Assembly: GCA_022539475.1 (NCBI GenBank)
Contig: VCMS01000042.1
Span: forward strand, 85,781-149,780
DNA length: 64,000 nt
DNA from: Gracilaria domingensis
Taxonomy: Eukaryota > Rhodophyta > Florideophyceae > Gracilariales > Gracilariaceae
Direction of reading: 5' to 3'
Both the position numbers and the translations under genes were made by a program. Shown in pieces: positions 1 through 64,000 of this stretch. Below the pieces are notes generated by a model that saw nothing but the letters and a program-made list of their open reading frames with translations, searched no databases and was not told where the DNA came from. The first letter of the stretch is position 1; every line of letters starts with the position of its first letter.

Positions 1-1
1 G

Positions 2-289
2 AAAGAGCTTTGCATCAATGAGTACAAATCTTTGACTGATGCCATGAAAGACGCTGAGCGAGTGGAATCTGCTTTCCGAAGGGGTGGACAGGCGCGGTTT
101 GGCAGGCAACCTGGCGGCTCTCGATCATCTCGAGGACCAGTTCCCATGGATATTGGGAATATGAAGCTGAAGAAGTTAATCAAAGAGGAGCGCGAGAACT
201 GTCGAAAGGTGGGACTCTGTTTCCGCTGTCGACAACCTGGACACATGGCACGCGATAAACAGTGCCCAAAAACCTCCCAGAGAAACTGA
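2..289 (+). CDS. Gag C-terminus with zinc knuckle (partial)
   Basis: The frame is open from base 2, so the true start lies outside the window. It contains a basic Gly/Arg-rich stretch and then a nucleocapsid-type zinc knuckle with C-x2-C-x4-H-x6-C spacing; the usual last interval is x4, so two residues are inserted. The knuckle would bind retroelement RNA in the virus-like particle. The frame stops at 289 and pol resumes about 230 bases further on, as expected for separate gag and pol in a decayed gypsy element. The motif PMDIGN just upstream of the knuckle has a counterpart, PMQIGN, in element 3, which supports common ancestry. Confidence 0.75.
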   Translation, partial: KELCINEYKSLTDAMKDAERVESAFRRGGQARFGRQPGGSRSSRGPVPMDIGNMKLKKLIKEERENCRKVGLCFRCRQPGHMARDKQCPKTSQRN

Positions 290-519
290 CTCCAGGGTCA
301 TGCGAAGAACCCACGTCAGTTACACCGAACCACCATGGCACCTCACTGAATTCCATCGAAGCACAACCATCGACTAAGCCAGCAAACCCCATACCCATTG
401 AATCTGCAGATAACCCTCGTACCCAATAAAAATATCAAGCAACGGAAGACATAAAATTCTTACCTCACGCTTAGCGTCACCATTTGAAACCCCCTTTGTT
501 AGACTAATCCTTGCAAATT

Positions 520-2670
520 TATTCATCAATGGCAGAAAATGTACAGCTCTGTTCGATAATGGTTCCGAAATCAGTTATTTGTCCAAAGCCATCTGCAAAA
601 GCATGAAGATCCCAACCATTGACACTAGTTATGAAGCCGAAATTGCCAACGGCTCTATTACTGTGCTCCAGGAAACCCGAGAAGATAGAGTAGATATCCA
701 GAATGAAGAACTACGACAAAAAAAGACGCTTCGCAATATGTGCATTATACGGATATGACGTCATTTTAGGAAAAAGCTCGCTATATGAATATAAATCCTA
801 TATCAACCACCGAACCAATGAAATTTCTTTTGTTCACAATTCCAGAACCATTTTCATCAAAGCTAACATTAAGAAGAACGAGAAGTTAATTTCTGTGAAC
901 ACAATCAAGAAAGTTCGAAGGAAGCTTCCTGTATTTGTTGTAGCACTTCGGCCTTCAAAAGAAGAAACATATGAACCAGCGAATGATCATAACCTCAAAG
1001 AACTACTTGAAGAATACAAGGACCTATTTCCAGAGAAATTACCAAAAGAATTACCCCCTCACCGAGAACAAGATTTTCATATCGAGTTATCCCCTGAAGT
1101 AACACCTCAGAAGAAAGGCGTATATCGGATGTCAGATAAAGAGTTGAGAAAGCTGAAGAAGCAAATGAATGAACTTTTGGAACAAGGTTTTATTAGACCT
1201 AGTTCAAGCCCTTGGGTTGCACTTGTTCTATTTGCAGCTAAACAGGATGGAAGCCTAAGACTTTGAATTGATTACCGACCCCTCAATAAATTGACCATCA
1301 AAAACAGTTACCCTATTCCAAGGATTGATGATATTTTCGGCCAACTCCGTGGCGCAAAAGTATTTTCAAAAATCGATTTAAGGTGGGGTTATCACCAAAT
1401 TAGACTCTCGGGTACCTCCATTCCATTGACTGCATTCAGAACCAGGTATGGTCACTTTTAGTTTCTCGTGTTACCTTTTGGTCTGACAAACGCACCCGCA
1501 AGTTTCATGAGCTTAATGAACAATGTACTGAAAGATCACTTGGATAAATTCGTTCTAGTGTATCTTGACGACATTTTAGTTTACAGCAAAACTGTAGAGG
1601 AGCACTTGGAACACATTAGAAAACTATTAGACCAACTTCGCGCACATAGGCTGTATGGGAAGCTTTCAAAGTGCGAATTTCTGAAGAAGGAAGTTGAATA
1701 CCTCGGGCATGTTGTTACACCAGACAGCATATCAGTAGAGAAACAAAAAGTGAAAGCCATCACAAATTGGGAAACACCGAACAATAAGACCGATGTTCAA
1801 GCTCTTCTTGGACTTGTTAATTACTACCGACGATTTATGAAGAAGTGCTCCGAAATATCAAAACCACTAGGCGCTCCATGTGGAAAGAACCCATTCAAGT
1901 GGGGAAGGGACCAAGAAAACGCTTTCATAAATCTGAAAGAAGCAGTTTCGAGTACACCTGTGCTCCGTCATTTTGACCCAAAACTGCCTATCATCATAAT
2001 CACGGACGCATCTCAGTATGTCCTAGGAGAAGTATTGGAACAAGTAGAAAATGGTATTGTCCGACCTGTTGCATTTCATTCAAGAACCTTGAATCCAGTC
2101 GAGCAACGCTACGCCGCCCACGAGCGAGAACGTCTTGCAGTTGTATACACGTTAAGAGTTTGGAGAGTCTACACACATGGACAACGCTTCAAAGTGCTTA
2201 CAGATCATTTTCCACTGCAGTATCTGCAAACACAGCCAAATATTTCCCAACGTGAAGTAAGATGGCTCGAAAGGATCGTAGAGTTTGATTTCACTTTCGA
2301 ACCAATCAGAGGAAAATCCAACATAGTTGAAGTTGCTCTCTCAAGATATCCTAAGCATGTTGAAGATCCGCTGGCCAGTAACTTCTCTCTACTAGATGAA
2401 GCAATCTCCAGAACCAACCCTTTGTACTCTTTATCACTTATCAGTGGAATATCTAAGAAGGATATGCGCGCATTCACTGAAGGATACGAGAATGAAAACG
2501 AATTTTCTGCTGCTTACAAGAACCCTGAACTCCCCTTTGAACGAAAAGGAGTTCTTCTCTATAGCAAGAATAAGCTGTGTGTACCAAGTGCAGAAATCAG
2601 AACCAAGATTCTATTTAAAAATCATGATCTCCCTTCGTCAGGACATATGGCATTTAAGAAGACATTATGA
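520..2670 (+). pseudogene. Gypsy pol: protease, reverse transcriptase, RNase H (element 1)
   Basis: The protease lies near 520-700, where the active-site triplet reads D-N-G (LFDNGSE) instead of the usual D-S/T-G, a probable inactivating change. Reverse transcriptase follows in the frame 703-2670: the palm motif is YLDD near 1561 and the LPFGL..APA block is near 1470. RNase H follows, with ITDAS near 2000 and TDH near 2203. In-frame stops fall at 1264 (TGA, in the conserved DYR block) and 1459 (TAG, before the LPFGL block). The reading frame is otherwise preserved, which points to fairly recent inactivation. Confidence 0.85.
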
Positions 2671-3623
2671 AGAATTTGGAAATCATACTTTTGGAAGACC
2701 CTCAGAAACGACGTATACACCTAAACGAAAACATGCAAGAGTTGTCAAGAGAGGAAACAAATTACCAAGAAGCCACATGGATATCTGCAGCCCTTAGAAC
2801 CCCATTGAAAAAGTGGTCTCAGATCACAATGGATTTCATTACACCACTTCCTCGCACCAAGTCCGGACACAGTGCCATTTACGTTGTAGTTGATCGCCTT
2901 TCGAAACTTATACGTATCACACCCACAAAGAAGAATGTTACAGTTGTCGAAACAGCCCAGCTTAATCTCGAGAATATATATCGTCATCATGGACTTTCTG
3001 ATGCCATAGTATCCGATAGAGATTCGATATTTATGAGTAAGTTTTGGAAGGAAGTATTCCGATCACTTGGCACAAAGTTGAAGCCATCATCAGCATATCA
3101 CCCATAGACTGATGGACAAACCGAATTAATGAATAAGAAGGTCGAAAAAATGATCTGATGTTTTGTCAATTACAGACAGAAGAATTGGGACGAGCATCTC
3201 ATTCAATTTGAAGTTGCTTACAACTCTTCAGTCAATTCTACCAGGTCATTTACTCCCTTTTTTCTTACATATGGGGAAGAACCACGTGTTTTTTCAATGG
3301 AGATAAGTACCTCCCAGAATCAAGCTGCATCGGATTTTTTGACAAGTATCTCGGATGCTATTAAGCTTGCACGAAACCAAATCAACAAGATAAACAAGTA
3401 CTCTGAACAGTATTACAATCAGAAACGAACGACTTGCGACTTAAACGTTCTATTCTCTTACCTGGTATATCAGTTTGGTCACCTCTCGCTGGATCCCGGA
3501 GATATATTCTTGATTACAATTGAAAGTGCTATTCTACACATCGAGGAATTTGGAGATAATACTGATCTTTTCATAACGTTCGAACCCCGTTCAGATATTT
3601 TTCTCTTCCCTAACCCTCCATGA
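2671..3623 (+). pseudogene. Gypsy integrase region (element 1)
   Basis: A CKSC pair of the integrase zinc-binding domain is readable near 2735 in the frame before a shift at about 2795. The catalytic core then follows with MDFITPLP (first Asp) near 2828, VSDRDSIF (second Asp) near 3008 and the AYHP..TDGQTE block near 3095-3125, where the Glu sits. In-frame stops TAG at 3105 and TGA near 3156 interrupt the core. A C-terminal tail runs to 3623. No chromodomain could be recognised in it. Confidence 0.8.
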
Positions 3624-3703
3624 CAGTTGGTAAGTCATCCTAGTCCGAATGATACGGCCAACAACTAACTAGTCGGGCCGACTCTCCTCAATGGGGGAAG
3701 TGA

Positions 3704-4230
3704 TGTTAGGATTTCGTTAATTCTGGTCATATTTTTTTTTCATTTTGTTATATTGCTATGCTTCCATTCCGTTATTCAATGTTCTAATGCGTTCTTTGAA
3801 TTTCCCGTGATCTAACGATCCGATTTGATACCCTAATGGTCCTCAGAGCCTTTGTTTGACATTAGTTGTCATGATGTTGCCAAAACATGTCACGTGTGAA
3901 GTCTGCCTCGTCAGTTGACGCCATGACTTACTTCATAGGTTCGGTGCCTTGCTGGAACTTCTACAAATGGACACGTTGGAGGAACTTTTAGAGGCTTCTA
4001 GAAGACTCCACTGTCGATTTCTACGCACAGTTTCTACACTAATTCCGACGCAAGGGCCAGTACTCATAGACACATTAGTTTGAAGGATATTCTAGAAATC
4101 TGCGTTAGTGACATTATTTTCGAAGGTCCGATTCTCCATATAACCCTGGTCGACTGCCCGACTTCTGCTCGGCAGTCATCATCGTTCACATTCTCAACCA
4201 TTGTTCAACCTCACATCCAGTGTTCTAACA
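3704..4230 (+). repeat. 3' LTR of element 1
   Basis: A purine-rich tract (ATGGGGGAAG) ends just before TGTTAG at 3704, and the segment closes with CTAACA at 4230, giving perfect 6-bp LTR-type inverted ends. Within it a TATA-like CATATAA near 4137 could start transcription. The partner LTR lies outside the window, so the boundary rests on the end motifs and the polypurine tract only. The five bases after the end (CTGCC) are the expected target duplication. Confidence 0.65.
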
Positions 4231-4434
4231 CTGCCTACCCCGCACTCATTCCCCGTTGTGGCTATTATCTATCGCGTACGCAAGCCCTGCTGCGTAGCTG
4301 CAAACGTCTGAATATCCTACCACGTCGAGCCTTCCGCACACACACTTTCTTATGAGAGACCCCGGCCCCCCTTTCCCCTCCCACCCCAATAACTCCGCCT
4401 CGCCCCCGAAGCCCGTAGCGGAACAAAGCCCCGC

Positions 4435-6165
4435 ATGCTCCAATGCCGTGTCCCTCTCCAGTGGAACCTACTAGATACAAACAGCGCTGTCAAGCAGAAC
4501 CTTGACAACACAATGGCAAACATCCCGCACCGGCAATCCCTCTTCGAAACCCCTCACTTTCGCTCTGCACCCGATGCACCACCCCATATACAACTGATCA
4601 GACTCTATGCGTCTACTACGGCCATCGAACCCATAACAACTGCTGAATACGTAATTCCACAACCCACCTTTGTCAGCAACTCACCCTCACATGAACAAGG
4701 CGTTCAAGTGCATCCCGTGTTACGAGCCACGTCGAACCAGATATTACGCCCAATGTCGAAGCAATTTTCCTCGACTGCCGCACCTTCTGCGCCCTCTCAC
4801 ATCACTTCTTCCGACGTCAACGCCCCAACTTTTATCCACCCAATCGCATCCAAATGCCGTCGATTTCTTATCTTCCGTGTCCTTCAATCTACCGTCTCAA
4901 CCTTCCAGTGTTATTGGTCCATCAAAATTTGCAAACTGTAACCCCGTTGAACCCAATCCTCATACCATACGTAATTTATCGCCATCTTCTTCTTCGCAAC
5001 CTACCAGACAAGAACATAACATCGTCGACCAACGCAAAACCGTCGAGCGAAGCGCAAGCAAGGGCTGGGGGCGCTTCGCTCCCCATGTTGGGCAGCAGCC
5101 CTGTGATGGTTGCTCGCTCCCCGACAGAAGTCGGACCGTCAAAGCAACAAACGCCTCCAATTTCCATGCTTGTTGGTAGAAAGGTGAAGGATTTGTTTTG
5201 GCGAAACTCGCTGAAAAAAAGTGTTGTTAATCCAAGGGAAGAAAAGGAACACCCAGAAACTATGGCCAAAAACAAAGAATCGTCTCCCAAGCCCGGCAAA
5301 AAGAGGAAAAGGAGGAAGATTTCGTGGGATACACCGGAGAAGCTGGAAGAAGTTCATGTTATCGACACTCGCGCCGAGCTGATCAAGTTTTGGGGTCCAG
5401 ACCTTCAGATTACCTTACTATTTGCGCAGACTACGTTGCAAATGTTTCAGGCTGAGCAACAACCACACTCATCCGCACAACGCAGTTGTGAAGATGATGA
5501 TAAAAATGCTAAAGGTGGTATTCAGATAAGAAGGAAGCCGAAGCTGTCTACATTTGAAGAGGCCAGAAAGCGAGAACATGAAATGGAATTGGAACGAGCG
5601 AGATGGGCCCGCGAAGAGCAGAACAGACGACTTGATTCAATGAGCCCCAAGCGACCCTGGCGGAGAACACTAGCAATTGTACTACCAGCTGAATGTCGCA
5701 AGGACCGTGCTGAAATAGAAGACTACAATATAGTCTGTAGAGAACAACCTCCTTCTCTGAATTACGACGACCCAAATCGCACATCTCCGCAGTCTCCAAT
5801 TCAAGGGAGTCAAAGTTCTCGTGGGTCTTATTTTGCTGAAGGAAACCTCTCGTCTCAAACCCCACTATACACTTTACAACAGGATGTACAGGAGTACTAT
5901 GGTGCATCAAACTAGAATTCACATGGAGGAAATCTATATTCCCAAAAATTGTGAGAACCCCGCGAATCTGGCAAGTACTGGTAACCAGAGTTTTTGCTCG
6001 CGCAATATTGAAACACAAACTGATGATCGAAATGCTCAGGGTAACTACAGGGAGAGCACGAAGGAGACGAATAACTATCACAATCCTATCCTCGGAATTG
6101 GCCCTGCAGGTGTTCAACAAATCATGGCTGTGCTCAACGAATCAGGAGTACTAAAGGAATACTAA
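4435..6165 (+). pseudogene. Frameshifted gene with PP1-docking-like motif
   Basis: Coding-like sequence moves through frames 1, 2 and 3 between 4435 and 5000 and stays in frame 3 to about 5915. It then returns to frame 1, ending in a plausible C-terminus, GIGPAGVQQIMAVLNESG, near 6095-6150. Three or more indels (or unrecognised introns) are needed to join it. The middle part has a Lys/Arg-rich stretch followed by KISWDTPEKLEEV near 5310. This resembles an RVxF-type protein phosphatase 1 docking site of the PNUTS kind. A charged helical segment follows. Upstream is Ser/Pro-rich and low in information. The functional reading is an inference from one short motif. Confidence 0.35.
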
Positions 6166-6421
6166 AGCCTACGCTAAGGAAAGCGGCAAAACGGTGCTCT
6201 TCAATGTTGTTATTTGTCAAGTATACGGTCGTTTTATTCTTCACTTTGATTCTTTGGCGGCGAACGCGCCTCCTCTAACCGTTGGACAAACGATCAAGTG
6301 CTCGGTACACTATGAGAACAGAAGCAGGGTTGCCCCTAATCACACCCCCAATACGTACCAAACACACCACAGTCCAGCACTCTGCTTCGTAATGAATACC
6401 ATTCTTTCTAATCTCATTAGT

Positions 6422-7555
6422 TTACCTTCTCCTAACAAGTCCCATTCGTTGGAGTTTTTCAGCGATATTATCACGTAAATCCGATCTTTCCCTCCGCCTC
6501 TTTCTAGATCTAACATTGACCCTCTCCAAATGACATAGATTTTGGAAGTGAATGACAGGAATACCTGAAACAAAGTTGTCTTCATGATGTGAAGGCACCT
6601 CAAAGACGACACTGTCTGCATTATCAATAATACAGTTATGCAGTTTACAAGCCACCAAAATAATCAACGTACATTTTGGCAGGGCATATCGAAGCGCAGA
6701 CCAAAAGATGCCAAACCTAGACAAAAGTATTGCAAAGGCTTGCTCCACACAGACACGACAAGAGGAATGATATGAATTGAAAGAATCCTTCTTCAGCAAC
6801 AAATTCTTTCCGGGATATGGAGTCACAATTCTGTGCTTATTCGAGTACGCATCATCGCCAAGAGCAGCCGCCCAATTAGGCAGCGGATTCCCTTGCAGTA
6901 CGTTATAAAGTTCTGTAGCGCAGAGGGCTGTAGCATCATGAGTTCCTCCAGAATGCCTGGCTGATACGAAGCAGAACTTGTAGTCTGCTTGTACAGCAGC
7001 TTGAACTCTTATTGCGAAGAGACATTTCCTATTAAAATACTTCTTTGGATCAGATACATAACGTTTGTGCGGACGACCAATTTCGATAGGTATTCCATCA
7101 ATGGCTGCAATAACTCAATCGAATGGACTTTTTCTCATTTCTTGAAACTGTCTGACGTTTTCCTTGCACTCTTTTTCTGTGAGTGGAAAGACGATTCGCG
7201 GCAAATGCTTTTCCAGAGGAAGAAGTGTTTCATTAAGAATAGAATACACTGTAGATTCTAAAATACCATAGAGCCAGCCCACATCCAAATAACTTGCTCC
7301 AGGAAGAAGTCGCATAGTAACGCAAAGCATAACGTCGACGGAAACAGACGGAGATATGTAGCTTATTTGTCGTTGCCTTTGTTTCAGAAATATGTAATTA
7401 AGGCTTTGCAGAGACATAAACTGTCTTTTCGATACTCGATACATACGCCGAAACATGAACTTAGTCAAGGTTGCAATGTGCTGCACGAAATTAAATCGAG
7501 TTCGTGCTTGGACAACAGGCAAACTGCGAGAGTCATCGTCAGCCGAAGAGGCCAC
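6422..7555 (-). pseudogene. PIF/Harbinger-type DDE transposase with one stop
   Basis: One frame from 7555 to 6422 (about 378 codons) shows the DDE_Tnp_4 pattern: a helical N-terminus, AIDGIPIEI with the first Asp just after position 7112, SGGTHDATA, GDDAYSN with the second Asp near 6855, and a VEQAFAILLSRFGIF block with the Glu near 6740, then ACKLHN. Length and motif spacing match HARBI1-like transposases. A single in-frame TGA at 7112-7114 interrupts it directly before the AIDG motif. Terminal repeats were not found by eye. It lies next to the 5' LTR of element 3. Confidence 0.8.
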
Positions 7556-7559
7556 GGCA

Positions 7560-7924
7560 GTTCATAAGATATGCATCGCAATCTTAAAGTTCAGCGCATG
7601 GCATGCCTTCTGTTTCTGTATACGTTTGTTTTCACGGCGTTTGCGTGAGAGCAAAATCGGTTTCTTGTTGATGTAAGGGGTCCACAGAGACATACTCGAT
7701 GATGTTGTGATGCGCTCTCCTCATGACTACCTGCGAGCAGACGTTCACAAAGCCTCAAACTGATGTAACCATTTGGCGCAGGAAATGGGGAAATTGTTTT
7801 CATTTCCAGTTTACTTTTTCGAGATTTACAAACTCATATAACGGCCGTAAGAGTACTATTGAAGTCGTTGTTGAAGCAAACGTCTCATAATTAGGCCAGT
7901 TTGTGGTCTTTATTTGGAAAAGAT
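7560..7924. other. No supported gene; flank of the Harbinger relic
   Basis: This stretch lies upstream of the Harbinger-type transposase start and before the putative LTR of element 3. Only short overlapping reading frames are present and none shows a recognisable motif. It may include the 5' untranslated part and one terminus of the Harbinger element. Confidence 0.4.
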
Positions 7925-8225
7925 TGTGGTGCGCCAGCACCACAAAATAGGGCATTATGCGTTATGGTGGCGGTTTACGCGCCACAAAATGTAGTTTATT
8001 AAAAGTGTTGGCTAGCGCTGGTCTAAGGCTATTTTACGTTCTCCATAAGAAGGCGTGGGGAGTCGCAAGACCCGTCGTCTGGCTTCTCTCTCCCCACGCC
8101 CTGCCTACCTAGAGTCGTGAGTACCCAGCTAGGAAGTAGAGGGTAGTCAAGTTAAATAAACTTTGTTTTTTTTAAACTTTTGTATATTTTGCCAAAAAAA
8201 GTCTAATTCTTTTCTGTTCGCTACA
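7925..8225 (+). repeat. Putative 5' LTR of element 3
   Basis: The segment starts TGTGG and ends CTACA. Two bases later comes TGGTAGCATCG, which has the TGG start of a primer binding site. It holds a TATA-like TTTATTAAAA and a GC-rich hairpin (GGCGTGGGGAG with CTCCCCACGCC). The 3' partner is not in the window because element 3 is cut at about 24440, so this call rests on end motifs and position. Confidence 0.4.
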
Positions 8226-8240
8226 ATTGGTAGCATCGTT

Positions 8241-8674
8241 TTACAGTAACTGACCAATTAGTTTACAGTGTCAACTCTTACCCCGACGACAAACCCAGCT
8301 GCGGCATCTCCCAAAGAGGCACTAGCTAGATTACCATCACGTGACCGTCACGTGCGATCTAACTCTTCTGATCTAAGTTATCAGAAACGATCTGGTCACG
8401 TGCCATCCGGATCGGAAAAAGTGATCAATAGTGATCAAAACCGATCAGCTGGACCCGCATCCCCCAAAGTGATATTGGCCAATCAGAAATCAGGAACATC
8501 CATTGAGGAAATGCCAAGTAGAACTCAAAAAGCTGTACAAAAAGCCATTTTTTGGACACCTTTTTGGGCCGAATCCGCATTTCAGACGTTTCATATTATC
8601 GACCAATCGGAGTGTGCCAATTGGAACTCAAATTTCACCGAATCTGGCCAAATCTGGAACGAATTCAGAGAGCT
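8241..8674 (+). pseudogene. Element 3 leading ORF, 5' half
   Basis: A frame of about 137 codons, rich in Ser, Ala and Lys, has no recognised domain. It is cut at 8675 by the insertion of element 2; its last five host bases, CATCA, are repeated at 20119-20123. The first in-frame codon usable as a start is GTG at 8268, so the real start is uncertain. Joining across the insertion continues in a different frame from the long frame seen at 20124, so at least one further indel is present. Confidence 0.4.
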
Positions 8675-8679
8675 CATCA
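8675..8679 (+). repeat. Target site duplication CATCA, left copy
   Basis: CATCA directly precedes the 5' LTR of element 2 and recurs immediately after the 3' LTR at 20119-20123. A 5-bp duplication is typical of gypsy integrases and fixes both ends of the element. Confidence 0.9.
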
Positions 8680-9250
8680 TGTAGTATAGTACGCCCGATC
8701 GGTGGGAGCTCTACTCAACCAAATGGTTACGTCACCTGTCTCTCAGCACTGTTGTCTACTGTTCCACGTAAGTCGCGTATGCAAACGGACGGCAAGGACT
8801 AATTAGTTTACTTTCATTAATTTAGAATTAATATTTGCTAGGTAGTATAGATATGTGACCGGGGTGGCGCACCACAAGTGGACCTCCCGGTGGCCCATGT
8901 GGCAAGAGGCCCGTGAGGGCCGGAGGGGCGCTCGGGGGTACTAGACCCCCGAGGCGCCACTCTCCCACACCAGATGGTAAAGTCAAGCACCAACTAGACT
9001 AATTCGACACCAGTTCGGTTCTACAGTCAGCAATTGGTAAGTCTAGTAGTCCTCTATTAGTTTTGCTGACCTCGAGGGTGATACGTGCCTGCCGCACACC
9101 AGTGCAGGCGTATTTACCACTTGGTCACCGTGCACTATAGGCAACGGTGGGTGCTGCCGACCTATTAAGTGTCACGCGTTTCAACCCTCCGCCGGGTCGA
9201 GCCCACGCAGGGCTCCCCACTCACAGCTCGCACCGACCAGTTATACCACA
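8680..9250 (+). repeat. 5' LTR of element 2
   Basis: It begins TGTAGTATAG and ends TACCACA and has the same length as the 3' copy. It contains a GC-rich stem-rich stretch (8855-8960) and two exact ACC-N4-GGT palindromes (8718-8727 and 9116-9125). Confidence 0.92.
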
Positions 9251-9255
9251 TATTT

Positions 9256-9272
9256 TGGTCTCCTGACCTAGA
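9256..9272 (+). promoter_or_regulatory. Putative primer binding site of element 2
   Basis: TGGTCTCCTGACC starts five bases after the LTR end. Its TGG would pair with the CCA end of a tRNA primer. The matching tRNA could not be identified without a search. Confidence 0.4.
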
Positions 9273-9382
9273 ATCTGTGAATTACCAAGTGGTTTTGGAA
9301 AGGGAGGATTTGGAAGTCACGAGATACCCGAGTGGTTTGGTTCCCGTTGCCGAAGCAATTTTCTCAGGTGCCAGCTACCTAA

Positions 9383-11648
9383 ATGGTGAAACTGGGAGTG
9401 CGTCATCCAAAAAGAGCGCCGAGCGCTCCACCAAGTGGCCACCCCGTACGGGGTTCAGAGCCCTATCCGGTGTTGGCTAACCCAGAGGACCTAATTCGGA
9501 AGGAACGCCCACCGAGGGAGAAGAAGGTAGACCGAGAGGCTGGGGGCCCCTCGACACTTCCCCGGGCTGACCAAGTGGACGGAGGGGCAGGCTCCGCAAC
9601 GGAGGAGCCCGGTCCTGTAACAACCCCAGTGGTAAACCAAAAGGAGGTCCCAGTCGGGCCGCGGCTGGACCTGAACGAGGTCACCCGAGTGGTAGTTGAT
9701 CGAGCCTCTCAGGAGATTCTCGGCAAGGCACCCGTGGTGGTGTTACAATACCTCGAGAACGAGGTAAGAGGACACATTGACCGATTGGTTATGCTGGCTT
9801 TACAGCAGCAGGGAGCCAAGCTTCAACCTGAGATAGTGGCCCAGGCCGCCCTCATGAAGCATGCTCCCTCGCCCGCTGTAGAGGCCACGAAACCACTTGG
9901 TATTCTCCATCCTAACCTTCCTACACAACCAATTGGTGAGGGATCTATCGACCGCATGGGGAAACGGGCGGAGCCTCCTGGCATGGAGGGCCCGAGGTAC
10001 GTATACCTTCCCTAACCCACTGGTGTAGCTCCGTCAGAACTACGTGGTGGGGACCCTGATGGAGATTCGTCAAGTTCAGAAGACGAGCGTCGACGTGAAC
10101 CAAATGGTAAGAAGAAGAAGACCAAAAGGAGAAAGAGCAAGAGTCGCCGGTCGGACTCGGATTCTTCGTCCTCAGGAACAGATTCGGATTCGTCAGGAGA
10201 CGACGACCGTAAAGGTTCTAGACGCAAGAGGAAAAATCTCGCCTGAAGAGAGGGAAGAACTCCCGCAAGGGTAAAACCAAACGGTATAATGATTCGCACG
10301 TAACATTCGACGAGGAGACCGGCCTAGAGGTGCTTACAGCGCTAAATGATTTATTCACCAAAGCGGTTAACTACTGCACCTATAGGTTAGAGAACAGACA
10401 GGCTGAGTATACCAACGAGGTAGCTCAGAAGATAACGAAGCATCATAGGACGCTTCGTTTCCAATTGGGTGAGAATCCCTTTAACGGGGACGACCCTATC
10501 GCGATCATTGACTTCCTTCAGAGGTTCAAGATCGTGTGACCCGAATGGGTTTTCAGAGGCAGCGGCCATGTAGTTGTTTTAATTTTACCTAAACGGTTAG
10601 ACCGGAGCTTTGCTCCATAGTCGCCTCCAAGGGAATACCATGGCGGTGGACGAAGACCAAACGGAAATGTTGATGACATACCCACAGGTGGTCAACTTCC
10701 TACTGGAAACCTATGCGACCGATGAGGTAATTCAGGAGGCGTACGCAGAGGTGCTCGCGTACCGCCAGCGTGCGCGACAAACCGAACTGGAATTTGCTCC
10801 CTCCCTATGGGCGCTAGCCTCCCGCTGTGGAAGCGTCTTTACTACCAAGAGACTGAAATCGATGTACGCTGACAACGTGGCGAAATCCATCCGATCGCAG
10901 GTTCGCAACTACCTAGCCATTAACCGCACGGTCGACTACAACGCACTAGCCCGCCATGCACACGGGCTAGACGATATCGTTCGGTCAGGCGCCCGGAAGA
11001 ATTCCCGTACCACTTGGCAAAACATCGAAGGAAAAGGGGAAAACCAAGCGGTCCGTGTTCGACGTGGAGGAAGAAGAGACCACTACAGATGAGGCTTCCA
11101 CACAATATGCCTCTCAGCGTCACCCATTCCATTTGGTGCACGCACCGACGACGACTAGATCGCACGGTAATACCTCTTGGTCTAGCTCGCTATCAAGCGA
11201 GGCCCCCTCGGGGCAAACCCCAAGTCCACAGTCCAAGGTATCCGTGCCGGTTAGTCCGGTCCTAGCGGTGCCATACAACCGATATGAAGGCAACGGACCC
11301 CCTCCGCAGCAATGGAGCGCAGCATCCACAGGGGGTCGTCCCCCTTCGCGCGCGTCCTCGCTCGCGATGAAGGACCCCGCTACCGGAAATCTCCTATGCT
11401 GGTTTTGCTTGTCGCCACACCACTTGGCAACAGCGTGCCCAAGCGTGGCGCCGCAAAACAGAAACGCTCTTCTGACTGCTCGCCACCAGAACCACTGGGA
11501 CATATTCGTGCTCACTGCGCTGAGCGCAGGCACGGGACACGCAAATGCGCGCCCCAACGCTTCCAGACCTCATCAGATACACCTCATCACGGAGCAGGAC
11601 CAACCGGATCCGGCCCCGCAGGCGGAAAACGCCGAACAGTTGGGATAG
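9383..11648 (+). pseudogene. Gag region of element 2 with CCHC knuckle
   Basis: Frames at 9383-10015, 10330-10539, 10610-11092 and 11055-11648 together look like one gag gene broken by frame changes. The part at 10330-10539 (FQLGENPFNGDDPIAII) and the helical part at 10610-11092 resemble the capsid region. A nucleocapsid knuckle, CWFCLSPHHLATAC (C-x2-C-x4-H-x4-C), lies near 11396-11440. The first part is acidic and of low complexity and may precede the capsid. The knuckle makes the gag call firm; the boundaries of the earlier pieces are not firm. Confidence 0.7.
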
Positions 11649-11822
11649 AGGCCATCCCCAACCTCCGAATGCGGAAGGCCTTCCAGAACCAAGTGGTGCA
11701 AGTATGGACGATTACCCATTGGTTACAGGAGAGGAGAGCCTCACGAGTGGCATCGAACCAATATGCTTTCTCAAGCGTAGTAACTATTAGGTAAACGTCA
11801 CCCCGGGTTTACTTCTAATCAC

Positions 11823-14800
11823 TTGGTGCCATGCGTCACTGTCCTGGATACCGGGGCAGAACTCAATCTGGTGAATGCCAAACTACTAACTCACCGAAAA
11901 CTTGATAAGCATCTGCCGTGTACGCTACCTAACCCACTGGTGGACGCTAACAATAGACCACTAACGGTCATGGGAGCGCTCACCATAATGGTATTGATTG
12001 ACACCATGAAGGTGCGTGTTCGAGTCATAGTGGTCAACCAATTGGCAACAGACTGCATCCTGGGAACACCTTTTATAGACCAGCACGTCAGGGCAATTTT
12101 CCCACGCTACAAGACGGTTCTGTTCCGCAACGGTCCCCGTATCGCCATTATTGGTAACCACAAAGGTACCTTTCCGAGAAATAATGGCATTAGACACCAA
12201 CCGGTTCCGGAAAACACACTCTCCAAGAAGGTGCGACTAGCAAAGAGGTTCACCATACCACCGATGAACCACTTGGTAGTGAAGGTAACATGCCAACAAT
12301 CCAGCCTGTTATCCATTTAGAACCATTCACGGCTGGCCGAGCGACACATGACCTTAATGGCAAATGGCGTAGTCGATAATATACCGACGAAACCGTTTCA
12401 GGTCTACCTCAGTAATTTCAGCAACCATCCGGTCAAGCTGCCCAAGCACACCATAATTGGGTTGGCCCTACCAGCCCCTCGTACGATCTTTACGATCACA
12501 CCACAATGGCCCCACGAGGCCGTAGACGCTAAGGAGGGGGTAGGCAGCCCCGATTCGCCGCAAACAGACCATGTGGAGCGGCAAGTAGCAGAGCGACAAG
12601 ACCGGAAATTGGGGCTCGACCCCGTCGCCATATGGAAAACGGAGGTGAATATAGGCCTCGAATGGGAAGAGCTTAGAGCTCGGATCTTTGGACTCTTGGA
12701 GCCATTCAGTACCATGTGGTCGGGAAAGTTGGCAGCCATTAGGGCCCCCCAGCATAGGATTGACCTCAAACCGGACTCTCGTCCCATCCAACAACAGCCA
12801 TATCGCGCGGGACATAAGGCCCGAGAGATGGAGCTAGAGGAGGTGGAGCGAATGCTCCGTGGGGGGGTGATAGAGCCGGCTAATTCGGAATGGGCTAGCC
12901 CTGTCGTGCTAGTCCAAAAACGAGGAGAGACCCGTATGAGGTTTTGTATTGACTACAGAAAACTAAACGCCGTAACGGTGAGGGACTCATAACCCATCAC
13001 GAGGATGGATGAATGCATTGACTCCCTAGGAGAGGCGAACATCTTCACGACACTGGACGCGAACTGCGGTTATTGGCAGATCGAAATACCAGAAGATGAT
13101 GGTGATAAGACTACGTTTACATGCCCCGCAGATCTTTACCGTTAGTTACGCATGCCGTTCGGTCTAAGGAACGCCCCAGCCACCTTTCAACGAGCATTGG
13201 ACATTATCCTCTCCAAGGGGAAGTGGACGACCGCACTGGTATATATCGATGACGTAGTCATCTACTCGAAGTCCATTGAAGAGCACTTCTCGCACGTCCA
13301 GGTGGTGTTAGAATTGCTACAGAAAGCAGGCGTGACCCTCAAGCTAAGGAAGTGTATGTTTTTTAACCAAGAGGTAGAGAAGTGGAGTACCTACGGCACA
13401 CTATAAGCCCAGAGAAACTCGAGCTGACCAAACGGAATATCCGAGCGGTACAGGAAGCGAAGCTCCCGACATCGCAGACAGACATACGACCCTTTATAGG
13501 TCTATGCAACGTCTACCGTCGGTTCATTAAGGGGTTCGCAAAGATAGCTGCACCCCTGAACCGCAGGTTACAGAAGGGTCAACCCACACACTTTGACCAC
13601 TTGGAAGAGGACGAGGTAGAGGCGTTCTACACACTGAAAGCAGCGCTTCTCTCCCCATCGGTATTGGCACTGCCCAAGACGGGTCTTCCGTATACGCTGG
13701 ATACGGACGCATCGGACGCCCAAATAGGTTGCTGCGTCATGCAGGAGCAGCAGGACGGCACGCTCGCACCGATTGGGTATTGGAGTAGAGCCTTGAACCA
13801 AGCGGAGCAGAACTACACCGTAACGGAAAAAGAGTGCCTCGCGGTTGTCTGGGGTATGCTCATGCTACGTCCTTACCTGTATGGTGTACGATTCACGCTC
13901 CGGACGGATCACGACTCCTTGAGGTGGATATTAGGGTTGATGGACGCATCAGGTGGTTTGGCCCGATCGCGTCTGAGACTCTCAGAGTTTGAGTACGATG
14001 TGCAGTACCGCCCGGGGATCAAACACCAAGTAGCCGACGCTATGTCACGCTTAAACACCAACGGATTAAATACAGACCGCGTGGAAGACGATATCCCGTG
14101 CTTTACGGTGGAGACGACAAACAGAGAGGTCAACAAAGTCCTAGAGGGACACTGAGATGATGACAATACGTACCAAGTGGCAGGGGAGGCCCTCCTCCCT
14201 GTGGAGGAAGGGGAGCATGCCCCAATCACCCGTGAGAAATTTCTACTAGAACAATCGACCGATAGGTTATGCAAGACGTTCGATGACGTACTAGGAGAGA
14301 AGGACTCTCAGTCCGATATCGACCACAATGGGTACCTGGTCCGACGCTCACCCTTAGACGGAGCTGTCCAGAAGGTCGTACCGGAGTCAATAAGACAAAA
14401 GGTGTTGTATCTCTCGCACAACCCGCGGCTGTCGGGACACCCCGGAGCCACGCGGTTGTATTACACCCTTCGGAGGCACTTCTACTGGCCGCAGATGGCT
14501 AACGATATATATACCTATGTGGTGAAGTGCAACTCGTGCATCAAGACCAGAGGTGGTGTTAGGAAGCACAGCAAGTATCTGAAGCTATTTCCGGCGGCGT
14601 GGCCGCTAGAGTTTGTCGCCATCGACACACGAGGGCCCCTGCCAAGAACCTCAGAGGCTTATCGCTTTGTGATAGTCATAACCGATAGGTTCACAATGCT
14701 GACGAGAGCGATACCTCTCAAGAACCAAACGGCGACCACCCTGGCGACAGCCTTCTTAGAAAACTGGGTTTACCCGTACGGCGCTCCGATCTACTTACTG

Positions 14801-15570
14801 ACTGATAATGGTTCGAACCTAGCTTCAAAGTTCTTCGAAGCCGTTTGCACCATGTTCAGGACTAAGCACTACTTCACCACGGTCTATCACCCACAAACTA
14901 ACGGCCAAGTGGAGAGTTTCAACAAGACCCTAGTGGCGCGTCTACGTCATTATGTGGAGGAAAATCAAACCTCGTGGTCGGAGTACGTACAGCCACTGAC
15001 GTTTGCGTACAACCTCCAGGTCCATACGGTCACCCAAACGACCTCCTTTGACCTGGTGCTGTCGCGCACACCACAGGGTATCATTGTCCAGGCGGAACGA
15101 GAACGCTCCGAAGCAGCAGGTACGCTTACCCCCGCGAAGGTCAAAAAGACGATACTCCAGAAGCTGCGTACCGCCCTGGCGCACGCCCAGATTAAGATGA
15201 CGGCGGCCTAGGAGCGATACAAAGCCGACTATGACCGTCAGGTAAGTAAGATAACCAAAGTGGTAGAAGGAGATATGGTCTTTCTGGATGTCCCACCCAA
15301 AGGTAAACGACCAACCTCAGCGGAAGTGGCGGACGATATCTGAATTGATGAGGACATCAATTCCAAACTACTACCCAAGTCAACGGGACCTTACAAGGTC
15401 GTTCGCTCGAATGAGCACACCGCTACGGTTATGATGGATGGGTTGGAGAGTACCATCTCCATCGACAGAGTTGTCAAAGCGGCACAGGCTGCCACCCACC
15501 TCAACAGCCGCAGCCGAGGCCAGAGGGAAGCCCTGAGGCCACGGCGGAAAGCACACCAATGGAAATAGCG
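11823..15570 (+). pseudogene. Pol of element 2: protease, RT, RNase H, integrase
   Basis: Protease: VLDTGAE near 11848 and CILGTPFID near 12055. RT: FCIDYRKLN near 12943, MPFGLRNAPA at 13152, and YIDD near 13244. A frame change near 13380-13405 leads to RNase H (LDTDASDA near 13699, TDHDS near 13903). Integrase has an H-H-C-C zinc domain (CNSCIK near 14530), the core IDTRGPLP, LLTDNGSN near 14798 and a YHPQTNGQVESFN block near 14886. A GPYKVV motif near 15390 marks the C-terminal domain. In-frame stops lie at 12318 (TAG), 12990 (TAA), 13141 (TAG), 14153 (TGA) and 15209 (TAG). All catalytic motifs remain readable. Confidence 0.9.
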
Positions 15571-16061
15571 CCCACGAAAACCGTAACGGCTGACCCCACG
15601 GGCCCTACGACCCAAGTGACAGCGGAGAACGAGCCACAGCGAGACCAACAGGTCACGCTACCGACGAAGAGTCACACACTCCATGATCAAACGGAAAACT
15701 CACATCCTCAAGTAGACCTCAGGAATTTGCCATCGATACCATTGTAGGTCACGAGCACACCACACGAGGTATCCACGACAGGGTCAGGTGGTATGGATGG
15801 TCACCAGAGTATGACTCCATGGAACCACCTGGTCATATCCCCAACAACTTCATTATTAGGTATTGGCGTAAACAAGGGCGAACGCCCCCACAAAATGCCT
15901 TGGCCCCGCGTGGTACGCGACGCTAAGGAGGGGGAGGGTGTGTCGGAGCCCTTGAAAGCCACAGGGAAAGCTAACCGGCGAACTAACCTAACAGAAAAAC
16001 ATCACAACGCAAGATACTTTATTAGTCGAGAAGGGCCCACAAGAGCTAACCACGAGGTAAC
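15571..16061. other. Element 2, spacer between pol and the antisense gene
   Basis: Only short reading frames occur here. The stretch contains an exact ACC-N4-GGT palindrome at 15824-15833 and is the convergence zone between plus-strand pol and the minus-strand gene. No terminator was recognised. Confidence 0.5.
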
Positions 16062-18785
16062 TTAGGAGGCCGTGGCAGAGCCACGGCCACGTCCGCGACC
16101 ACGACCGGTCCGGCGATCGCGCGCACGGCCACGAGATGTACCGCGAGACGACGCGGAACCTCCACGACCAGAGGACACCGACATAAGACCGGCGGAGCTT
16201 CCGCCTCCGCCGCCAGCGGCGCTCGCTGGCGCACCACTACTTGGTAACGGAGTAGAGGCAGAAGGCCCTACTGGGGTGCTGCTGCTAACTACCGGCATGG
16301 TGTTCGCAGAACCAGTGAGTGGATAAAAGGAAGGCGGCAAGCTAGTCGCAGGGATATCTCCAGAGGTCGGAGGAGGAGCAAGACCGCTGGACGGCCCTGC
16401 ACACAGGGTCGGACCAGGAGGTGCCCCAGCTCCGGATGGCCCAGAACCAGCACGCGCCATCGGAGCACTGGACGACGACGGAAGCGGAGCCGAGCGGAAA
16501 CCAGTTTGGAAACCACTGGGTGCTCCCATCCCAGTACTGGCGGGAGGGAGAGGAACGTTATGAGAACCAAATGGTGTGTGAAAGGGTGCCGAAGGAACTG
16601 CAGCAGAAGCTCCACCGGGCGTTTGATAGGTTCCGAGACCACCAAAGCCTACCATCTGGGTCACAGGCGCCTGAGACGCCGGGGCATACGGGTTGAAACT
16701 TTCTACAGGTGGTATATGCAGGGGTGCATGGCCTTCCACGAGATTGCTCAGCTGACCGAAATAGGCAGTCACCTCACGGTAGAGATTGCACTGAAAGAAG
16801 TCGCGGAACTGCCGCCACTCGTTAGTGCGCCGCTCATGGTGAGCGACCACTGGGAGCAAGTTTGTCAAGGTATCCACCGCTGTAAAGATGTCGTTTGGAC
16901 CAAGACGGTTGAAGTGCACCATCGACGCGAGGTTGAGACGCGCCAGAGCGCTCCTAATCGCAACGCTGTCACCACCTGGGGGTACCGGGTTTACCGGCAG
17001 CTACTGTAAACCAACGTGGAGAGGCCCATGGGTCCCCCGGTCAGGGGGATGCGCCGCTGCGTGAGCATTGGGAGGAACAATAGCGGTGGGAGCCGCCACA
17101 CTGGTAGGAGGAGTGGCCTGTACGGGAGCCGACGGAGGTAACGCAGGGAACTCATAGTTCTCGGCGGTCACCATCATGGTATCGTCGTCACCAAAAAGGT
17201 CCTCGCCAGCCACATGCTGGTTCTGCAAGGGCACTATGCTATATACCTCAGGGTCATAGACGTTCCAACCTTGGTGGTCGCTCCAATTGTGGTTACTCAC
17301 AGCCGTGAGGTAGTTGTCGAGTTGCTGAGCAGTATACTTCGTACCTTCCACAATGGCGGCAAGCCCCATCGCACGAATGTCTCCAATGACATCAGTCGGG
17401 ATGTGGAAGATACGACCAACTGGTTGAGTACCGCTGATGCCGACGGCCTTGTCAGGACAGCGTGTGTCCCAGGTCACACCCTCCACGGATGCCTGAAGGG
17501 CGAGAATCGCCACCATAACGGCCCATTCGCTGCGCGCAACCGACCAAACGGCGTACGCATTGTTCCTTTCGAGGACGATGCTACTTTCAAAGTACGCTAG
17601 GGCCGGAGGGGTCCGCACCTCCAACCACTGGCAAACTTCGTAGTGATCCCGCCAAGACGGTCGGCTCATATACCACGACCGGAGGTTCTGGTCGCTCTGC
17701 GACCAGTATTCAATGTTGTGGAAAAGGTGCATCGTACGCGTACGACCGTGACGGTGACAGACACGTCTCTCGGCCATCGCATCGGTGGCCCATCTGCCAC
17801 GGTCTGTCCAGTAGTTGGTGTCTAGGGGGCGTTCGAACGCCACGTAATCGAGATTAACCTCGAGATGACCAGTTGGTTCGCAAAGACGGTGAAAAATGTC
17901 AACCAAGCGGCGGAAGTAATGGACCTCACCGTCGCATCGGATGAACAGGAGGTGCGACGGGATGGCCACTGGGATGTAATAGAGAAACTTTGTATGCCTC
18001 TGCCGTGCGTGGAAGCACTTAGGACGACCAAATCGGTTCTGCTTCTCACCCTGACGGGGTGGCGGAGGAGCCATCGGCACTGCCTCCAACCGGCGGCAAT
18101 CCCAGCGGGCAATGGCGCTGTACTGCGAGAGTGCCATATGGCGGAACCGCAAGGGACTAAACGAGGAGCTGATATGAAACGGCCAGTTCCCGAGGGCGAC
18201 CATTTCGGCGGAGATGTCGGCAAACCGGACGCCATTATGGGCGTACGGATGCCAATGTGTCCTGTTAAGGTCGTGCGGGCTGAGCTTTTGAGCCTCCACC
18301 GTTCCGGCGACCGCCAAGGGGTTGATGTTGCTGGGACCAGCAGCGGCGACATAAGGATCATAGCCGGCGCCACGACCATATGGATCCTGACGAACCCGGG
18401 TGCTAGCCCGAGTGGTCCGCTTGAAGACGACGCCGCCACGTCCGCGGGCTACCCCATGGATCTTCCCGGACATCCTAGACGCAGCAAGAACCTCTCGAAC
18501 CGAGCGGGTGGTCTGTGGAGACAGAGATACCTCAGAGGTGGAGCCTCCCCTTATAGGATCATAATGCGACTCTTCGCGCACCACGAGGGTCTCGGCTTCC
18601 GGAGCGTCTGGAACCGATGGAAGCGAAACCGGGGTACTGGTTTGGGATAGGGCACGGCGACGCGAGGGCTCCACCAACTGGTAATCGGGCGCGTAAGGAG
18701 CGCCTGCATCGGAAGGGTGCCCCGCAGCGGTCAGGACGGGGGACACGCAGGCGTCATTCTCGTCCACGCGGCGCGCGAAGGTCAT
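16062..18785 (-). pseudogene. Antisense 908-codon gene in element 2, one in-frame TAG
   Basis: A single minus-strand frame runs from ATG at 18785 to TAA at 16062, broken only by TAG at 17001-17003. The N-terminal 190 residues are Arg/Ser-rich and look disordered. The middle (about residues 190-500) is rich in Trp, His, Tyr and Arg and appears folded; I recognise no family. After the TAG there is a helical segment (VRRSAL..-like, near 16930-16780) and then a Pro/Gly/Ser-rich linker. The tail is a strongly basic GRGRGRGRG-type RGG stretch that could bind nucleic acid. Its position, antisense between integrase and 3' LTR, matches extra genes of some plant gypsy elements. A role as an accessory or self-DNA-binding factor is inference only. 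Confidence 0.6.
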
Positions 18786-19532
18786 GGACCACCCCGTAGG
18801 GGAGGTCGACCGTTCACCTATGAGGTTAGAAGTTGTGCAGCGGAAACGCCACGGAGGACGGCGACCAAGACGGTACTAGACGCGAAGCGCGCAACCTAAA
18901 CGGAGCGAACGGACACGGAGGAGCGGTCACCGAACCAGGAAGGTCACTGCGGGCCGGCACCAGACGAAACTCAGCCGTGAGACACCACTTGGAATTAACA
19001 ACCCGGGACGGTGCGGCGACGTCGACAACACCAGTAGGGAAGATCGCGGCAACCAAGAAGAAAGAGGGCACAGCCGCTTAACTCGCGGAGGGAGGTACCA
19101 CGCCGGAGTGGAGATGCGGCCAAGGACCAACGGTGGAAAGGAGAGACAGACAACCACTAGGTACGGTCGGCGCTGAATCAAACGCCACGAAAGGGGGTGA
19201 GAAGCCGATTGGTCGTTCAGAGGAGCCACCGTGGGCGAAGACACCCAAGGGGGCGAAGAGATGCGAAGCGGTTGATCACGACAAGGTGGTTCGGGTCGCG
19301 CGTTCGTTGCGCGCTGCGCGCCGACCTATGACGGATGGCACTGGCCAGGAGGACGACCACGAAGGTGTGCAGTAAGCGCACTCGAGACTCCCCACCCCTG
19401 GGGATGCTCCGCTACAAGCGCCGTGTCGCAGCGATGACGGGCGCTACGCGTCGGAAGACACTAGGCTCTGCCCGTTCGGTGAGAGGGCGGCAGACGCCGT
19501 GAGGATCTCTGCAGCCACGGGGCGTGCCTGTT
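18786..19532. other. Element 2, region upstream of the antisense gene
   Basis: About 750 bases between the antisense start codon and the 3' LTR hold no supported gene, only short overlapping frames. It should contain the promoter of the antisense gene and the end of plus-strand transcripts. Near-matches of the ACC-N4-GGT motif occur (for example near 18980). Confidence 0.4.
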
Positions 19533-19536
19533 GGTA

Positions 19537-19547
19537 GCAGGGGGGTC
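19537..19547 (+). promoter_or_regulatory. Polypurine tract of element 2
   Basis: GCAGGGGGGTC lies immediately before the 3' LTR start at 19548, the expected place for plus-strand DNA priming. Confidence 0.55.
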
Positions 19548-20118
19548 TGTAGTATAGTACGCCCGATCGGTGGGAGCTCTACTCGACCAACTGGTGACGT
19601 CAACTGCCTCTGGGCACGTGTGTCTACTATACCACGCGAGACGCGTATGCGTACGTATGGCAAGGACTAATTAGTTTATTTTCATTAATTTAGAATTAGT
19701 ATTTGCTAGGTAGTATCGATATGTGACCGGGGTGGCGCACCACAAGTGGACCTCCCGGTGGCCCACGTGGCAATAGGCCCGTGAGGGCCGGAGGGGCGCT
19801 CGGGGGTACTAGACCCCCGAGGCCCCAACCTCCCACACCAGATGGTAAAGTCAAGCACCAACTAGACTAGTTCGACACCGGTTTGGTTCTACAGTCAGCA
19901 ATTGGTAAGTCTAGTAGTCCTCCGTCAGTTTTGCTGACCTTGCGGGTTATACGAGCCTGCCGCACACCAGTGCAGGCGTATTTACCACTTGGTCACCGTG
20001 CACTATAGGCAACGGTGGGTGCTGCCGACCTATTAGGTGTCACGCGTTTCAACCCTCCGCCGGGTCGAGCCCACGCAGGGCTCCCCACTCACAGCTCGCA
20101 CCGACCGGTTGTACCACA
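19548..20118 (+). repeat. 3' LTR of element 2
   Basis: It is the same length as the 5' LTR, begins TGTAGTATAG, ends GTACCACA and is followed by the CATCA duplication. Most differences from the 5' copy lie within bases 35-130 and include substitutions inside the motif at 19586-19595, which stays an exact ACC-N4-GGT palindrome although its centre changed from AAAT to AACT. Confidence 0.92.
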
Positions 20119-20123
20119 CATCA
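20119..20123 (+). repeat. Target site duplication CATCA, right copy
   Basis: Matches 8675-8679 exactly and marks the right junction of element 2 with element 3. Confidence 0.9.
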
Positions 20124-20819
20124 TCTGTTCAGATTGTGTTACGTGGTCGACTATTGAAATCATCTCTGGTAACCCCTCTCGGTCGGGTTACTAAACCGAA
20201 AAAGGTTAACCGCATCAAGAGCAGGCTACCGAAGCCTATCCGTCAGCCGACGTCACCGAGTGTAATTGAAGGTGACAGTGACGTGGAACGCTTTCGCCCG
20301 CTGACGACCTGTCATCTGGGTGACGTCAGTGACCTGTCACGACGTGTCACCTTGTCCAGCAGGGACATTGCTGTACTCTGTCGTGATTATCGTTCAGGTA
20401 CAAAGGAACCCCTTCTGACCGGACATCGTGGACCCGTGCGGAACCGTACCGAACGGGTCCTAACGGAGGTCCTGAGAGCCAGGTCCAAGGGAGAGGCAGC
20501 ACACCGCCGTGCACTGCCCATTTCTGGTCCTGGGACTAATATCGGTCCCAAATCAAGGCATTGGTGCCACATCTGTGAGGCAACAAAGAAGCCTACTATT
20601 CCGTGGGTGGACCACAATTGTTCGGAGAATCATCTCATCATGTTGGAATCAAAATCGGCTGGATTTGGAGAATTTCGTGGAAAGGTTTTGTTGGAGTACG
20701 CAGACAAGCTGCAAGTTCATTGTGCAGTCTGCAACTTGTGGTGCGAGGACGTTCTGGCATACGCGCACCACTACTCGACGCAGGAGCATTTGGACCGTTA
20801 CCACGCTTTTAAGGAGTAG
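20124..20819 (+). pseudogene. Element 3 leading ORF, 3' half, with two Cys2-His zinc-finger-like repeats
   Basis: The frame ends at 20819. Its C-terminal part holds two similar units: CHICEATKK with a His about 20 residues later, and CAVCNLWCED followed by YSTQEHLDRYH. Both have Cys-x2-Cys then a distal His, as in C2H2-type fingers. Upstream is basic and Ser/Thr-rich. Its place before gag in a gypsy element is unusual; it may be an accessory nucleic-acid-binding protein of the element or an older gene in which element 3 sits. No ATG can be assigned because the 5' part is separated by element 2. Confidence 0.45.
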
Positions 20820-21023
20820 GCTGAAGCGGCTTCAAAAATAGACGGTACTCCTCTATATTTAGCTAATAAGACTACTAGAGAATCTGCTGTTTCTATTAGC
20901 AAAGTAGTCAAGAGGCTTAAGTTCAAGAGAAACTAAGTTTCATTCGACAAATATTAAGTAAAATTGTTTGAATTGTTGGGTTTTATTTAAAATTGTTCTT
21001 TCGCCTTTAAAATCTGCAAAATA

Positions 21024-21977
21024 ATGAAACAACAACAAAATTCTGAGAACAATGTTGCAATTCAGCAATTACGGCAGCAGGTCGCCAACTTACAAGAAAA
21101 AATTCAAAATGCTAACCAAGCTTTCGTTAATTTTAACACGCAACGCGAAAATAATACCCTGGAAGTAGGGAAGCCAGATAAGTTTTACGAGAAGAATGTA
21201 CGTAGTTGGCTTAAAGGACTCGAAAATATTTTTACAAGTAAGTTACCCCCGACTTCTGAGGAGCAAAAAATTAAGTTCGCCATAAGTTATATGGCAGGAG
21301 ATGCTTTGCAATGGATTGAACTAGTTTCCTTGAATGATATAAATTTTGAAAGTTTCGAAGAATTCAAAACCAAGTTAATGGAGTATTGTGAGCCCGTTAA
21401 TAGGGAACTGACCGCTAGAAAACATTTGGGTGAATTAAAAATATTTGGAAGGTTTAATACTGTACGATCCTATAACCAACAATTTACTAAGTGGTTATTA
21501 CAAGTACCAACAATGACTGAAGCAGAACAAATATTTCATTATAGTCAAGGGTTGGAAACCAAGACTAGGATTGAAGTAGAACGTTCGGAGCCGGAGTCAA
21601 TACAAGAAGCAATGAAAGCTGCGGACAGATTAGATAATATATTCCTAAATGCAAGCAATTGGAACACATCTTCTAATAGTTCCGGCAATGGTGACAGACA
21701 AGGACCAGTTCCAATGCAAATTGGCAATGTTAATATAAAACGCGTTACTCACGTCTCCGGAGAAGAGAAGAAACGCTGTTCGCAGGAAAGACTATGTTTT
21801 GTTTGCAAAAAAAAGATTGCATGGCAAAGAACCACTACACCAATAAAGGTGGTGAAAACAACCGTAACAAAAAAAATAAAAATAGCGCTAGAACGCCCTA
21901 GCGCAGAACCCAGCTCTAACGAAGAACTTGTACCTTATAAAAAAGAGAAAACCAAGATAAAAACTACAAATAAGTAA
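21024..21977 (+). CDS. Gag polyprotein of element 3
   Basis: The frame opens with ATG at 21024 and has a glutamine-rich coiled-coil start. A retrotransposon gag core follows (KFYEKNVRSWLKGLENIF, then ISYMAGDALQWIEL and ELTARKHLGELK), roughly residues 50-200. PMQIGN precedes the nucleocapsid. The zinc knuckle begins correctly (CFVC near 21798) but a run of eight A bases shifts the frame right after it, so the remaining Cys and His appear in another frame. The C-terminus as read is therefore probably altered. This is the capsid protein of the particle. Confidence 0.8.
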   Translation: MKQQQNSENNVAIQQLRQQVANLQEKIQNANQAFVNFNTQRENNTLEVGKPDKFYEKNVRSWLKGLENIFTSKLPPTSEEQKIKFAISYMAGDALQWIELVSLNDINFESFEEFKTKLMEYCEPVNRELTARKHLGELKIFGRFNTVRSYNQQFTKWLLQVPTMTEAEQIFHYSQGLETKTRIEVERSEPESIQEAMKAADRLDNIFLNASNWNTSSNSSGNGDRQGPVPMQIGNVNIKRVTHVSGEEKKRCSQERLCFVCKKKIAWQRTTTPIKVVKTTVTKKIKIALERPSAEPSSNEELVPYKKEKTKIKTTNK

Positions 21978-22059
21978 AAGGCAAAAAGAAAACAATGGGT
22001 AAGTAGTGATATTGTTAAATTATGTCCCTTCTCTCCTTACAAGAGAAGAAGGAAGTCTA

Positions 22060-24440
22060 GAAGACAAACCATTTTAATTTTCAAAGCTAAAATTCAGGAG
22101 CAAACCACTTATGATTGTAACGTTTTAGTTGATAGTGGTTGCGAAGAGATTGTAATCTCAAAAAAGTACGCAGAAGAATTAAATCTGCAAGTTAAAAGTA
22201 CTGAATTACAAGCTGAGTTATGGGATGCAACTTTTGTCCCTATGGACAATTGTTCAAGGCCAGTATCTCTTCAGATCGGAAATACGATCTTTAAAATCCG
22301 ACCATATGTGGTAGATCTCATATCCTTTGACATAATCCTTGGCATGTCGTGGTTAGTAGATGTCAATCCAATTATTGATTGGAAAGGTAATCGTATGATG
22401 GTCAGAGTTAAATACGAACTGGTCACTCTGGACGCGGAGGCTGGTTGGCATGGGACCGCATCCCGTCCGACATATATGCTTACCAGTAAACAATTTTCAA
22501 GGCTTGTAAGGAAGAACAAAAGTACGGTATACCATATTGTTGTGAAGGCAAGTCCAAAACCGCCTAAGTCAGGGTCACAACCTGCAGAAGAAGATAAAGC
22601 CCTGGATATCCAAATAAAGAACTTACTAAGTAATTATGAGGATGTATTTCGGAAGGAATTACCTCGAAAATTACCGCCTCATAGAGAAGTCGAAATGAGA
22701 ATTAACTTAGAAGAAGGAGCAAAGCCTAAGTTAGGACCAATGTATAAATCATCCCGAGCAGAGCTTGCGGAAATGTAGGCGCAAATCGAAGAGCTCTTGG
22801 CTCACGGATTTACTCGTCCAAGTATTAGTCCTTGGGGAAGTCCGGTACTATTCACAAATAAAGAAGGATGGTGGTCTAAGAATGTGTGTAGATTACCGAG
22901 CGTTAAACAGGCAGACCATGAAGAATCAAGGACCACTCCCAAGAATTGATGAAGTATGGGATCAAGTAGGAGGAGCTGAAGTATTCTCCGTTATAGATTT
23001 AAGATCTGGATACAACCAGATACGAATACCAGAGGGTGACATTGAAAAAACCGCATTCCGAACAAGGTATGGACAGTTCGGGTATCTAGTAACGCCATTT
23101 GGTTTGACTGGAGCTCCCGTGTGTTTTCAGACATACATGAATATGATATTCAGAAAACATTTGGATAGTTTCATACTTGTTCATTTAGATGATATTCTAA
23201 TATACAATGAGAATGAAGAAGAACATTTGAAACATCTAGAAGAAGCCTTCGAGATCCTAAAAGAAAACAAGTTATATGGTAAGCTCTCAAATGTGAGTTC
23301 ATGAAAGACTCCATCGAATATCTCGGACACATCAGCACATCCGATGGTATTAAAGTTAGCCCCAAGAAGACAGAAGCCATTCGCAACTCGGAAGTATCAA
23401 GCAACGTAACCCAGGTGCAAAGTATCCTAGGTTTGTGTAATTACTACATACGATTCGTCAGGGATTTCTCCCGAATCGCTGCACCACTTACTGATCTTAC
23501 GAAGAAAGATATTCCTTTTGAATGGACCGCAAAGGAGCAAGTGGCCTTTGAACACCTCAAAGAAGCTCTGAGTGATACACCAGTTCTAGGCTGCGCTGAT
23601 CCAAGTTTGTCATATGAACTTACAGCTGACGCGTCCCAAACAGGAATAGGTGCTGTGCTAACACAAACCGACGAACAAGGTAGTCGATCAGTCGCATACG
23701 CATCACGCAAATTATCGGCAACCGAAGAAGGTTACTCTACACACGAACGAGAACAACTGGCTATAATCTACGGACTGAAACCATGGAGAACGTACCTCTA
23801 TGGAGTAAAGTTCACCATATACACAGATCATAACCCACTGAAATATCTAGAAACACAGAAAAGTCTGTCAAGAAAACAAGCTAGATGGGTTGAATTTATG
23901 CAAGAGTTTGACTTTGAAATCAAGTATGTCAAGGGAAAACTTAATTACGTAGCTGATGCATTGTCAAGGAAACACGCCGAAGTGCATAAGGTACCTTCTG
24001 ACGTCATCAGAAATCTCCTTCGTGTGGCCACCGTGAAAATACAAGACAATACACTGAAGACACTTACAGAAGATTACCATGAAGACGAGATCTATAAAGA
24101 AATATTGCATAATTTGAAAGAACCTTTCGACTGGAAGAACAGGAGACTGTATTTTGAGAACAGGCTCTGTATTCCAAAATGAAAAGTTAGGGAAAGTATA
24201 ATGCATGACAACCACAAGTCTCTTATTGGCGCCAACAGAGGATCCCAAAAGACGATATCCCTCATCAAACGCGATTACTTCTGGCCAGGAATGAGCAAAG
24301 ATATCAAGGAATAAGAAAAGAACTGTCATAACTGTCAGAGAGCCAAAAGAATGAACCAGAACCGAGAAGGAATAATGCGACCGTTCCCTCCACCAAACAA
24401 GAAATGCGAAGTCATATCAATGGATTTTATCTTTGACTTA
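22060..24440 (+). pseudogene. Pol of element 3: protease, RT, RNase H, truncated integrase
   Basis: Protease has LVDSGCE near 22129 and IILGMSWL near 22333. RT has MCVDYRALN near 22882, VTPFGLTGAP near 23089 and the palm motif as HLDD near 23182, where Tyr is replaced by His. Frame changes occur near 22770-22850 and 23295. RNase H has TADASQTGIG near 23622 and YTDHNPLK near 23820. TGA at 24180 precedes an integrase zinc domain with CHNCQ near 24328, and TAA sits just before that. The core breaks off at about 24440 after MDFIFDLP, so the second Asp and the Glu are missing. Confidence 0.88.
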
Positions 24441-24742
24441 CCGAATGTGGTGCAAACCCAGGACGAGTGAAACACGCACAGGATGTCCGAAGTCCTGCTC
24501 CCTAGGGGATGGTAACTCGGTGGATCAGCCTCTGTTGACACCGGGGACCTGGGTGTAAGACCAGTAGTGTACTGAGGATAACATACAGAGGTGAATGCAG
24601 AAAGTCCAATATCAGGAGAATCACCAGCCAAGGACGGTGTAGAAGCGAGTAATACCCGAAAAGGGGTGAGCCAGACACTCCGGAAGGAGGCGTAGCCCAA
24701 GAGACAAGGGAAAAAGAGATACGTCCATAGAGGAGACGCGGG
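24441..24742. other. Unassigned 300-bp segment between element 3 and the composite element
   Basis: No coding signal is seen. The sequence replaces the expected continuation of the element 3 integrase and directly borders the left end of the composite element. It could be part of another repeat or the product of a deletion; no terminal repeats were recognised. Confidence 0.4.
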
Positions 24743-25240
24743 CGTCTGTCTCTTGCAGATGCTAGTTTTTGGCGAGGGTCGTCTAGAAAGTGGCAAGGGT
24801 CGTCCAGTAAATTTTTTGAAAAAGTATCGAGATCAATTATTTCAAAATTTGAAGATAATTGCTTGGGTCGTCCAGAATCGCTGTGCAGTAAATACTGGTG
24901 GGTTTTCCACTCGTGCTAGTTCTTTAGTCGAGGGCTACCTGAACGGTATTTCGCGAAGTCTAGGTTCAGTTTCCATTAAGGTGCGCATTACACGATACCT
25001 TCTGCGGAATGATACCCTGCAACGCATGGAATACTGTTGCTAGTACAGATGATGTCCATTATGAAATCATACCGTTTTATTCGTATCTATTCTTCTATCG
25101 ACCGCTTTTGCTTACCACTACTTCGCTAAATCACATGTACCATTTCCCCATGATGGAGCGGGTGTAGTTGCAATCTGCGGCAGATGCCGCAGAGGGAACC
25201 TGCACCAAAGTGCGCTATCGGTAGAACAAATACGCACTCC

Positions 25241-25327
25241 GAGAGGATGAGGCGCGAAGCACCTCATCCTCTCCGTTCCTCATGTAGGGAACCATGCCCA
25301 GATGCATGGTTCCCTACCTGAGGAACC
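25241..25327. repeat. Paired subterminal hairpins, left arm
   Basis: Hairpin one at 25241-25273 pairs GAGAGGATGAGG with CCTCATCCTCTC across a short loop. Hairpin two at 25275-25327 pairs TAGGGAACCATGC with GCATGGTTCCCTA. Both recur at the same distance from the right end at 44252-44337, and in a degraded form near 62320-62400. Confidence 0.75.
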
Positions 25328-25838
25328 TGCACCTGCAACTCGTGAGCTACGTCCGCATCAAAATTTATTTACCTGTATACGCAAGCAGAAAGTATCCATA
25401 AGTTAGTCAATGATCCGTTGGATACATTTGAAATGCGATGGAACGTACAATTGATAAAGCAAAACAGAAACGTTGCGCTAGAAAAGTCGAGGGACCTAGT
25501 AACTCGCAAAAGGAAGAAGAAGCAGGAAAGGGATCGGTTAGATTACCAGCCCAGCATCATCGTAAAGCGCGAAAGGTGCCGAAGCGAGAACTCACAATCA
25601 ACGACACCAAGAATGCCCATGGAGCAAACATACCGCAGTTCCCCCTAACATCCTGCACCTGCAACTCGTGAGCAACGTCCGCATCAAAAGTCATATACCT
25701 GTATACGTAAGCAGAAAATATCCATAAGTTAGTCAATGCTCCGTTGGATACATTTGAAATACGATGGAACGTACCATTGATAAAGCAAAACAGAAACGTC
25801 GCGCTAGAAAATTCGATGGACCTAGTAACTTGCAAAAG
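25325..25838. repeat. Subterminal direct repeat, two units
   Basis: Units at about 25325-25520 and 25651-25838 share CCTGCACCTGCAACTCGTGA and a long block around CATAAGTTAGTCAATG. Similar units occur in inverted orientation in the right arm (about 44060-44250) and twice in the half-copy (about 61735-61865 and 62150-62285). Confidence 0.7.
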
Positions 25839-26412
25839 TAACCCACAGCTTTTTTACTGCCGTTTACATGTCGCAGAGCGCGAACATATGTGGTGAAGAT
25901 TTGTTAGTGTAGAACAAAGAAACGTAGAAGGATATGGAAACACGTACAAAAAGACTGCACGGAATAGATCCGTGAGATACGGATGATGTCCGCTTTATGG
26001 AGGCGTTAATTAGGCGGACATGAAGCGTACCTCATTCTCTTCCCCGCCTTGTACTTCGTAGGGAGTCCGAGGTCGGAGAAAGGTACGACGAAGCGCCGTT
26101 CGTGATCAGTGCCATCCAGATCCTCGCGTTCTACTCGGTCGGAGTAGAACGCGAGGAGGTGGCTGGCATGGGTCACGACGGTAACGGTAGATCGGACGCC
26201 GGAGGCGCGGCAGCGGCGGCGGAGGGAAGAGATTTATTTTTCTGTGCGAGATTGGACAGGTGTACAGCGTACAACGTTGCGAAACCACAGGTTTATAACC
26301 AGTGGTAGATAATACGAGAAGTACACCCTTGTGTTGAGGTCGACGTGTGCCTACGTTCCTTTTTGAACGAAAGCAAGTGATTTAAACTCAAAACATATTC
26401 TCCGTTCTCAGC

Positions 26413-29178
26413 ATGACGTCGATCTTGACTGTCGCTCGACCTCCTTCTCCCTTCTTACAACCTTCCCGTGCAGTCTTTGTCGTCGTTTCTCGTTCATTTC
26501 TTCTTCCCATGGTCTACTACTGTACACATAAGAAGCGTGGGTGCCCCTTCGTTACTGGCCGAGGAGTATTATCTCTTCAACAGCATGTCAACCATTGCCC
26601 GTTTCGTCTGAAAGCAGCGCTGGAAGACGAGAATAGCCGGCCCATTCGGAGAAGCAAGCGTCTCAAGCTTTCCGCGCCCGCGGCCCCATCTTCCGAAACG
26701 GTCACTGCCCCTTGTCGCCTTCCCGAGCCTCCGGTATCCGAGTACATCGTTGACCTCACTCCGTGCGCCCCTCCTATTACGGACACTTCGCATTGTGTTT
26801 CTCCTTCCCCGGGTCCCGCGTCATTGGAGCGAGAACACGGAAGCAGTTCCCGCCCAGTGCCTTCTGAGAAGGCCCTCGGTGATTTGCATATGAATTATCT
26901 CACGGTTTGTCTGGCTTCAATAGCTTCCAACCTTGGTCATCGTGAGGCAGACGAGCGAATTGGGCTACTTCGGGACCCGCGATTCTCGCAAAAGCGATTC
27001 AACGAGACCATTACAAGTTCCAAGCACTGTACAGAACTGAAGAACGCCATTTTCGAACGATACGCCTCAAAGGACGGTTTCAATCGCAGAACTGTCTCGC
27101 CAGAAGGATGTAAGTTCAGCGCCACCCTCTACACGAGAGACCGCGTTCAGACACTTGAGAAACAGCTCTAGTTGGATAACAACGAAAACACATTCTTCCA
27201 CCCTATACCTCAGACCCACTTCACGAAAATATCTCACCCCATGTCCGGCTCTCTCGCAAGAGACGCCACCTCAAAACTTAAGGAAATGGTCATGGGCTCT
27301 TTGGATAGTAGAATAGTGTGGTACTTCCAAGAAATAAGTTACAGTGAATCTTTCGTAGGTCTTCTGCAGGTATACACCGATAAGTCTTCAACAACTCTAA
27401 AGCAAACATCGGTTACCGCCTATCCTCTTCATCTTATATTTGTCAACTTCTCCGACGAGCTACGCCGTAAGTGCATCCGTGATGACCTCACAGTAGTGGC
27501 ATACTGCCCTACCACACTGATCGAGGTTTCCGCATCTGAAGCAGACGCAATGCCATTTGTTTCTAGCAAGTCTCTACGCGAGTCCAGGATGCAAATCCTT
27601 CAAGAATCTCTTCGTCAAGTCCTGGAGCCCATTCTAAATCTCACGCAGAAAGGTTTTCAGTTCATCGGGGAAGACAAACTAAGTCGAGTGTGCCATCCTC
27701 TGCTTGCAAGTTATTGTGCGGATATTCCTGAGGCTGAGAACATTCTGTCCATTCTTCATGGGACCATAACGGAAAGCCCGTGTCATAGATGCAAAGCCCC
27801 TCGCTCATCTTTATGCAGTCCTATTCCCACCTCATTCAACGGACGTTCTCAAAAGCACACGAAAAGCATCCGAAAGACATACACAGCTATCTTGCAACAT
27901 GCACAAAAAGACGAGGCGGAAAGACGTCCACGTCGTGCGAGGGAGAGGAGATCTCAAGCGGATACTCTGATGCGTTCAAATTCCATATCTCTCATTCCTT
28001 CGTTCCTCGAAACTTTCATAAGCCTTGGAATGATCCCGGGATTGTCTCCATACAGTCTGTTCTCATTCGAACCATTACACAACTTGCATCTCGGCATCTC
28101 AAAGTTGATAAAAACGGCCACAATCGAGAGACTGCAGTCAGACACCCTATGCACCACAATAGGAACATCTGCATCGCGTTCATTTCAAACGATACGCACC
28201 CAACTCCTCAACCATGCAAACGCAATTCTAGCTGCCATAGAACGCGATTCTCCTGCCAAAGGTTTACATATCGATTTCTCCACGCAGGAGAAAGGCAAAT
28301 CTTTGAATGGTATCTTCACGAAAGACGGTCTCAGTGGAATGCTGGAGGCCAAAAACTACAAGGCACTTGACATGGTCTTTCCTTTCATAGGAGCATTCTT
28401 TGACATATGATGTGGAGAACAGGACGTTGCCCCAATCACAACCGTTTTCTCTCAGTACTCGGACTTGCTTTCGACCTTATTCAGATACAATCGTGACCCG
28501 TATTGGACTGAAAGCTCTCTCCTGTGTCTTAGTTCGGAGATTGAAGCCTTCAAGCGTTCTGCAACAAAGACTCTGGCGGATTTTCATCCCTCCAGACTGG
28601 GAACTCTGAAGTTTCATCTTCTCGATCATCTCGTGGACGATATTCGCCGTCTGGGAAGTATCAAGTACTACGACGCAGGCATATACGAACATACACACCT
28701 GCTATTTAAAAGACACTACAAAACGACGTCCAGAAGAATAGCAACGGCTGTGGAGGAGACTATTCGCTCCATTGAGCACGGACATGTTAGAAAGCAATGG
28801 AATGGCAATACTCCTTACCAGCGTACTCCAGGTTTACCAGGAACTTCCACACAGCTTCCTCGATTTGCAATGAGAGGGCGTTCTTTCACTTTACGAGCTC
28901 TTCAACATTGTGTTTCAAGTATGTCCAGTTCAAAAACAGGGACTGCTGTTAGAGAGATGTTCTCAAGTACGGACACAAGGTCGATTTTTGACCAAATTGG
29001 TGAACAGACCCTTCCTCCCTTCCTAAGTCTCGTGAAAGAAACACTGGATGAGCACTCTATTACATACTTTCCAGAAAAGACAAGGATAACTCTGGTGAAT
29101 TCGGCCCTCGTGAAAGGCGGTTTCGTTCCGACTCTTGAACACTTCGATTCGTCTTCTAAGGCACTTAAGCTGGGACCA
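26413..29178 (+). pseudogene. Plavaka-like transposase, left copy (two stops, C-terminus deleted)
   Basis: A single frame starts at ATG 26413 with an N-terminal Cys/His cluster (YYCTHKKRGC, HVNHC). A Pro/Ser-rich linker and a DDE-type core follow. The YTDKSSTT motif near 27373 fits the first Asp of Plavaka-family transposases (CACTA/EnSpm-related). It is followed by AYPLHLIF, then CADIPEAE near 27715, a CHRCKAP pair, and FEPLHNLHLG near 28066. Compared with the right copy, codon 253 is TAG (C to T) and a TGC codon at 28408 is TGA. Similarity to the right copy ends at about 29178, so roughly 180 C-terminal residues are missing at the junction with cargo gene A. Confidence 0.8.
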
Positions 29179-32100
29179 CAGTATTCATTGTTTCCTTCAT
29201 AACCAGACCACTGAAGTCGGTGTGCAGCGTCTGGCGCTTGCACTTTCTCGTCGTCCCCAGAAATCGACCACCAGTTTTCGGAGTGTACATCTTCACAGCT
29301 TCCTTTTCATTGTCCCATAGTCCCAATGCCGCAGCAATTGTACCCATTCGAACATCAAGTAAAGCACGCGACCTTACAACCCACCTGAGGTCCTCATTAT
29401 CCTCCGGCTTCTCCACCGTACCCCAACGTGTCGACATCACTCTCCCCTCAAATGGTCCATCGCTACCGTCCTTCCATCCTTCATCATCGTTGATTATTTG
29501 AACAAACGACTTCCGTTCCTCTCCTTTCCGTATATCCGGCATCGCTCCATACTCATTCTCGAAGAAGTCCACCAACTTCCCCGACACATCTCCGAACTCC
29601 CGAACTTCTTCCAACTCCTCCCATTTAGGGACACCATTATCCGTCGCAAAGCCATCAAGCACGCAATATCCATTCTGCCTTAGCTCAGCTTGCATTCGGG
29701 CGAAGAACATTTGCCCAAATTCGTCATGCTCCTTCGCAGCAACCCACAGCACCTCTTCATCATCCATACCTGTTGGTCGAGTACGAGGATACTGCATACC
29801 AAATGTCTCCGCCCGTAGGCGATGTTCAGCCCTTGCAGCGTGCCAAAAGACAAGATGGTGTACATCTCTGAGATTCGAGACACTTAGCAGCTCCGACCTA
29901 TGTCCCTTCGGCAAGTGAATGACTCTGAGCCAGGGGTCCTTGTGCTCAATTACGTTCTTCCCTTGCCATTCCTGCGGTCTCAGCCTGGCATACCCGCACC
30001 ATGATGGGTTCGGTGGGCCATCATATGGGTCTCCTCGAACAAGTCCGTGCTCCTCAGATTCCGGAAGAGCTGTAGGTAACTCGTCATCAAATGACCCCCC
30101 ACCTGTCTCTTGCTGATCGTCTGACGCAGCATCTTTCTCGACGGTGACAACCCGTGGAACTGTCACAGAAAGAAGCTCATCGTCATCCACAAATGCAGAA
30201 CTGCCTGCGTTCTCTGCATTCGCTCCCTCTCCCAATGCCACGAACTGAACCTTCATCGACCTTCCTCTCAGCACATGTTCATTTAGTTGAGACATCAGGT
30301 CATCCGGTGTCATGCTGTTCAGAGTAGATCTCATCTGTTGTGTGAAAGTCTTTCTCCGTTTCTTCCTCGGCGGAGCCCGCTGTTCTTCTTCAGAGCTATC
30401 CAGAACTTCTATGGCACCTCCATTTCGGCCGTGCTCAATTTCCCTATAACTCACCTGCGCTCGTTCTCGTGCACTTCTTCGCGGCTCCCCTTCTTCACTG
30501 GCAGATGTTGAAGCAGCAGCAGCGGGAGTCCTCCTCTTCGTCACGGACTGCTTCACTGGTGCGGGGGGCGGAATTACCTTGAGCGCAGTCCGCAATCGAT
30601 TCTGAACGGAAGTCGTGGCAGTTCTAATTGAGTTCGTCCTGCTCCGAACACGCGGCAATGTGTTGAAGTTCACAACTTGTCCCAAAAGGAACTGATACAC
30701 AGCTGCGTTGTTGTCTGGGTCTTCAACGTCATCTTCATTCGATGGAGCAGAAAGACTGACTTCGCGTTTCAGGAACACTTCCATGGACTCTTCCTCGTTC
30801 AGTTCATTCCTCACTGCTCTAGCCGCGCGGAACAGAGACACTGCTCTATCATAAAAGAAACCTCGAACCTCCTCAAAGCTTTTCCATTGCTTTGTCTTCG
30901 TCGACTTGCCCTTCAATAGAAACATCTGAAGACAATCAAGAATGGAAGAAAACTCCTCGGCATCCAAAACATATAGCGGAGTATGGGACAGATGTGTGAG
31001 ACCTATGTCACTCACAGTCTCACATATATCCTCGAAATGGGCCAGCATTCCCTCACGAGACACGAGTTGCAGGGCGACATTGGCATATCTGAGATACTGA
31101 CGCTCTTGCACAGTCCCAATCAGTTGGCTCTCCTTCAACACTTCTGTCACTTCTGCAGGATCCACGTCTACCGGCGTCACCCCCTCAACATTCTTCAATT
31201 AGAATGGCGACCACACTAACTATAGAGTGTATCTTGTCTGCAAACATCATCTTTCGCATGGTACTCGTCGACTCATTGAGGTACGAAGCAACACATAACA
31301 ATTCCTTCATCCCAATGGGCCTCCCATCTCTTCGTATCAGCAGATTGCAACGCCAAAACTTGGCTAATCGCTTCCACTTCGGTGCACCAGTCGCTGCCAA
31401 ATATTGTATAGCTTTCAGACGATGCAAACCATCTACAATGAAGCACTTCTTCGCTAGGCGTCCCTTGTCAGTATCCCTCTCTCCCGTAGTAGCATCTTGT
31501 AAGGCCACCACTGGAGAACCCATCGACTGCAATATCCCCCGCTCCTCCATACTCTTCACAAGGGCTTCAACGTGGCGTTTACTTACTCCACGGAGTAAAT
31601 TCGGCGGAGTGTCCACCAGAGTGATGTCAACAGTAACAACAACCATCCAGTACTGATTGAGGTTCACCTTTGGTATTTTCTGACGAACTCGTCTGTACGT
31701 CTTGCTCCGAGTAAGTGTCCCTTGTGTTCCAGACCGCTCGCCAGAAACACTTGAACGTGCCATTCTTGCGGACAGAAGCACAACGTCATCGTCCTGCTGC
31801 TCCGCAGTTTCTGGTGCAGTTTAGGGTACGGATGGACCAGCTCCTTGCGCGGATTGCGCATCCGCGTCTGGAAGGAGACCTTTCATGAACTCATCTTCCT
31901 CCTCTTGCACAGCCGTCCCCTGCTGAACCGTCGGTTTCGACGCAGAAGATCCCCTTGTGTCGACGGTCTGATTCATCGCAGGAGAAGCCCTTTTCGACGC
32001 AGTGGGCTTCGTAGCGGAGGTAGACTTTGTTTGATCTGTCCGCTTCGTAGCTGGGGATGCTCTCGTCTCCATAGACCGCTTCGTAACAGACGACGGACCT

Positions 32101-32579
32101 GCCCGCGGAGGTGCTACTGATGCGCTACCTCTCGGTGTTGATGAACTTCGAATTGGCTCCGTGCGGCTTGTCGGCGTCATCACCTCACTCATAGCGCTCA
32201 CCGTTCCTCGCTTCGACGCCGGAATGCTGGCTGCCACCGGTTCCATCATTTTCTCATCCCAAGGAGCGGCTGTCCGGAGATCCTGGATATATTGTGGAAG
32301 ATCCAGGCCCTCCGCCCGGTAAGGGTAGAACGTCTGACCGCTTCGACTGATGAGAATATTATGAACCACCACAAGACCTGGGTCCAATTGCTTCCCGTGC
32401 AACTCGCGGCGTAGAACACTTCCAATTCCATGCAAAAACGCTTCCCCGACTATCACCTTTCCTTCATCCTCAATATCCATCTGCAGAGAAACCCGCATTC
32501 CACCTTGCAATAATCGAGTGCTCCGCCGAGTGCGAGGAGTCACGCTTTGCGTACGCTTTCGAACACGAGTTGGCTTCAT
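29165..32579 (-). pseudogene. Cargo gene A: ParB/Srx-like domain plus 2OG-Fe(II) oxygenase-like region, truncated
   Basis: The frame from ATG 32579 runs through one in-frame TAA (31821-31823) into a ParB/sulfiredoxin-like domain at about 31650-31250. That domain has RGVSKRHVEALVKSMEERG and the hallmark VDGLHRLKAI near 31430. A frame change at about 31190-31200 leads into a further 670 codons. The middle is disordered with a Lys/Arg-rich patch. The C-terminal part (GYCVLDGF, then RQTLHTDF near 29225) resembles the first half of a 2-oxoglutarate/Fe(II) oxygenase with its H-x-D iron ligands. The distal His and Arg are absent because the gene meets the transposase at 29178 and its stop codon is transposase sequence. 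The ParB call is good; the oxygenase call is moderate. Confidence 0.6.
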
Positions 32580-34045
32580 GTTGAACAGCTATTGCAGTGA
32601 AAGGTGTATATCAACAATACGCTCGCTCTGGACGATACAACAACGGAGGCGAGCCTTTAAATGGCGACTTACGCTGGGCACCCCCGCTTTCGGCAGCTCC
32701 TCCCAGCGCACTGCCAGTCTCGTCCGTGTCCTGTCCGTGGCCGCTCGCACACTGATTGTACGCTTTAGAGTCGTGGAGTTCGCGCAATGATGACTCACGC
32801 GAGCAATGGTCGCGGTCTGTAATCATGCTCTTCAAATGCTTTGCATAGTAGTCAAGAGTACACTCATTCACTTCCATGTACAGCCTACTCTCGCAAATAC
32901 ACGTGGACAGCGGCGCCAACGTACCGGCGGCCGGGTGTAGCGAAATCACTGCGCGGCGGCGTGTTTTGGGAGGTCCCGGGAAGGCACCGGAAAGTGGCCA
33001 GAACGTGCCGGCGGGCGGGGGGGTCGGTCGTGTTAGGGTAGGTACCCTAACACGACCGGACCCCCCCGCCCGCGGGCATAAAATCGCACATTTTTCAAAA
33101 AATCGCCCAAAACGTGCCCGCGGGCGGGGGGGGGGTCGGTCGTGTTAGGGTAGGTACCCTAGGGTAGGTACCCTAACACGACCGACCCCCCCCCCGCCCG
33201 CGGGGACGTTCTGGCCACATTCTGGCACCCTCCGGAGACCTCCCAAAACACTCCTCCCGGCACTTCCTGTACCCACTGCGTCACCTTAGTGCACCATCCC
33301 GTCATCTTCACCCTCCAGACACTCCCTAATTTCCGGGATGGTGCACTGAGGTGACCATCCCGTCTTCTCCACCCTCCAGACACTCCCTAATTTCCGGGAT
33401 GGTGCACTGAGGTGACGCAGTGGGTACAAGAAGTGCCGGGAGGAGTGTTTTGGGAGGTCTCCGGAGGGTGTCAAAAAATCGTCCAAAACGTGCCCGCGGG
33501 GGGGGGGGGGGTCGGTCGTGTTAGGGTAGGTACCCTAACACGACTGGACCCCGCCGCCCGCGGGCACATTTTGGACGATTTTTTGAAAAATGTGCGATTT
33601 TATGCCCGCGGGCGGGGGGGTCCGGTCGTGTTAGGGTAGTTACCCTAACACGACCGGACCCCCCCGCCCGCGGGCACGTTCTGGTCACATTCCGGCGCCT
33701 TCCGGAGACCTCCCAAAACACTCCTCCCGGCACTTCCGGCAGTGATTTCGCTGCACACGCCGTGCACATATATCAAACTAGAGAAAACTAGCGCTTCACA
33801 CCCACTTGATCCGCGACTTTTAGCACAAGACGCGACCTTTGCAATAGCTCCGAATCGCGAGGTGGCCGACACGCGACGCTATCGCTCCGGGCGGACACGG
33901 ACACGGACGAGACTGGCAGTGCGCTGGGAGGAGCTGCCGAAAGCGGGGGTGCCCAGCGTAAGTCGCCATTTAAAGGCTCGCCTCCGTTGTTTGCGCTGAA
34001 GCGAGGGATTCCGCCCATGTTGGAGAGGAGATACATCCTATCGAC
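32580..34045. promoter_or_regulatory. Divergent, duplicated promoter region of the cargo genes
   Basis: About 90 bases at 32641-32731 are repeated as reverse complement at about 33899-33990. Each copy lies near 60 bases upstream of a start codon (32579 minus, 34046 plus) and contains a TATA-like TTTAAATGG/CCATTTAAA. The two cargo genes would thus share the same core promoter sequence, giving matched divergent expression. Between the copies sits the GC-rich fold-back block. Function is inferred from position and near-perfect conservation. Confidence 0.65.
32936..33757. repeat. GC-rich fold-back block with four nested palindromes
   Basis: The block is bounded by GTGTAGCGAAATCACTGC and, inverted, GCAGTGATTTCGCTGCAC. 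Inside are four copies of a palindrome with 16-base arms around GTGTTAGGGTA/TACCCTAACAC, at 33025-33058, 33137-33184 (duplicated centre), 33513-33546 and 33621-33658. Each is flanked by inverted CCCGCGGGC and G-runs. A central pair of 60-base repeats (33290-33420) contains CCGGGATGGTGCACTGAGG. The whole can fold on itself. A related block lies at 57130-57620. Confidence 0.85.
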
Positions 34046-37000
34046 ATGAGTGCTCCGCCTCCGGCGTTCCATGCATATGTCAGACTTTTCTTGGTTCTTC
34101 GCGATGCTTTGGCAAACAGCGATGGAGACCCTGATCGGCCACGGGACGTGGGGTTTAGAGGGTTAATAGAGTTCTGCGCCGAGAACTATAAGGATATTCC
34201 GGAGGCAAGGAAGATGTTTGAGGAGGCCACTAACTCCAAGAACCTGCAGAACTCGACACTGCAACAGCTGCGAAAGAGTGTTGTGAATAACAAACCTGTG
34301 GAACAGCGATATCTTGTAACGAAGCTTCTTGACAAGAAGGACGGGGATGAGGACCAGAGACTGCGCGATTTTTTCCTTCTCTCTATGGATATGGGTATAT
34401 ACCTACCGGTGCGATGCCTGGTTGGTTATTTCATGACCAGGAAAAGGAAGGTTCTGAAGACGACAGTGTTTATCCCACAAACAGCTGTGAACCCATTTGA
34501 AGTCGCTATATAGTTATCATACGTCGGCTACATAATGGGAGAGAACGAAAACATGAGAAGGATGAAGAAGAAACAAGCGAAAAAGAAACGAAAAGTGAAC
34601 CATGCACCATCTGTTTACATACCCACTTTTACGTCTTTCTCTAAAGAAAACTGTGATCGACTGGGATTTGCTATCAGTGAGGTCGTATGGGCATGGAGTT
34701 CTTCTGTCGCTCATCTTGGATACATGAACGTCTAGCACATGGTGAAACCATACATTTACATGAGTATGCAGACGTTGAAGTATACAGCGCTAGAGACACG
34801 GGAGTCTCGTTATGCCCCGCCGAGCCAGAGTACTCGATTCAACACAAAGGATGTGCCACAGAGCAGTACTAGTGGATCGGTGGAGACCTTGAGTGATGAA
34901 TGCGATACAAACCTGCGAATACTGGCTAAGGAGTTTTTGACAGACCTCGAAACCATATGCACCCACGATAGCCTCTATAGCTTACGGGTTGATCAGATGA
35001 GGAACTGGATAGAGTTTTCGGAGATACGGATGGATACCGTATCTAGCTCTGACTCCGGTGAGTTGCCTGCTCGATTTCAGAAGTTTTTGGAGTTGCTATG
35101 GAAACCGATACAGGATATGCGTCATGCGGCAGGGTTCCATGTCGGCATTCACGCCTAACCTGATATTGAACTGACGAAAACCCCTAAAACTTCCGGTAAT
35201 GCCGAACCTTCTTCGACCAAGTCTGCCCCACCCCCACCTCGTCGAGAGTATATGAACCTCGTGAGCTCCGATAGCGACGAGTTCGAGAAGCCGGTGAATC
35301 TTGCGGAGCATGAATCTCGGGTTGCTGGTTACAACATCCAAAAGACTGGTATTGAGCCGCCCATGAAGGGGATATCCAGTCTCCTTCGAATGAATATGGA
35401 CAAGGTGTGGAAGGGGATGAGAAAGTCACACTTTGTAGCGTACAACTGTGACATGAAGGACCTGAGGCACACACACGAAACGTTTGTGAATCAGAGTGAG
35501 ATTTTATGGGGTGAGGCACAGCTTGTCCTAACAGACCCTCCCTTTAACACTCGAAGGAAGAGGAACAAACGGAATAGTGGTCACGATGTCTTCAGTGAGG
35601 AAGACATGATCCGTACGGCTGACATAATAAGTTCCGCGCTTCGGTCAGGTGGGCACTTCATTATATTCTGTGCGATGGCACAGTTTCATGTGTGGCACAG
35701 GATACTTTCGGAAACGGCGAGTACGAAAGATGAAGCTGGAAGCGAAGGTAAACCAGAACTCATGCCTTCCTTTAAAGTGGATGCGAATCCACTGGTGTTC
35801 ATCCGGGATCGCAGTAATGTTGGAGGAAATCCACGGAAGTTTGGGATACAGCCCGTAACGGAGTACGCCGTTCATGGGGTGAAGCGTGGATTGCGACCAT
35901 CGGAGGAAGCCAGTCTTACTCCATTTGAGGAGAACAATTTCATTCCTTCCACTTTCCCGGCTAACAGGAATGTAATTGACCGGGTGCCCAAACCGAGGGC
36001 GGGGGAGTGGTTGACATGCAAGGTACATGAGCCAGGTAGCTCAGTACCAGGTGGGCAGTACATAAGGCCGGAGCAGAAGTCGAGGGAGTTGATGAAGGAG
36101 TTGATATGTCGGTTCACAAGACCGGGTGATCTTGTCATGGACATGTTCGCGGGAACTTTTTCTAGGGGTATGGCGTGCCTATCGCTGACAAAGCATAGGA
36201 AGTTCTTGGGGTGCGAGAAGCATAGGCCATGTTTCAGCCATGCGAAGCACCATCTAACGACTCTTATGGCCGAAGTTATTCGCGGGGGGAAGAATGACAT
36301 CCTGGTTGAACAGGAGGTGGTGGATGCGGCTTCAACGACCTATGAACGGGTTCCACATCGGGACCGAGGTCGGCTTGAATGGGAGGCTCCATTTGGTTAC
36401 CCCCAGTACCAAGTGATGCCTGGACATATTACGCAGTTCCTAGGAAGATACTGGAAGGACTGGGACTTTGTCGAGAAGTGTGGACAGCGTACTGTAGATC
36501 TTTGGGAGGGGAAGTACCGAGGAGCTCTGAATCTTATGGATATGCATATGCTGTTGACTGTTGAAGCCAATCGCTATCGCCTACATATATCATCTTCTAA
36601 GATTCGACATCCCCGTGCTGGTATGGGGGTGTTCACGGAACATAAGATATTGGCTGGGGAAACTATCTGTCATTTCTATGGAACTTTGGTGTACACGGAT
36701 CTGACGAACCGGAAGGAAAGACACTTAACGTATGGAAGTGGCTGTCTCGGAGCAACTCCAGTGCGGTACAAGTTGTTTTCTATGATGGTCACTGTGACTG
36801 GTACGGAGTTTCTGCACCTGAGGAACAGACCAGGACAGGCTCAGGATAGAAAGGAGAGCGAAGTCTACATTGTCCCGGGAGAGAGTCAGTGGGCGTCCTT
36901 CTACAGGACTCTCTCGCCCATCTCGCAGCGGAGCGTCTTCCGGGATTGCGTCAAGAATTCGTGGATCAGCGAACGATGTCGTGCCGTCAACTGCCGATAA
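34046..37000 (+). pseudogene. Cargo gene B: N6_N4-type DNA methyltransferase fused to a SET-like domain, three stops
   Basis: One frame of 985 codons from ATG 34046 is broken only by TAG 34511, TAG 34733 and TAA 35156. The N-terminal 155 residues are helical and of unknown family; a Lys-rich patch follows. A DNA methyltransferase starts near 35430: TDPPFNT (motif IV) at 35531 precedes MDMFAGTFSRG (motif I, SAM site) at about 36137. This permuted order is that of bacterial beta-class N6-adenine/N4-cytosine enzymes. From about 36600 a SET-like start is seen (RAGMGVF, then AGETICHFYG), but the usual NHxCxPN-type C-terminal motif is not readable before the frame ends. The plus-strand sequence continues in another frame at 36870. 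Confidence 0.75.
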
Positions 37001-37853
37001 TGCAAATCGTGCATCTGTCTCTGCTCCTCAAGAAGATGAGGTAACTCGGCCCAGCGGGTCAGGACAGGAGGGCATGACAACTGGAACCGAAGAGGTTCGT
37101 ATGACACCAAAACCTTCATGTCCCCGGCCGATATCGAAGACCGGAGCTACTGGGGCGCGGGTTACGCCGCCCAGTGGATCTGGACAACAAGGGACAATGA
37201 CGACAAGTCGTGAGAGCCCTAGTATATTAAGATCGTCACGTCCATCCCTGTCTTCTAGAACTGGGGCCGCTATGATTCGTATCATGCCTCGCAATGGGTC
37301 CGGACAAGGGAGAAAGACAATAAGAAATCGAGAGACAACTGATAGACGAGTTATTCCTCGACCTTCCCCTCTTTCCAGAACGGGGGCCGTTGCAGCTCGT
37401 ACGAGGCCCAATTCATCTGATATACCATGCCATGAAGGAGGACAGACACGGGAGTTGGAGCTCGGAGCCGTGCCAAGGGTGGACACAGAACGCCTGCAGC
37501 CTCTCGTGTCTAAGGCTATGGCACATGAGGATAGTTCCGATAACGAAATAACACCGAATCCTGCGGCATTACCGGGCCTGTCGCCGAAGAAGCTAGGGAA
37601 ATAACGGAAGATATCCAAACTGGTGTGAATTCAAGCTCTATGAACAGACCTGATCTTTTAAATGAACTGAATTGCTTGAAAGAAAAGGTTAAGACGCTAC
37701 AAGAGGACTTGATGGTTCGGAGAATTCTAGTGAAGGTCGCCCAAGAGCAGAGTACGGCTTTGAAAAAGAGGCTTGAAGAGAAGGATCTAGTCATTGAAGG
37801 GCTAAGAGGGGCACTGAAACAGGAGGGAGATAGGAGTACACGTAATGGTGAAC
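36870..37853 (+). pseudogene. Cargo gene B continuation: SGSGQ repeats and coiled coil, up to the gap
   Basis: The frame 36870-37604 overlaps the end of gene B and holds three to four imperfect repeats of about 40 residues around SGSGQ and SRTGA, with no known domain. Near 37570-37600 coding-like sequence moves to the next frame (AEEAREITEDI) and continues as a charged coiled coil (NELNCLKEKVKTLQEDL) into the assembly gap. These pieces most simply form the C-terminal part of gene B after small indels, although a separate gene cannot be excluded. Confidence 0.45.
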
Positions 37854-38464
37854 NNNNNNNNNNNNNNNNNNNNNNNNNNNNNNNNNNNNNNNNNNNNNNN
37901 NNNNNNNNNNNNNNNNNNNNNNNNNNNNNNNNNNNNNNNNNNNNNNNNNNNNNNNNNNNNNNNNNNNNNNNNNNNNNNNNNNNNNNNNNNNNNNNNNNNN
38001 NNNNNNNNNNNNNNNNNNNNNNNNNNNNNNNNNNNNNNNNNNNNNNNNNNNNNNNNNNNNNNNNNNNNNNNNNNNNNNNNNNNNNNNNNNNNNNNNNNNN
38101 NNNNNNNNNNNNNNNNNNNNNNNNNNNNNNNNNNNNNNNNNNNNNNNNNNNNNNNNNNNNNNNNNNNNNNNNNNNNNNNNNNNNNNNNNNNNNNNNNNNN
38201 NNNNNNNNNNNNNNNNNNNNNNNNNNNNNNNNNNNNNNNNNNNNNNNNNNNNNNNNNNNNNNNNNNNNNNNNNNNNNNNNNNNNNNNNNNNNNNNNNNNN
38301 NNNNNNNNNNNNNNNNNNNNNNNNNNNNNNNNNNNNNNNNNNNNNNNNNNNNNNNNNNNNNNNNNNNNNNNNNNNNNNNNNNNNNNNNNNNNNNNNNNNN
38401 NNNNNNNNNNNNNNNNNNNNNNNNNNNNNNNNNNNNNNNNNNNNNNNNNNNNNNNNNNNNNNNN
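37854..38464. other. Assembly gap, 611 N
   Basis: All bases are N. Any reading frame drawn across it is an artefact. The true length is unknown if the gap size is an estimate. Confidence 1.
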
Positions 38465-39512
38465 AAACCCCTGGAGCTCTTGGGCAGTTTTGGCATGTTC
38501 ACACCGTCGGTAGAGGGGGGGCCAGATGCTTTGCTGAAGAAAATGGTTGAAGCGAGTTGAAGGAGTTGAGCTGGGAAGGTATTAGAAAAGCATCTCTTAC
38601 CGACAGGTGTATACTGGAACTTTGTGCAGATATGTGCCTTAGGCAGAGAATGCGGCAGACCATGAGTGACGTCGTGGGCGTTCGTAAGAGAAATACGAGG
38701 GATAAACTATTTCTGCTCCTGGGGTACGATCTGATTTGGAGAAGAACAAAGCTGGTAGAAGAGAATGCTGACGAACTCACAATGCAGTTGAAGGAAGCGC
38801 AGGAGAACATACTGCGTCTTGACGAAAATGGTGTACCGAACACTTCATGGTGGAGAAAAGCCCCATTTGTTCGTCTAAAGTACTCCAATGCGGACAATGT
38901 CGAGGATATGCCGACGGAAGATCAAGACTTGTTCTTCCGAAACCGTGTCGGGGTACAAGTGCTGAAGGAGTTTATTGGGTATGATGTGGAAGACAAGGAT
39001 ACGGGCACCTTTTTAGATGGCACAATACTGTTGCTCGCACGTTTGGACGCTTGGGTGTTGACGGTTGTGAGCCTTCTAAGTACGGATGTGTCAAGGGGTG
39101 GCCAGAGACAGAAACTGTTTACAAAGAAGTTTGCTGAACTGCTACCTCTGTGTTTAAAGAATGTTCTGGGGATGTTAGGCAACATGTCTTGAGGACCAAT
39201 TCCAGCGAGTTTCATAATTTTGGAACGACAACGGAAGATTGGACTAAGGTTCTTGGTAATGACATGAGAGAGGCTACATTTGGATATCGAATGCCGTCGA
39301 ACGGAAGAATTTACCTCACTGTGAAAGAACAATTTTTTATTGACAGTGTGAGCCGAAGATTGGGGTCTATTAGCGATTGCTTCGTTGGTGAATGCGAGGA
39401 AGGGGATATGGAGTTCAAGGAAATGGACATGAACGATTTCGGAATTAACACAGGATCACAAGAAAAGGCACCACAAGGTGAACATGTAGAAGATGGAGCC
39501 CTTAATGTTTAA
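38465..39512 (+). pseudogene. Cargo gene B distal part, unknown helical protein
   Basis: After the gap, coding-like sequence is in frame 2 to 38560, frame 1 at 38557-39192 and frame 3 at 39150-39512, so at least two indels are present. The protein is mainly helical and charged (for example ENADELTMQLKEAQENIL near 38763) with a hydrophobic helix pair near 39010-39090. No family was recognised. It ends at 39512, overlapping by four bases the convergent transposase end at 39509, which places the gene inside the element. Confidence 0.45.
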
Positions 39513-42500
39513 GGCTGTACAAGATCAACGTGCTCAGTTGGTCCTTCATCTGAATCATGATAGAATCGATTGATGTAGAATCGGTGTTGGAACCATTGAA
39601 GTGGAGGACAAAAAGGTGGAGCAGGGTAGTTTGATCGAACAACATGGACAGTTCCCTGTAGTGCAGAAGCCGGAACCATCCCGTACCAAGGAGTTAACTC
39701 TACGATAGTCTCCGCTTTGGAATGACGAGGGAACGGAAGAGTGTGGTTCTTTTCATCGTTTGTAGCCCACCGTAAAGATATGCATTTCAATATGTGGTCG
39801 ATGTTTGTTGCGGGGGTAAAACCTCGAAATACCGGACAAATGCCACCTCTGGTGCGGTAAGTGCAGAATCAAGGAGAGATATTCGAATCAGAGCGACTAC
39901 CTGGGCAACCCAAGTCTCTGAATCTTCTCCGCTTACCAATACAGTGGAAAACTTTGGCTTTCTACTGGGACCAAATGCTGGAGAAGCGAAGACACGTTGG
40001 ATGATGGGGTATTTGGGTCGTCCCAGCTTAAGTGCCTTAGAAGACGAATCGAAGTGTTCAAGAGTCGGAACGAAACCGCCTTTCACGACGGCCGAATTCA
40101 CCAGAGTTATCCTTGTCTTTTCTGGGAAGTATGTAATAGAGTGCTCATCCAGTGTTTCTTTCACGAGACTGAGGAAAGGAGGAAGAACCTGTTGACCAAT
40201 TTGATCAAGAATCGACCTTGTGTCCGTACTTGAGAACATTTCTCTAACAGCAGTCCATGTTTTTGAACTGGACATACTTGAAACACAATGTTGAAGAGCT
40301 CGTAAAGTGAAAGAACGCCCTCTCATTGCAAACCGAGGAAGCTGTGTGGAAGTTCCTGGTAAACCTGGATTACGCTGGTAAGGAGTATTGCCATTCCATT
40401 GCTTTCTAACATGTCCGTGCTCAATGGAGCGAATAGTCTCCTCCACAGCCGTTGCTGTTCTTCTAGACGTCTTTTTGTAGTGTCTTTTAAATAGCAGGTG
40501 TGCATGTTCGTATATGCCTGCGTCGTAGTACTTGATACTTCCCAGACGGCGAATATCGTCCACGAGATGATCGAGAAGATGAAACTTCAGAGTTCCCAGT
40601 CTGGAGGGATGAAAATCCGCCAGAGAGTTTGTTGCGAAACGCTTGAAGGCTTCAATCTCCGAACTAAGACACAGGAGAGAGCTTTCAGTCCAATACGGGT
40701 CACGATTGTATCTGAATAAGGTCGAGAGCAAGTCCGAATACTGAGAGAAAACGGTTGTGATTGGGGCAACGTCCTGTTCTCCACAGCATATGTCAAAGAA
40801 TGCTCCTATGAAGGGAAAGACCATGTCAAGTGCTTTGTAGTTTTTGGCCTCCAGCATTCCACGGAGACCGTCTTTCGTGAAGATACCATTCAAAGATTTG
40901 CCTTTCTCCTGCGTGGAGAAATCGATATGTAAACCTTTGGCAGGAGAATCGCGTTCTATGGCAGCTAGAATTGCGTTTGCATGGTTGAGGAGTTGGGTGC
41001 GTATCGTTCGAAATGAACGCGATGCAGATGTTCCTAATGTGGTGCACAGGGTGTCTGACTGCAGTCTCTCGATTGTGGCCGTTTTTATCAACTTTGAGAT
41101 GCCGAGATGCAAGTTGTGTAATGGTTCGAATGAGAACAGACTGTATGGAGACAATCCCGGGATCATTCCAAGGCTTACGGAAGTTTCGAGGAACGAAGGA
41201 ATGAGAGATATGGAATTTGAACGCATCAGAGTATCCGCTTGAGATCTCCTCTCCCTCGCACGACGTGGACGTCTTTCCGCCTCGTCTTTTTGTGCATGTT
41301 GCAAGATAGCTGTGTATGTCTTTCGGATGCTTTTCGTGTGCTTTTGAGAACGTCCGTTGAATGAGGTGGGAATAGGACTGCATAAAGATGAGCGAGGGGC
41401 TTTGCATCTATGACACGGGCTTTCCGTTTTGGTGCCATGAAGAATAGACAGAATGTCCTTAGCCTCAGGAATATCCGCACAATAACTTGCAAGCAGAGGA
41501 TGGCACACTCGACTTAGTTTGTCTTCGCCGATGAACTGAAAACCTTTCTGCGTGAGATTTAGAATGGGCTCCAGGACTTGACGAAGAGATTCTTGAAGGA
41601 TTTGCATCCTGGACTCGCGTAGAGACTTGCTAGAAACAAATGGCATTGCGTCTGCTTCAGATGCGGAAACCTCGATCAGTGTGGTAGGGAAGTATGCCAC
41701 TACTGTGAGGTCATCACGGATACACTTACGGCGAAGCTCGTCGGAGAAGTTGAGAAATATGAGGTGAAGAGGATAGGCGGTAACCGATGTTTGCTTTAGA
41801 GTTGTTGAAGACTTATCGGTGTATACCTGCAGAAGACCTACGAAAGATTCACTGTAACTTATTTCTTGGGAGTACCACACTATTCTACTATCCAAAGAGC
41901 CCATGACCATTTCCTTAAGTTTTGAGGTGGCGTCTCTTGCGAGAGAGCCGGACATGGGGTGAGATATTTTCGTGAAGTGGGTCTGAGGTATAGGGTGGAA
42001 GAATGTGTTTTCGTTGTTAGCCAACTGGAGCTGTTTCACAAGTGTCTGAACGGGGTCTCTCGTGTAGAGGGTGGCGCTGAACTTACATCCTTCTGGCGAG
42101 ACAGTTCTGCGATTGAAACCGTCCTTTGAGGCGTATCGTTCGAAAATGGCCTTCTTCAGTTCTGTACAGCGCTTGGAACTTGTTATGGTCTCGTTGAATC
42201 GCTTTTGCGAGAATCGCGGGTCCCAAAGTAGCCCAATTAGCTCGTCCGCCTCACGATGACCAAGGTTGGAAGCTACTGAAGCCAGACAAACCGTGAGATA
42301 ATCCATATGCAAATCACCGAGGGCCTCCTCAGAAGGCACTGGGCGGGAACTGCTTCCGTGTTCTCGCTCTAATGACGCGGGAGCCGGGGAAGGAGAAACA
42401 CAATGCGAAGTGTCCGGAATGGGAGGGGCGCACGGAGTGGGGTCGACGATGTCCTCGGACACTGGAGGCTCGGGAAGGCGACAAGGGGCAGTGACCGTTT

Positions 42501-42782
42501 CGGAAGATGCGGGCGCGGGTGCGGAAAGCTTGAGACGCTTGCTTCTCCGAATGGGCCGGCTATTGTCGTCTTCCAGCGCTGCTTTCAGACGAAACGGGCA
42601 ATGGTTGACATGCTTTGAAGGGATAAGACTCCTCGGCGAGTAACGAAGGGGCACCCACGCTTCTTATGTGTACAGTAGTAGACCATGGGAAGAAGAACTG
42701 AACGAGAAACGACGACAAAGACTGCAAGGGAAGGGCGCCCGAAGGGAGAAGGAGGTCGAGCGACAGTCAAGATCGACGTCAT
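39509..42782 (-). pseudogene. Plavaka-like transposase, right copy (most complete)
   Basis: This is the best copy: 955 codons (42654-39787) without a stop. Relative to the other copies there is a one-base deletion near 42614 that separates the N-terminal zinc cluster (42782-42620). A frame change at about 39812-39820 moves the C-terminus into the frame ending at 39509 (readable blocks NIDHILKCISLRWATND, WYGMVPASALQGTVHV, HRFYINRFYHD). Core motifs are YTDKSSTT near 41826-41803, CADIPEAK, CHRCKAP and FEPLHNLHLG. Expected product is the DDE-type transposase that cuts the element at its termini. Confidence 0.82.
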
Positions 42783-43520
42783 GCTGAGAACGGAGAATAT
42801 ATTTTGAGTTCAAATCACGTGCTTTCGTTCAAAAAGGAACGTAGGTACACGTCGACCTCAACACAAGGGTGTACTTCTCGTATTATCTACCACTGGTTAT
42901 AAACCTGTGGTTTCGCAACGTTGTACGCTGTACACCTGTCCAATCTCGCACGGAAAAATAAATCTCTTCCCTCCGCCGCCGCCGCCGCGCCTCCGACGTC
43001 CGACCTTCCCTTACCGTCGTGATCCGTGCCATCCACATCCTCGCGTTATACTCCCCTCCGTCCTTCTTTTTTCCTCCCTGTACTTTATGGAGGTTCCTTA
43101 AAGTAGAGGGCGGAAAAAAGTAGGACGGAGTCATCCGTATCTCACGGATGTATTCCGTGCAGTCTTTTCGTAGGTTCTCTTCCATATTCTTCTATGTATC
43201 TTTGCTCTAAACTAACCCATCCTCACCACGTTTTTTCGCGCTATTCGACATGTAAACGGCAGAAAATAAGCTTTGGGTTACCGGGTTCCCGTTTTCAGCC
43301 TCCAACTCGTTCCATTTGTTCAACTACGTTCTGCTTACGATATGTTCCATCTTGTTCTACGTCTTGCTACTAACATTGACGTGATTGAAGGTAACCACTA
43401 TTTGACGTGCGTCCTTTGTATTTCTTCCGACGTCCACAACGACTGTAAGTACGCAACCAGTTTCATTTCGTCTCTCAAGATCGATCTCTGACTGCTCGTG
43501 TAACCTATCACGCGGTATTG

Positions 43521-43960
43521 CCGATCTTGGTTCACTTTGTTGCGCCATAGGCGTCTCTAGCTTCTCGCATCTTGCGCTACTTTTGGTTTGTTGGCGATCT
43601 TGGTTCCGCCATAGACTCTTCTCTCTTCTCGCGTCTTGCGCTGCTTTTGGTGTATTGGCGATATTGGTTGATATTGGTTGACTGGCTCGGGCGATAGGTT
43701 CATCATTGGCAATCTTGGTTGACTAGGTTGCGCCATAGGATGGTCTCTCTCTTATCGCGTCTTGCGTTACTTTTGGTGCATTGGCGATATGGTTTGACTT
43801 GGTTGCCTCATAGACTCGCCTCTCTTCTCGCGCCTTACGTTGATCTTCTTGTATTGGCGATCTTGGTTGACTGGCTTGCGGGATAGTCGATTCTGGTACT
43901 TGGTTGCGACATAGGCTGCTCTCTCGTTTATCGCATTTTGCGGTATGTTTGCTGCATGGG
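43521..43960. repeat. Imperfect tandem array, about 80-110 bp unit
   Basis: Four to five degenerate units share TTGGCGATCTTGGTT, CGCCATAG and TCTCGCGTCTTGCG in that order. The array lies only in the right arm; the half-copy near 61500-61620 keeps a shortened form and the left arm lacks it. Confidence 0.6.
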
Positions 43961-44251
43961 TATTCTTGGTGTCGTTGCTTGTGAGTTCTCGCTTCGACAC
44001 CTTTCGCGGTTTACGATGATATGGTGGGCTTGTAATCTAACCGATCCCTTTCCTGCTTCTTCTTCCGTTTGCGAGTTACCAGGTCCCTCGACTTTTCTAG
44101 CGCAACGTTTCTGTTTTGTTTTATCAATGGTACGTTCCATCGCATTTCAAATGTATCTAACGGATCATTGACTAACTTATGGATACTTTCTGCTTGCGTA
44201 TACAGGTAAATGACTTTTGATGCGTACGTAGCTCACGAGTTGCAGGTGCAG

Positions 44252-44337
44252 GTTCCTCAAGTAGGGAACCATGCATCTGGGCATGGTTCCCTACATGAGG
44301 AACGGAGAGGATGAGGCGCTTCGCGCCTCATCCTCTC
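44252..44337. repeat. Paired subterminal hairpins, right arm
   Basis: The stems AGTAGGGAACCATGC/GCATGGTTCCCTAC and GAGGATGAGGCGC/GCGCCTCATCCTC are perfect here and lie about 500 bases from the end, mirroring 25241-25327. Confidence 0.75.
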
Positions 44338-44836
44338 GGAGTGCGTATGTGTTCTACCGATCCAGCAATTTGGTGCAGGTGCCCTCTGCGGCATCTGCCG
44401 CAGATTGGGCCTACATCCGATCCATCATGGGGAAATGGTACATGTAATATAGCGAAGTAGTGGTTAGCAAAAGCGGTCGATAGAAGAATAGATACGAATA
44501 AAACGGTATGATTTCATAATGGGCATCATCTGTACTAGCACTAGTATTCCATGCGTTGCAGGGTATCATTCCGCAGAAGGTATCGTGTAATGTGCACCTT
44601 AATGGAAACTGAACCTAGACTTCGCGAAATACAGTTCAGGTAGCCCTCGACTAAAGAACTAGCACGAGTGGAAAACCCACCAGTATTTACTGCAAAGCGA
44701 TTCTGGACGACCCAAGCAATTATCTGCAGATTTTGAAATAATTGATCTCGATATTTTTTCAAAAAATTTACTGGACGACCCTTGCCAATTTCTGGACGAC
44801 CCTCGCCAAAAACTAGCATCTGCAAGAGACAGACGT

Positions 44837-45491
44837 CGGGTTAAAGCGTGCAAGACGGTGTCCCGGACGCGCGTTGGGGAGAACTTGTTCGCGGAATGGA
44901 TCAAAACGCGAATGGGCACGATACGACAACTGTTCTTGTCCCGGAAGCGATTCGAGGAGACGGTGGGTGCTGCCGCAGCAGCGCTTTATCGTTCGTACTG
45001 GCAATTGATTGCTGGCGTCTGCGGAAGATGATGTTCTGCTGGTAAAATGGGGCGGTTCGACGCGGAGCGTTCCGCTATTGCGCAGCGCGTACGAGAAGAA
45101 ACAGAGCAGGGAGCGCGAGGGGGTGTTAGAAAACGACGAAGCGGTTCTTTTCCCGCTGACGCGCAGTCTGCGACACTGGATAGGAGCGAACGAGGTTAGA
45201 GGGGTGCTTTACCTATCGCTGGTTCGAGCGCTGCGGAGCACGACGGGTAGTAAAGAACTGATGGAGACTGTTCTGGAAGATGTAACCCGCGATTACGTGT
45301 ATGGGTACTTTATGCGCGGAATGGAGGGTGTTCGGAGAAAAACGGATGAACGGCAAACAGACGAGGTGGAGCGATTTGAGCCCGCGCTGCGACGGAACGT
45401 GGCGGGCATGAAGTCGCCGGTGGGCAGTAAGGGCAGGAAGAAGGCGCTTCAGTTCGGTGACGCTCTGCTGAAGAAGTCGTGCGGAATGTAA
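44837..45491 (+). pseudogene. 3' fragment of an unknown gene next to the element
   Basis: Coding-like GC-rich sequence begins directly at the element end: a frame open from about 44834 (KTVSRTRVGENLFAEWI) runs to a TGA near 45030, then 45009-45491 continues in another frame (LVKWGGSTRSVPLLRSAYE) to a stop at 45491. The second part is helical and basic with no recognised domain. Since the frame is open at the junction, the 5' part may have been removed by the element. The frame change could be an intron or an indel. Confidence 0.35.
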
Positions 45492-45954
45492 AAAGTCGCC
45501 CCCCTGAATTGCTTAGATTGACAGTGTGCGTATAGATTGAAACGCTCATCGTCAGAGCCAAGCAAGAAAGGTTTTACGTACATCATCATCCAGCCACACT
45601 CCCATCTGCAACTGGCATAAAAGCGATTTCGACTTCAATCAGCGAGGGCTCACCAAAGCCTGTTCAATGTTCATCCATGTACCTACTATTATGGTGCATG
45701 ATTGCCACTGGCATGACATGCCACCGAGACAGAACTTCTAGGGGTGATCAATGTCCCCGTATATTTTTGAAAATGGCTCATATTACCCTCAATATTCGAT
45801 TCCATTTTTGAAAGTATTTCCTGTAGGGTGCCTTCTTGTCACATTGCATGATCTCTTTGAAAAATTCGGTAGCTATCCAACTTTTCTGAGTAGCGGATAG
45901 AACAGGAAAGGTTTCTAACAGTCCTCGCTTCAGCTGAGAAAGCTGAGAGGCAAA
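45492..45954. other. No supported gene
   Basis: AT-richer sequence without long frames or recognised repeats. Confidence 0.5.
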
Positions 45955-46446
45955 CTACACTCCAATGTAACGAAAGGTGCACTCTCCTCGTTTCAAGCCC
46001 AATCTCTGGTAGAGAAACGGCCGCATAGCATCCTTTACTGCGTTAGAAATCTCCGGATATATCTGAAGGTTGTCTCCATCCGGATGAGATTGATTCATGT
46101 GCTTCGGATACAAACGGTTGAACACCACTCTGGGCGAAATCAACGACTCATTTGGGACTTCAGAGCGGTCTTTGCCCTTCATCTTACGCTTTGATGGAGC
46201 GCTGGGTATCAAGACAAAATTAGGAGGAAGAAGTTCATGAGCTCGGCTCAGGATGATTTGGGGAGGGCTATGACGAGAAATTGGAAAGTTATTGCTAGAA
46301 AGCGCTTCCGAATTCTCAACCATGTCTGTACCGGATGTATTTCGGCTGTTCATCTGTGCGGAGGTGCTTTTGTTACTCACCAAGGGTGTAGTCTTTCTCA
46401 CGATTGTGCTGTCGGCGGTTACGCAATGCATAGTTTGATACCCCAT
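45955..46446 (-). CDS. Hypothetical protein or relic, 163 codons
   Basis: A minus-strand frame with Ser/Thr/Asn-rich first half and a more ordered second half (PRVVFNRLYPKHMNQSH, then DAMRPFLYQRLGLKRGE). No domain is recognised. It lies 0.65 kb from, and in opposite orientation to, a Tnp2-like relic and could be a second gene of that element. The stretch 46450-47089 beside it holds nothing else I can support. Confidence 0.25.
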   Translation of the reverse strand: MGYQTMHCVTADSTIVRKTTPLVSNKSTSAQMNSRNTSGTDMVENSEALSSNNFPISRHSPPQIILSRAHELLPPNFVLIPSAPSKRKMKGKDRSEVPNESLISPRVVFNRLYPKHMNQSHPDGDNLQIYPEISNAVKDAMRPFLYQRLGLKRGECTFRYIGV

Positions 46447-47089
46447 ACTGAGCTAAAATCGTATGCAGCTTGCAGAAGAAAGAAGAAAAAGTTAGATTCC
46501 GATACCAGTCTGCTATTGAGTAGGGTTGTGGACGATGGAAAACGCGTTCACTGCTGAAAACAACCTGATGTGGATGAAAGCTCACTTTTTTCGTACTCTT
46601 TCGTACGTTTTTACCTGCGGGTGGGCAAAGGTCGGCACCGTGATGCGGCTGAAGCCCAAGGAAGGGAACTGGTGATGTCACGTAGAAGAGACGATAGAAC
46701 CTAGGAAATGAAGCTGGCCTCTGTGAATAGAAGTTGCAGTGGAACTATCCGATTGATTCTCTGAAAAGCGATTAAGAGCAGGTAGAGACTCAAGGCGAAC
46801 ATGAGCGGAACCGAAATGTGAATAAAATGCCTAAAGTTTTCAAAACGTCACGTCTTTGCGAAGCTTGAAAATGTCTGAACAGAACTTGCAGTGATTTTCA
46901 GTAATTCCAGATCATCTTCAAGTCTACTCTCACTCCAACCCCTGGGTGATAACGGGCAAAGAATCGATTGAAAAAGAACGCCGAAGGAGGTATCGATGGG
47001 ATACCTCCAAACATACTCTGCCACACTTCAGTCTGTCTGAGCCGTCAGTTTCCTCAAATCAATAGTATAGTAGCTCTCTTCTTCCTGCA

Positions 47090-48433
47090 GGCGATGATAT
47101 AGAGCTGCTAGAAAGATCCCTTAAGCGGCGCTGTAGGTGGGAGAAGGAAACCAGAAATCCCTTCGACGACGGTAATGAAGGAGAATTTGCGAATATTGCT
47201 GCTGATACTTGTAACGCTCAACAGGAACCCAAATATGTTGACACTGGGCACAGAAACGAATCTTCATATGATGAACATGAGGAGAACATATTGCCGCCAT
47301 GATCACTGGATTCGGGAAAAGAAGTAGAGAAAGTTCCCGAGAACGTTGATGAATCACATGAAGCACTTGAACGTGAATCAATGTCAGATACTCCGCGCTC
47401 TTCGTCGTCTTCTCTTTCTCAATGGTATGAATTTTCTCCCGATGATTTATTGCTGCATTCTTCTTTGGCAGAAGTAGAGAAAAATAATTCGGAGACGTTA
47501 TCCGTTGAAAGCGAGAAGAGTTCTAAGCAAATAGAATTCGAACGACTTGCTGACTTTCTCTATAGTGTAGAAGTTTCGAACGTTTCCCAAAGAGCCATGC
47601 AGAAGTTGTTGTCTCTCGGACCTATCAGATCGGCATTTTCTCTCAAGATTTTGAACTCCCATGCTGCCGAACAGTTCCTGCTTGAAACTTAGGGGGTTGC
47701 AATGTGTCAAATGGGTCATGTCGCGCAGTCCGGATGGCAAAGAAGAATAGATAGTTGCCCAGTTTACCATGTTTCTCTGAAGAGAAGTTCAAATTTTTTT
47801 TGGTTCTTGAAGATGTCATCAGCCTTGAGAGGTTTGTGCAACGCTCAAGAATCGTTTGCGGATCTCATGAGTGGTTACAGGCTTGCTTTTCATAGTTTGT
47901 CCAACGATAATGCAGTGGATGGGCAACATGATTACTATTACGGAGATACGTTCCAGAGATTACACGCTGACCGAATGAAGGACTGGAATTGAGAAAAGGA
48001 AATCTTCGTCTTTCTTACCCTTTCCACATATGAGTTCGAATGCGGAAGAAGTAGAAATTATACTCCAATTACGACATGGCCAGTTGTGTCCACGATCTTA
48101 AGTCTAAGGGCAGATAAGAGGAGCAAAGCCTCAAACTCCATCATAATCGCTCTTATTGCTGACTCTCACGAATCCAATTACTTTGAAACTTTTCTGCACG
48201 ACATTGTCACGGATATGAGACTTCTCGAAAGCGGCGTGCAAATTTCATGCTTCGATGGAAAAGTTTGTTTGGTCAGGACGATCGTACTGTTCTTTACCGC
48301 CGACTGGCCTGCAGCCACGAAAGTTTTCGGATACGTTGGCCAAAACGGAAGGCTGTTCTGTCGGTTTTGCCTGAAGGCAAAGCAGAACATGAAGATGTTC
48401 AAAACCCTTTTGTGCATTCCTAGAACTAGATAG
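47090..48433 (+). pseudogene. Tnp2/CACTA-like transposase relic
   Basis: One frame is open except for TGA near 47299, TAG 47690 and TGA 47990. The N-terminal half is acidic and Ser-rich. The region 48060-48410 matches the Tnp2 pattern: TTWPVVSTILSL, a spacer, LLESGVQISCFDGKVCLVRTI, then LFFTADWPAATKVFGYVGQ and a CRFC pair. An alternative frame continues for a short distance after 48433 (EEEFRHPGALINM). The family assignment rests on this block; the catalytic triad cannot all be located. Confidence 0.5.
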
Positions 48434-48872
48434 CGATAATCTTAAGCAAGGCTTCAGAGAAGAGGAGTTTAGGCATCCCGGGGCTCTCATCAACATGGAG
48501 TGTCCTGAGGCGCGAACAAGAACTGCAGTGCTCTCTCTCGGCGGAACTTGTCGAACAAACGGCTGTCGGCAGAGGAGAGGAAAAGTATTTTGATCGCTTC
48601 AAGTATCAAAAGAAGATTCATCTTCGTCTGTGTTCTGCAAAGTGGAATATAGTCTGTTCGCTTTGGAAACTAAGCTAGTTTTGGAGCTATTTGGGGCGCG
48701 CGAGGGGGTGGCAGAGGCTGGCACTCAAAAAATTAAGAAATTTTGGAATATTAAATTCCATTTCGCGCAGTTTAGTTCTTGGGTCTCCTAGTTTTTGTAG
48801 AGGTTCTACTTCGCCGCACCACCCCATTCACTCTTTTCCGCGACCCTCTCTCAAAACTGCACTCGTGCTAGT

Positions 48873-49584
48873 TTGCGTTTCCATTTTCCTCTGAGTTGCA
48901 ACAAAAATCACAACTCATCCCACCTCAATCATCCCAACGTTCCTTCCCATCCAAACCGCAATCACTCTTTACTCATTTTTCGCCGATCCTGCGTTCGGAT
49001 CCTTCCTCTTCGTCTCCCCAAAAGCTTTTCTGTAGAAGTACGGGTAGCAACCCTCCCCAATCCCGTACACCCGCGTCGCCCAAAAACAGCTTCCCATTCC
49101 TCCCCATCCTTTTCTCCTTATGCGCCGCCTGATTTCGTTGGGCCGTTCGCAGTTTCATGCCCTACGTAAAAACCCAGTCAAGACCGGAGCCCCGATTGCC
49201 GCCTTTGGCACCTCTTCCATCACCATCCTCTTCTCCTTACGCCTCTTCGTCAGACGGCTCTTCCGGTGCCCAAAACTACCAGCCTTCGCCTTCGTTGTCA
49301 AAAAGGACTCCTTCTGTGCCGCAACCCTTCCCGCACTTCCCATCTCTGTCCTTCCTTCTACATCCAATTTCAGCATCCTTTCCTCCACCAACCCTTGTCT
49401 TGTGCAGAACACTTTCACCGCCTTCTCCAGCACGTCTATCACGTTTCTAAGGACAATAAGCTTCTCTTGCGCAACTCATCTAGGCCTCCTGGCGCACATT
49501 ATAGTACACCATACACGTTTTATCTCATCTCCATCTCTTAAACGAACAAAAAGCTGCGCAGGATTAATATCTTCTCAACCGTAG
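48873..49584 (+). pseudogene. Possible decayed gene in a pyrimidine-rich tract
   Basis: The plus strand is very rich in C and T, so several frames are open at once and most are low-complexity Ser/Pro. The best coding-like piece is a helical stretch near 49370-49480 (EHFHRLLQHVYHVSKDNK) reached through a frame change from a Ser/Pro-rich lead. Composition alone could explain the open frames. Confidence 0.2.
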
Positions 49585-51641
49585 GCTCACTATCAGCCCC
49601 ACTCAGCAGCACACCGCCCATTTCAATCATAATATTCACAATCAAATAGTAAAAGTACAATCCATAACATTGCCACCCTTGCTTTTATCTTTATCACCAA
49701 ATACATCTTTGTGCCTTTTTCTCCGCAAACTGTTTTCAATCTTTAACGTCCTTTAAAGCATGGATATTTTGCCATTTTTTATAACCACCTCCACCTTCCA
49801 TTTTACCTACGTCTACGCTTAACCATCATTTGTCCTTTTCTTCGCGCATATACAGTCTTTATCTGCCAAGTACTTGTTGTTTGACATCCGAACGGCCTTT
49901 TCAATGGCGTCAAAGGTACCTCTCTCCCATCCAATGACGTATGACGATCATTGTCTTTACCGTATTCGTTAGACGTCATTAAAACCCGGGCTCTTACAAG
50001 ATCAAAGAAATCAATGCGGTACCGTGCAAGAAAGGAGTGTTAAGCTATTCGGCCTTCTGAGCTCGTGGCACACTTTCTTTTGTTCACCTAAATTCGTCCC
50101 ATTCCTCTTATCGAAGTTCTCATCGGACGATCTTCTGTACAAACCCCCATCTTTCACTATTTAACGCCAACTAATTATCTTCCTACAATATCATTAAATA
50201 GTTTTTTTAACCACCTTGCCTTGACCCGGATTAATCTCCCATCGAAGGTTGAGAAAACGTTAAAGCCGCTCTCAATGATTCACAGTTCTCTTTCAAGTTG
50301 TGGAGGGCAGCGCCGCTTCTTTTCAATGGTCGTTGTTTCTCAGCATGCCATGCAATAAGTTGTTAATCGTTGTTGTGGAACATGCGTCAGTGACAAGATC
50401 GTTAGAGGCATGGGTTGCGGATGTTGATTGGTGGTCGAGCGTGGACAATGAGTGCTAATGACGAAATGGAGAGGATTGCAAAGCAGAAATGTTTCGCTGT
50501 GCTCCTAGGCATCTGTGAACTATTTCAGGCGATACATTATATACTCTGTTCTACAGCTAAATGAAAACTCCTTTCGTGCCGCTATGAACGGTTTTTGATA
50601 GAGTTAGTTGTTTTTGTGTTGTTAGTAGACGTTTACTCGCAGAGATTCGAATGCAAGTGAGAAGGACGATGCAAAGAGCAACAGATGGTTTTCGTTTTGT
50701 GTAGCAAAGACATAGTCTACATGTGGTGCACTGCGGGACGTCAGTAGTACGACGGGGACGAGCTACTCTGTGCTTGCTCTCCTGAAAAGCACGGCGAGCA
50801 CAATGGCTCGGATGTTGTATGGCATTTAAAAGTGGAGAGTCATAGTTTAACTACTGGTTTGAACGGTTGAAATCAAACTCAAGTACGCTTATAAGGTTGA
50901 AGATCTCGAGCACTGGCGTCTTTTCAAAATCACGGAGAAGAACTCGCATGAGCGTGGAGTCACCATTGCGCACGGCCAACGTTGGTGCTTTTCACTTGTC
51001 AAATGAGCGCGAGAGCGAAATGTACTTGCACGCACCGACGCGCACGTGTATACATTTTGTACTGAGAAGGGGCCGAAAGATAGGCGGTACAGCAACGCAA
51101 CGTGCGCGCCACCAGCACAGCGCCGCTGTGGGCTCGGCAACAATCGATCAAACAACCCCCATTCCCTGGTAGAAAATGCCAAAAGTTTCGATGTTCAGAA
51201 GGTTGTGATGTTTAACCAAAGTGGTGCATAGGTGCTCCATAGGTGTTTATTTAATTCCGAGGAACATAAATTATGATTTTAGGTGGTGGTTAGGTTGTCG
51301 GCGTATGCCAGGTGTCCATTGCTGCAACAGCTTGTACGAGATTAACAGCTCGTATCGCCAGAACTGGCCACCCGGCATGCTCATGTCACCTAAGCGTTAC
51401 AAGCAGCTCCAGGGCAGTGATGATCGGTACCTGAAGTTCTTTGCCGGACGTGACTCTGTCAGTTGGTGCGAGAAGTTAGCCGTACGATCGCCAGTGGCTC
51501 CGGCTCGAAATTCGGGGCTCACTAGAGTTCTTTGCTGAGCTCGAGCTCTACTCCGAGCTTTCTAACATTCTTTACCCTGGTCTGTCAACATCAACCGAGC
51601 TTGGGTGCATGACCAGCAGGGATTGTTACTACGAGTGTTAG
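49585..51641. other. About 2 kb without a supported gene
   Basis: No long frame, LTR or transposase motif was seen. A frame at 51221-51538 lacks an ATG for its first 28 codons and shows no domain; it may include the 5' end of the next gene, whose start is unresolved. Confidence 0.4.
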
Positions 51642-54600
51642 CAGCCTTCCGAGCTTAACTTCTGTTCCGAGCTGAAGTGCCTCGTCGCGGGGATTGTGAC
51701 TCGGACAGTTAGCAGCCTACCGTCTCCTTCTCTTAGCCTCTCCGCCCCGACTATTCCACGGGTGATTCCCAGCCCTGGTTTGCCTATTAGCCAGAATGGA
51801 GCGTTGGGCTCTGTTGCTCCATCTGCATCAGTTGTGCCAACGGGTTCTATATTCTCGAATGGGTTAGCTTCTCCATCTACATCATTTGGAAGCGTTTCCT
51901 CTGTTGCCTTATCTGCATCAGTTGTGCCAACGAGTTCTATATTCTCGAACAGGTTAGCTTCTCCATCTACGTCATTCGGAAGCGTCTCTGGGTCGTTTTT
52001 GTCGATTAGCTTCTCACCCCCGAGCCCTACCGCAGAACTTAGTAGTGATACAGGAGTTAGTCCTAGTGAAGGGCTTGGTTCTGCTGCCGTCTCAGGTTCT
52101 TTTCTGTCCCCAAGTGTATCTTTTTTGGATGGATTAGCGTCTGCATCTTCATCGTTCGGGTTTACTTCCGGATCTGTCATATCACCAAGTTCCTTGCTCT
52201 CTACACCAAGTGTAGAACCCAGTATTACTCCCGTGTTGGGTGCTGTAATATCTGCAAGTGTGAGCGGAGCAAGTCTGTCTGCCGGTATGTCCGGGTCCTT
52301 TTTGCGGCCGAGCTCCTCGCATTCGGGTGATCCTCTGTCCCCATCTGCATCGCCTGGAATTGTATCAGGATCGCTTGTCTCCCCGGGTGTATCTGTGTCG
52401 ACAAGTTTCAGTATTGGTCTACCCACGTCTGGAAGCACTTTAGGAAGCTTGAGCTTTTCTCCAAGCTTTTCTCAGTCCAGTCCTTCTGGAGTAGTTCCCA
52501 GTCTTTCTGTGGAACCAAGTACAAGCTCACTGACAAGCCCGGGAATGTTTGTGAGTCCGAGTGATTCACTAACATCACCCGGTGCGTCAGGATCTCTCGT
52601 ATTACCGAGTTCTTCAGTATTGAACGGGATTGCTTCTGCTTCAGTGTCATTTGGGATTGTACCCGGATCATTCGTTTCGCCAAGTACCTCGTTTGTAAGC
52701 CCAACAGTGGAACCGAGTATTGTTTCAGGGTCGAGCCCGGGGATTTCAGTCAGTGAGAGCGTCGCTCTTGGTTCTGCTGCAGTCTCTGGTTCTCTTTCTC
52801 CAAGCTCGTCGTTTTCTGGCAGTTTGGGTAGCATATCTCCTTCGCATGGAATCGTTACGGCGGAACTAAGTGTCTTGCCAAGTGTCTCCGCTGCAAGCGG
52901 GACAGAAGTGGTAGCGAGCCCAACTATGGAACCCATTGGCAGTGTCGGCCTGAGTCCTGTGGCTTCAGTGAGTTTGGATGTCCCTACTCTTTCAGGTTCA
53001 CTTGTGTCGCCGAGCAGTTCGTTTTCGGATGATGTGCTGTTGCCATCTTCATCTCCTGGAATTGTTTCAAGGGTCCCGTTTTCTCCCAGTTTGTCCGAAT
53101 CGACAAGTTTTAGTAGTGGATCACCTTCGTTTGGAAGCATAACGGGAGCAATAAGTTTGTCCCCGAGCTTAGCTCTGTCAAGTGCATCTGGAGTGGTTCC
53201 TAGTCTCACTCTGGAACCAAGCAATAGTGCAGTAGCAGGCCCAGATATGTCACCGAGTCCAAACTTGATGTCAGTCAGTGCATCAGGACCCTCTTTGCCC
53301 CCGACCTCTCCGTCTTTCACCGCTTCGGAGGTAGATAACTTTGCTTCGCCGAGTGCAAGTGCTGTGAGGGAATCTTTTTCCCCTAGTCCAAGTTTGGACG
53401 GGGTTGAGCCAGTTCTATTGTCACCTAGTGAAGGTGTTGATTCAGAACAACTTTCGGGGTCCAATCCTGCGACAAGTGTGGACGAAACCTCTTCGACAGT
53501 TGTTTTGAGTCCAAGTGTATTGCCATCCCCGATAGTGCGACAAAGCCCACCTGTCGAAGAAGAGTCACCGACTATGTGTCTGGCGAGCCTTGAACCATGG
53601 GTACCATCAGTGAGTCCTTCGCCTAATGGAACTGCACTTGGGGTTGATCCCGCTGGCGAATCAGGCAACGATGATGGTAGTTCTCCACGTTTCATATCTC
53701 CCGTTATAGGGAGTGACAGTGGTAACGCCGACTCAGGTCGGGATAGCTCCAGAGGTGGAGGATCTTTTCCTGGAGGCATTGGTGGTATGAGCGGCATAGC
53801 AGTAGGTTCTCTTGTTGTCGTTCTAGTTGTTGGCGTCGTGGTTTACAGATCTTGTGCAGTATTTCCGGACTTTGGAAAAGCCCCGGTCTCATCGCCTTCA
53901 GAGAGTTCGAACCATGAAGGTATTCTGATGTCGAGCAGGATAAGCTTTGAGTCAGATGATGATGACGATGACGACTCACCATGGGCCCAAGTGTGGCGAA
54001 GTGCATCCGAACTGTCGGACTCAGTAGTGGAAATGGGGCAGGAAGCTGCTGCCGCGGTAGGGGGACAGTTTGCTGGCCTTATGAGGCCTGGTGCGGCACG
54101 TGTGAGTCCTCCTCAAGTGATAACCAGGCTAGCTGTCCCTGGGATGTGTTTGGCGTTGAGTCAGTTGTCTCCTGATTCTACGGGATCAGACGCTACTTCC
54201 TCAACGTCAGCCCACTCTTCTGACCCCCCTTCCTTCCCGTCTCTAGGAGCATCATCTTCATCCGAAGAGCGATCAAACTCGGAACTAGGGGCTGAACTCC
54301 CACAGCAAGGGAAAAGGGGAGCTGCCGTGGCGGAGAAGCCGAGACTGGATCTTTTGTTCGTTTTCGACTCATCAGGTGCCCTCTCGTGGAGAGATTATCG
54401 TAGACTGAAGGAGATCCTTTCTACTCCTGGAGGTGTGATTGACAATGTACAAAAGCAAGTTCACGACGGATCTCGGGTTGGATTTGTGGAGTATGCGTAT
54501 GACTCCGTGGTTGTTTCTGAGCTCGACAGGGATCTCGATGCCGTTAGGAGACGAATTCTGAGTTCATTCCAAGGCGATGCAAATAACTGGGACACTAACG

Positions 54601-55337
54601 ACATGTATATATACGAAGTCGGAGATAAAATGTGGGGAAATGCGTTGAGAAAGGTGGACAGCTTGGTTAATGATCCTGAAAAGAACAACGATATTCATAC
54701 AATAAGTGAGGGTGACATCGAAGAGCCACCAACTGTGCAAGCAACAGAAGTACCACCAGCAATGAATGGGATGTGTAGGGAAGCCCATCTGGCCTTGAAA
54801 TGGTCCAGGTATGAAATAATACCACCGGCCGCGAACAAGCACATTCAGACACAACTGTTGAACGCTCGAAGACTCCGGCGTGTCGTCTTGATAAATGCGG
54901 GAGAATTGACCAAAGGTGGTGCAGGTGGTCAAGGATTGAAGTCTGCTTTCAAAGAGAAAATGGAAATGGAGAAGCTAGGAATACGTGTTGTTACAATTGG
55001 TATTGGAGAGGGCCAGGACCCTGAGCTTGCGAAGCTAGGGACTGGGAAGTCGTCTTTGAGCGCTTCTTCGGTTGCTGATGTCGTTACTTTAGTGCCGAAA
55101 CTTGTTGAAATGATTGTAAGGTCGGATTATCGGTTTGACGGTCAAGTATTGCGAAGCGCACCGGTAATTAGGAAACGAATGAAGAAGTCCAGGGAAAAAG
55201 CCAAGGAAAAGAGGAAGCAGGTGTATAATGCTCTTCGTTTGAAGAACAATGCCGCCGACAAAAACATTCGGAAAGGAATATCCAGGAGGGCTAGCGAGCT
55301 TCCTCCTTGGTTCACTGATAGCGATAATATTGACTAA
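51642..55337 (+). CDS. Ser/Pro-repeat membrane protein with cytosolic vWA-like domain
   Basis: A frame of more than 1200 codons. Residues 1-690 (from GTG 51696) are repeats rich in Ser, Pro, Gly and Val, with recurring FGxVSGS, VSPSxS and ASPSxS words, typical of an extended cell-surface or wall-associated stalk. One transmembrane helix follows (GIAVGSLVVVLVVGVVVY, near residues 700-720), then an acidic run of seven Asp. A vWA-like fold starts at about residue 885 (LDLLFVFDSSGALSW; VVLINAGEL; VVTIGIGEG), followed by a basic helical tail. The metal site is degenerate: DSSGA instead of DxSxS, and NAG where TDG is usual. No ATG is available near the start, so an upstream exon with a signal peptide is likely. 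Confidence 0.7.
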   Translation, partial: QPSELNFCSELKCLVAGIVTRTVSSLPSPSLSLSAPTIPRVIPSPGLPISQNGALGSVAPSASVVPTGSIFSNGLASPSTSFGSVSSVALSASVVPTSSIFSNRLASPSTSFGSVSGSFLSISFSPPSPTAELSSDTGVSPSEGLGSAAVSGSFLSPSVSFLDGLASASSSFGFTSGSVISPSSLLSTPSVEPSITPVLGAVISASVSGASLSAGMSGSFLRPSSSHSGDPLSPSASPGIVSGSLVSPGVSVSTSFSIGLPTSGSTLGSLSFSPSFSQSSPSGVVPSLSVEPSTSSLTSPGMFVSPSDSLTSPGASGSLVLPSSSVLNGIASASVSFGIVPGSFVSPSTSFVSPTVEPSIVSGSSPGISVSESVALGSAAVSGSLSPSSSFSGSLGSISPSHGIVTAELSVLPSVSAASGTEVVASPTMEPIGSVGLSPVASVSLDVPTLSGSLVSPSSSFSDDVLLPSSSPGIVSRVPFSPSLSESTSFSSGSPSFGSITGAISLSPSLALSSASGVVPSLTLEPSNSAVAGPDMSPSPNLMSVSASGPSLPPTSPSFTASEVDNFASPSASAVRESFSPSPSLDGVEPVLLSPSEGVDSEQLSGSNPATSVDETSSTVVLSPSVLPSPIVRQSPPVEEESPTMCLASLEPWVPSVSPSPNGTALGVDPAGESGNDDGSSPRFISPVIGSDSGNADSGRDSSRGGGSFPGGIGGMSGIAVGSLVVVLVVGVVVYRSCAVFPDFGKAPVSSPSESSNHEGILMSSRISFESDDDDDDDSPWAQVWRSASELSDSVVEMGQEAAAAVGGQFAGLMRPGAARVSPPQVITRLAVPGMCLALSQLSPDSTGSDATSSTSAHSSDPPSFPSLGASSSSEERSNSELGAELPQQGKRGAAVAEKPRLDLLFVFDSSGALSWRDYRRLKEILSTPGGVIDNVQKQVHDGSRVGFVEYAYDSVVVSELDRDLDAVRRRILSSFQGDANNWDTNDMYIYEVGDKMWGNALRKVDSLVNDPEKNNDIHTISEGDIEEPPTVQATEVPPAMNGMCREAHLALKWSRYEIIPPAANKHIQTQLLNARRLRRVVLINAGELTKGGAGGQGLKSAFKEKMEMEKLGIRVVTIGIGEGQDPELAKLGTGKSSLSASSVADVVTLVPKLVEMIVRSDYRFDGQVLRSAPVIRKRMKKSREKAKEKRKQVYNALRLKNNAADKNIRKGISRRASELPPWFTDSDNID

Positions 55338-55773
55338 ACAACTTAGCTCGCGGTCTCAATTAGTGTAGCCGTAACATTCAGAACATGCCTAAACTTATCT
55401 AACCAATATCAAAAAACATAAAGCAAACACTATGTCTAAACTTGCATTTTTTCAACACGACCAACGGTCATGACGATTGTCTTCACCACTAGTTCGATCA
55501 TTTCTTACGCACCGGAGGCACCCTCATTGACTCAATGCTGTTGGCAGCCTGACACACTATCAACAAAGGGATGAACGCCTTAAAAGGAAAAAAGAATCTC
55601 CGAGGCCAGAAATTGTGGGGAGCAAGAGTTTTGCACCGTAGTATGTTTATTGGAGACATTGCAGGTAGTCAGAATCCCTTATTCGCTTACAAGATGCTAA
55701 GCTAATGTCATGCGACTCATGTCCTGTTGGGGTTTCACTCTAATTGGTCAAAACTTCAATGGATAGTTGGCAG
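55338..55773. other. No supported gene; convergent intergenic region
   Basis: The vWA gene (plus) and the ATP-grasp gene (minus) converge here. No terminator-like element can be assigned with confidence in a eukaryotic context. Confidence 0.5.
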
Positions 55774-57093
55774 CTAGCAAAAAGGATGACTGGAGCTCGG
55801 GAAGAAAAATGGTCGCTCGCTACCTTGGATTGGCGGGGTAATCGGAACTTTGCAACTGTCCATAATCTTCTTGATTTCCATGACTGCCTCCTCCGTGCTG
55901 TGTTCGCTGACAACGATAATTTCCGCCATAAAGTGGGGAATACCGTCTTCCGGCCCACAAACCTTATCTCCTTTATGCTTCAGATAAGCAATCTTCAGCA
56001 CCAACTTGCTTTGCCTAGCAAATGCTAGCCAGTCGTCATCGTTTATAACACCAGAATATGGAACATTGATAGCAGACTCTGCCATAAACTTGAGCGGCTC
56101 CTTCGGGATAAGCGGTCGTATAGGAATCTTTAAAGCGGTCATGCAGTGCTCCTCAACCAAGTCTATCCCCCATGCCAACAGGTTTGCATCGCGAACAGAG
56201 ACACCGCCCATTCTAGCATTAACCTCAATTAGACGGGGACCACGTTTGGTATACCGCAATTCTACGTGAAAACAGCCGTTTCGGAAGCCCAAAGCCAGGG
56301 TACTGTCAATGGCCAGCTTGACGATTTCTGTCTGTTTCGTCTCCGGATAGGATGAAGGACAGTTGGTGCCTGTTTCTTGAAAATATGGCTCCCAGCAAGC
56401 CCAGTTATCCGAAACCTTAGCATAGACAACAGTGCCTTCAGAAAGTAAAATATCCACATCGAACTCGTCTCCGTCATAATATTTCTCAACTACCATTTCT
56501 GTTCCCTGAGCCCAGATAGTATCCTCCTCGACATCAAATGTACCAAACAGTTTCTCATATGATTGCATGGCATCCTGAACAGATTCGGCACGTGTAACGC
56601 CCATCGAGGCAGCGCCAAACACAGGCTTGAGAATGATGGGGAATCCAACGTAATCACACGCAGCCGGAATGTCATCGACTTTGAGAACTCTTCTAAAGCG
56701 CGGCACAGACAAACCAGCCTCAGCCATGGTCTGGCGAGTCTTACGCTTATTGCGAGCCTTCTCACAGCTTTCGATTGAGTTTGTCTCCACTCCAAGCGCG
56801 GTGGCAATGCGGGCGGCCAAAGGGACTGCGTTTTCGGAACAGGTGGTGACAGCATCAAACTCGCCTTCGACAGTGGATTCTAGAATAGCTTCCATAGCGC
56901 GCTCGAACAGGCTGTCATATGCTGTGAAATCGAGCTCTATGAACTGGTGTGCGGAACGAGTGGGACGGAAAGCGGCTGCGCGAGGAAGTCGGCCGCGGAC
57001 GGGGTTTGTGGCGGCGGAGGCGCGGCGGGAACGCGAACGCGTTGAAGGCGGTTCGCTGGCGACGGGTTGTTGCAGACGCGCGTCGTCAGACAT
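55774..57093 (-). CDS. ATP-grasp ligase (carnosine-synthase/amino-acid-ligase-like)
   Basis: Starts at ATG 57093, 439 codons, no internal stop. The first 48 residues are Ser/Arg-rich and may be a targeting or disordered extension. An ATP-grasp fold follows: the pre-ATP domain ends near residue 150. FPIILKPVFGAASMGV holds the ATP-binding Lys (156) and flexible loop, VVEKYYDGDEFDVDI (201-215) the hinge, and VELRYTKRGPRLIEVNARMGG (277-297) the Mg-binding Glu and Asn. Such enzymes activate a carboxylate as acyl phosphate and join it to an amine; the substrates cannot be told from sequence. The start codon lies about 40 bases from the second fold-back block, so that block may act on its promoter. 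It may be a host gene or cargo. Confidence 0.8.
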   Translation of the reverse strand: MSDDARLQQPVASEPPSTRSRSRRASAATNPVRGRLPRAAAFRPTRSAHQFIELDFTAYDSLFERAMEAILESTVEGEFDAVTTCSENAVPLAARIATALGVETNSIESCEKARNKRKTRQTMAEAGLSVPRFRRVLKVDDIPAACDYVGFPIILKPVFGAASMGVTRAESVQDAMQSYEKLFGTFDVEEDTIWAQGTEMVVEKYYDGDEFDVDILLSEGTVVYAKVSDNWACWEPYFQETGTNCPSSYPETKQTEIVKLAIDSTLALGFRNGCFHVELRYTKRGPRLIEVNARMGGVSVRDANLLAWGIDLVEEHCMTALKIPIRPLIPKEPLKFMAESAINVPYSGVINDDDWLAFARQSKLVLKIAYLKHKGDKVCGPEDGIPHFMAEIIVVSEHSTEEAVMEIKKIMDSCKVPITPPIQGSERPFFFPSSSHPFC

Positions 57094-57129
57094 GTCATAA
57101 TGTCATTCTGTCGTACTGGCAGCGGGCGA

Positions 57130-57620
57130 GGTCAAGTTGTGTTAGGGTCGCTACCCTAACACAACTTGACCACCGTGCCCGCGGGCAGGTTACGTTTTGG
57201 ACGGCGTTGCGTGCGGTGTGTGTTTTGGGAGGTCTGTGGGCGCTACCAGAATGTGCCGAAAACGTGCCCACGGGCGGGGGGGTGTCGGTCGTGTTAGGGT
57301 AGGTACCCTAACACGACCGGACCCCCCCGCCCGCGGGCATAAAATCGCACATTTTTCAAAAAATCGCCCAAAACGTGCCCGCAGGCGGGGGGGGGGGTCC
57401 GGTCGTGTTAGGGTAGCTACCCTAACACGACCGACCCCCCGCGCCCGCGGGCATAAAATATCACATTTTCTAAAAACCAGCCGAAACGTGCCGCGGGCGG
57501 GGGGGTCCGGCTGTGTTAGGGTAGCCACCCTAACACAACCGACCCCCCCACGCCCGCGGGCACATTTTGGCCACATTTTGGCACCATGCCGAGACCTCCC
57601 AAAACACCTTCCTCGACACT
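57130..57620. repeat. Second GC-rich fold-back block with TTAGGGT palindromes
   Basis: Four palindromes lie at 57130-57171 (arms GGTCAAGTTGTGTTAGGGT, variant), 57286-57319, 57399-57432 and 57507-57541, each flanked by CCCGCGGGC and G-runs. The spacer AAAATCGCACATTTTTCAAA between units is also shared with 33080-33110. The right edge ends TTACGGTGCACC, similar to the edge of the first block. The block lies between the ATP-grasp gene and a relic of cargo gene B, the same relative place as in the composite element. Confidence 0.85.
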
Positions 57621-58190
57621 TCCCGCATTCATTACGGTGCACCCGCCCGCCAACACGTGGACGCTGCTGGCCACGTAAATTGGCGGGAGGTAAAAGGGCT
57701 GTACAGACAACGCCGTCTGTACATAAATGAGAGTAAATCTCCATTATTATGAGCGCTTAAAGAGTACGATTCAAGAACGCACCCATTACTCGTATTAAAA
57801 CCATTTTTCAGCGTTTTAAAACCTCCAAAAACACAGTTTGATGCATTACTCACAGTCCTTTTGTTGCAAGCACAATATAAATTCATCAGACAAGACTCAG
57901 CTAGTTTTCGTATACAATTAATGCTCACCTAATAAGGGAACTCACGACCATGTGTTTTCTACACGTTGTGTACGTTTTAACACACTACACTATTTACACT
58001 CCTCAAAGCAGCAAGGTGACGAACTACAAAAGCGCCTCAACAGCCGCACGCACGAAAGCAGTAATTCGCCGGGATGAGCGGCAGGTGAACAGAGTGACGA
58101 CAGTAGATAGCTAACTAAAATACTCGCCACCATTGTTTCCGGTGAAGAAACAAATTCTACCGATGATTTAGAAGAGGTAATATCGTCTAG
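57621..58190. other. Spacer between fold-back block and gene B relic
   Basis: No supported gene. A short hairpin (TGTACAGACAACGCCGTCTGTACA) sits at 57700-57723. The segment corresponds in position to the promoter side of cargo gene B but is longer and diverged. Confidence 0.4.
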
Positions 58191-58192
58191 CA

Positions 58193-58350
58193 TGAGCGCA
58201 CCAGCTCTGGCGTTTTATGTTATTACCTGAATTTAATTGGTTCGTTCCGAACGGGTGGTAAAAGGCAATGAAGGCCTTCAACGACCATAGAATCTCCGAA
58301 TTATAGTCGTAGTGGATTTCTCTGCGGAACACTAAAAAGAAATAAATGGA
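58193..58350 (+). pseudogene. Relic of cargo gene B start
   Basis: ATG at 58193 begins MSAPALAFYVIT, clearly similar to MSAPPPAFHAYV at 34046. After a stop, RPxxxxGxR-like codons and VDFSAEH near 58312 correspond to LIEFCAEN of gene B. Multiple stops and indels show an old, dead copy. It lies beside the second fold-back block, which supports linkage of block and gene. Confidence 0.55.
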
Positions 58351-58679
58351 GTTCTGACAAGCTAACTATTACATGATCCTCACAGGTCTAGAGAACGGGG
58401 GCTGTAACAGCTCCTATATGCTACATTCATTCAGTATAAAACTCTATGGAAGGAAAACGCGACAAGAGTCGTAGCTGAAAGCAAAACAGATGGTAGTCAT
58501 GAAAACCCCTCAGCCCGGCGTGCTTGGGCTTGTAGCACATGACAATTGTTCCAATATTGAAATCGCATCGCTTCCCCTCCCATTAACAAGGCCTGTCACC
58601 AACATTACAAGAGAAGACATAAATCGACGTGTTGTGGAGATACTGTAAAATGCTGCCAATGGTTTTAGTTCTTCTTCTG

Positions 58680-60897
58680 CTAAGAGCCGTGATAAAACTT
58701 CAGAGTTCCACTTCCAATGCTATGAATTGCTGCCGACCACTTCGTCGAGGAGCATTTAAAGGCTTCAATCTGCCACCGAAGAGACGAAATAGAGCTTTCA
58801 CTACATAATGGGCCACGATTGCCCCTATAAGTAGTCCAAGCGACGTCCGAGTACTGAGAGAAAATTGTTCTCATTGGGGCCGTGTCCTGCGCTCCCTATC
58901 AGATTTCAAAGAATTCCATCATGAAAGGAAAAACATGTCAATGTCTTTGTATGCTTTGGCCCCCGTCATTCGAAGGAGATCAGCCTTGGTGAAGGTTTCA
59001 TTCAGTAACCTGCCTTTCTTCGGCGTGGACAAATCTATATGCAAACTTCTGGCAGAAACGTTGCATGGCATGGGAGATAGATTTGCGTTTGTAAAGTTCC
59101 GGATTTGAGTACGTATCGTTCGAAATGAACGTGACGCGGATGATTCTATTGCAGTGCTTAGGGTCTCTGACTACACTCTCTTGATTTCTGGAGTATTAAT
59201 CGATTTCAATATGCCGAGATGCAGGTTGCGTAACTGTTCAAAGAAAGCTCTCCTTGTTCCGAACAGACTGCATGTAAATAACCCCTGGATGAATCTTACG
59301 GTCAAGGAGGTTTTGATGGACGACAGAATAAGAGATATGGAATTAGAACGCATGAGAGTATGAGACTTAGATCTCCTCTCCCTTGCACGACGTAAACTTC
59401 TTTCTCCCTCGCCTTTCTTTGCATATTCGAGAATGACTGAGTATGTCTTTCTGACTCTTTTAGTGTGGTTTTGAGAGGGTCCAGTGAATGACGTAAGAAC
59501 ATTACTGCATAAAGATGAGGGAGGGGCTTTGCATCTATGACAAGGGCTTTGCGTTTTGGTCCAATGAAGAATGGACAAAATGTCCTTAGCCTCAGGAATA
59601 TCCGCACAATAACTTGCAAGCAGAGGATGGCACACTCGACTTAGTTTGTCTTCGCCGATGAACTGAAAACCTTTCTGCGTGAGATTTAGAATGGGCTCCA
59701 GGACTTGACGAAGAGATTCTTGAAGGATTTGCATCCTGGACTCGCGTAGAGACTTGCTAGAAACGAATGGCATTGCGTCTGCTTCAGATGCGGAAACCTC
59801 GATCAGTGTGGTAGGGAAGTATGCCACTACTGTGAGGTCATCACGGATACACTTACGGCGAAGCTCGTCGGAGAAGTTGAGAAATATGAGGTGAAGAGGA
59901 TAGGCGGTAACCGATGTTTGCTTTAGAGTTGTTGAAGACTTATCGGTGTATACCTGCAGAAGACCTACGAAAGATTCGCTGTAACTTATTTCTTGGGAGT
60001 ACCACACTATTCTACTATCCAAAGAGCCATGACCATTTCCTTAAGTTTTGAGGTGGCGTCTCTTGCGAGAGAGCCGGACATGGGGTGAGATATTTTCGTG
60101 GAGTGGTTCTGAGGTATAGGGTGGAAAAATGTGTTTTCGTTGTTAGCCAACTGGAGCTGTTTCACAAGTGTCTGAACGGGGTCTCTCGTGTAGAGGGTGG
60201 CGCTGAACTTACATCCTTCTGGCGAGACAGTTCTGCGATTGAAACCGTCCTTTGAGGCGTATCGTTCGAAAATGGCCTTCTTCAGTTCTGTACAGCGCTT
60301 GGAACTTGTTATGGTCTCGTTGAATCGCTTTTGCGAGAATCGCGGGTCCCAAAGTAGCCCAATTAGCTCGTCCGCCTCACGATGACCAAGGTTGGAAGCT
60401 ACTGAAGCCAGACAAACCGTGAGATAATCCATATGCAAATCACCGAGGGCCTCCTCAGAAGGCACTGGGCGGGAACTGCTTCCGTGTTCTCGCTCTAATG
60501 ACGCGGGAGCCGGGGAAGGAGAAACACAATGCGAAGTGTCCGGAATGGGAGGGGCGCACGGAGTGGGGTCGACGATGTCCTCGGACACTGGAGGCTCGGG
60601 AAGGCGACAAGGGGCAGTGACCGTTTTGGAAGATGCGGGCGCGGGTGCGGAAAGCTTGAGACGCTTGCTTCTCCGAATGGGCCGGCTATTGTCGTCTTCC
60701 AGCGCTGCTTTCAGACGAAACGGGCAATGGTTGACATGCTGTTGAAGGGATAAGACTCCTCGGCGAGTAACGAAGGGGCACCCACGCTTCTTATGTGTAC
60801 AGTAGTAGACCATGGGAAGAAGAAATGAACGAGAAACGACGACAAAGACTGCAAGGGAAGGGCGTCCGAAGGGAGAAGGAGGTCGAGCGACAGTCAA
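58680..60897 (-). pseudogene. Plavaka-like transposase, third copy
   Basis: The first 296 codons (60897-60007) are intact, including the zinc cluster YYCTHKKRGC. A one-base deletion near 60029 (GAGCCATG for GAGCCCATG) shifts the frame, and 60022-59171 continues the core (YTDKSSTT, CADIPEAK). From about 59585 towards 58680 the sequence is strongly diverged and broken, while the part above 59585 is nearly identical to the right copy of the composite element. The copy is thus a mosaic of an old and a young segment. Confidence 0.8.
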
Positions 60898-62856
60898 TAT
60901 CGACGTGTTGCTCAGAACGGAGAATATATTTTGAGTTTAAATCACGTGCTTTCGTTCAAAAAGGAACGTAGGTACACGTCGACCTCAACACAAGGGTGTA
61001 CTTCTCGTATTATCTACACTAGTTATAACCTGTGGTTTCCCAACGTTGTACGCTGTACACTTGTCCAATCTCGCACAGAAAATAAATCTCTTCCCTTCGC
61101 CGCCGCCGCCGCGCCTCCGACGTCCGAACTTCCGTTACCGTCGTGAGCCATGCCATCGATATCATCGCGTTATACTCCGCTCCGTCGTACTTTTTCCCGC
61201 CTCCACTTTATGGAGGCTCCATAAAGTAGAGGGCGGAAGAAAGTAGGACGGAGTCATCCGTATCTCAGGGATGTATTCCGTGCAGTCTTTTCGTACGTTC
61301 TCCATATCCTTCCACGTATCTTTGCTCTAAACTAACCAATCCTCACCGCGTTTCTTCGCGCTCTGCGACATGGAAACGGCAGGAAATAAGCTAATCACCC
61401 TCAACTTCTTCTATTTGTTCAAGATATAGAACGAGTTGAAGGGTGAAAACGGGAACCCGGTAACCCAAACCGACGACTGTAAGTACGCGACCAATAGTTC
61501 ATTTCGTTGCGCCATAGCTCTAGCTCTGCCTGTTCGGGATAGGCGATTCTGGTACTTGGTTGAGACATAGGTTTCTGTCTCGTTTATCGCATCTTGCGGT
61601 ATGTTTGCTGCATGGGCATTCTCGGTGTCGTTGCTTGTGAGTTCTTGCTTCGAGACCTTTCGCGTTTACGATGAATGGTGGGCTGGTAATCTAACCGATC
61701 ACTTTCCTTCTTCTTCTTCCTTTGCGAGTTACTAGGTCCTCGACTTTTCTAGCGCAACGTTTCTGTTTTGCTTTATCAATGGTACGTTCCATCGCAATTC
61801 AAATGTTTCCAACGGAGCATTGACTAACCTATGGATACTTTCTGCTTGCGTATACAGGTAAACGACCAATTTTATTTCATCTCTCCAGATCATCATCGAT
61901 CTTGAGAGACAAAATGAAATTGGTCGTTTTACTGTCTGACTGTTCGGGATAGGCGATTCTGGTACTTGTTTGGGATATAGGCTAGATTCTCGTTTATCGC
62001 GTCTTGCGGTATGTTTGCTGCATGGGCATTCTCGGTGTCCTTGGTTGTGAGTTTCTCGCTTCGACACCTTTCGCGGTTTACGATGATATGGTCGGCTGGT
62101 AATCTAACCGATCCTTTCCTGCTTCTTCTTCCGTATGCGAGTTACAGGTCCCTCGACTTTTCTAGCGCAACGTTTCTGTTTCGTTTTATCAATGGTACGT
62201 TCCATCGCATTTCAAATGTATCTAACGGATCATTGACTAACTTATGGATACTTTCTGCTTGCGTATACAGGTAAATGACTTTTGATGCGGACGTAGCTCA
62301 CGAGTTGCAGGTGCAGGTTCCTCAAGTAGGGAACATGCATCTGGGCATGGTTCCTACATGAGGAACGGAGAGGATGAGGGCTTCGCGCTCATCTCTCGGA
62401 GTGCGTATGTGTTTACCGATCCAGCACTATGGTGGAGGTGCAGTCTGCGGCTTGCGCAGATTGCGCCTACACCGCTCATTATGGGGAAATGGTACTGTAT
62501 ATAGCGAAGTAGTGGTTAGCAAAAGCGGTCGATAGAAGAATAGATACGAATAAAAGGTATGATTTCATAATGGGGATCATCTGTATAGACTAGTATTCAT
62601 GCGTTGCAGGGTATATTCCGCAGAAGGTATGTGTAATGTGCACCTCAATGGAACTGAACCTAGACTTGCGAAATACGGTTCAGGTAGCTCGACTAAAGAA
62701 CTAGCAGAGTGGAAACCCAGTATTTACTGCCAGAGATTCTGGACGACAAGCATTATCTGCAATTTTGAATAATTGATCTCGATATTTTTTCAAAAAATTT
62801 ACTGGACGACCTTGCCACATTTCTGGACGACACCTCGCAAAACAGCATCTGCAAGG
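60898..62856. repeat. Right arm of the half-copy composite element
   Basis: The sequence matches the right arm at 42783-44835: direct-repeat units (61735-61865, 62150-62285), hairpins near 62320-62400 and a terminus GCATCTGCAAGGACAG at 62847-62862. Towards the end many single bases are missing relative to the better copy, so hairpin stems are broken. No gene is supported. Confidence 0.75.
61858..61935. repeat. Inverted repeat within the half-copy arm
   Basis: AACGACCAATTTTATTTCAT and, inverted, ATGAAATTGGTCGTT flank a loop around GATCATCATCGATC, giving a long imperfect hairpin not seen in the other arms. Confidence 0.6.
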
Positions 62857-62862
62857 ACAGAA

Positions 62863-64000
62863 CGTTATCTCCGATTGTCACTGAGCTATGTGTTTCTTCC
62901 AAGATGATGCATGCATACGATTCTGCTAGGTTGGGTGAAGCAGCTGTCTCAGATCGCACCCAACTACAGACTGAACCATAGAATCGAAGTACTGCATCTC
63001 AAGAGGAGGTACTGAGAACTATTAAAAAGTCTCTAAGCGAGTGTTCTGGGGATACAAGTTATCCCATAAGAAACATTTTTCAAATTTTTGTGAACGAACT
63101 GAAGAAAATTTGGATGTGGCGGACCATTCACATTACAGCTCGTTTCAGCCTTTCGGCGTCTCTTTTTGACACGGTGCATAATGAAATTCGAATTTTTCAA
63201 ATTTTGTAAGTGTCAATTGGAAGGGTGATTATGGTTGTTCTCGTGCACGTTTGCTATTTTTAAGTGTATGTTACACACAGCCTATCCTTCGACCCTCCTT
63301 CCCAATGTTCTTACGCCTTTCATTTGATACGCTACGGGGCCGTAGGACGCATTTTATGATCCATTTTCACGTACGAATCGCTCTCAAGCTTTGAAAAACA
63401 TCCAATTAAATCCGCGCTGCTCCAAGACGCAAAAAATTTCTTATAGTGTTCATGGGTTGATTCGGCCATACATTAATCTGTCGAATTAAGGCCGAGATGT
63501 ATAAACGACAATGTAGAGATGTACATCGGTTCCATATCTACATGTAGTAACAAGTGCCGAAAAGATAATAATTTTTTGCTGCAAAACATCGGGGCTTGCT
63601 TCAGTTTGCTCTGATTTCAGGCGGTATCGGCACAGAAAAGCGTGAGTCATGCGATCGTTAGTATAGAAAGTTGATGGCGAGTTGTTCTTTGTAGATGTTT
63701 TACTTATCCCGATTCATTCATTTGCTTCATTACGAAAACGGCGTTAGTGGCATGCTTCAGGTGCTTTGAGCGGGGCATTCAGTTTTATAATTTGTTTGCG
63801 AGATCTTAGGAAGTAGACAAACGGAATAGAGTGGTTCAGATACCTCCGACCATGCTTCACAAATTTCGTCTGTATGGCGCTCCAAATTGCAAATATGGAC
63901 AATCTATTCGGAATTAGCGTTTATGGCTGGAGCGATCGGAGGTCAATGCGTCATGAAATCAAGATGTGGCATCGGTGTGATGTCAGGCTGCAGCATGTTT
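62863..64000. other. No supported gene
   Basis: AT-rich sequence beyond the element terminus with stops in all frames. No repeat or motif was recognised. Confidence 0.5.

Follow-up and report, generated by a model that had tools for sequence, protein, structure and literature searches.

A Plavaka-class DNA transposon family of Gracilaria domingensis with a methyltransferase-SET gene and a ParB-like gene as candidate epigenetic cargo

The inverted 20-kb block at positions 24743-44835 of the window (the whole 64,000-nucleotide stretch of Gracilaria domingensis DNA analysed here) is best explained as one copy, rearranged, of a large DNA transposon of the Plavaka class, a family whose identity is well supported and which has several hundred ends in the 77.9-Mb genome. 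The family element is asymmetric, with one end (E) beside the Plavaka transposase and an unlike end (L) opposite, and there are good grounds for its mobility by action of the transposase on these two ends. The original prediction that a Plavaka-class transposase and epigenetic-type cargo belong to one mobile element was borne out at many loci, where cargo genes lie at fixed spacing to defined tips. The reading we favour, and consider reasonably probable, is a Plavaka transposon with L and E ends, HAD genes and two divergent genes around a palindromic centre, a methyltransferase-SET gene (M) and a ParB-like/oxygenase-like gene (P), in which the cargo would control the chromatin state of the element itself.

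The transposase gene (39512..42809, minus strand) is spread over three frames in the window, compared with a 1100-aa open frame in other copies. It was assigned to Plavaka by Pfam PF18759 (right-arm sequence E=1.3e-19, 71 bits against a cut-off of 26.3; 68.1 bits for the 1100-aa copy), and carries the motifs CHRC at residue 417 and HLLDH at residue 695. Stop-free matches made up 46 of the 48 scored, and the copies are nearly identical (0.1% difference among seven compared), with a pN/pS of 1.02 on 76 differences summed over pairs. The left arm holds the same protein with two internal stops, covering residues 1-937 of 1100, so the expected transposase on both arms exists as Plavaka sequence on each, truncated on the left at about 29179-29193 and broken on the right. 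The proposed KDZ grouping was wrong, Plavaka being placed near EnSpm in the classification given by Kojima (2025, PMC12730594), where some fungal Plavaka are described as carrying TET/JBP genes.

The E tip (CGTCTGTCTCTTGCA...; 24743..24757, plus strand) occurs genome-wide as 487 exact 21-mers (259 forward, 228 reverse; control 0). Its 13-mer occurs 522 times, against 487 for the full tip, so there is no second class of the same tip, and no second end bearing this 13-mer was found. The L end was found via a neighbouring element: copies of window 44840-56000 start at 48622-48627 in 14 of 32 rows, with the sequence CGTCTGTGTTCTGCA at that start, and the L tip (CGTCTGTGTTCTGCAAAGTGG...; 48625..48664, plus strand) is present as 473 exact 26-mers in the genome (228 and 245 by strand; control 0). 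L and E tips have CGTCTGT in common and then five of the next eight positions (12 of 15), an imperfect match that provides the terminal inverted repeat expected of Plavaka; the tips begin with CGTCT and not with the termini TGT..ACA (PlavakaA) or CATCA..TGATG (PlavakaB). Plavaka elements have target duplications of 2 or 3 bp, and TT/TT was found at element B (described below), the one element for which both flanking sequences are available. CG precedes TCTGT at all nine distinct E flanks and at the three L tips read; CG as the target duplication, suggested by an insertion on contig C65, was dropped, an uninterrupted site (L008) being without CG. The transposase would act on the imperfect terminal repeat CGTCTGT(C/G)T..TGCA at both ends, moving the element by cut-and-paste with a 2-bp duplication.

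Orientation of the tips agrees with this pairing. The first 100 tips listed for each kind (of 487 E and 473 L) formed 92 adjacent pairs within 40 kb, and 48 of these were in the order L(+)...E(-) or E(+)...L(-); 2000 shuffles of the strand labels gave on average 17.9 properly oriented pairs and at most 30. The other 44 of the 92 were not in L...E orientation. By size, 8 of the 48 fell at 13.7-14.4 kb, 6 at 22.2-22.9 kb and 13 at 10.1-10.8 kb, the last forming a further size class. The E tips at three loci on three contigs (L003, L004 and L006) have an identical outer flank, as do those at L002 and L005; such sharing may reflect duplicated regions, contigs of different haplotypes or insertions that landed in a repeat.

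The order of parts over about 22.6 kb is L, HAD genes, P (minus strand), palindromic centre, M (plus), ORF3 (plus), Plavaka transposase (minus) and E, on a map assembled from several copies (copies read: C329, C28 and C65) and exclusive of 2.3 kb inside the L end. Linkage of cargo to tips was counted on contigs C2-C65, for 15 M loci, 21 P rows (20 for tip-pair content), 5 rows of the HAD segment and 6 loci of an ATP-grasp gene from element B, from gene searches that score best candidates only and with an ATP-grasp list that omits short or distant fragments in C18, C26, C35, C42 (261761 and 163868), C45 and C46. The distance from M to a facing E tip was 9.25-9.99 kb at 10 of 15 loci, and that from P to a facing L tip was 6.6-7.3 kb in 9 of 21 rows. 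The HAD segment was found 2.32-2.35 kb from L in 4 of its 5 rows, and for the ATP-grasp gene the distance to E was 5.8-5.9 kb at 3 of 6 loci; the means of 30 shifted controls were 0 to 0.03. An exact tip at the expected distance was missing for 12 of the 21 P rows and 5 of the 15 M loci on the same contigs. Contig C34 (184906-207545) has L, P, M and E in that sequence within 22.6 kb; on C29, L, P and E span 22.7 kb. Of the six pairs of 22.2-22.9 kb, these two are the ones with P or M among the gene matches listed. Finding the cargo at many loci without the termini of the block had been named beforehand as evidence against one element; this was found in part, the cargo copies having E on one side and L on the other.

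The ORF3 region (36881..39511, plus strand) comprises frames of 497 and 349 aa at L059 and is interrupted in the window by an assembly gap of 611 N (37854-38464) within the block. Two HAD-type hydrolase genes (PF08282) in opposite directions occupy the L half of the element at L061:1779-3810. At L059:734-743 (C65:17236) an E tip abuts the palindromic centre of another copy, and the 9.1-kb L...E pair on C65 (L tip C65:8072) that ends inside another copy's centre looks like a nested insertion.

The two central genes were correctly predicted to be divergent, each convergent with the transposase of its own side. M (33974..36880, plus strand) encodes an N6/N4 DNA methyltransferase-SET fusion (N6_N4_Mtase E=4.4e-13 in the window), here with a stop just before 35159 and a SET part truncated by a loss of about 640 nt at 36878. 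An intact copy of 1055 aa (L022) has both domains in one frame (N6_N4_Mtase 3.5e-15, SET 1.9e-7), the nearest solved relatives in PDB are the beta-class adenine methylases DpnA/CcrM (E=7.5e-8 and 2.8e-6), and the catalytic DPPF is retained in all 20 M loci compared (L009-L028). M and P copies are more divergent among themselves than the transposase copies are. The pN/pS ratios of 0.36 for M (12 stop-free of 19 copies) and 0.42 for P (19 of 20 copies), which may be too low for copies picked by protein similarity and free of stops, suggest constraint on both cargo genes.

P (29168..32588, minus strand) has lost its C-terminus at 29179 and shows one stop and one frame change in the window; elsewhere its open frames reach about 1300 aa. 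For the ParB/Srx domain, P gave a weak match to phrog_3264 (E=0.0018 over 44 residues) and no Pfam match, and P as a whole had no matches in Pfam, NCBIfam or PDB. An HxD...H pattern, which we take to be of the kind seen in 2-oxoglutarate oxygenases, is intact in 9 of the 11 copies read through it. Membership of the TET/JBP group was not shown for the oxygenase-like part, although a distant similarity may exist: P0007 and the C-terminal part fall in no Pfam family at E<=10, and a C-terminal profile run against PDB returned eight matches at E 0.29 or worse, none of them an oxygenase. Fold predictions for the C-terminal part and the ParB region (pLDDT 30 and 35) were unusable. On motif and profile evidence, P may be oxygenase-like and ParB-like.

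Between the two genes lies the palindromic centre (32639..33991), a divergent promoter region in which inverted repeats are nested and 24-nt palindromes recur. The 24-nt palindrome has three matches in the block centre and four at 57139-57536, and none in 100 shuffles; a palindromic centre is also present at L057, L059, L061 and L062. From its domains and position, M would methylate the amino groups of adenine or cytosine in the element's DNA and, through SET, would couple this DNA marking to histone methylation. The ParB-like part would bring P to the palindrome array in the shared promoter, where P may modify or remove marks. With M and P together, the element would set its own chromatin state and escape host silencing or time its expression. 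Such epigenetic self-control is inferred from the gene content and arrangement. No candidate C5-methyltransferase (PF00145) was detected in the assembly, which may be incomplete, in a search whose control genomes were prokaryotic; an anti-5mC role, as proposed for TET/JBP elements, is therefore not the obvious one here.

The cargo could instead consist of passengers, or act on rival elements or the host (for example in self-DNA marking), and have no role in the chromatin of the element. In favour of this is element B, a second family member in the window (48625..62861) that runs from an exact L tip to an E tip degraded by several small indels. Between the same kinds of ends it carries unrelated cargo, namely a 1231-aa frame with a VWA match (51642..55334, plus strand; PF00092 E=1.6e-5) and an ATP-grasp protein (55777..57102, minus strand; at least 10 full-length copies at 98-100% identity), together with a centre holding four palindrome copies (57122..57647), the remains of a decayed M (tblastn E=3e-6) and a transposase remnant in pieces (58692..60936, minus strand; residues 1-744 of 1100 by tblastn) that lacks the last third. 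Element B was likely moved by the transposase of other copies. As it is multi-copy with unrelated cargo, mobility needs no M and P in cis, and the HAD genes of the larger element, likewise, are not epigenetic. Against a passenger role, M and P have in common a promoter region with a palindrome array, and their pN/pS ratios lie below the expectation for no constraint, subject to the selection bias of the copies. On balance we rate a cargo without a part in element chromatin as possible and rather unlikely, and retain self-control by the element as the preferred reading.

More doubtful still is a two-sided switch, in which the methyltransferase-SET protein would write amino-methyl and histone marks and P, recruited by its ParB-like part to a parS-like array, would oxidise the mark, in a host without detectable C5 methylation; cousins that keep the ends and the array and swap the cargo would then make the element a cargo vehicle.

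That the large repeat is an endogenised DNA virus and not a transposon is very improbable. Its giant size, intron-poor large frames and bacterial/phage-like methylase would suit such an origin, and Amoebidium has viral giant repeats beside its Plavaka giant repeats (in the account of those repeats in PMC11244446). However, capsid, packaging and polymerase families are absent from the scanned frames (2.3 kb inside the L end lies outside the scan), two IMG/VR scans found no relative of M or P, and the transposase and tips suit a transposon. A search of phage records for M gave one short match only.

The window copy itself is without the L half and without intact frames. Long inverted arms are present as predicted (24743-29179 against 40017-44835), their three longest blocks being 94-97% complementary (815 nt at 95%, 440 nt at 94% and 2598 nt at 97%) and shorter blocks 84-94%. 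The reading of 24743-44835 as one element of symmetric, palindromic architecture did not survive. Between the two arms the long blocks show 3-6% difference, and the right arm is nearer to copies on C28 and C65 (99.3-99.8% identity; 97.8-99.6% to L050-L056) than to the left arm. A 601-base query across the junction at 29179 was matched whole at the window alone, 1 of 40 scored hits (629 first-look candidates), and the other 39 have their start precisely at the break and extend over the P side only. Of the 19 P loci compared (L030-L048), 18 extend beyond the position of window 29179 into a common flank, matched only partly at L043 and L046 and over most of its length at L045. HAD-type genes lie in this flank, which is itself repeated, with at least 33 full-length copies among the matches listed. 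Both outer ends of the block are exact E tips, two copies of one end type, the right terminal region (42810..44835, minus strand) having its tip at 44835; they are flanked by GG and TC, with no shared 2-bp duplication. The block is the sole adjacent E(+)/E(-) pair among the 92 tip pairs (first 100 listed tips of each kind).

The 20-kb palindrome looks like a one-off joining of two transposon copies, a private rearrangement. The left part (24743..29179, plus strand) is the inverted E end of another Plavaka element, with a broken, truncated transposase, fused here to the P gene; the L half of the window copy, from inside P outward, has been replaced by this end. A mobile palindromic composite with two identical E ends has the exact E tips at both outer ends and the long, alike arms in its favour, and was rejected as scarcely credible on the junction, flank and tip-pair results. 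Left of the block, window 1462-24179 contains Ty3-type retrotransposon frames (reverse transcriptase/RNase H, integrase and gag).

Plavaka elements with TET/JBP genes, the Plavaka giant repeats of Amoebidium and SET-carrying transposons are already known, while the open-access literature searched showed neither a Plavaka element with a methyltransferase-SET fusion among its cargo nor the L/E ends or the palindrome array. Like the fungal Plavaka elements treated in PMC12730594, the present element combines a transposase bearing C(2)C and H(3)H motifs, a putative short target duplication (TT/TT, at one element) and adjoining cargo of a DNA-modifying type. Unlike the fungal elements covered there, with tips TGT or CATCA, its tips begin with CGTCT and it measures about 22 kb; where some of those carry TET/JBP, its cargo encodes a fusion of an N6/N4 methyltransferase to SET along with a ParB-like protein for which no TET/JBP match was detectable. 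The same source cites HarbingerS and MuDR elements of Phytophthora with SET genes, which likewise place a SET histone methyltransferase on a DNA transposon, although the transposases are of other classes and its passage on them does not mention a DNA methyltransferase fusion.

The Plavaka giant repeats of Amoebidium, in the description given in PMC11244446, resemble the present family: they are gene clusters of very large size and few introns with a Plavaka transposase at the flank, and red-algal and dinoflagellate hits to their genes are noted there. They differ in having many tyrosine recombinases and tandem clusters of up to 50 kb, whereas in the present family both ends are defined and no tyrosine recombinase gene occurs in the scanned frames (2.3 kb inside the L end lies outside the scan). 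For the proposed action of P on the palindrome array, the closest working model is VANDAL/VANC of Arabidopsis (PMC10398659), in which a transposon protein acts on repeated non-coding motifs of its own element; VANDAL is of the MuDR class and VANC is not ParB-like, and binding by P would be a putative counterpart.

In bdelloid rotifers, which are without C5-methyltransferases, the bacterial-type N4CMT is tied to SETDB1 (in the findings of Rodriguez et al. 2022 drawn on here, PMC8885841). M resembles N4CMT as a bacterial-type N6_N4 amino-methyltransferase (domain match 3.5e-15) in a eukaryote without detectable C5-methyltransferases and in a putative coupling of DNA to histone methylation. As described in that source, N4CMT is encoded by the host and has a chromodomain and an SPPY motif, while M is transposon cargo fused to SET, has DPPF and shows neither the chromodomain fusion nor SPPY. 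Unlike the rotifers' N4CMT and SETDB1, both activities would sit in one transposon protein. A transposon with a bacterial-type DNA amino-methyltransferase-SET gene, its ends repeated hundreds of times, would supply eukaryotic genomes directly with enzymes of this kind. The defined L and E ends allow the family to be traced across genomes, and the methyltransferase-SET element offers a testable case of an element that may write its own marks.
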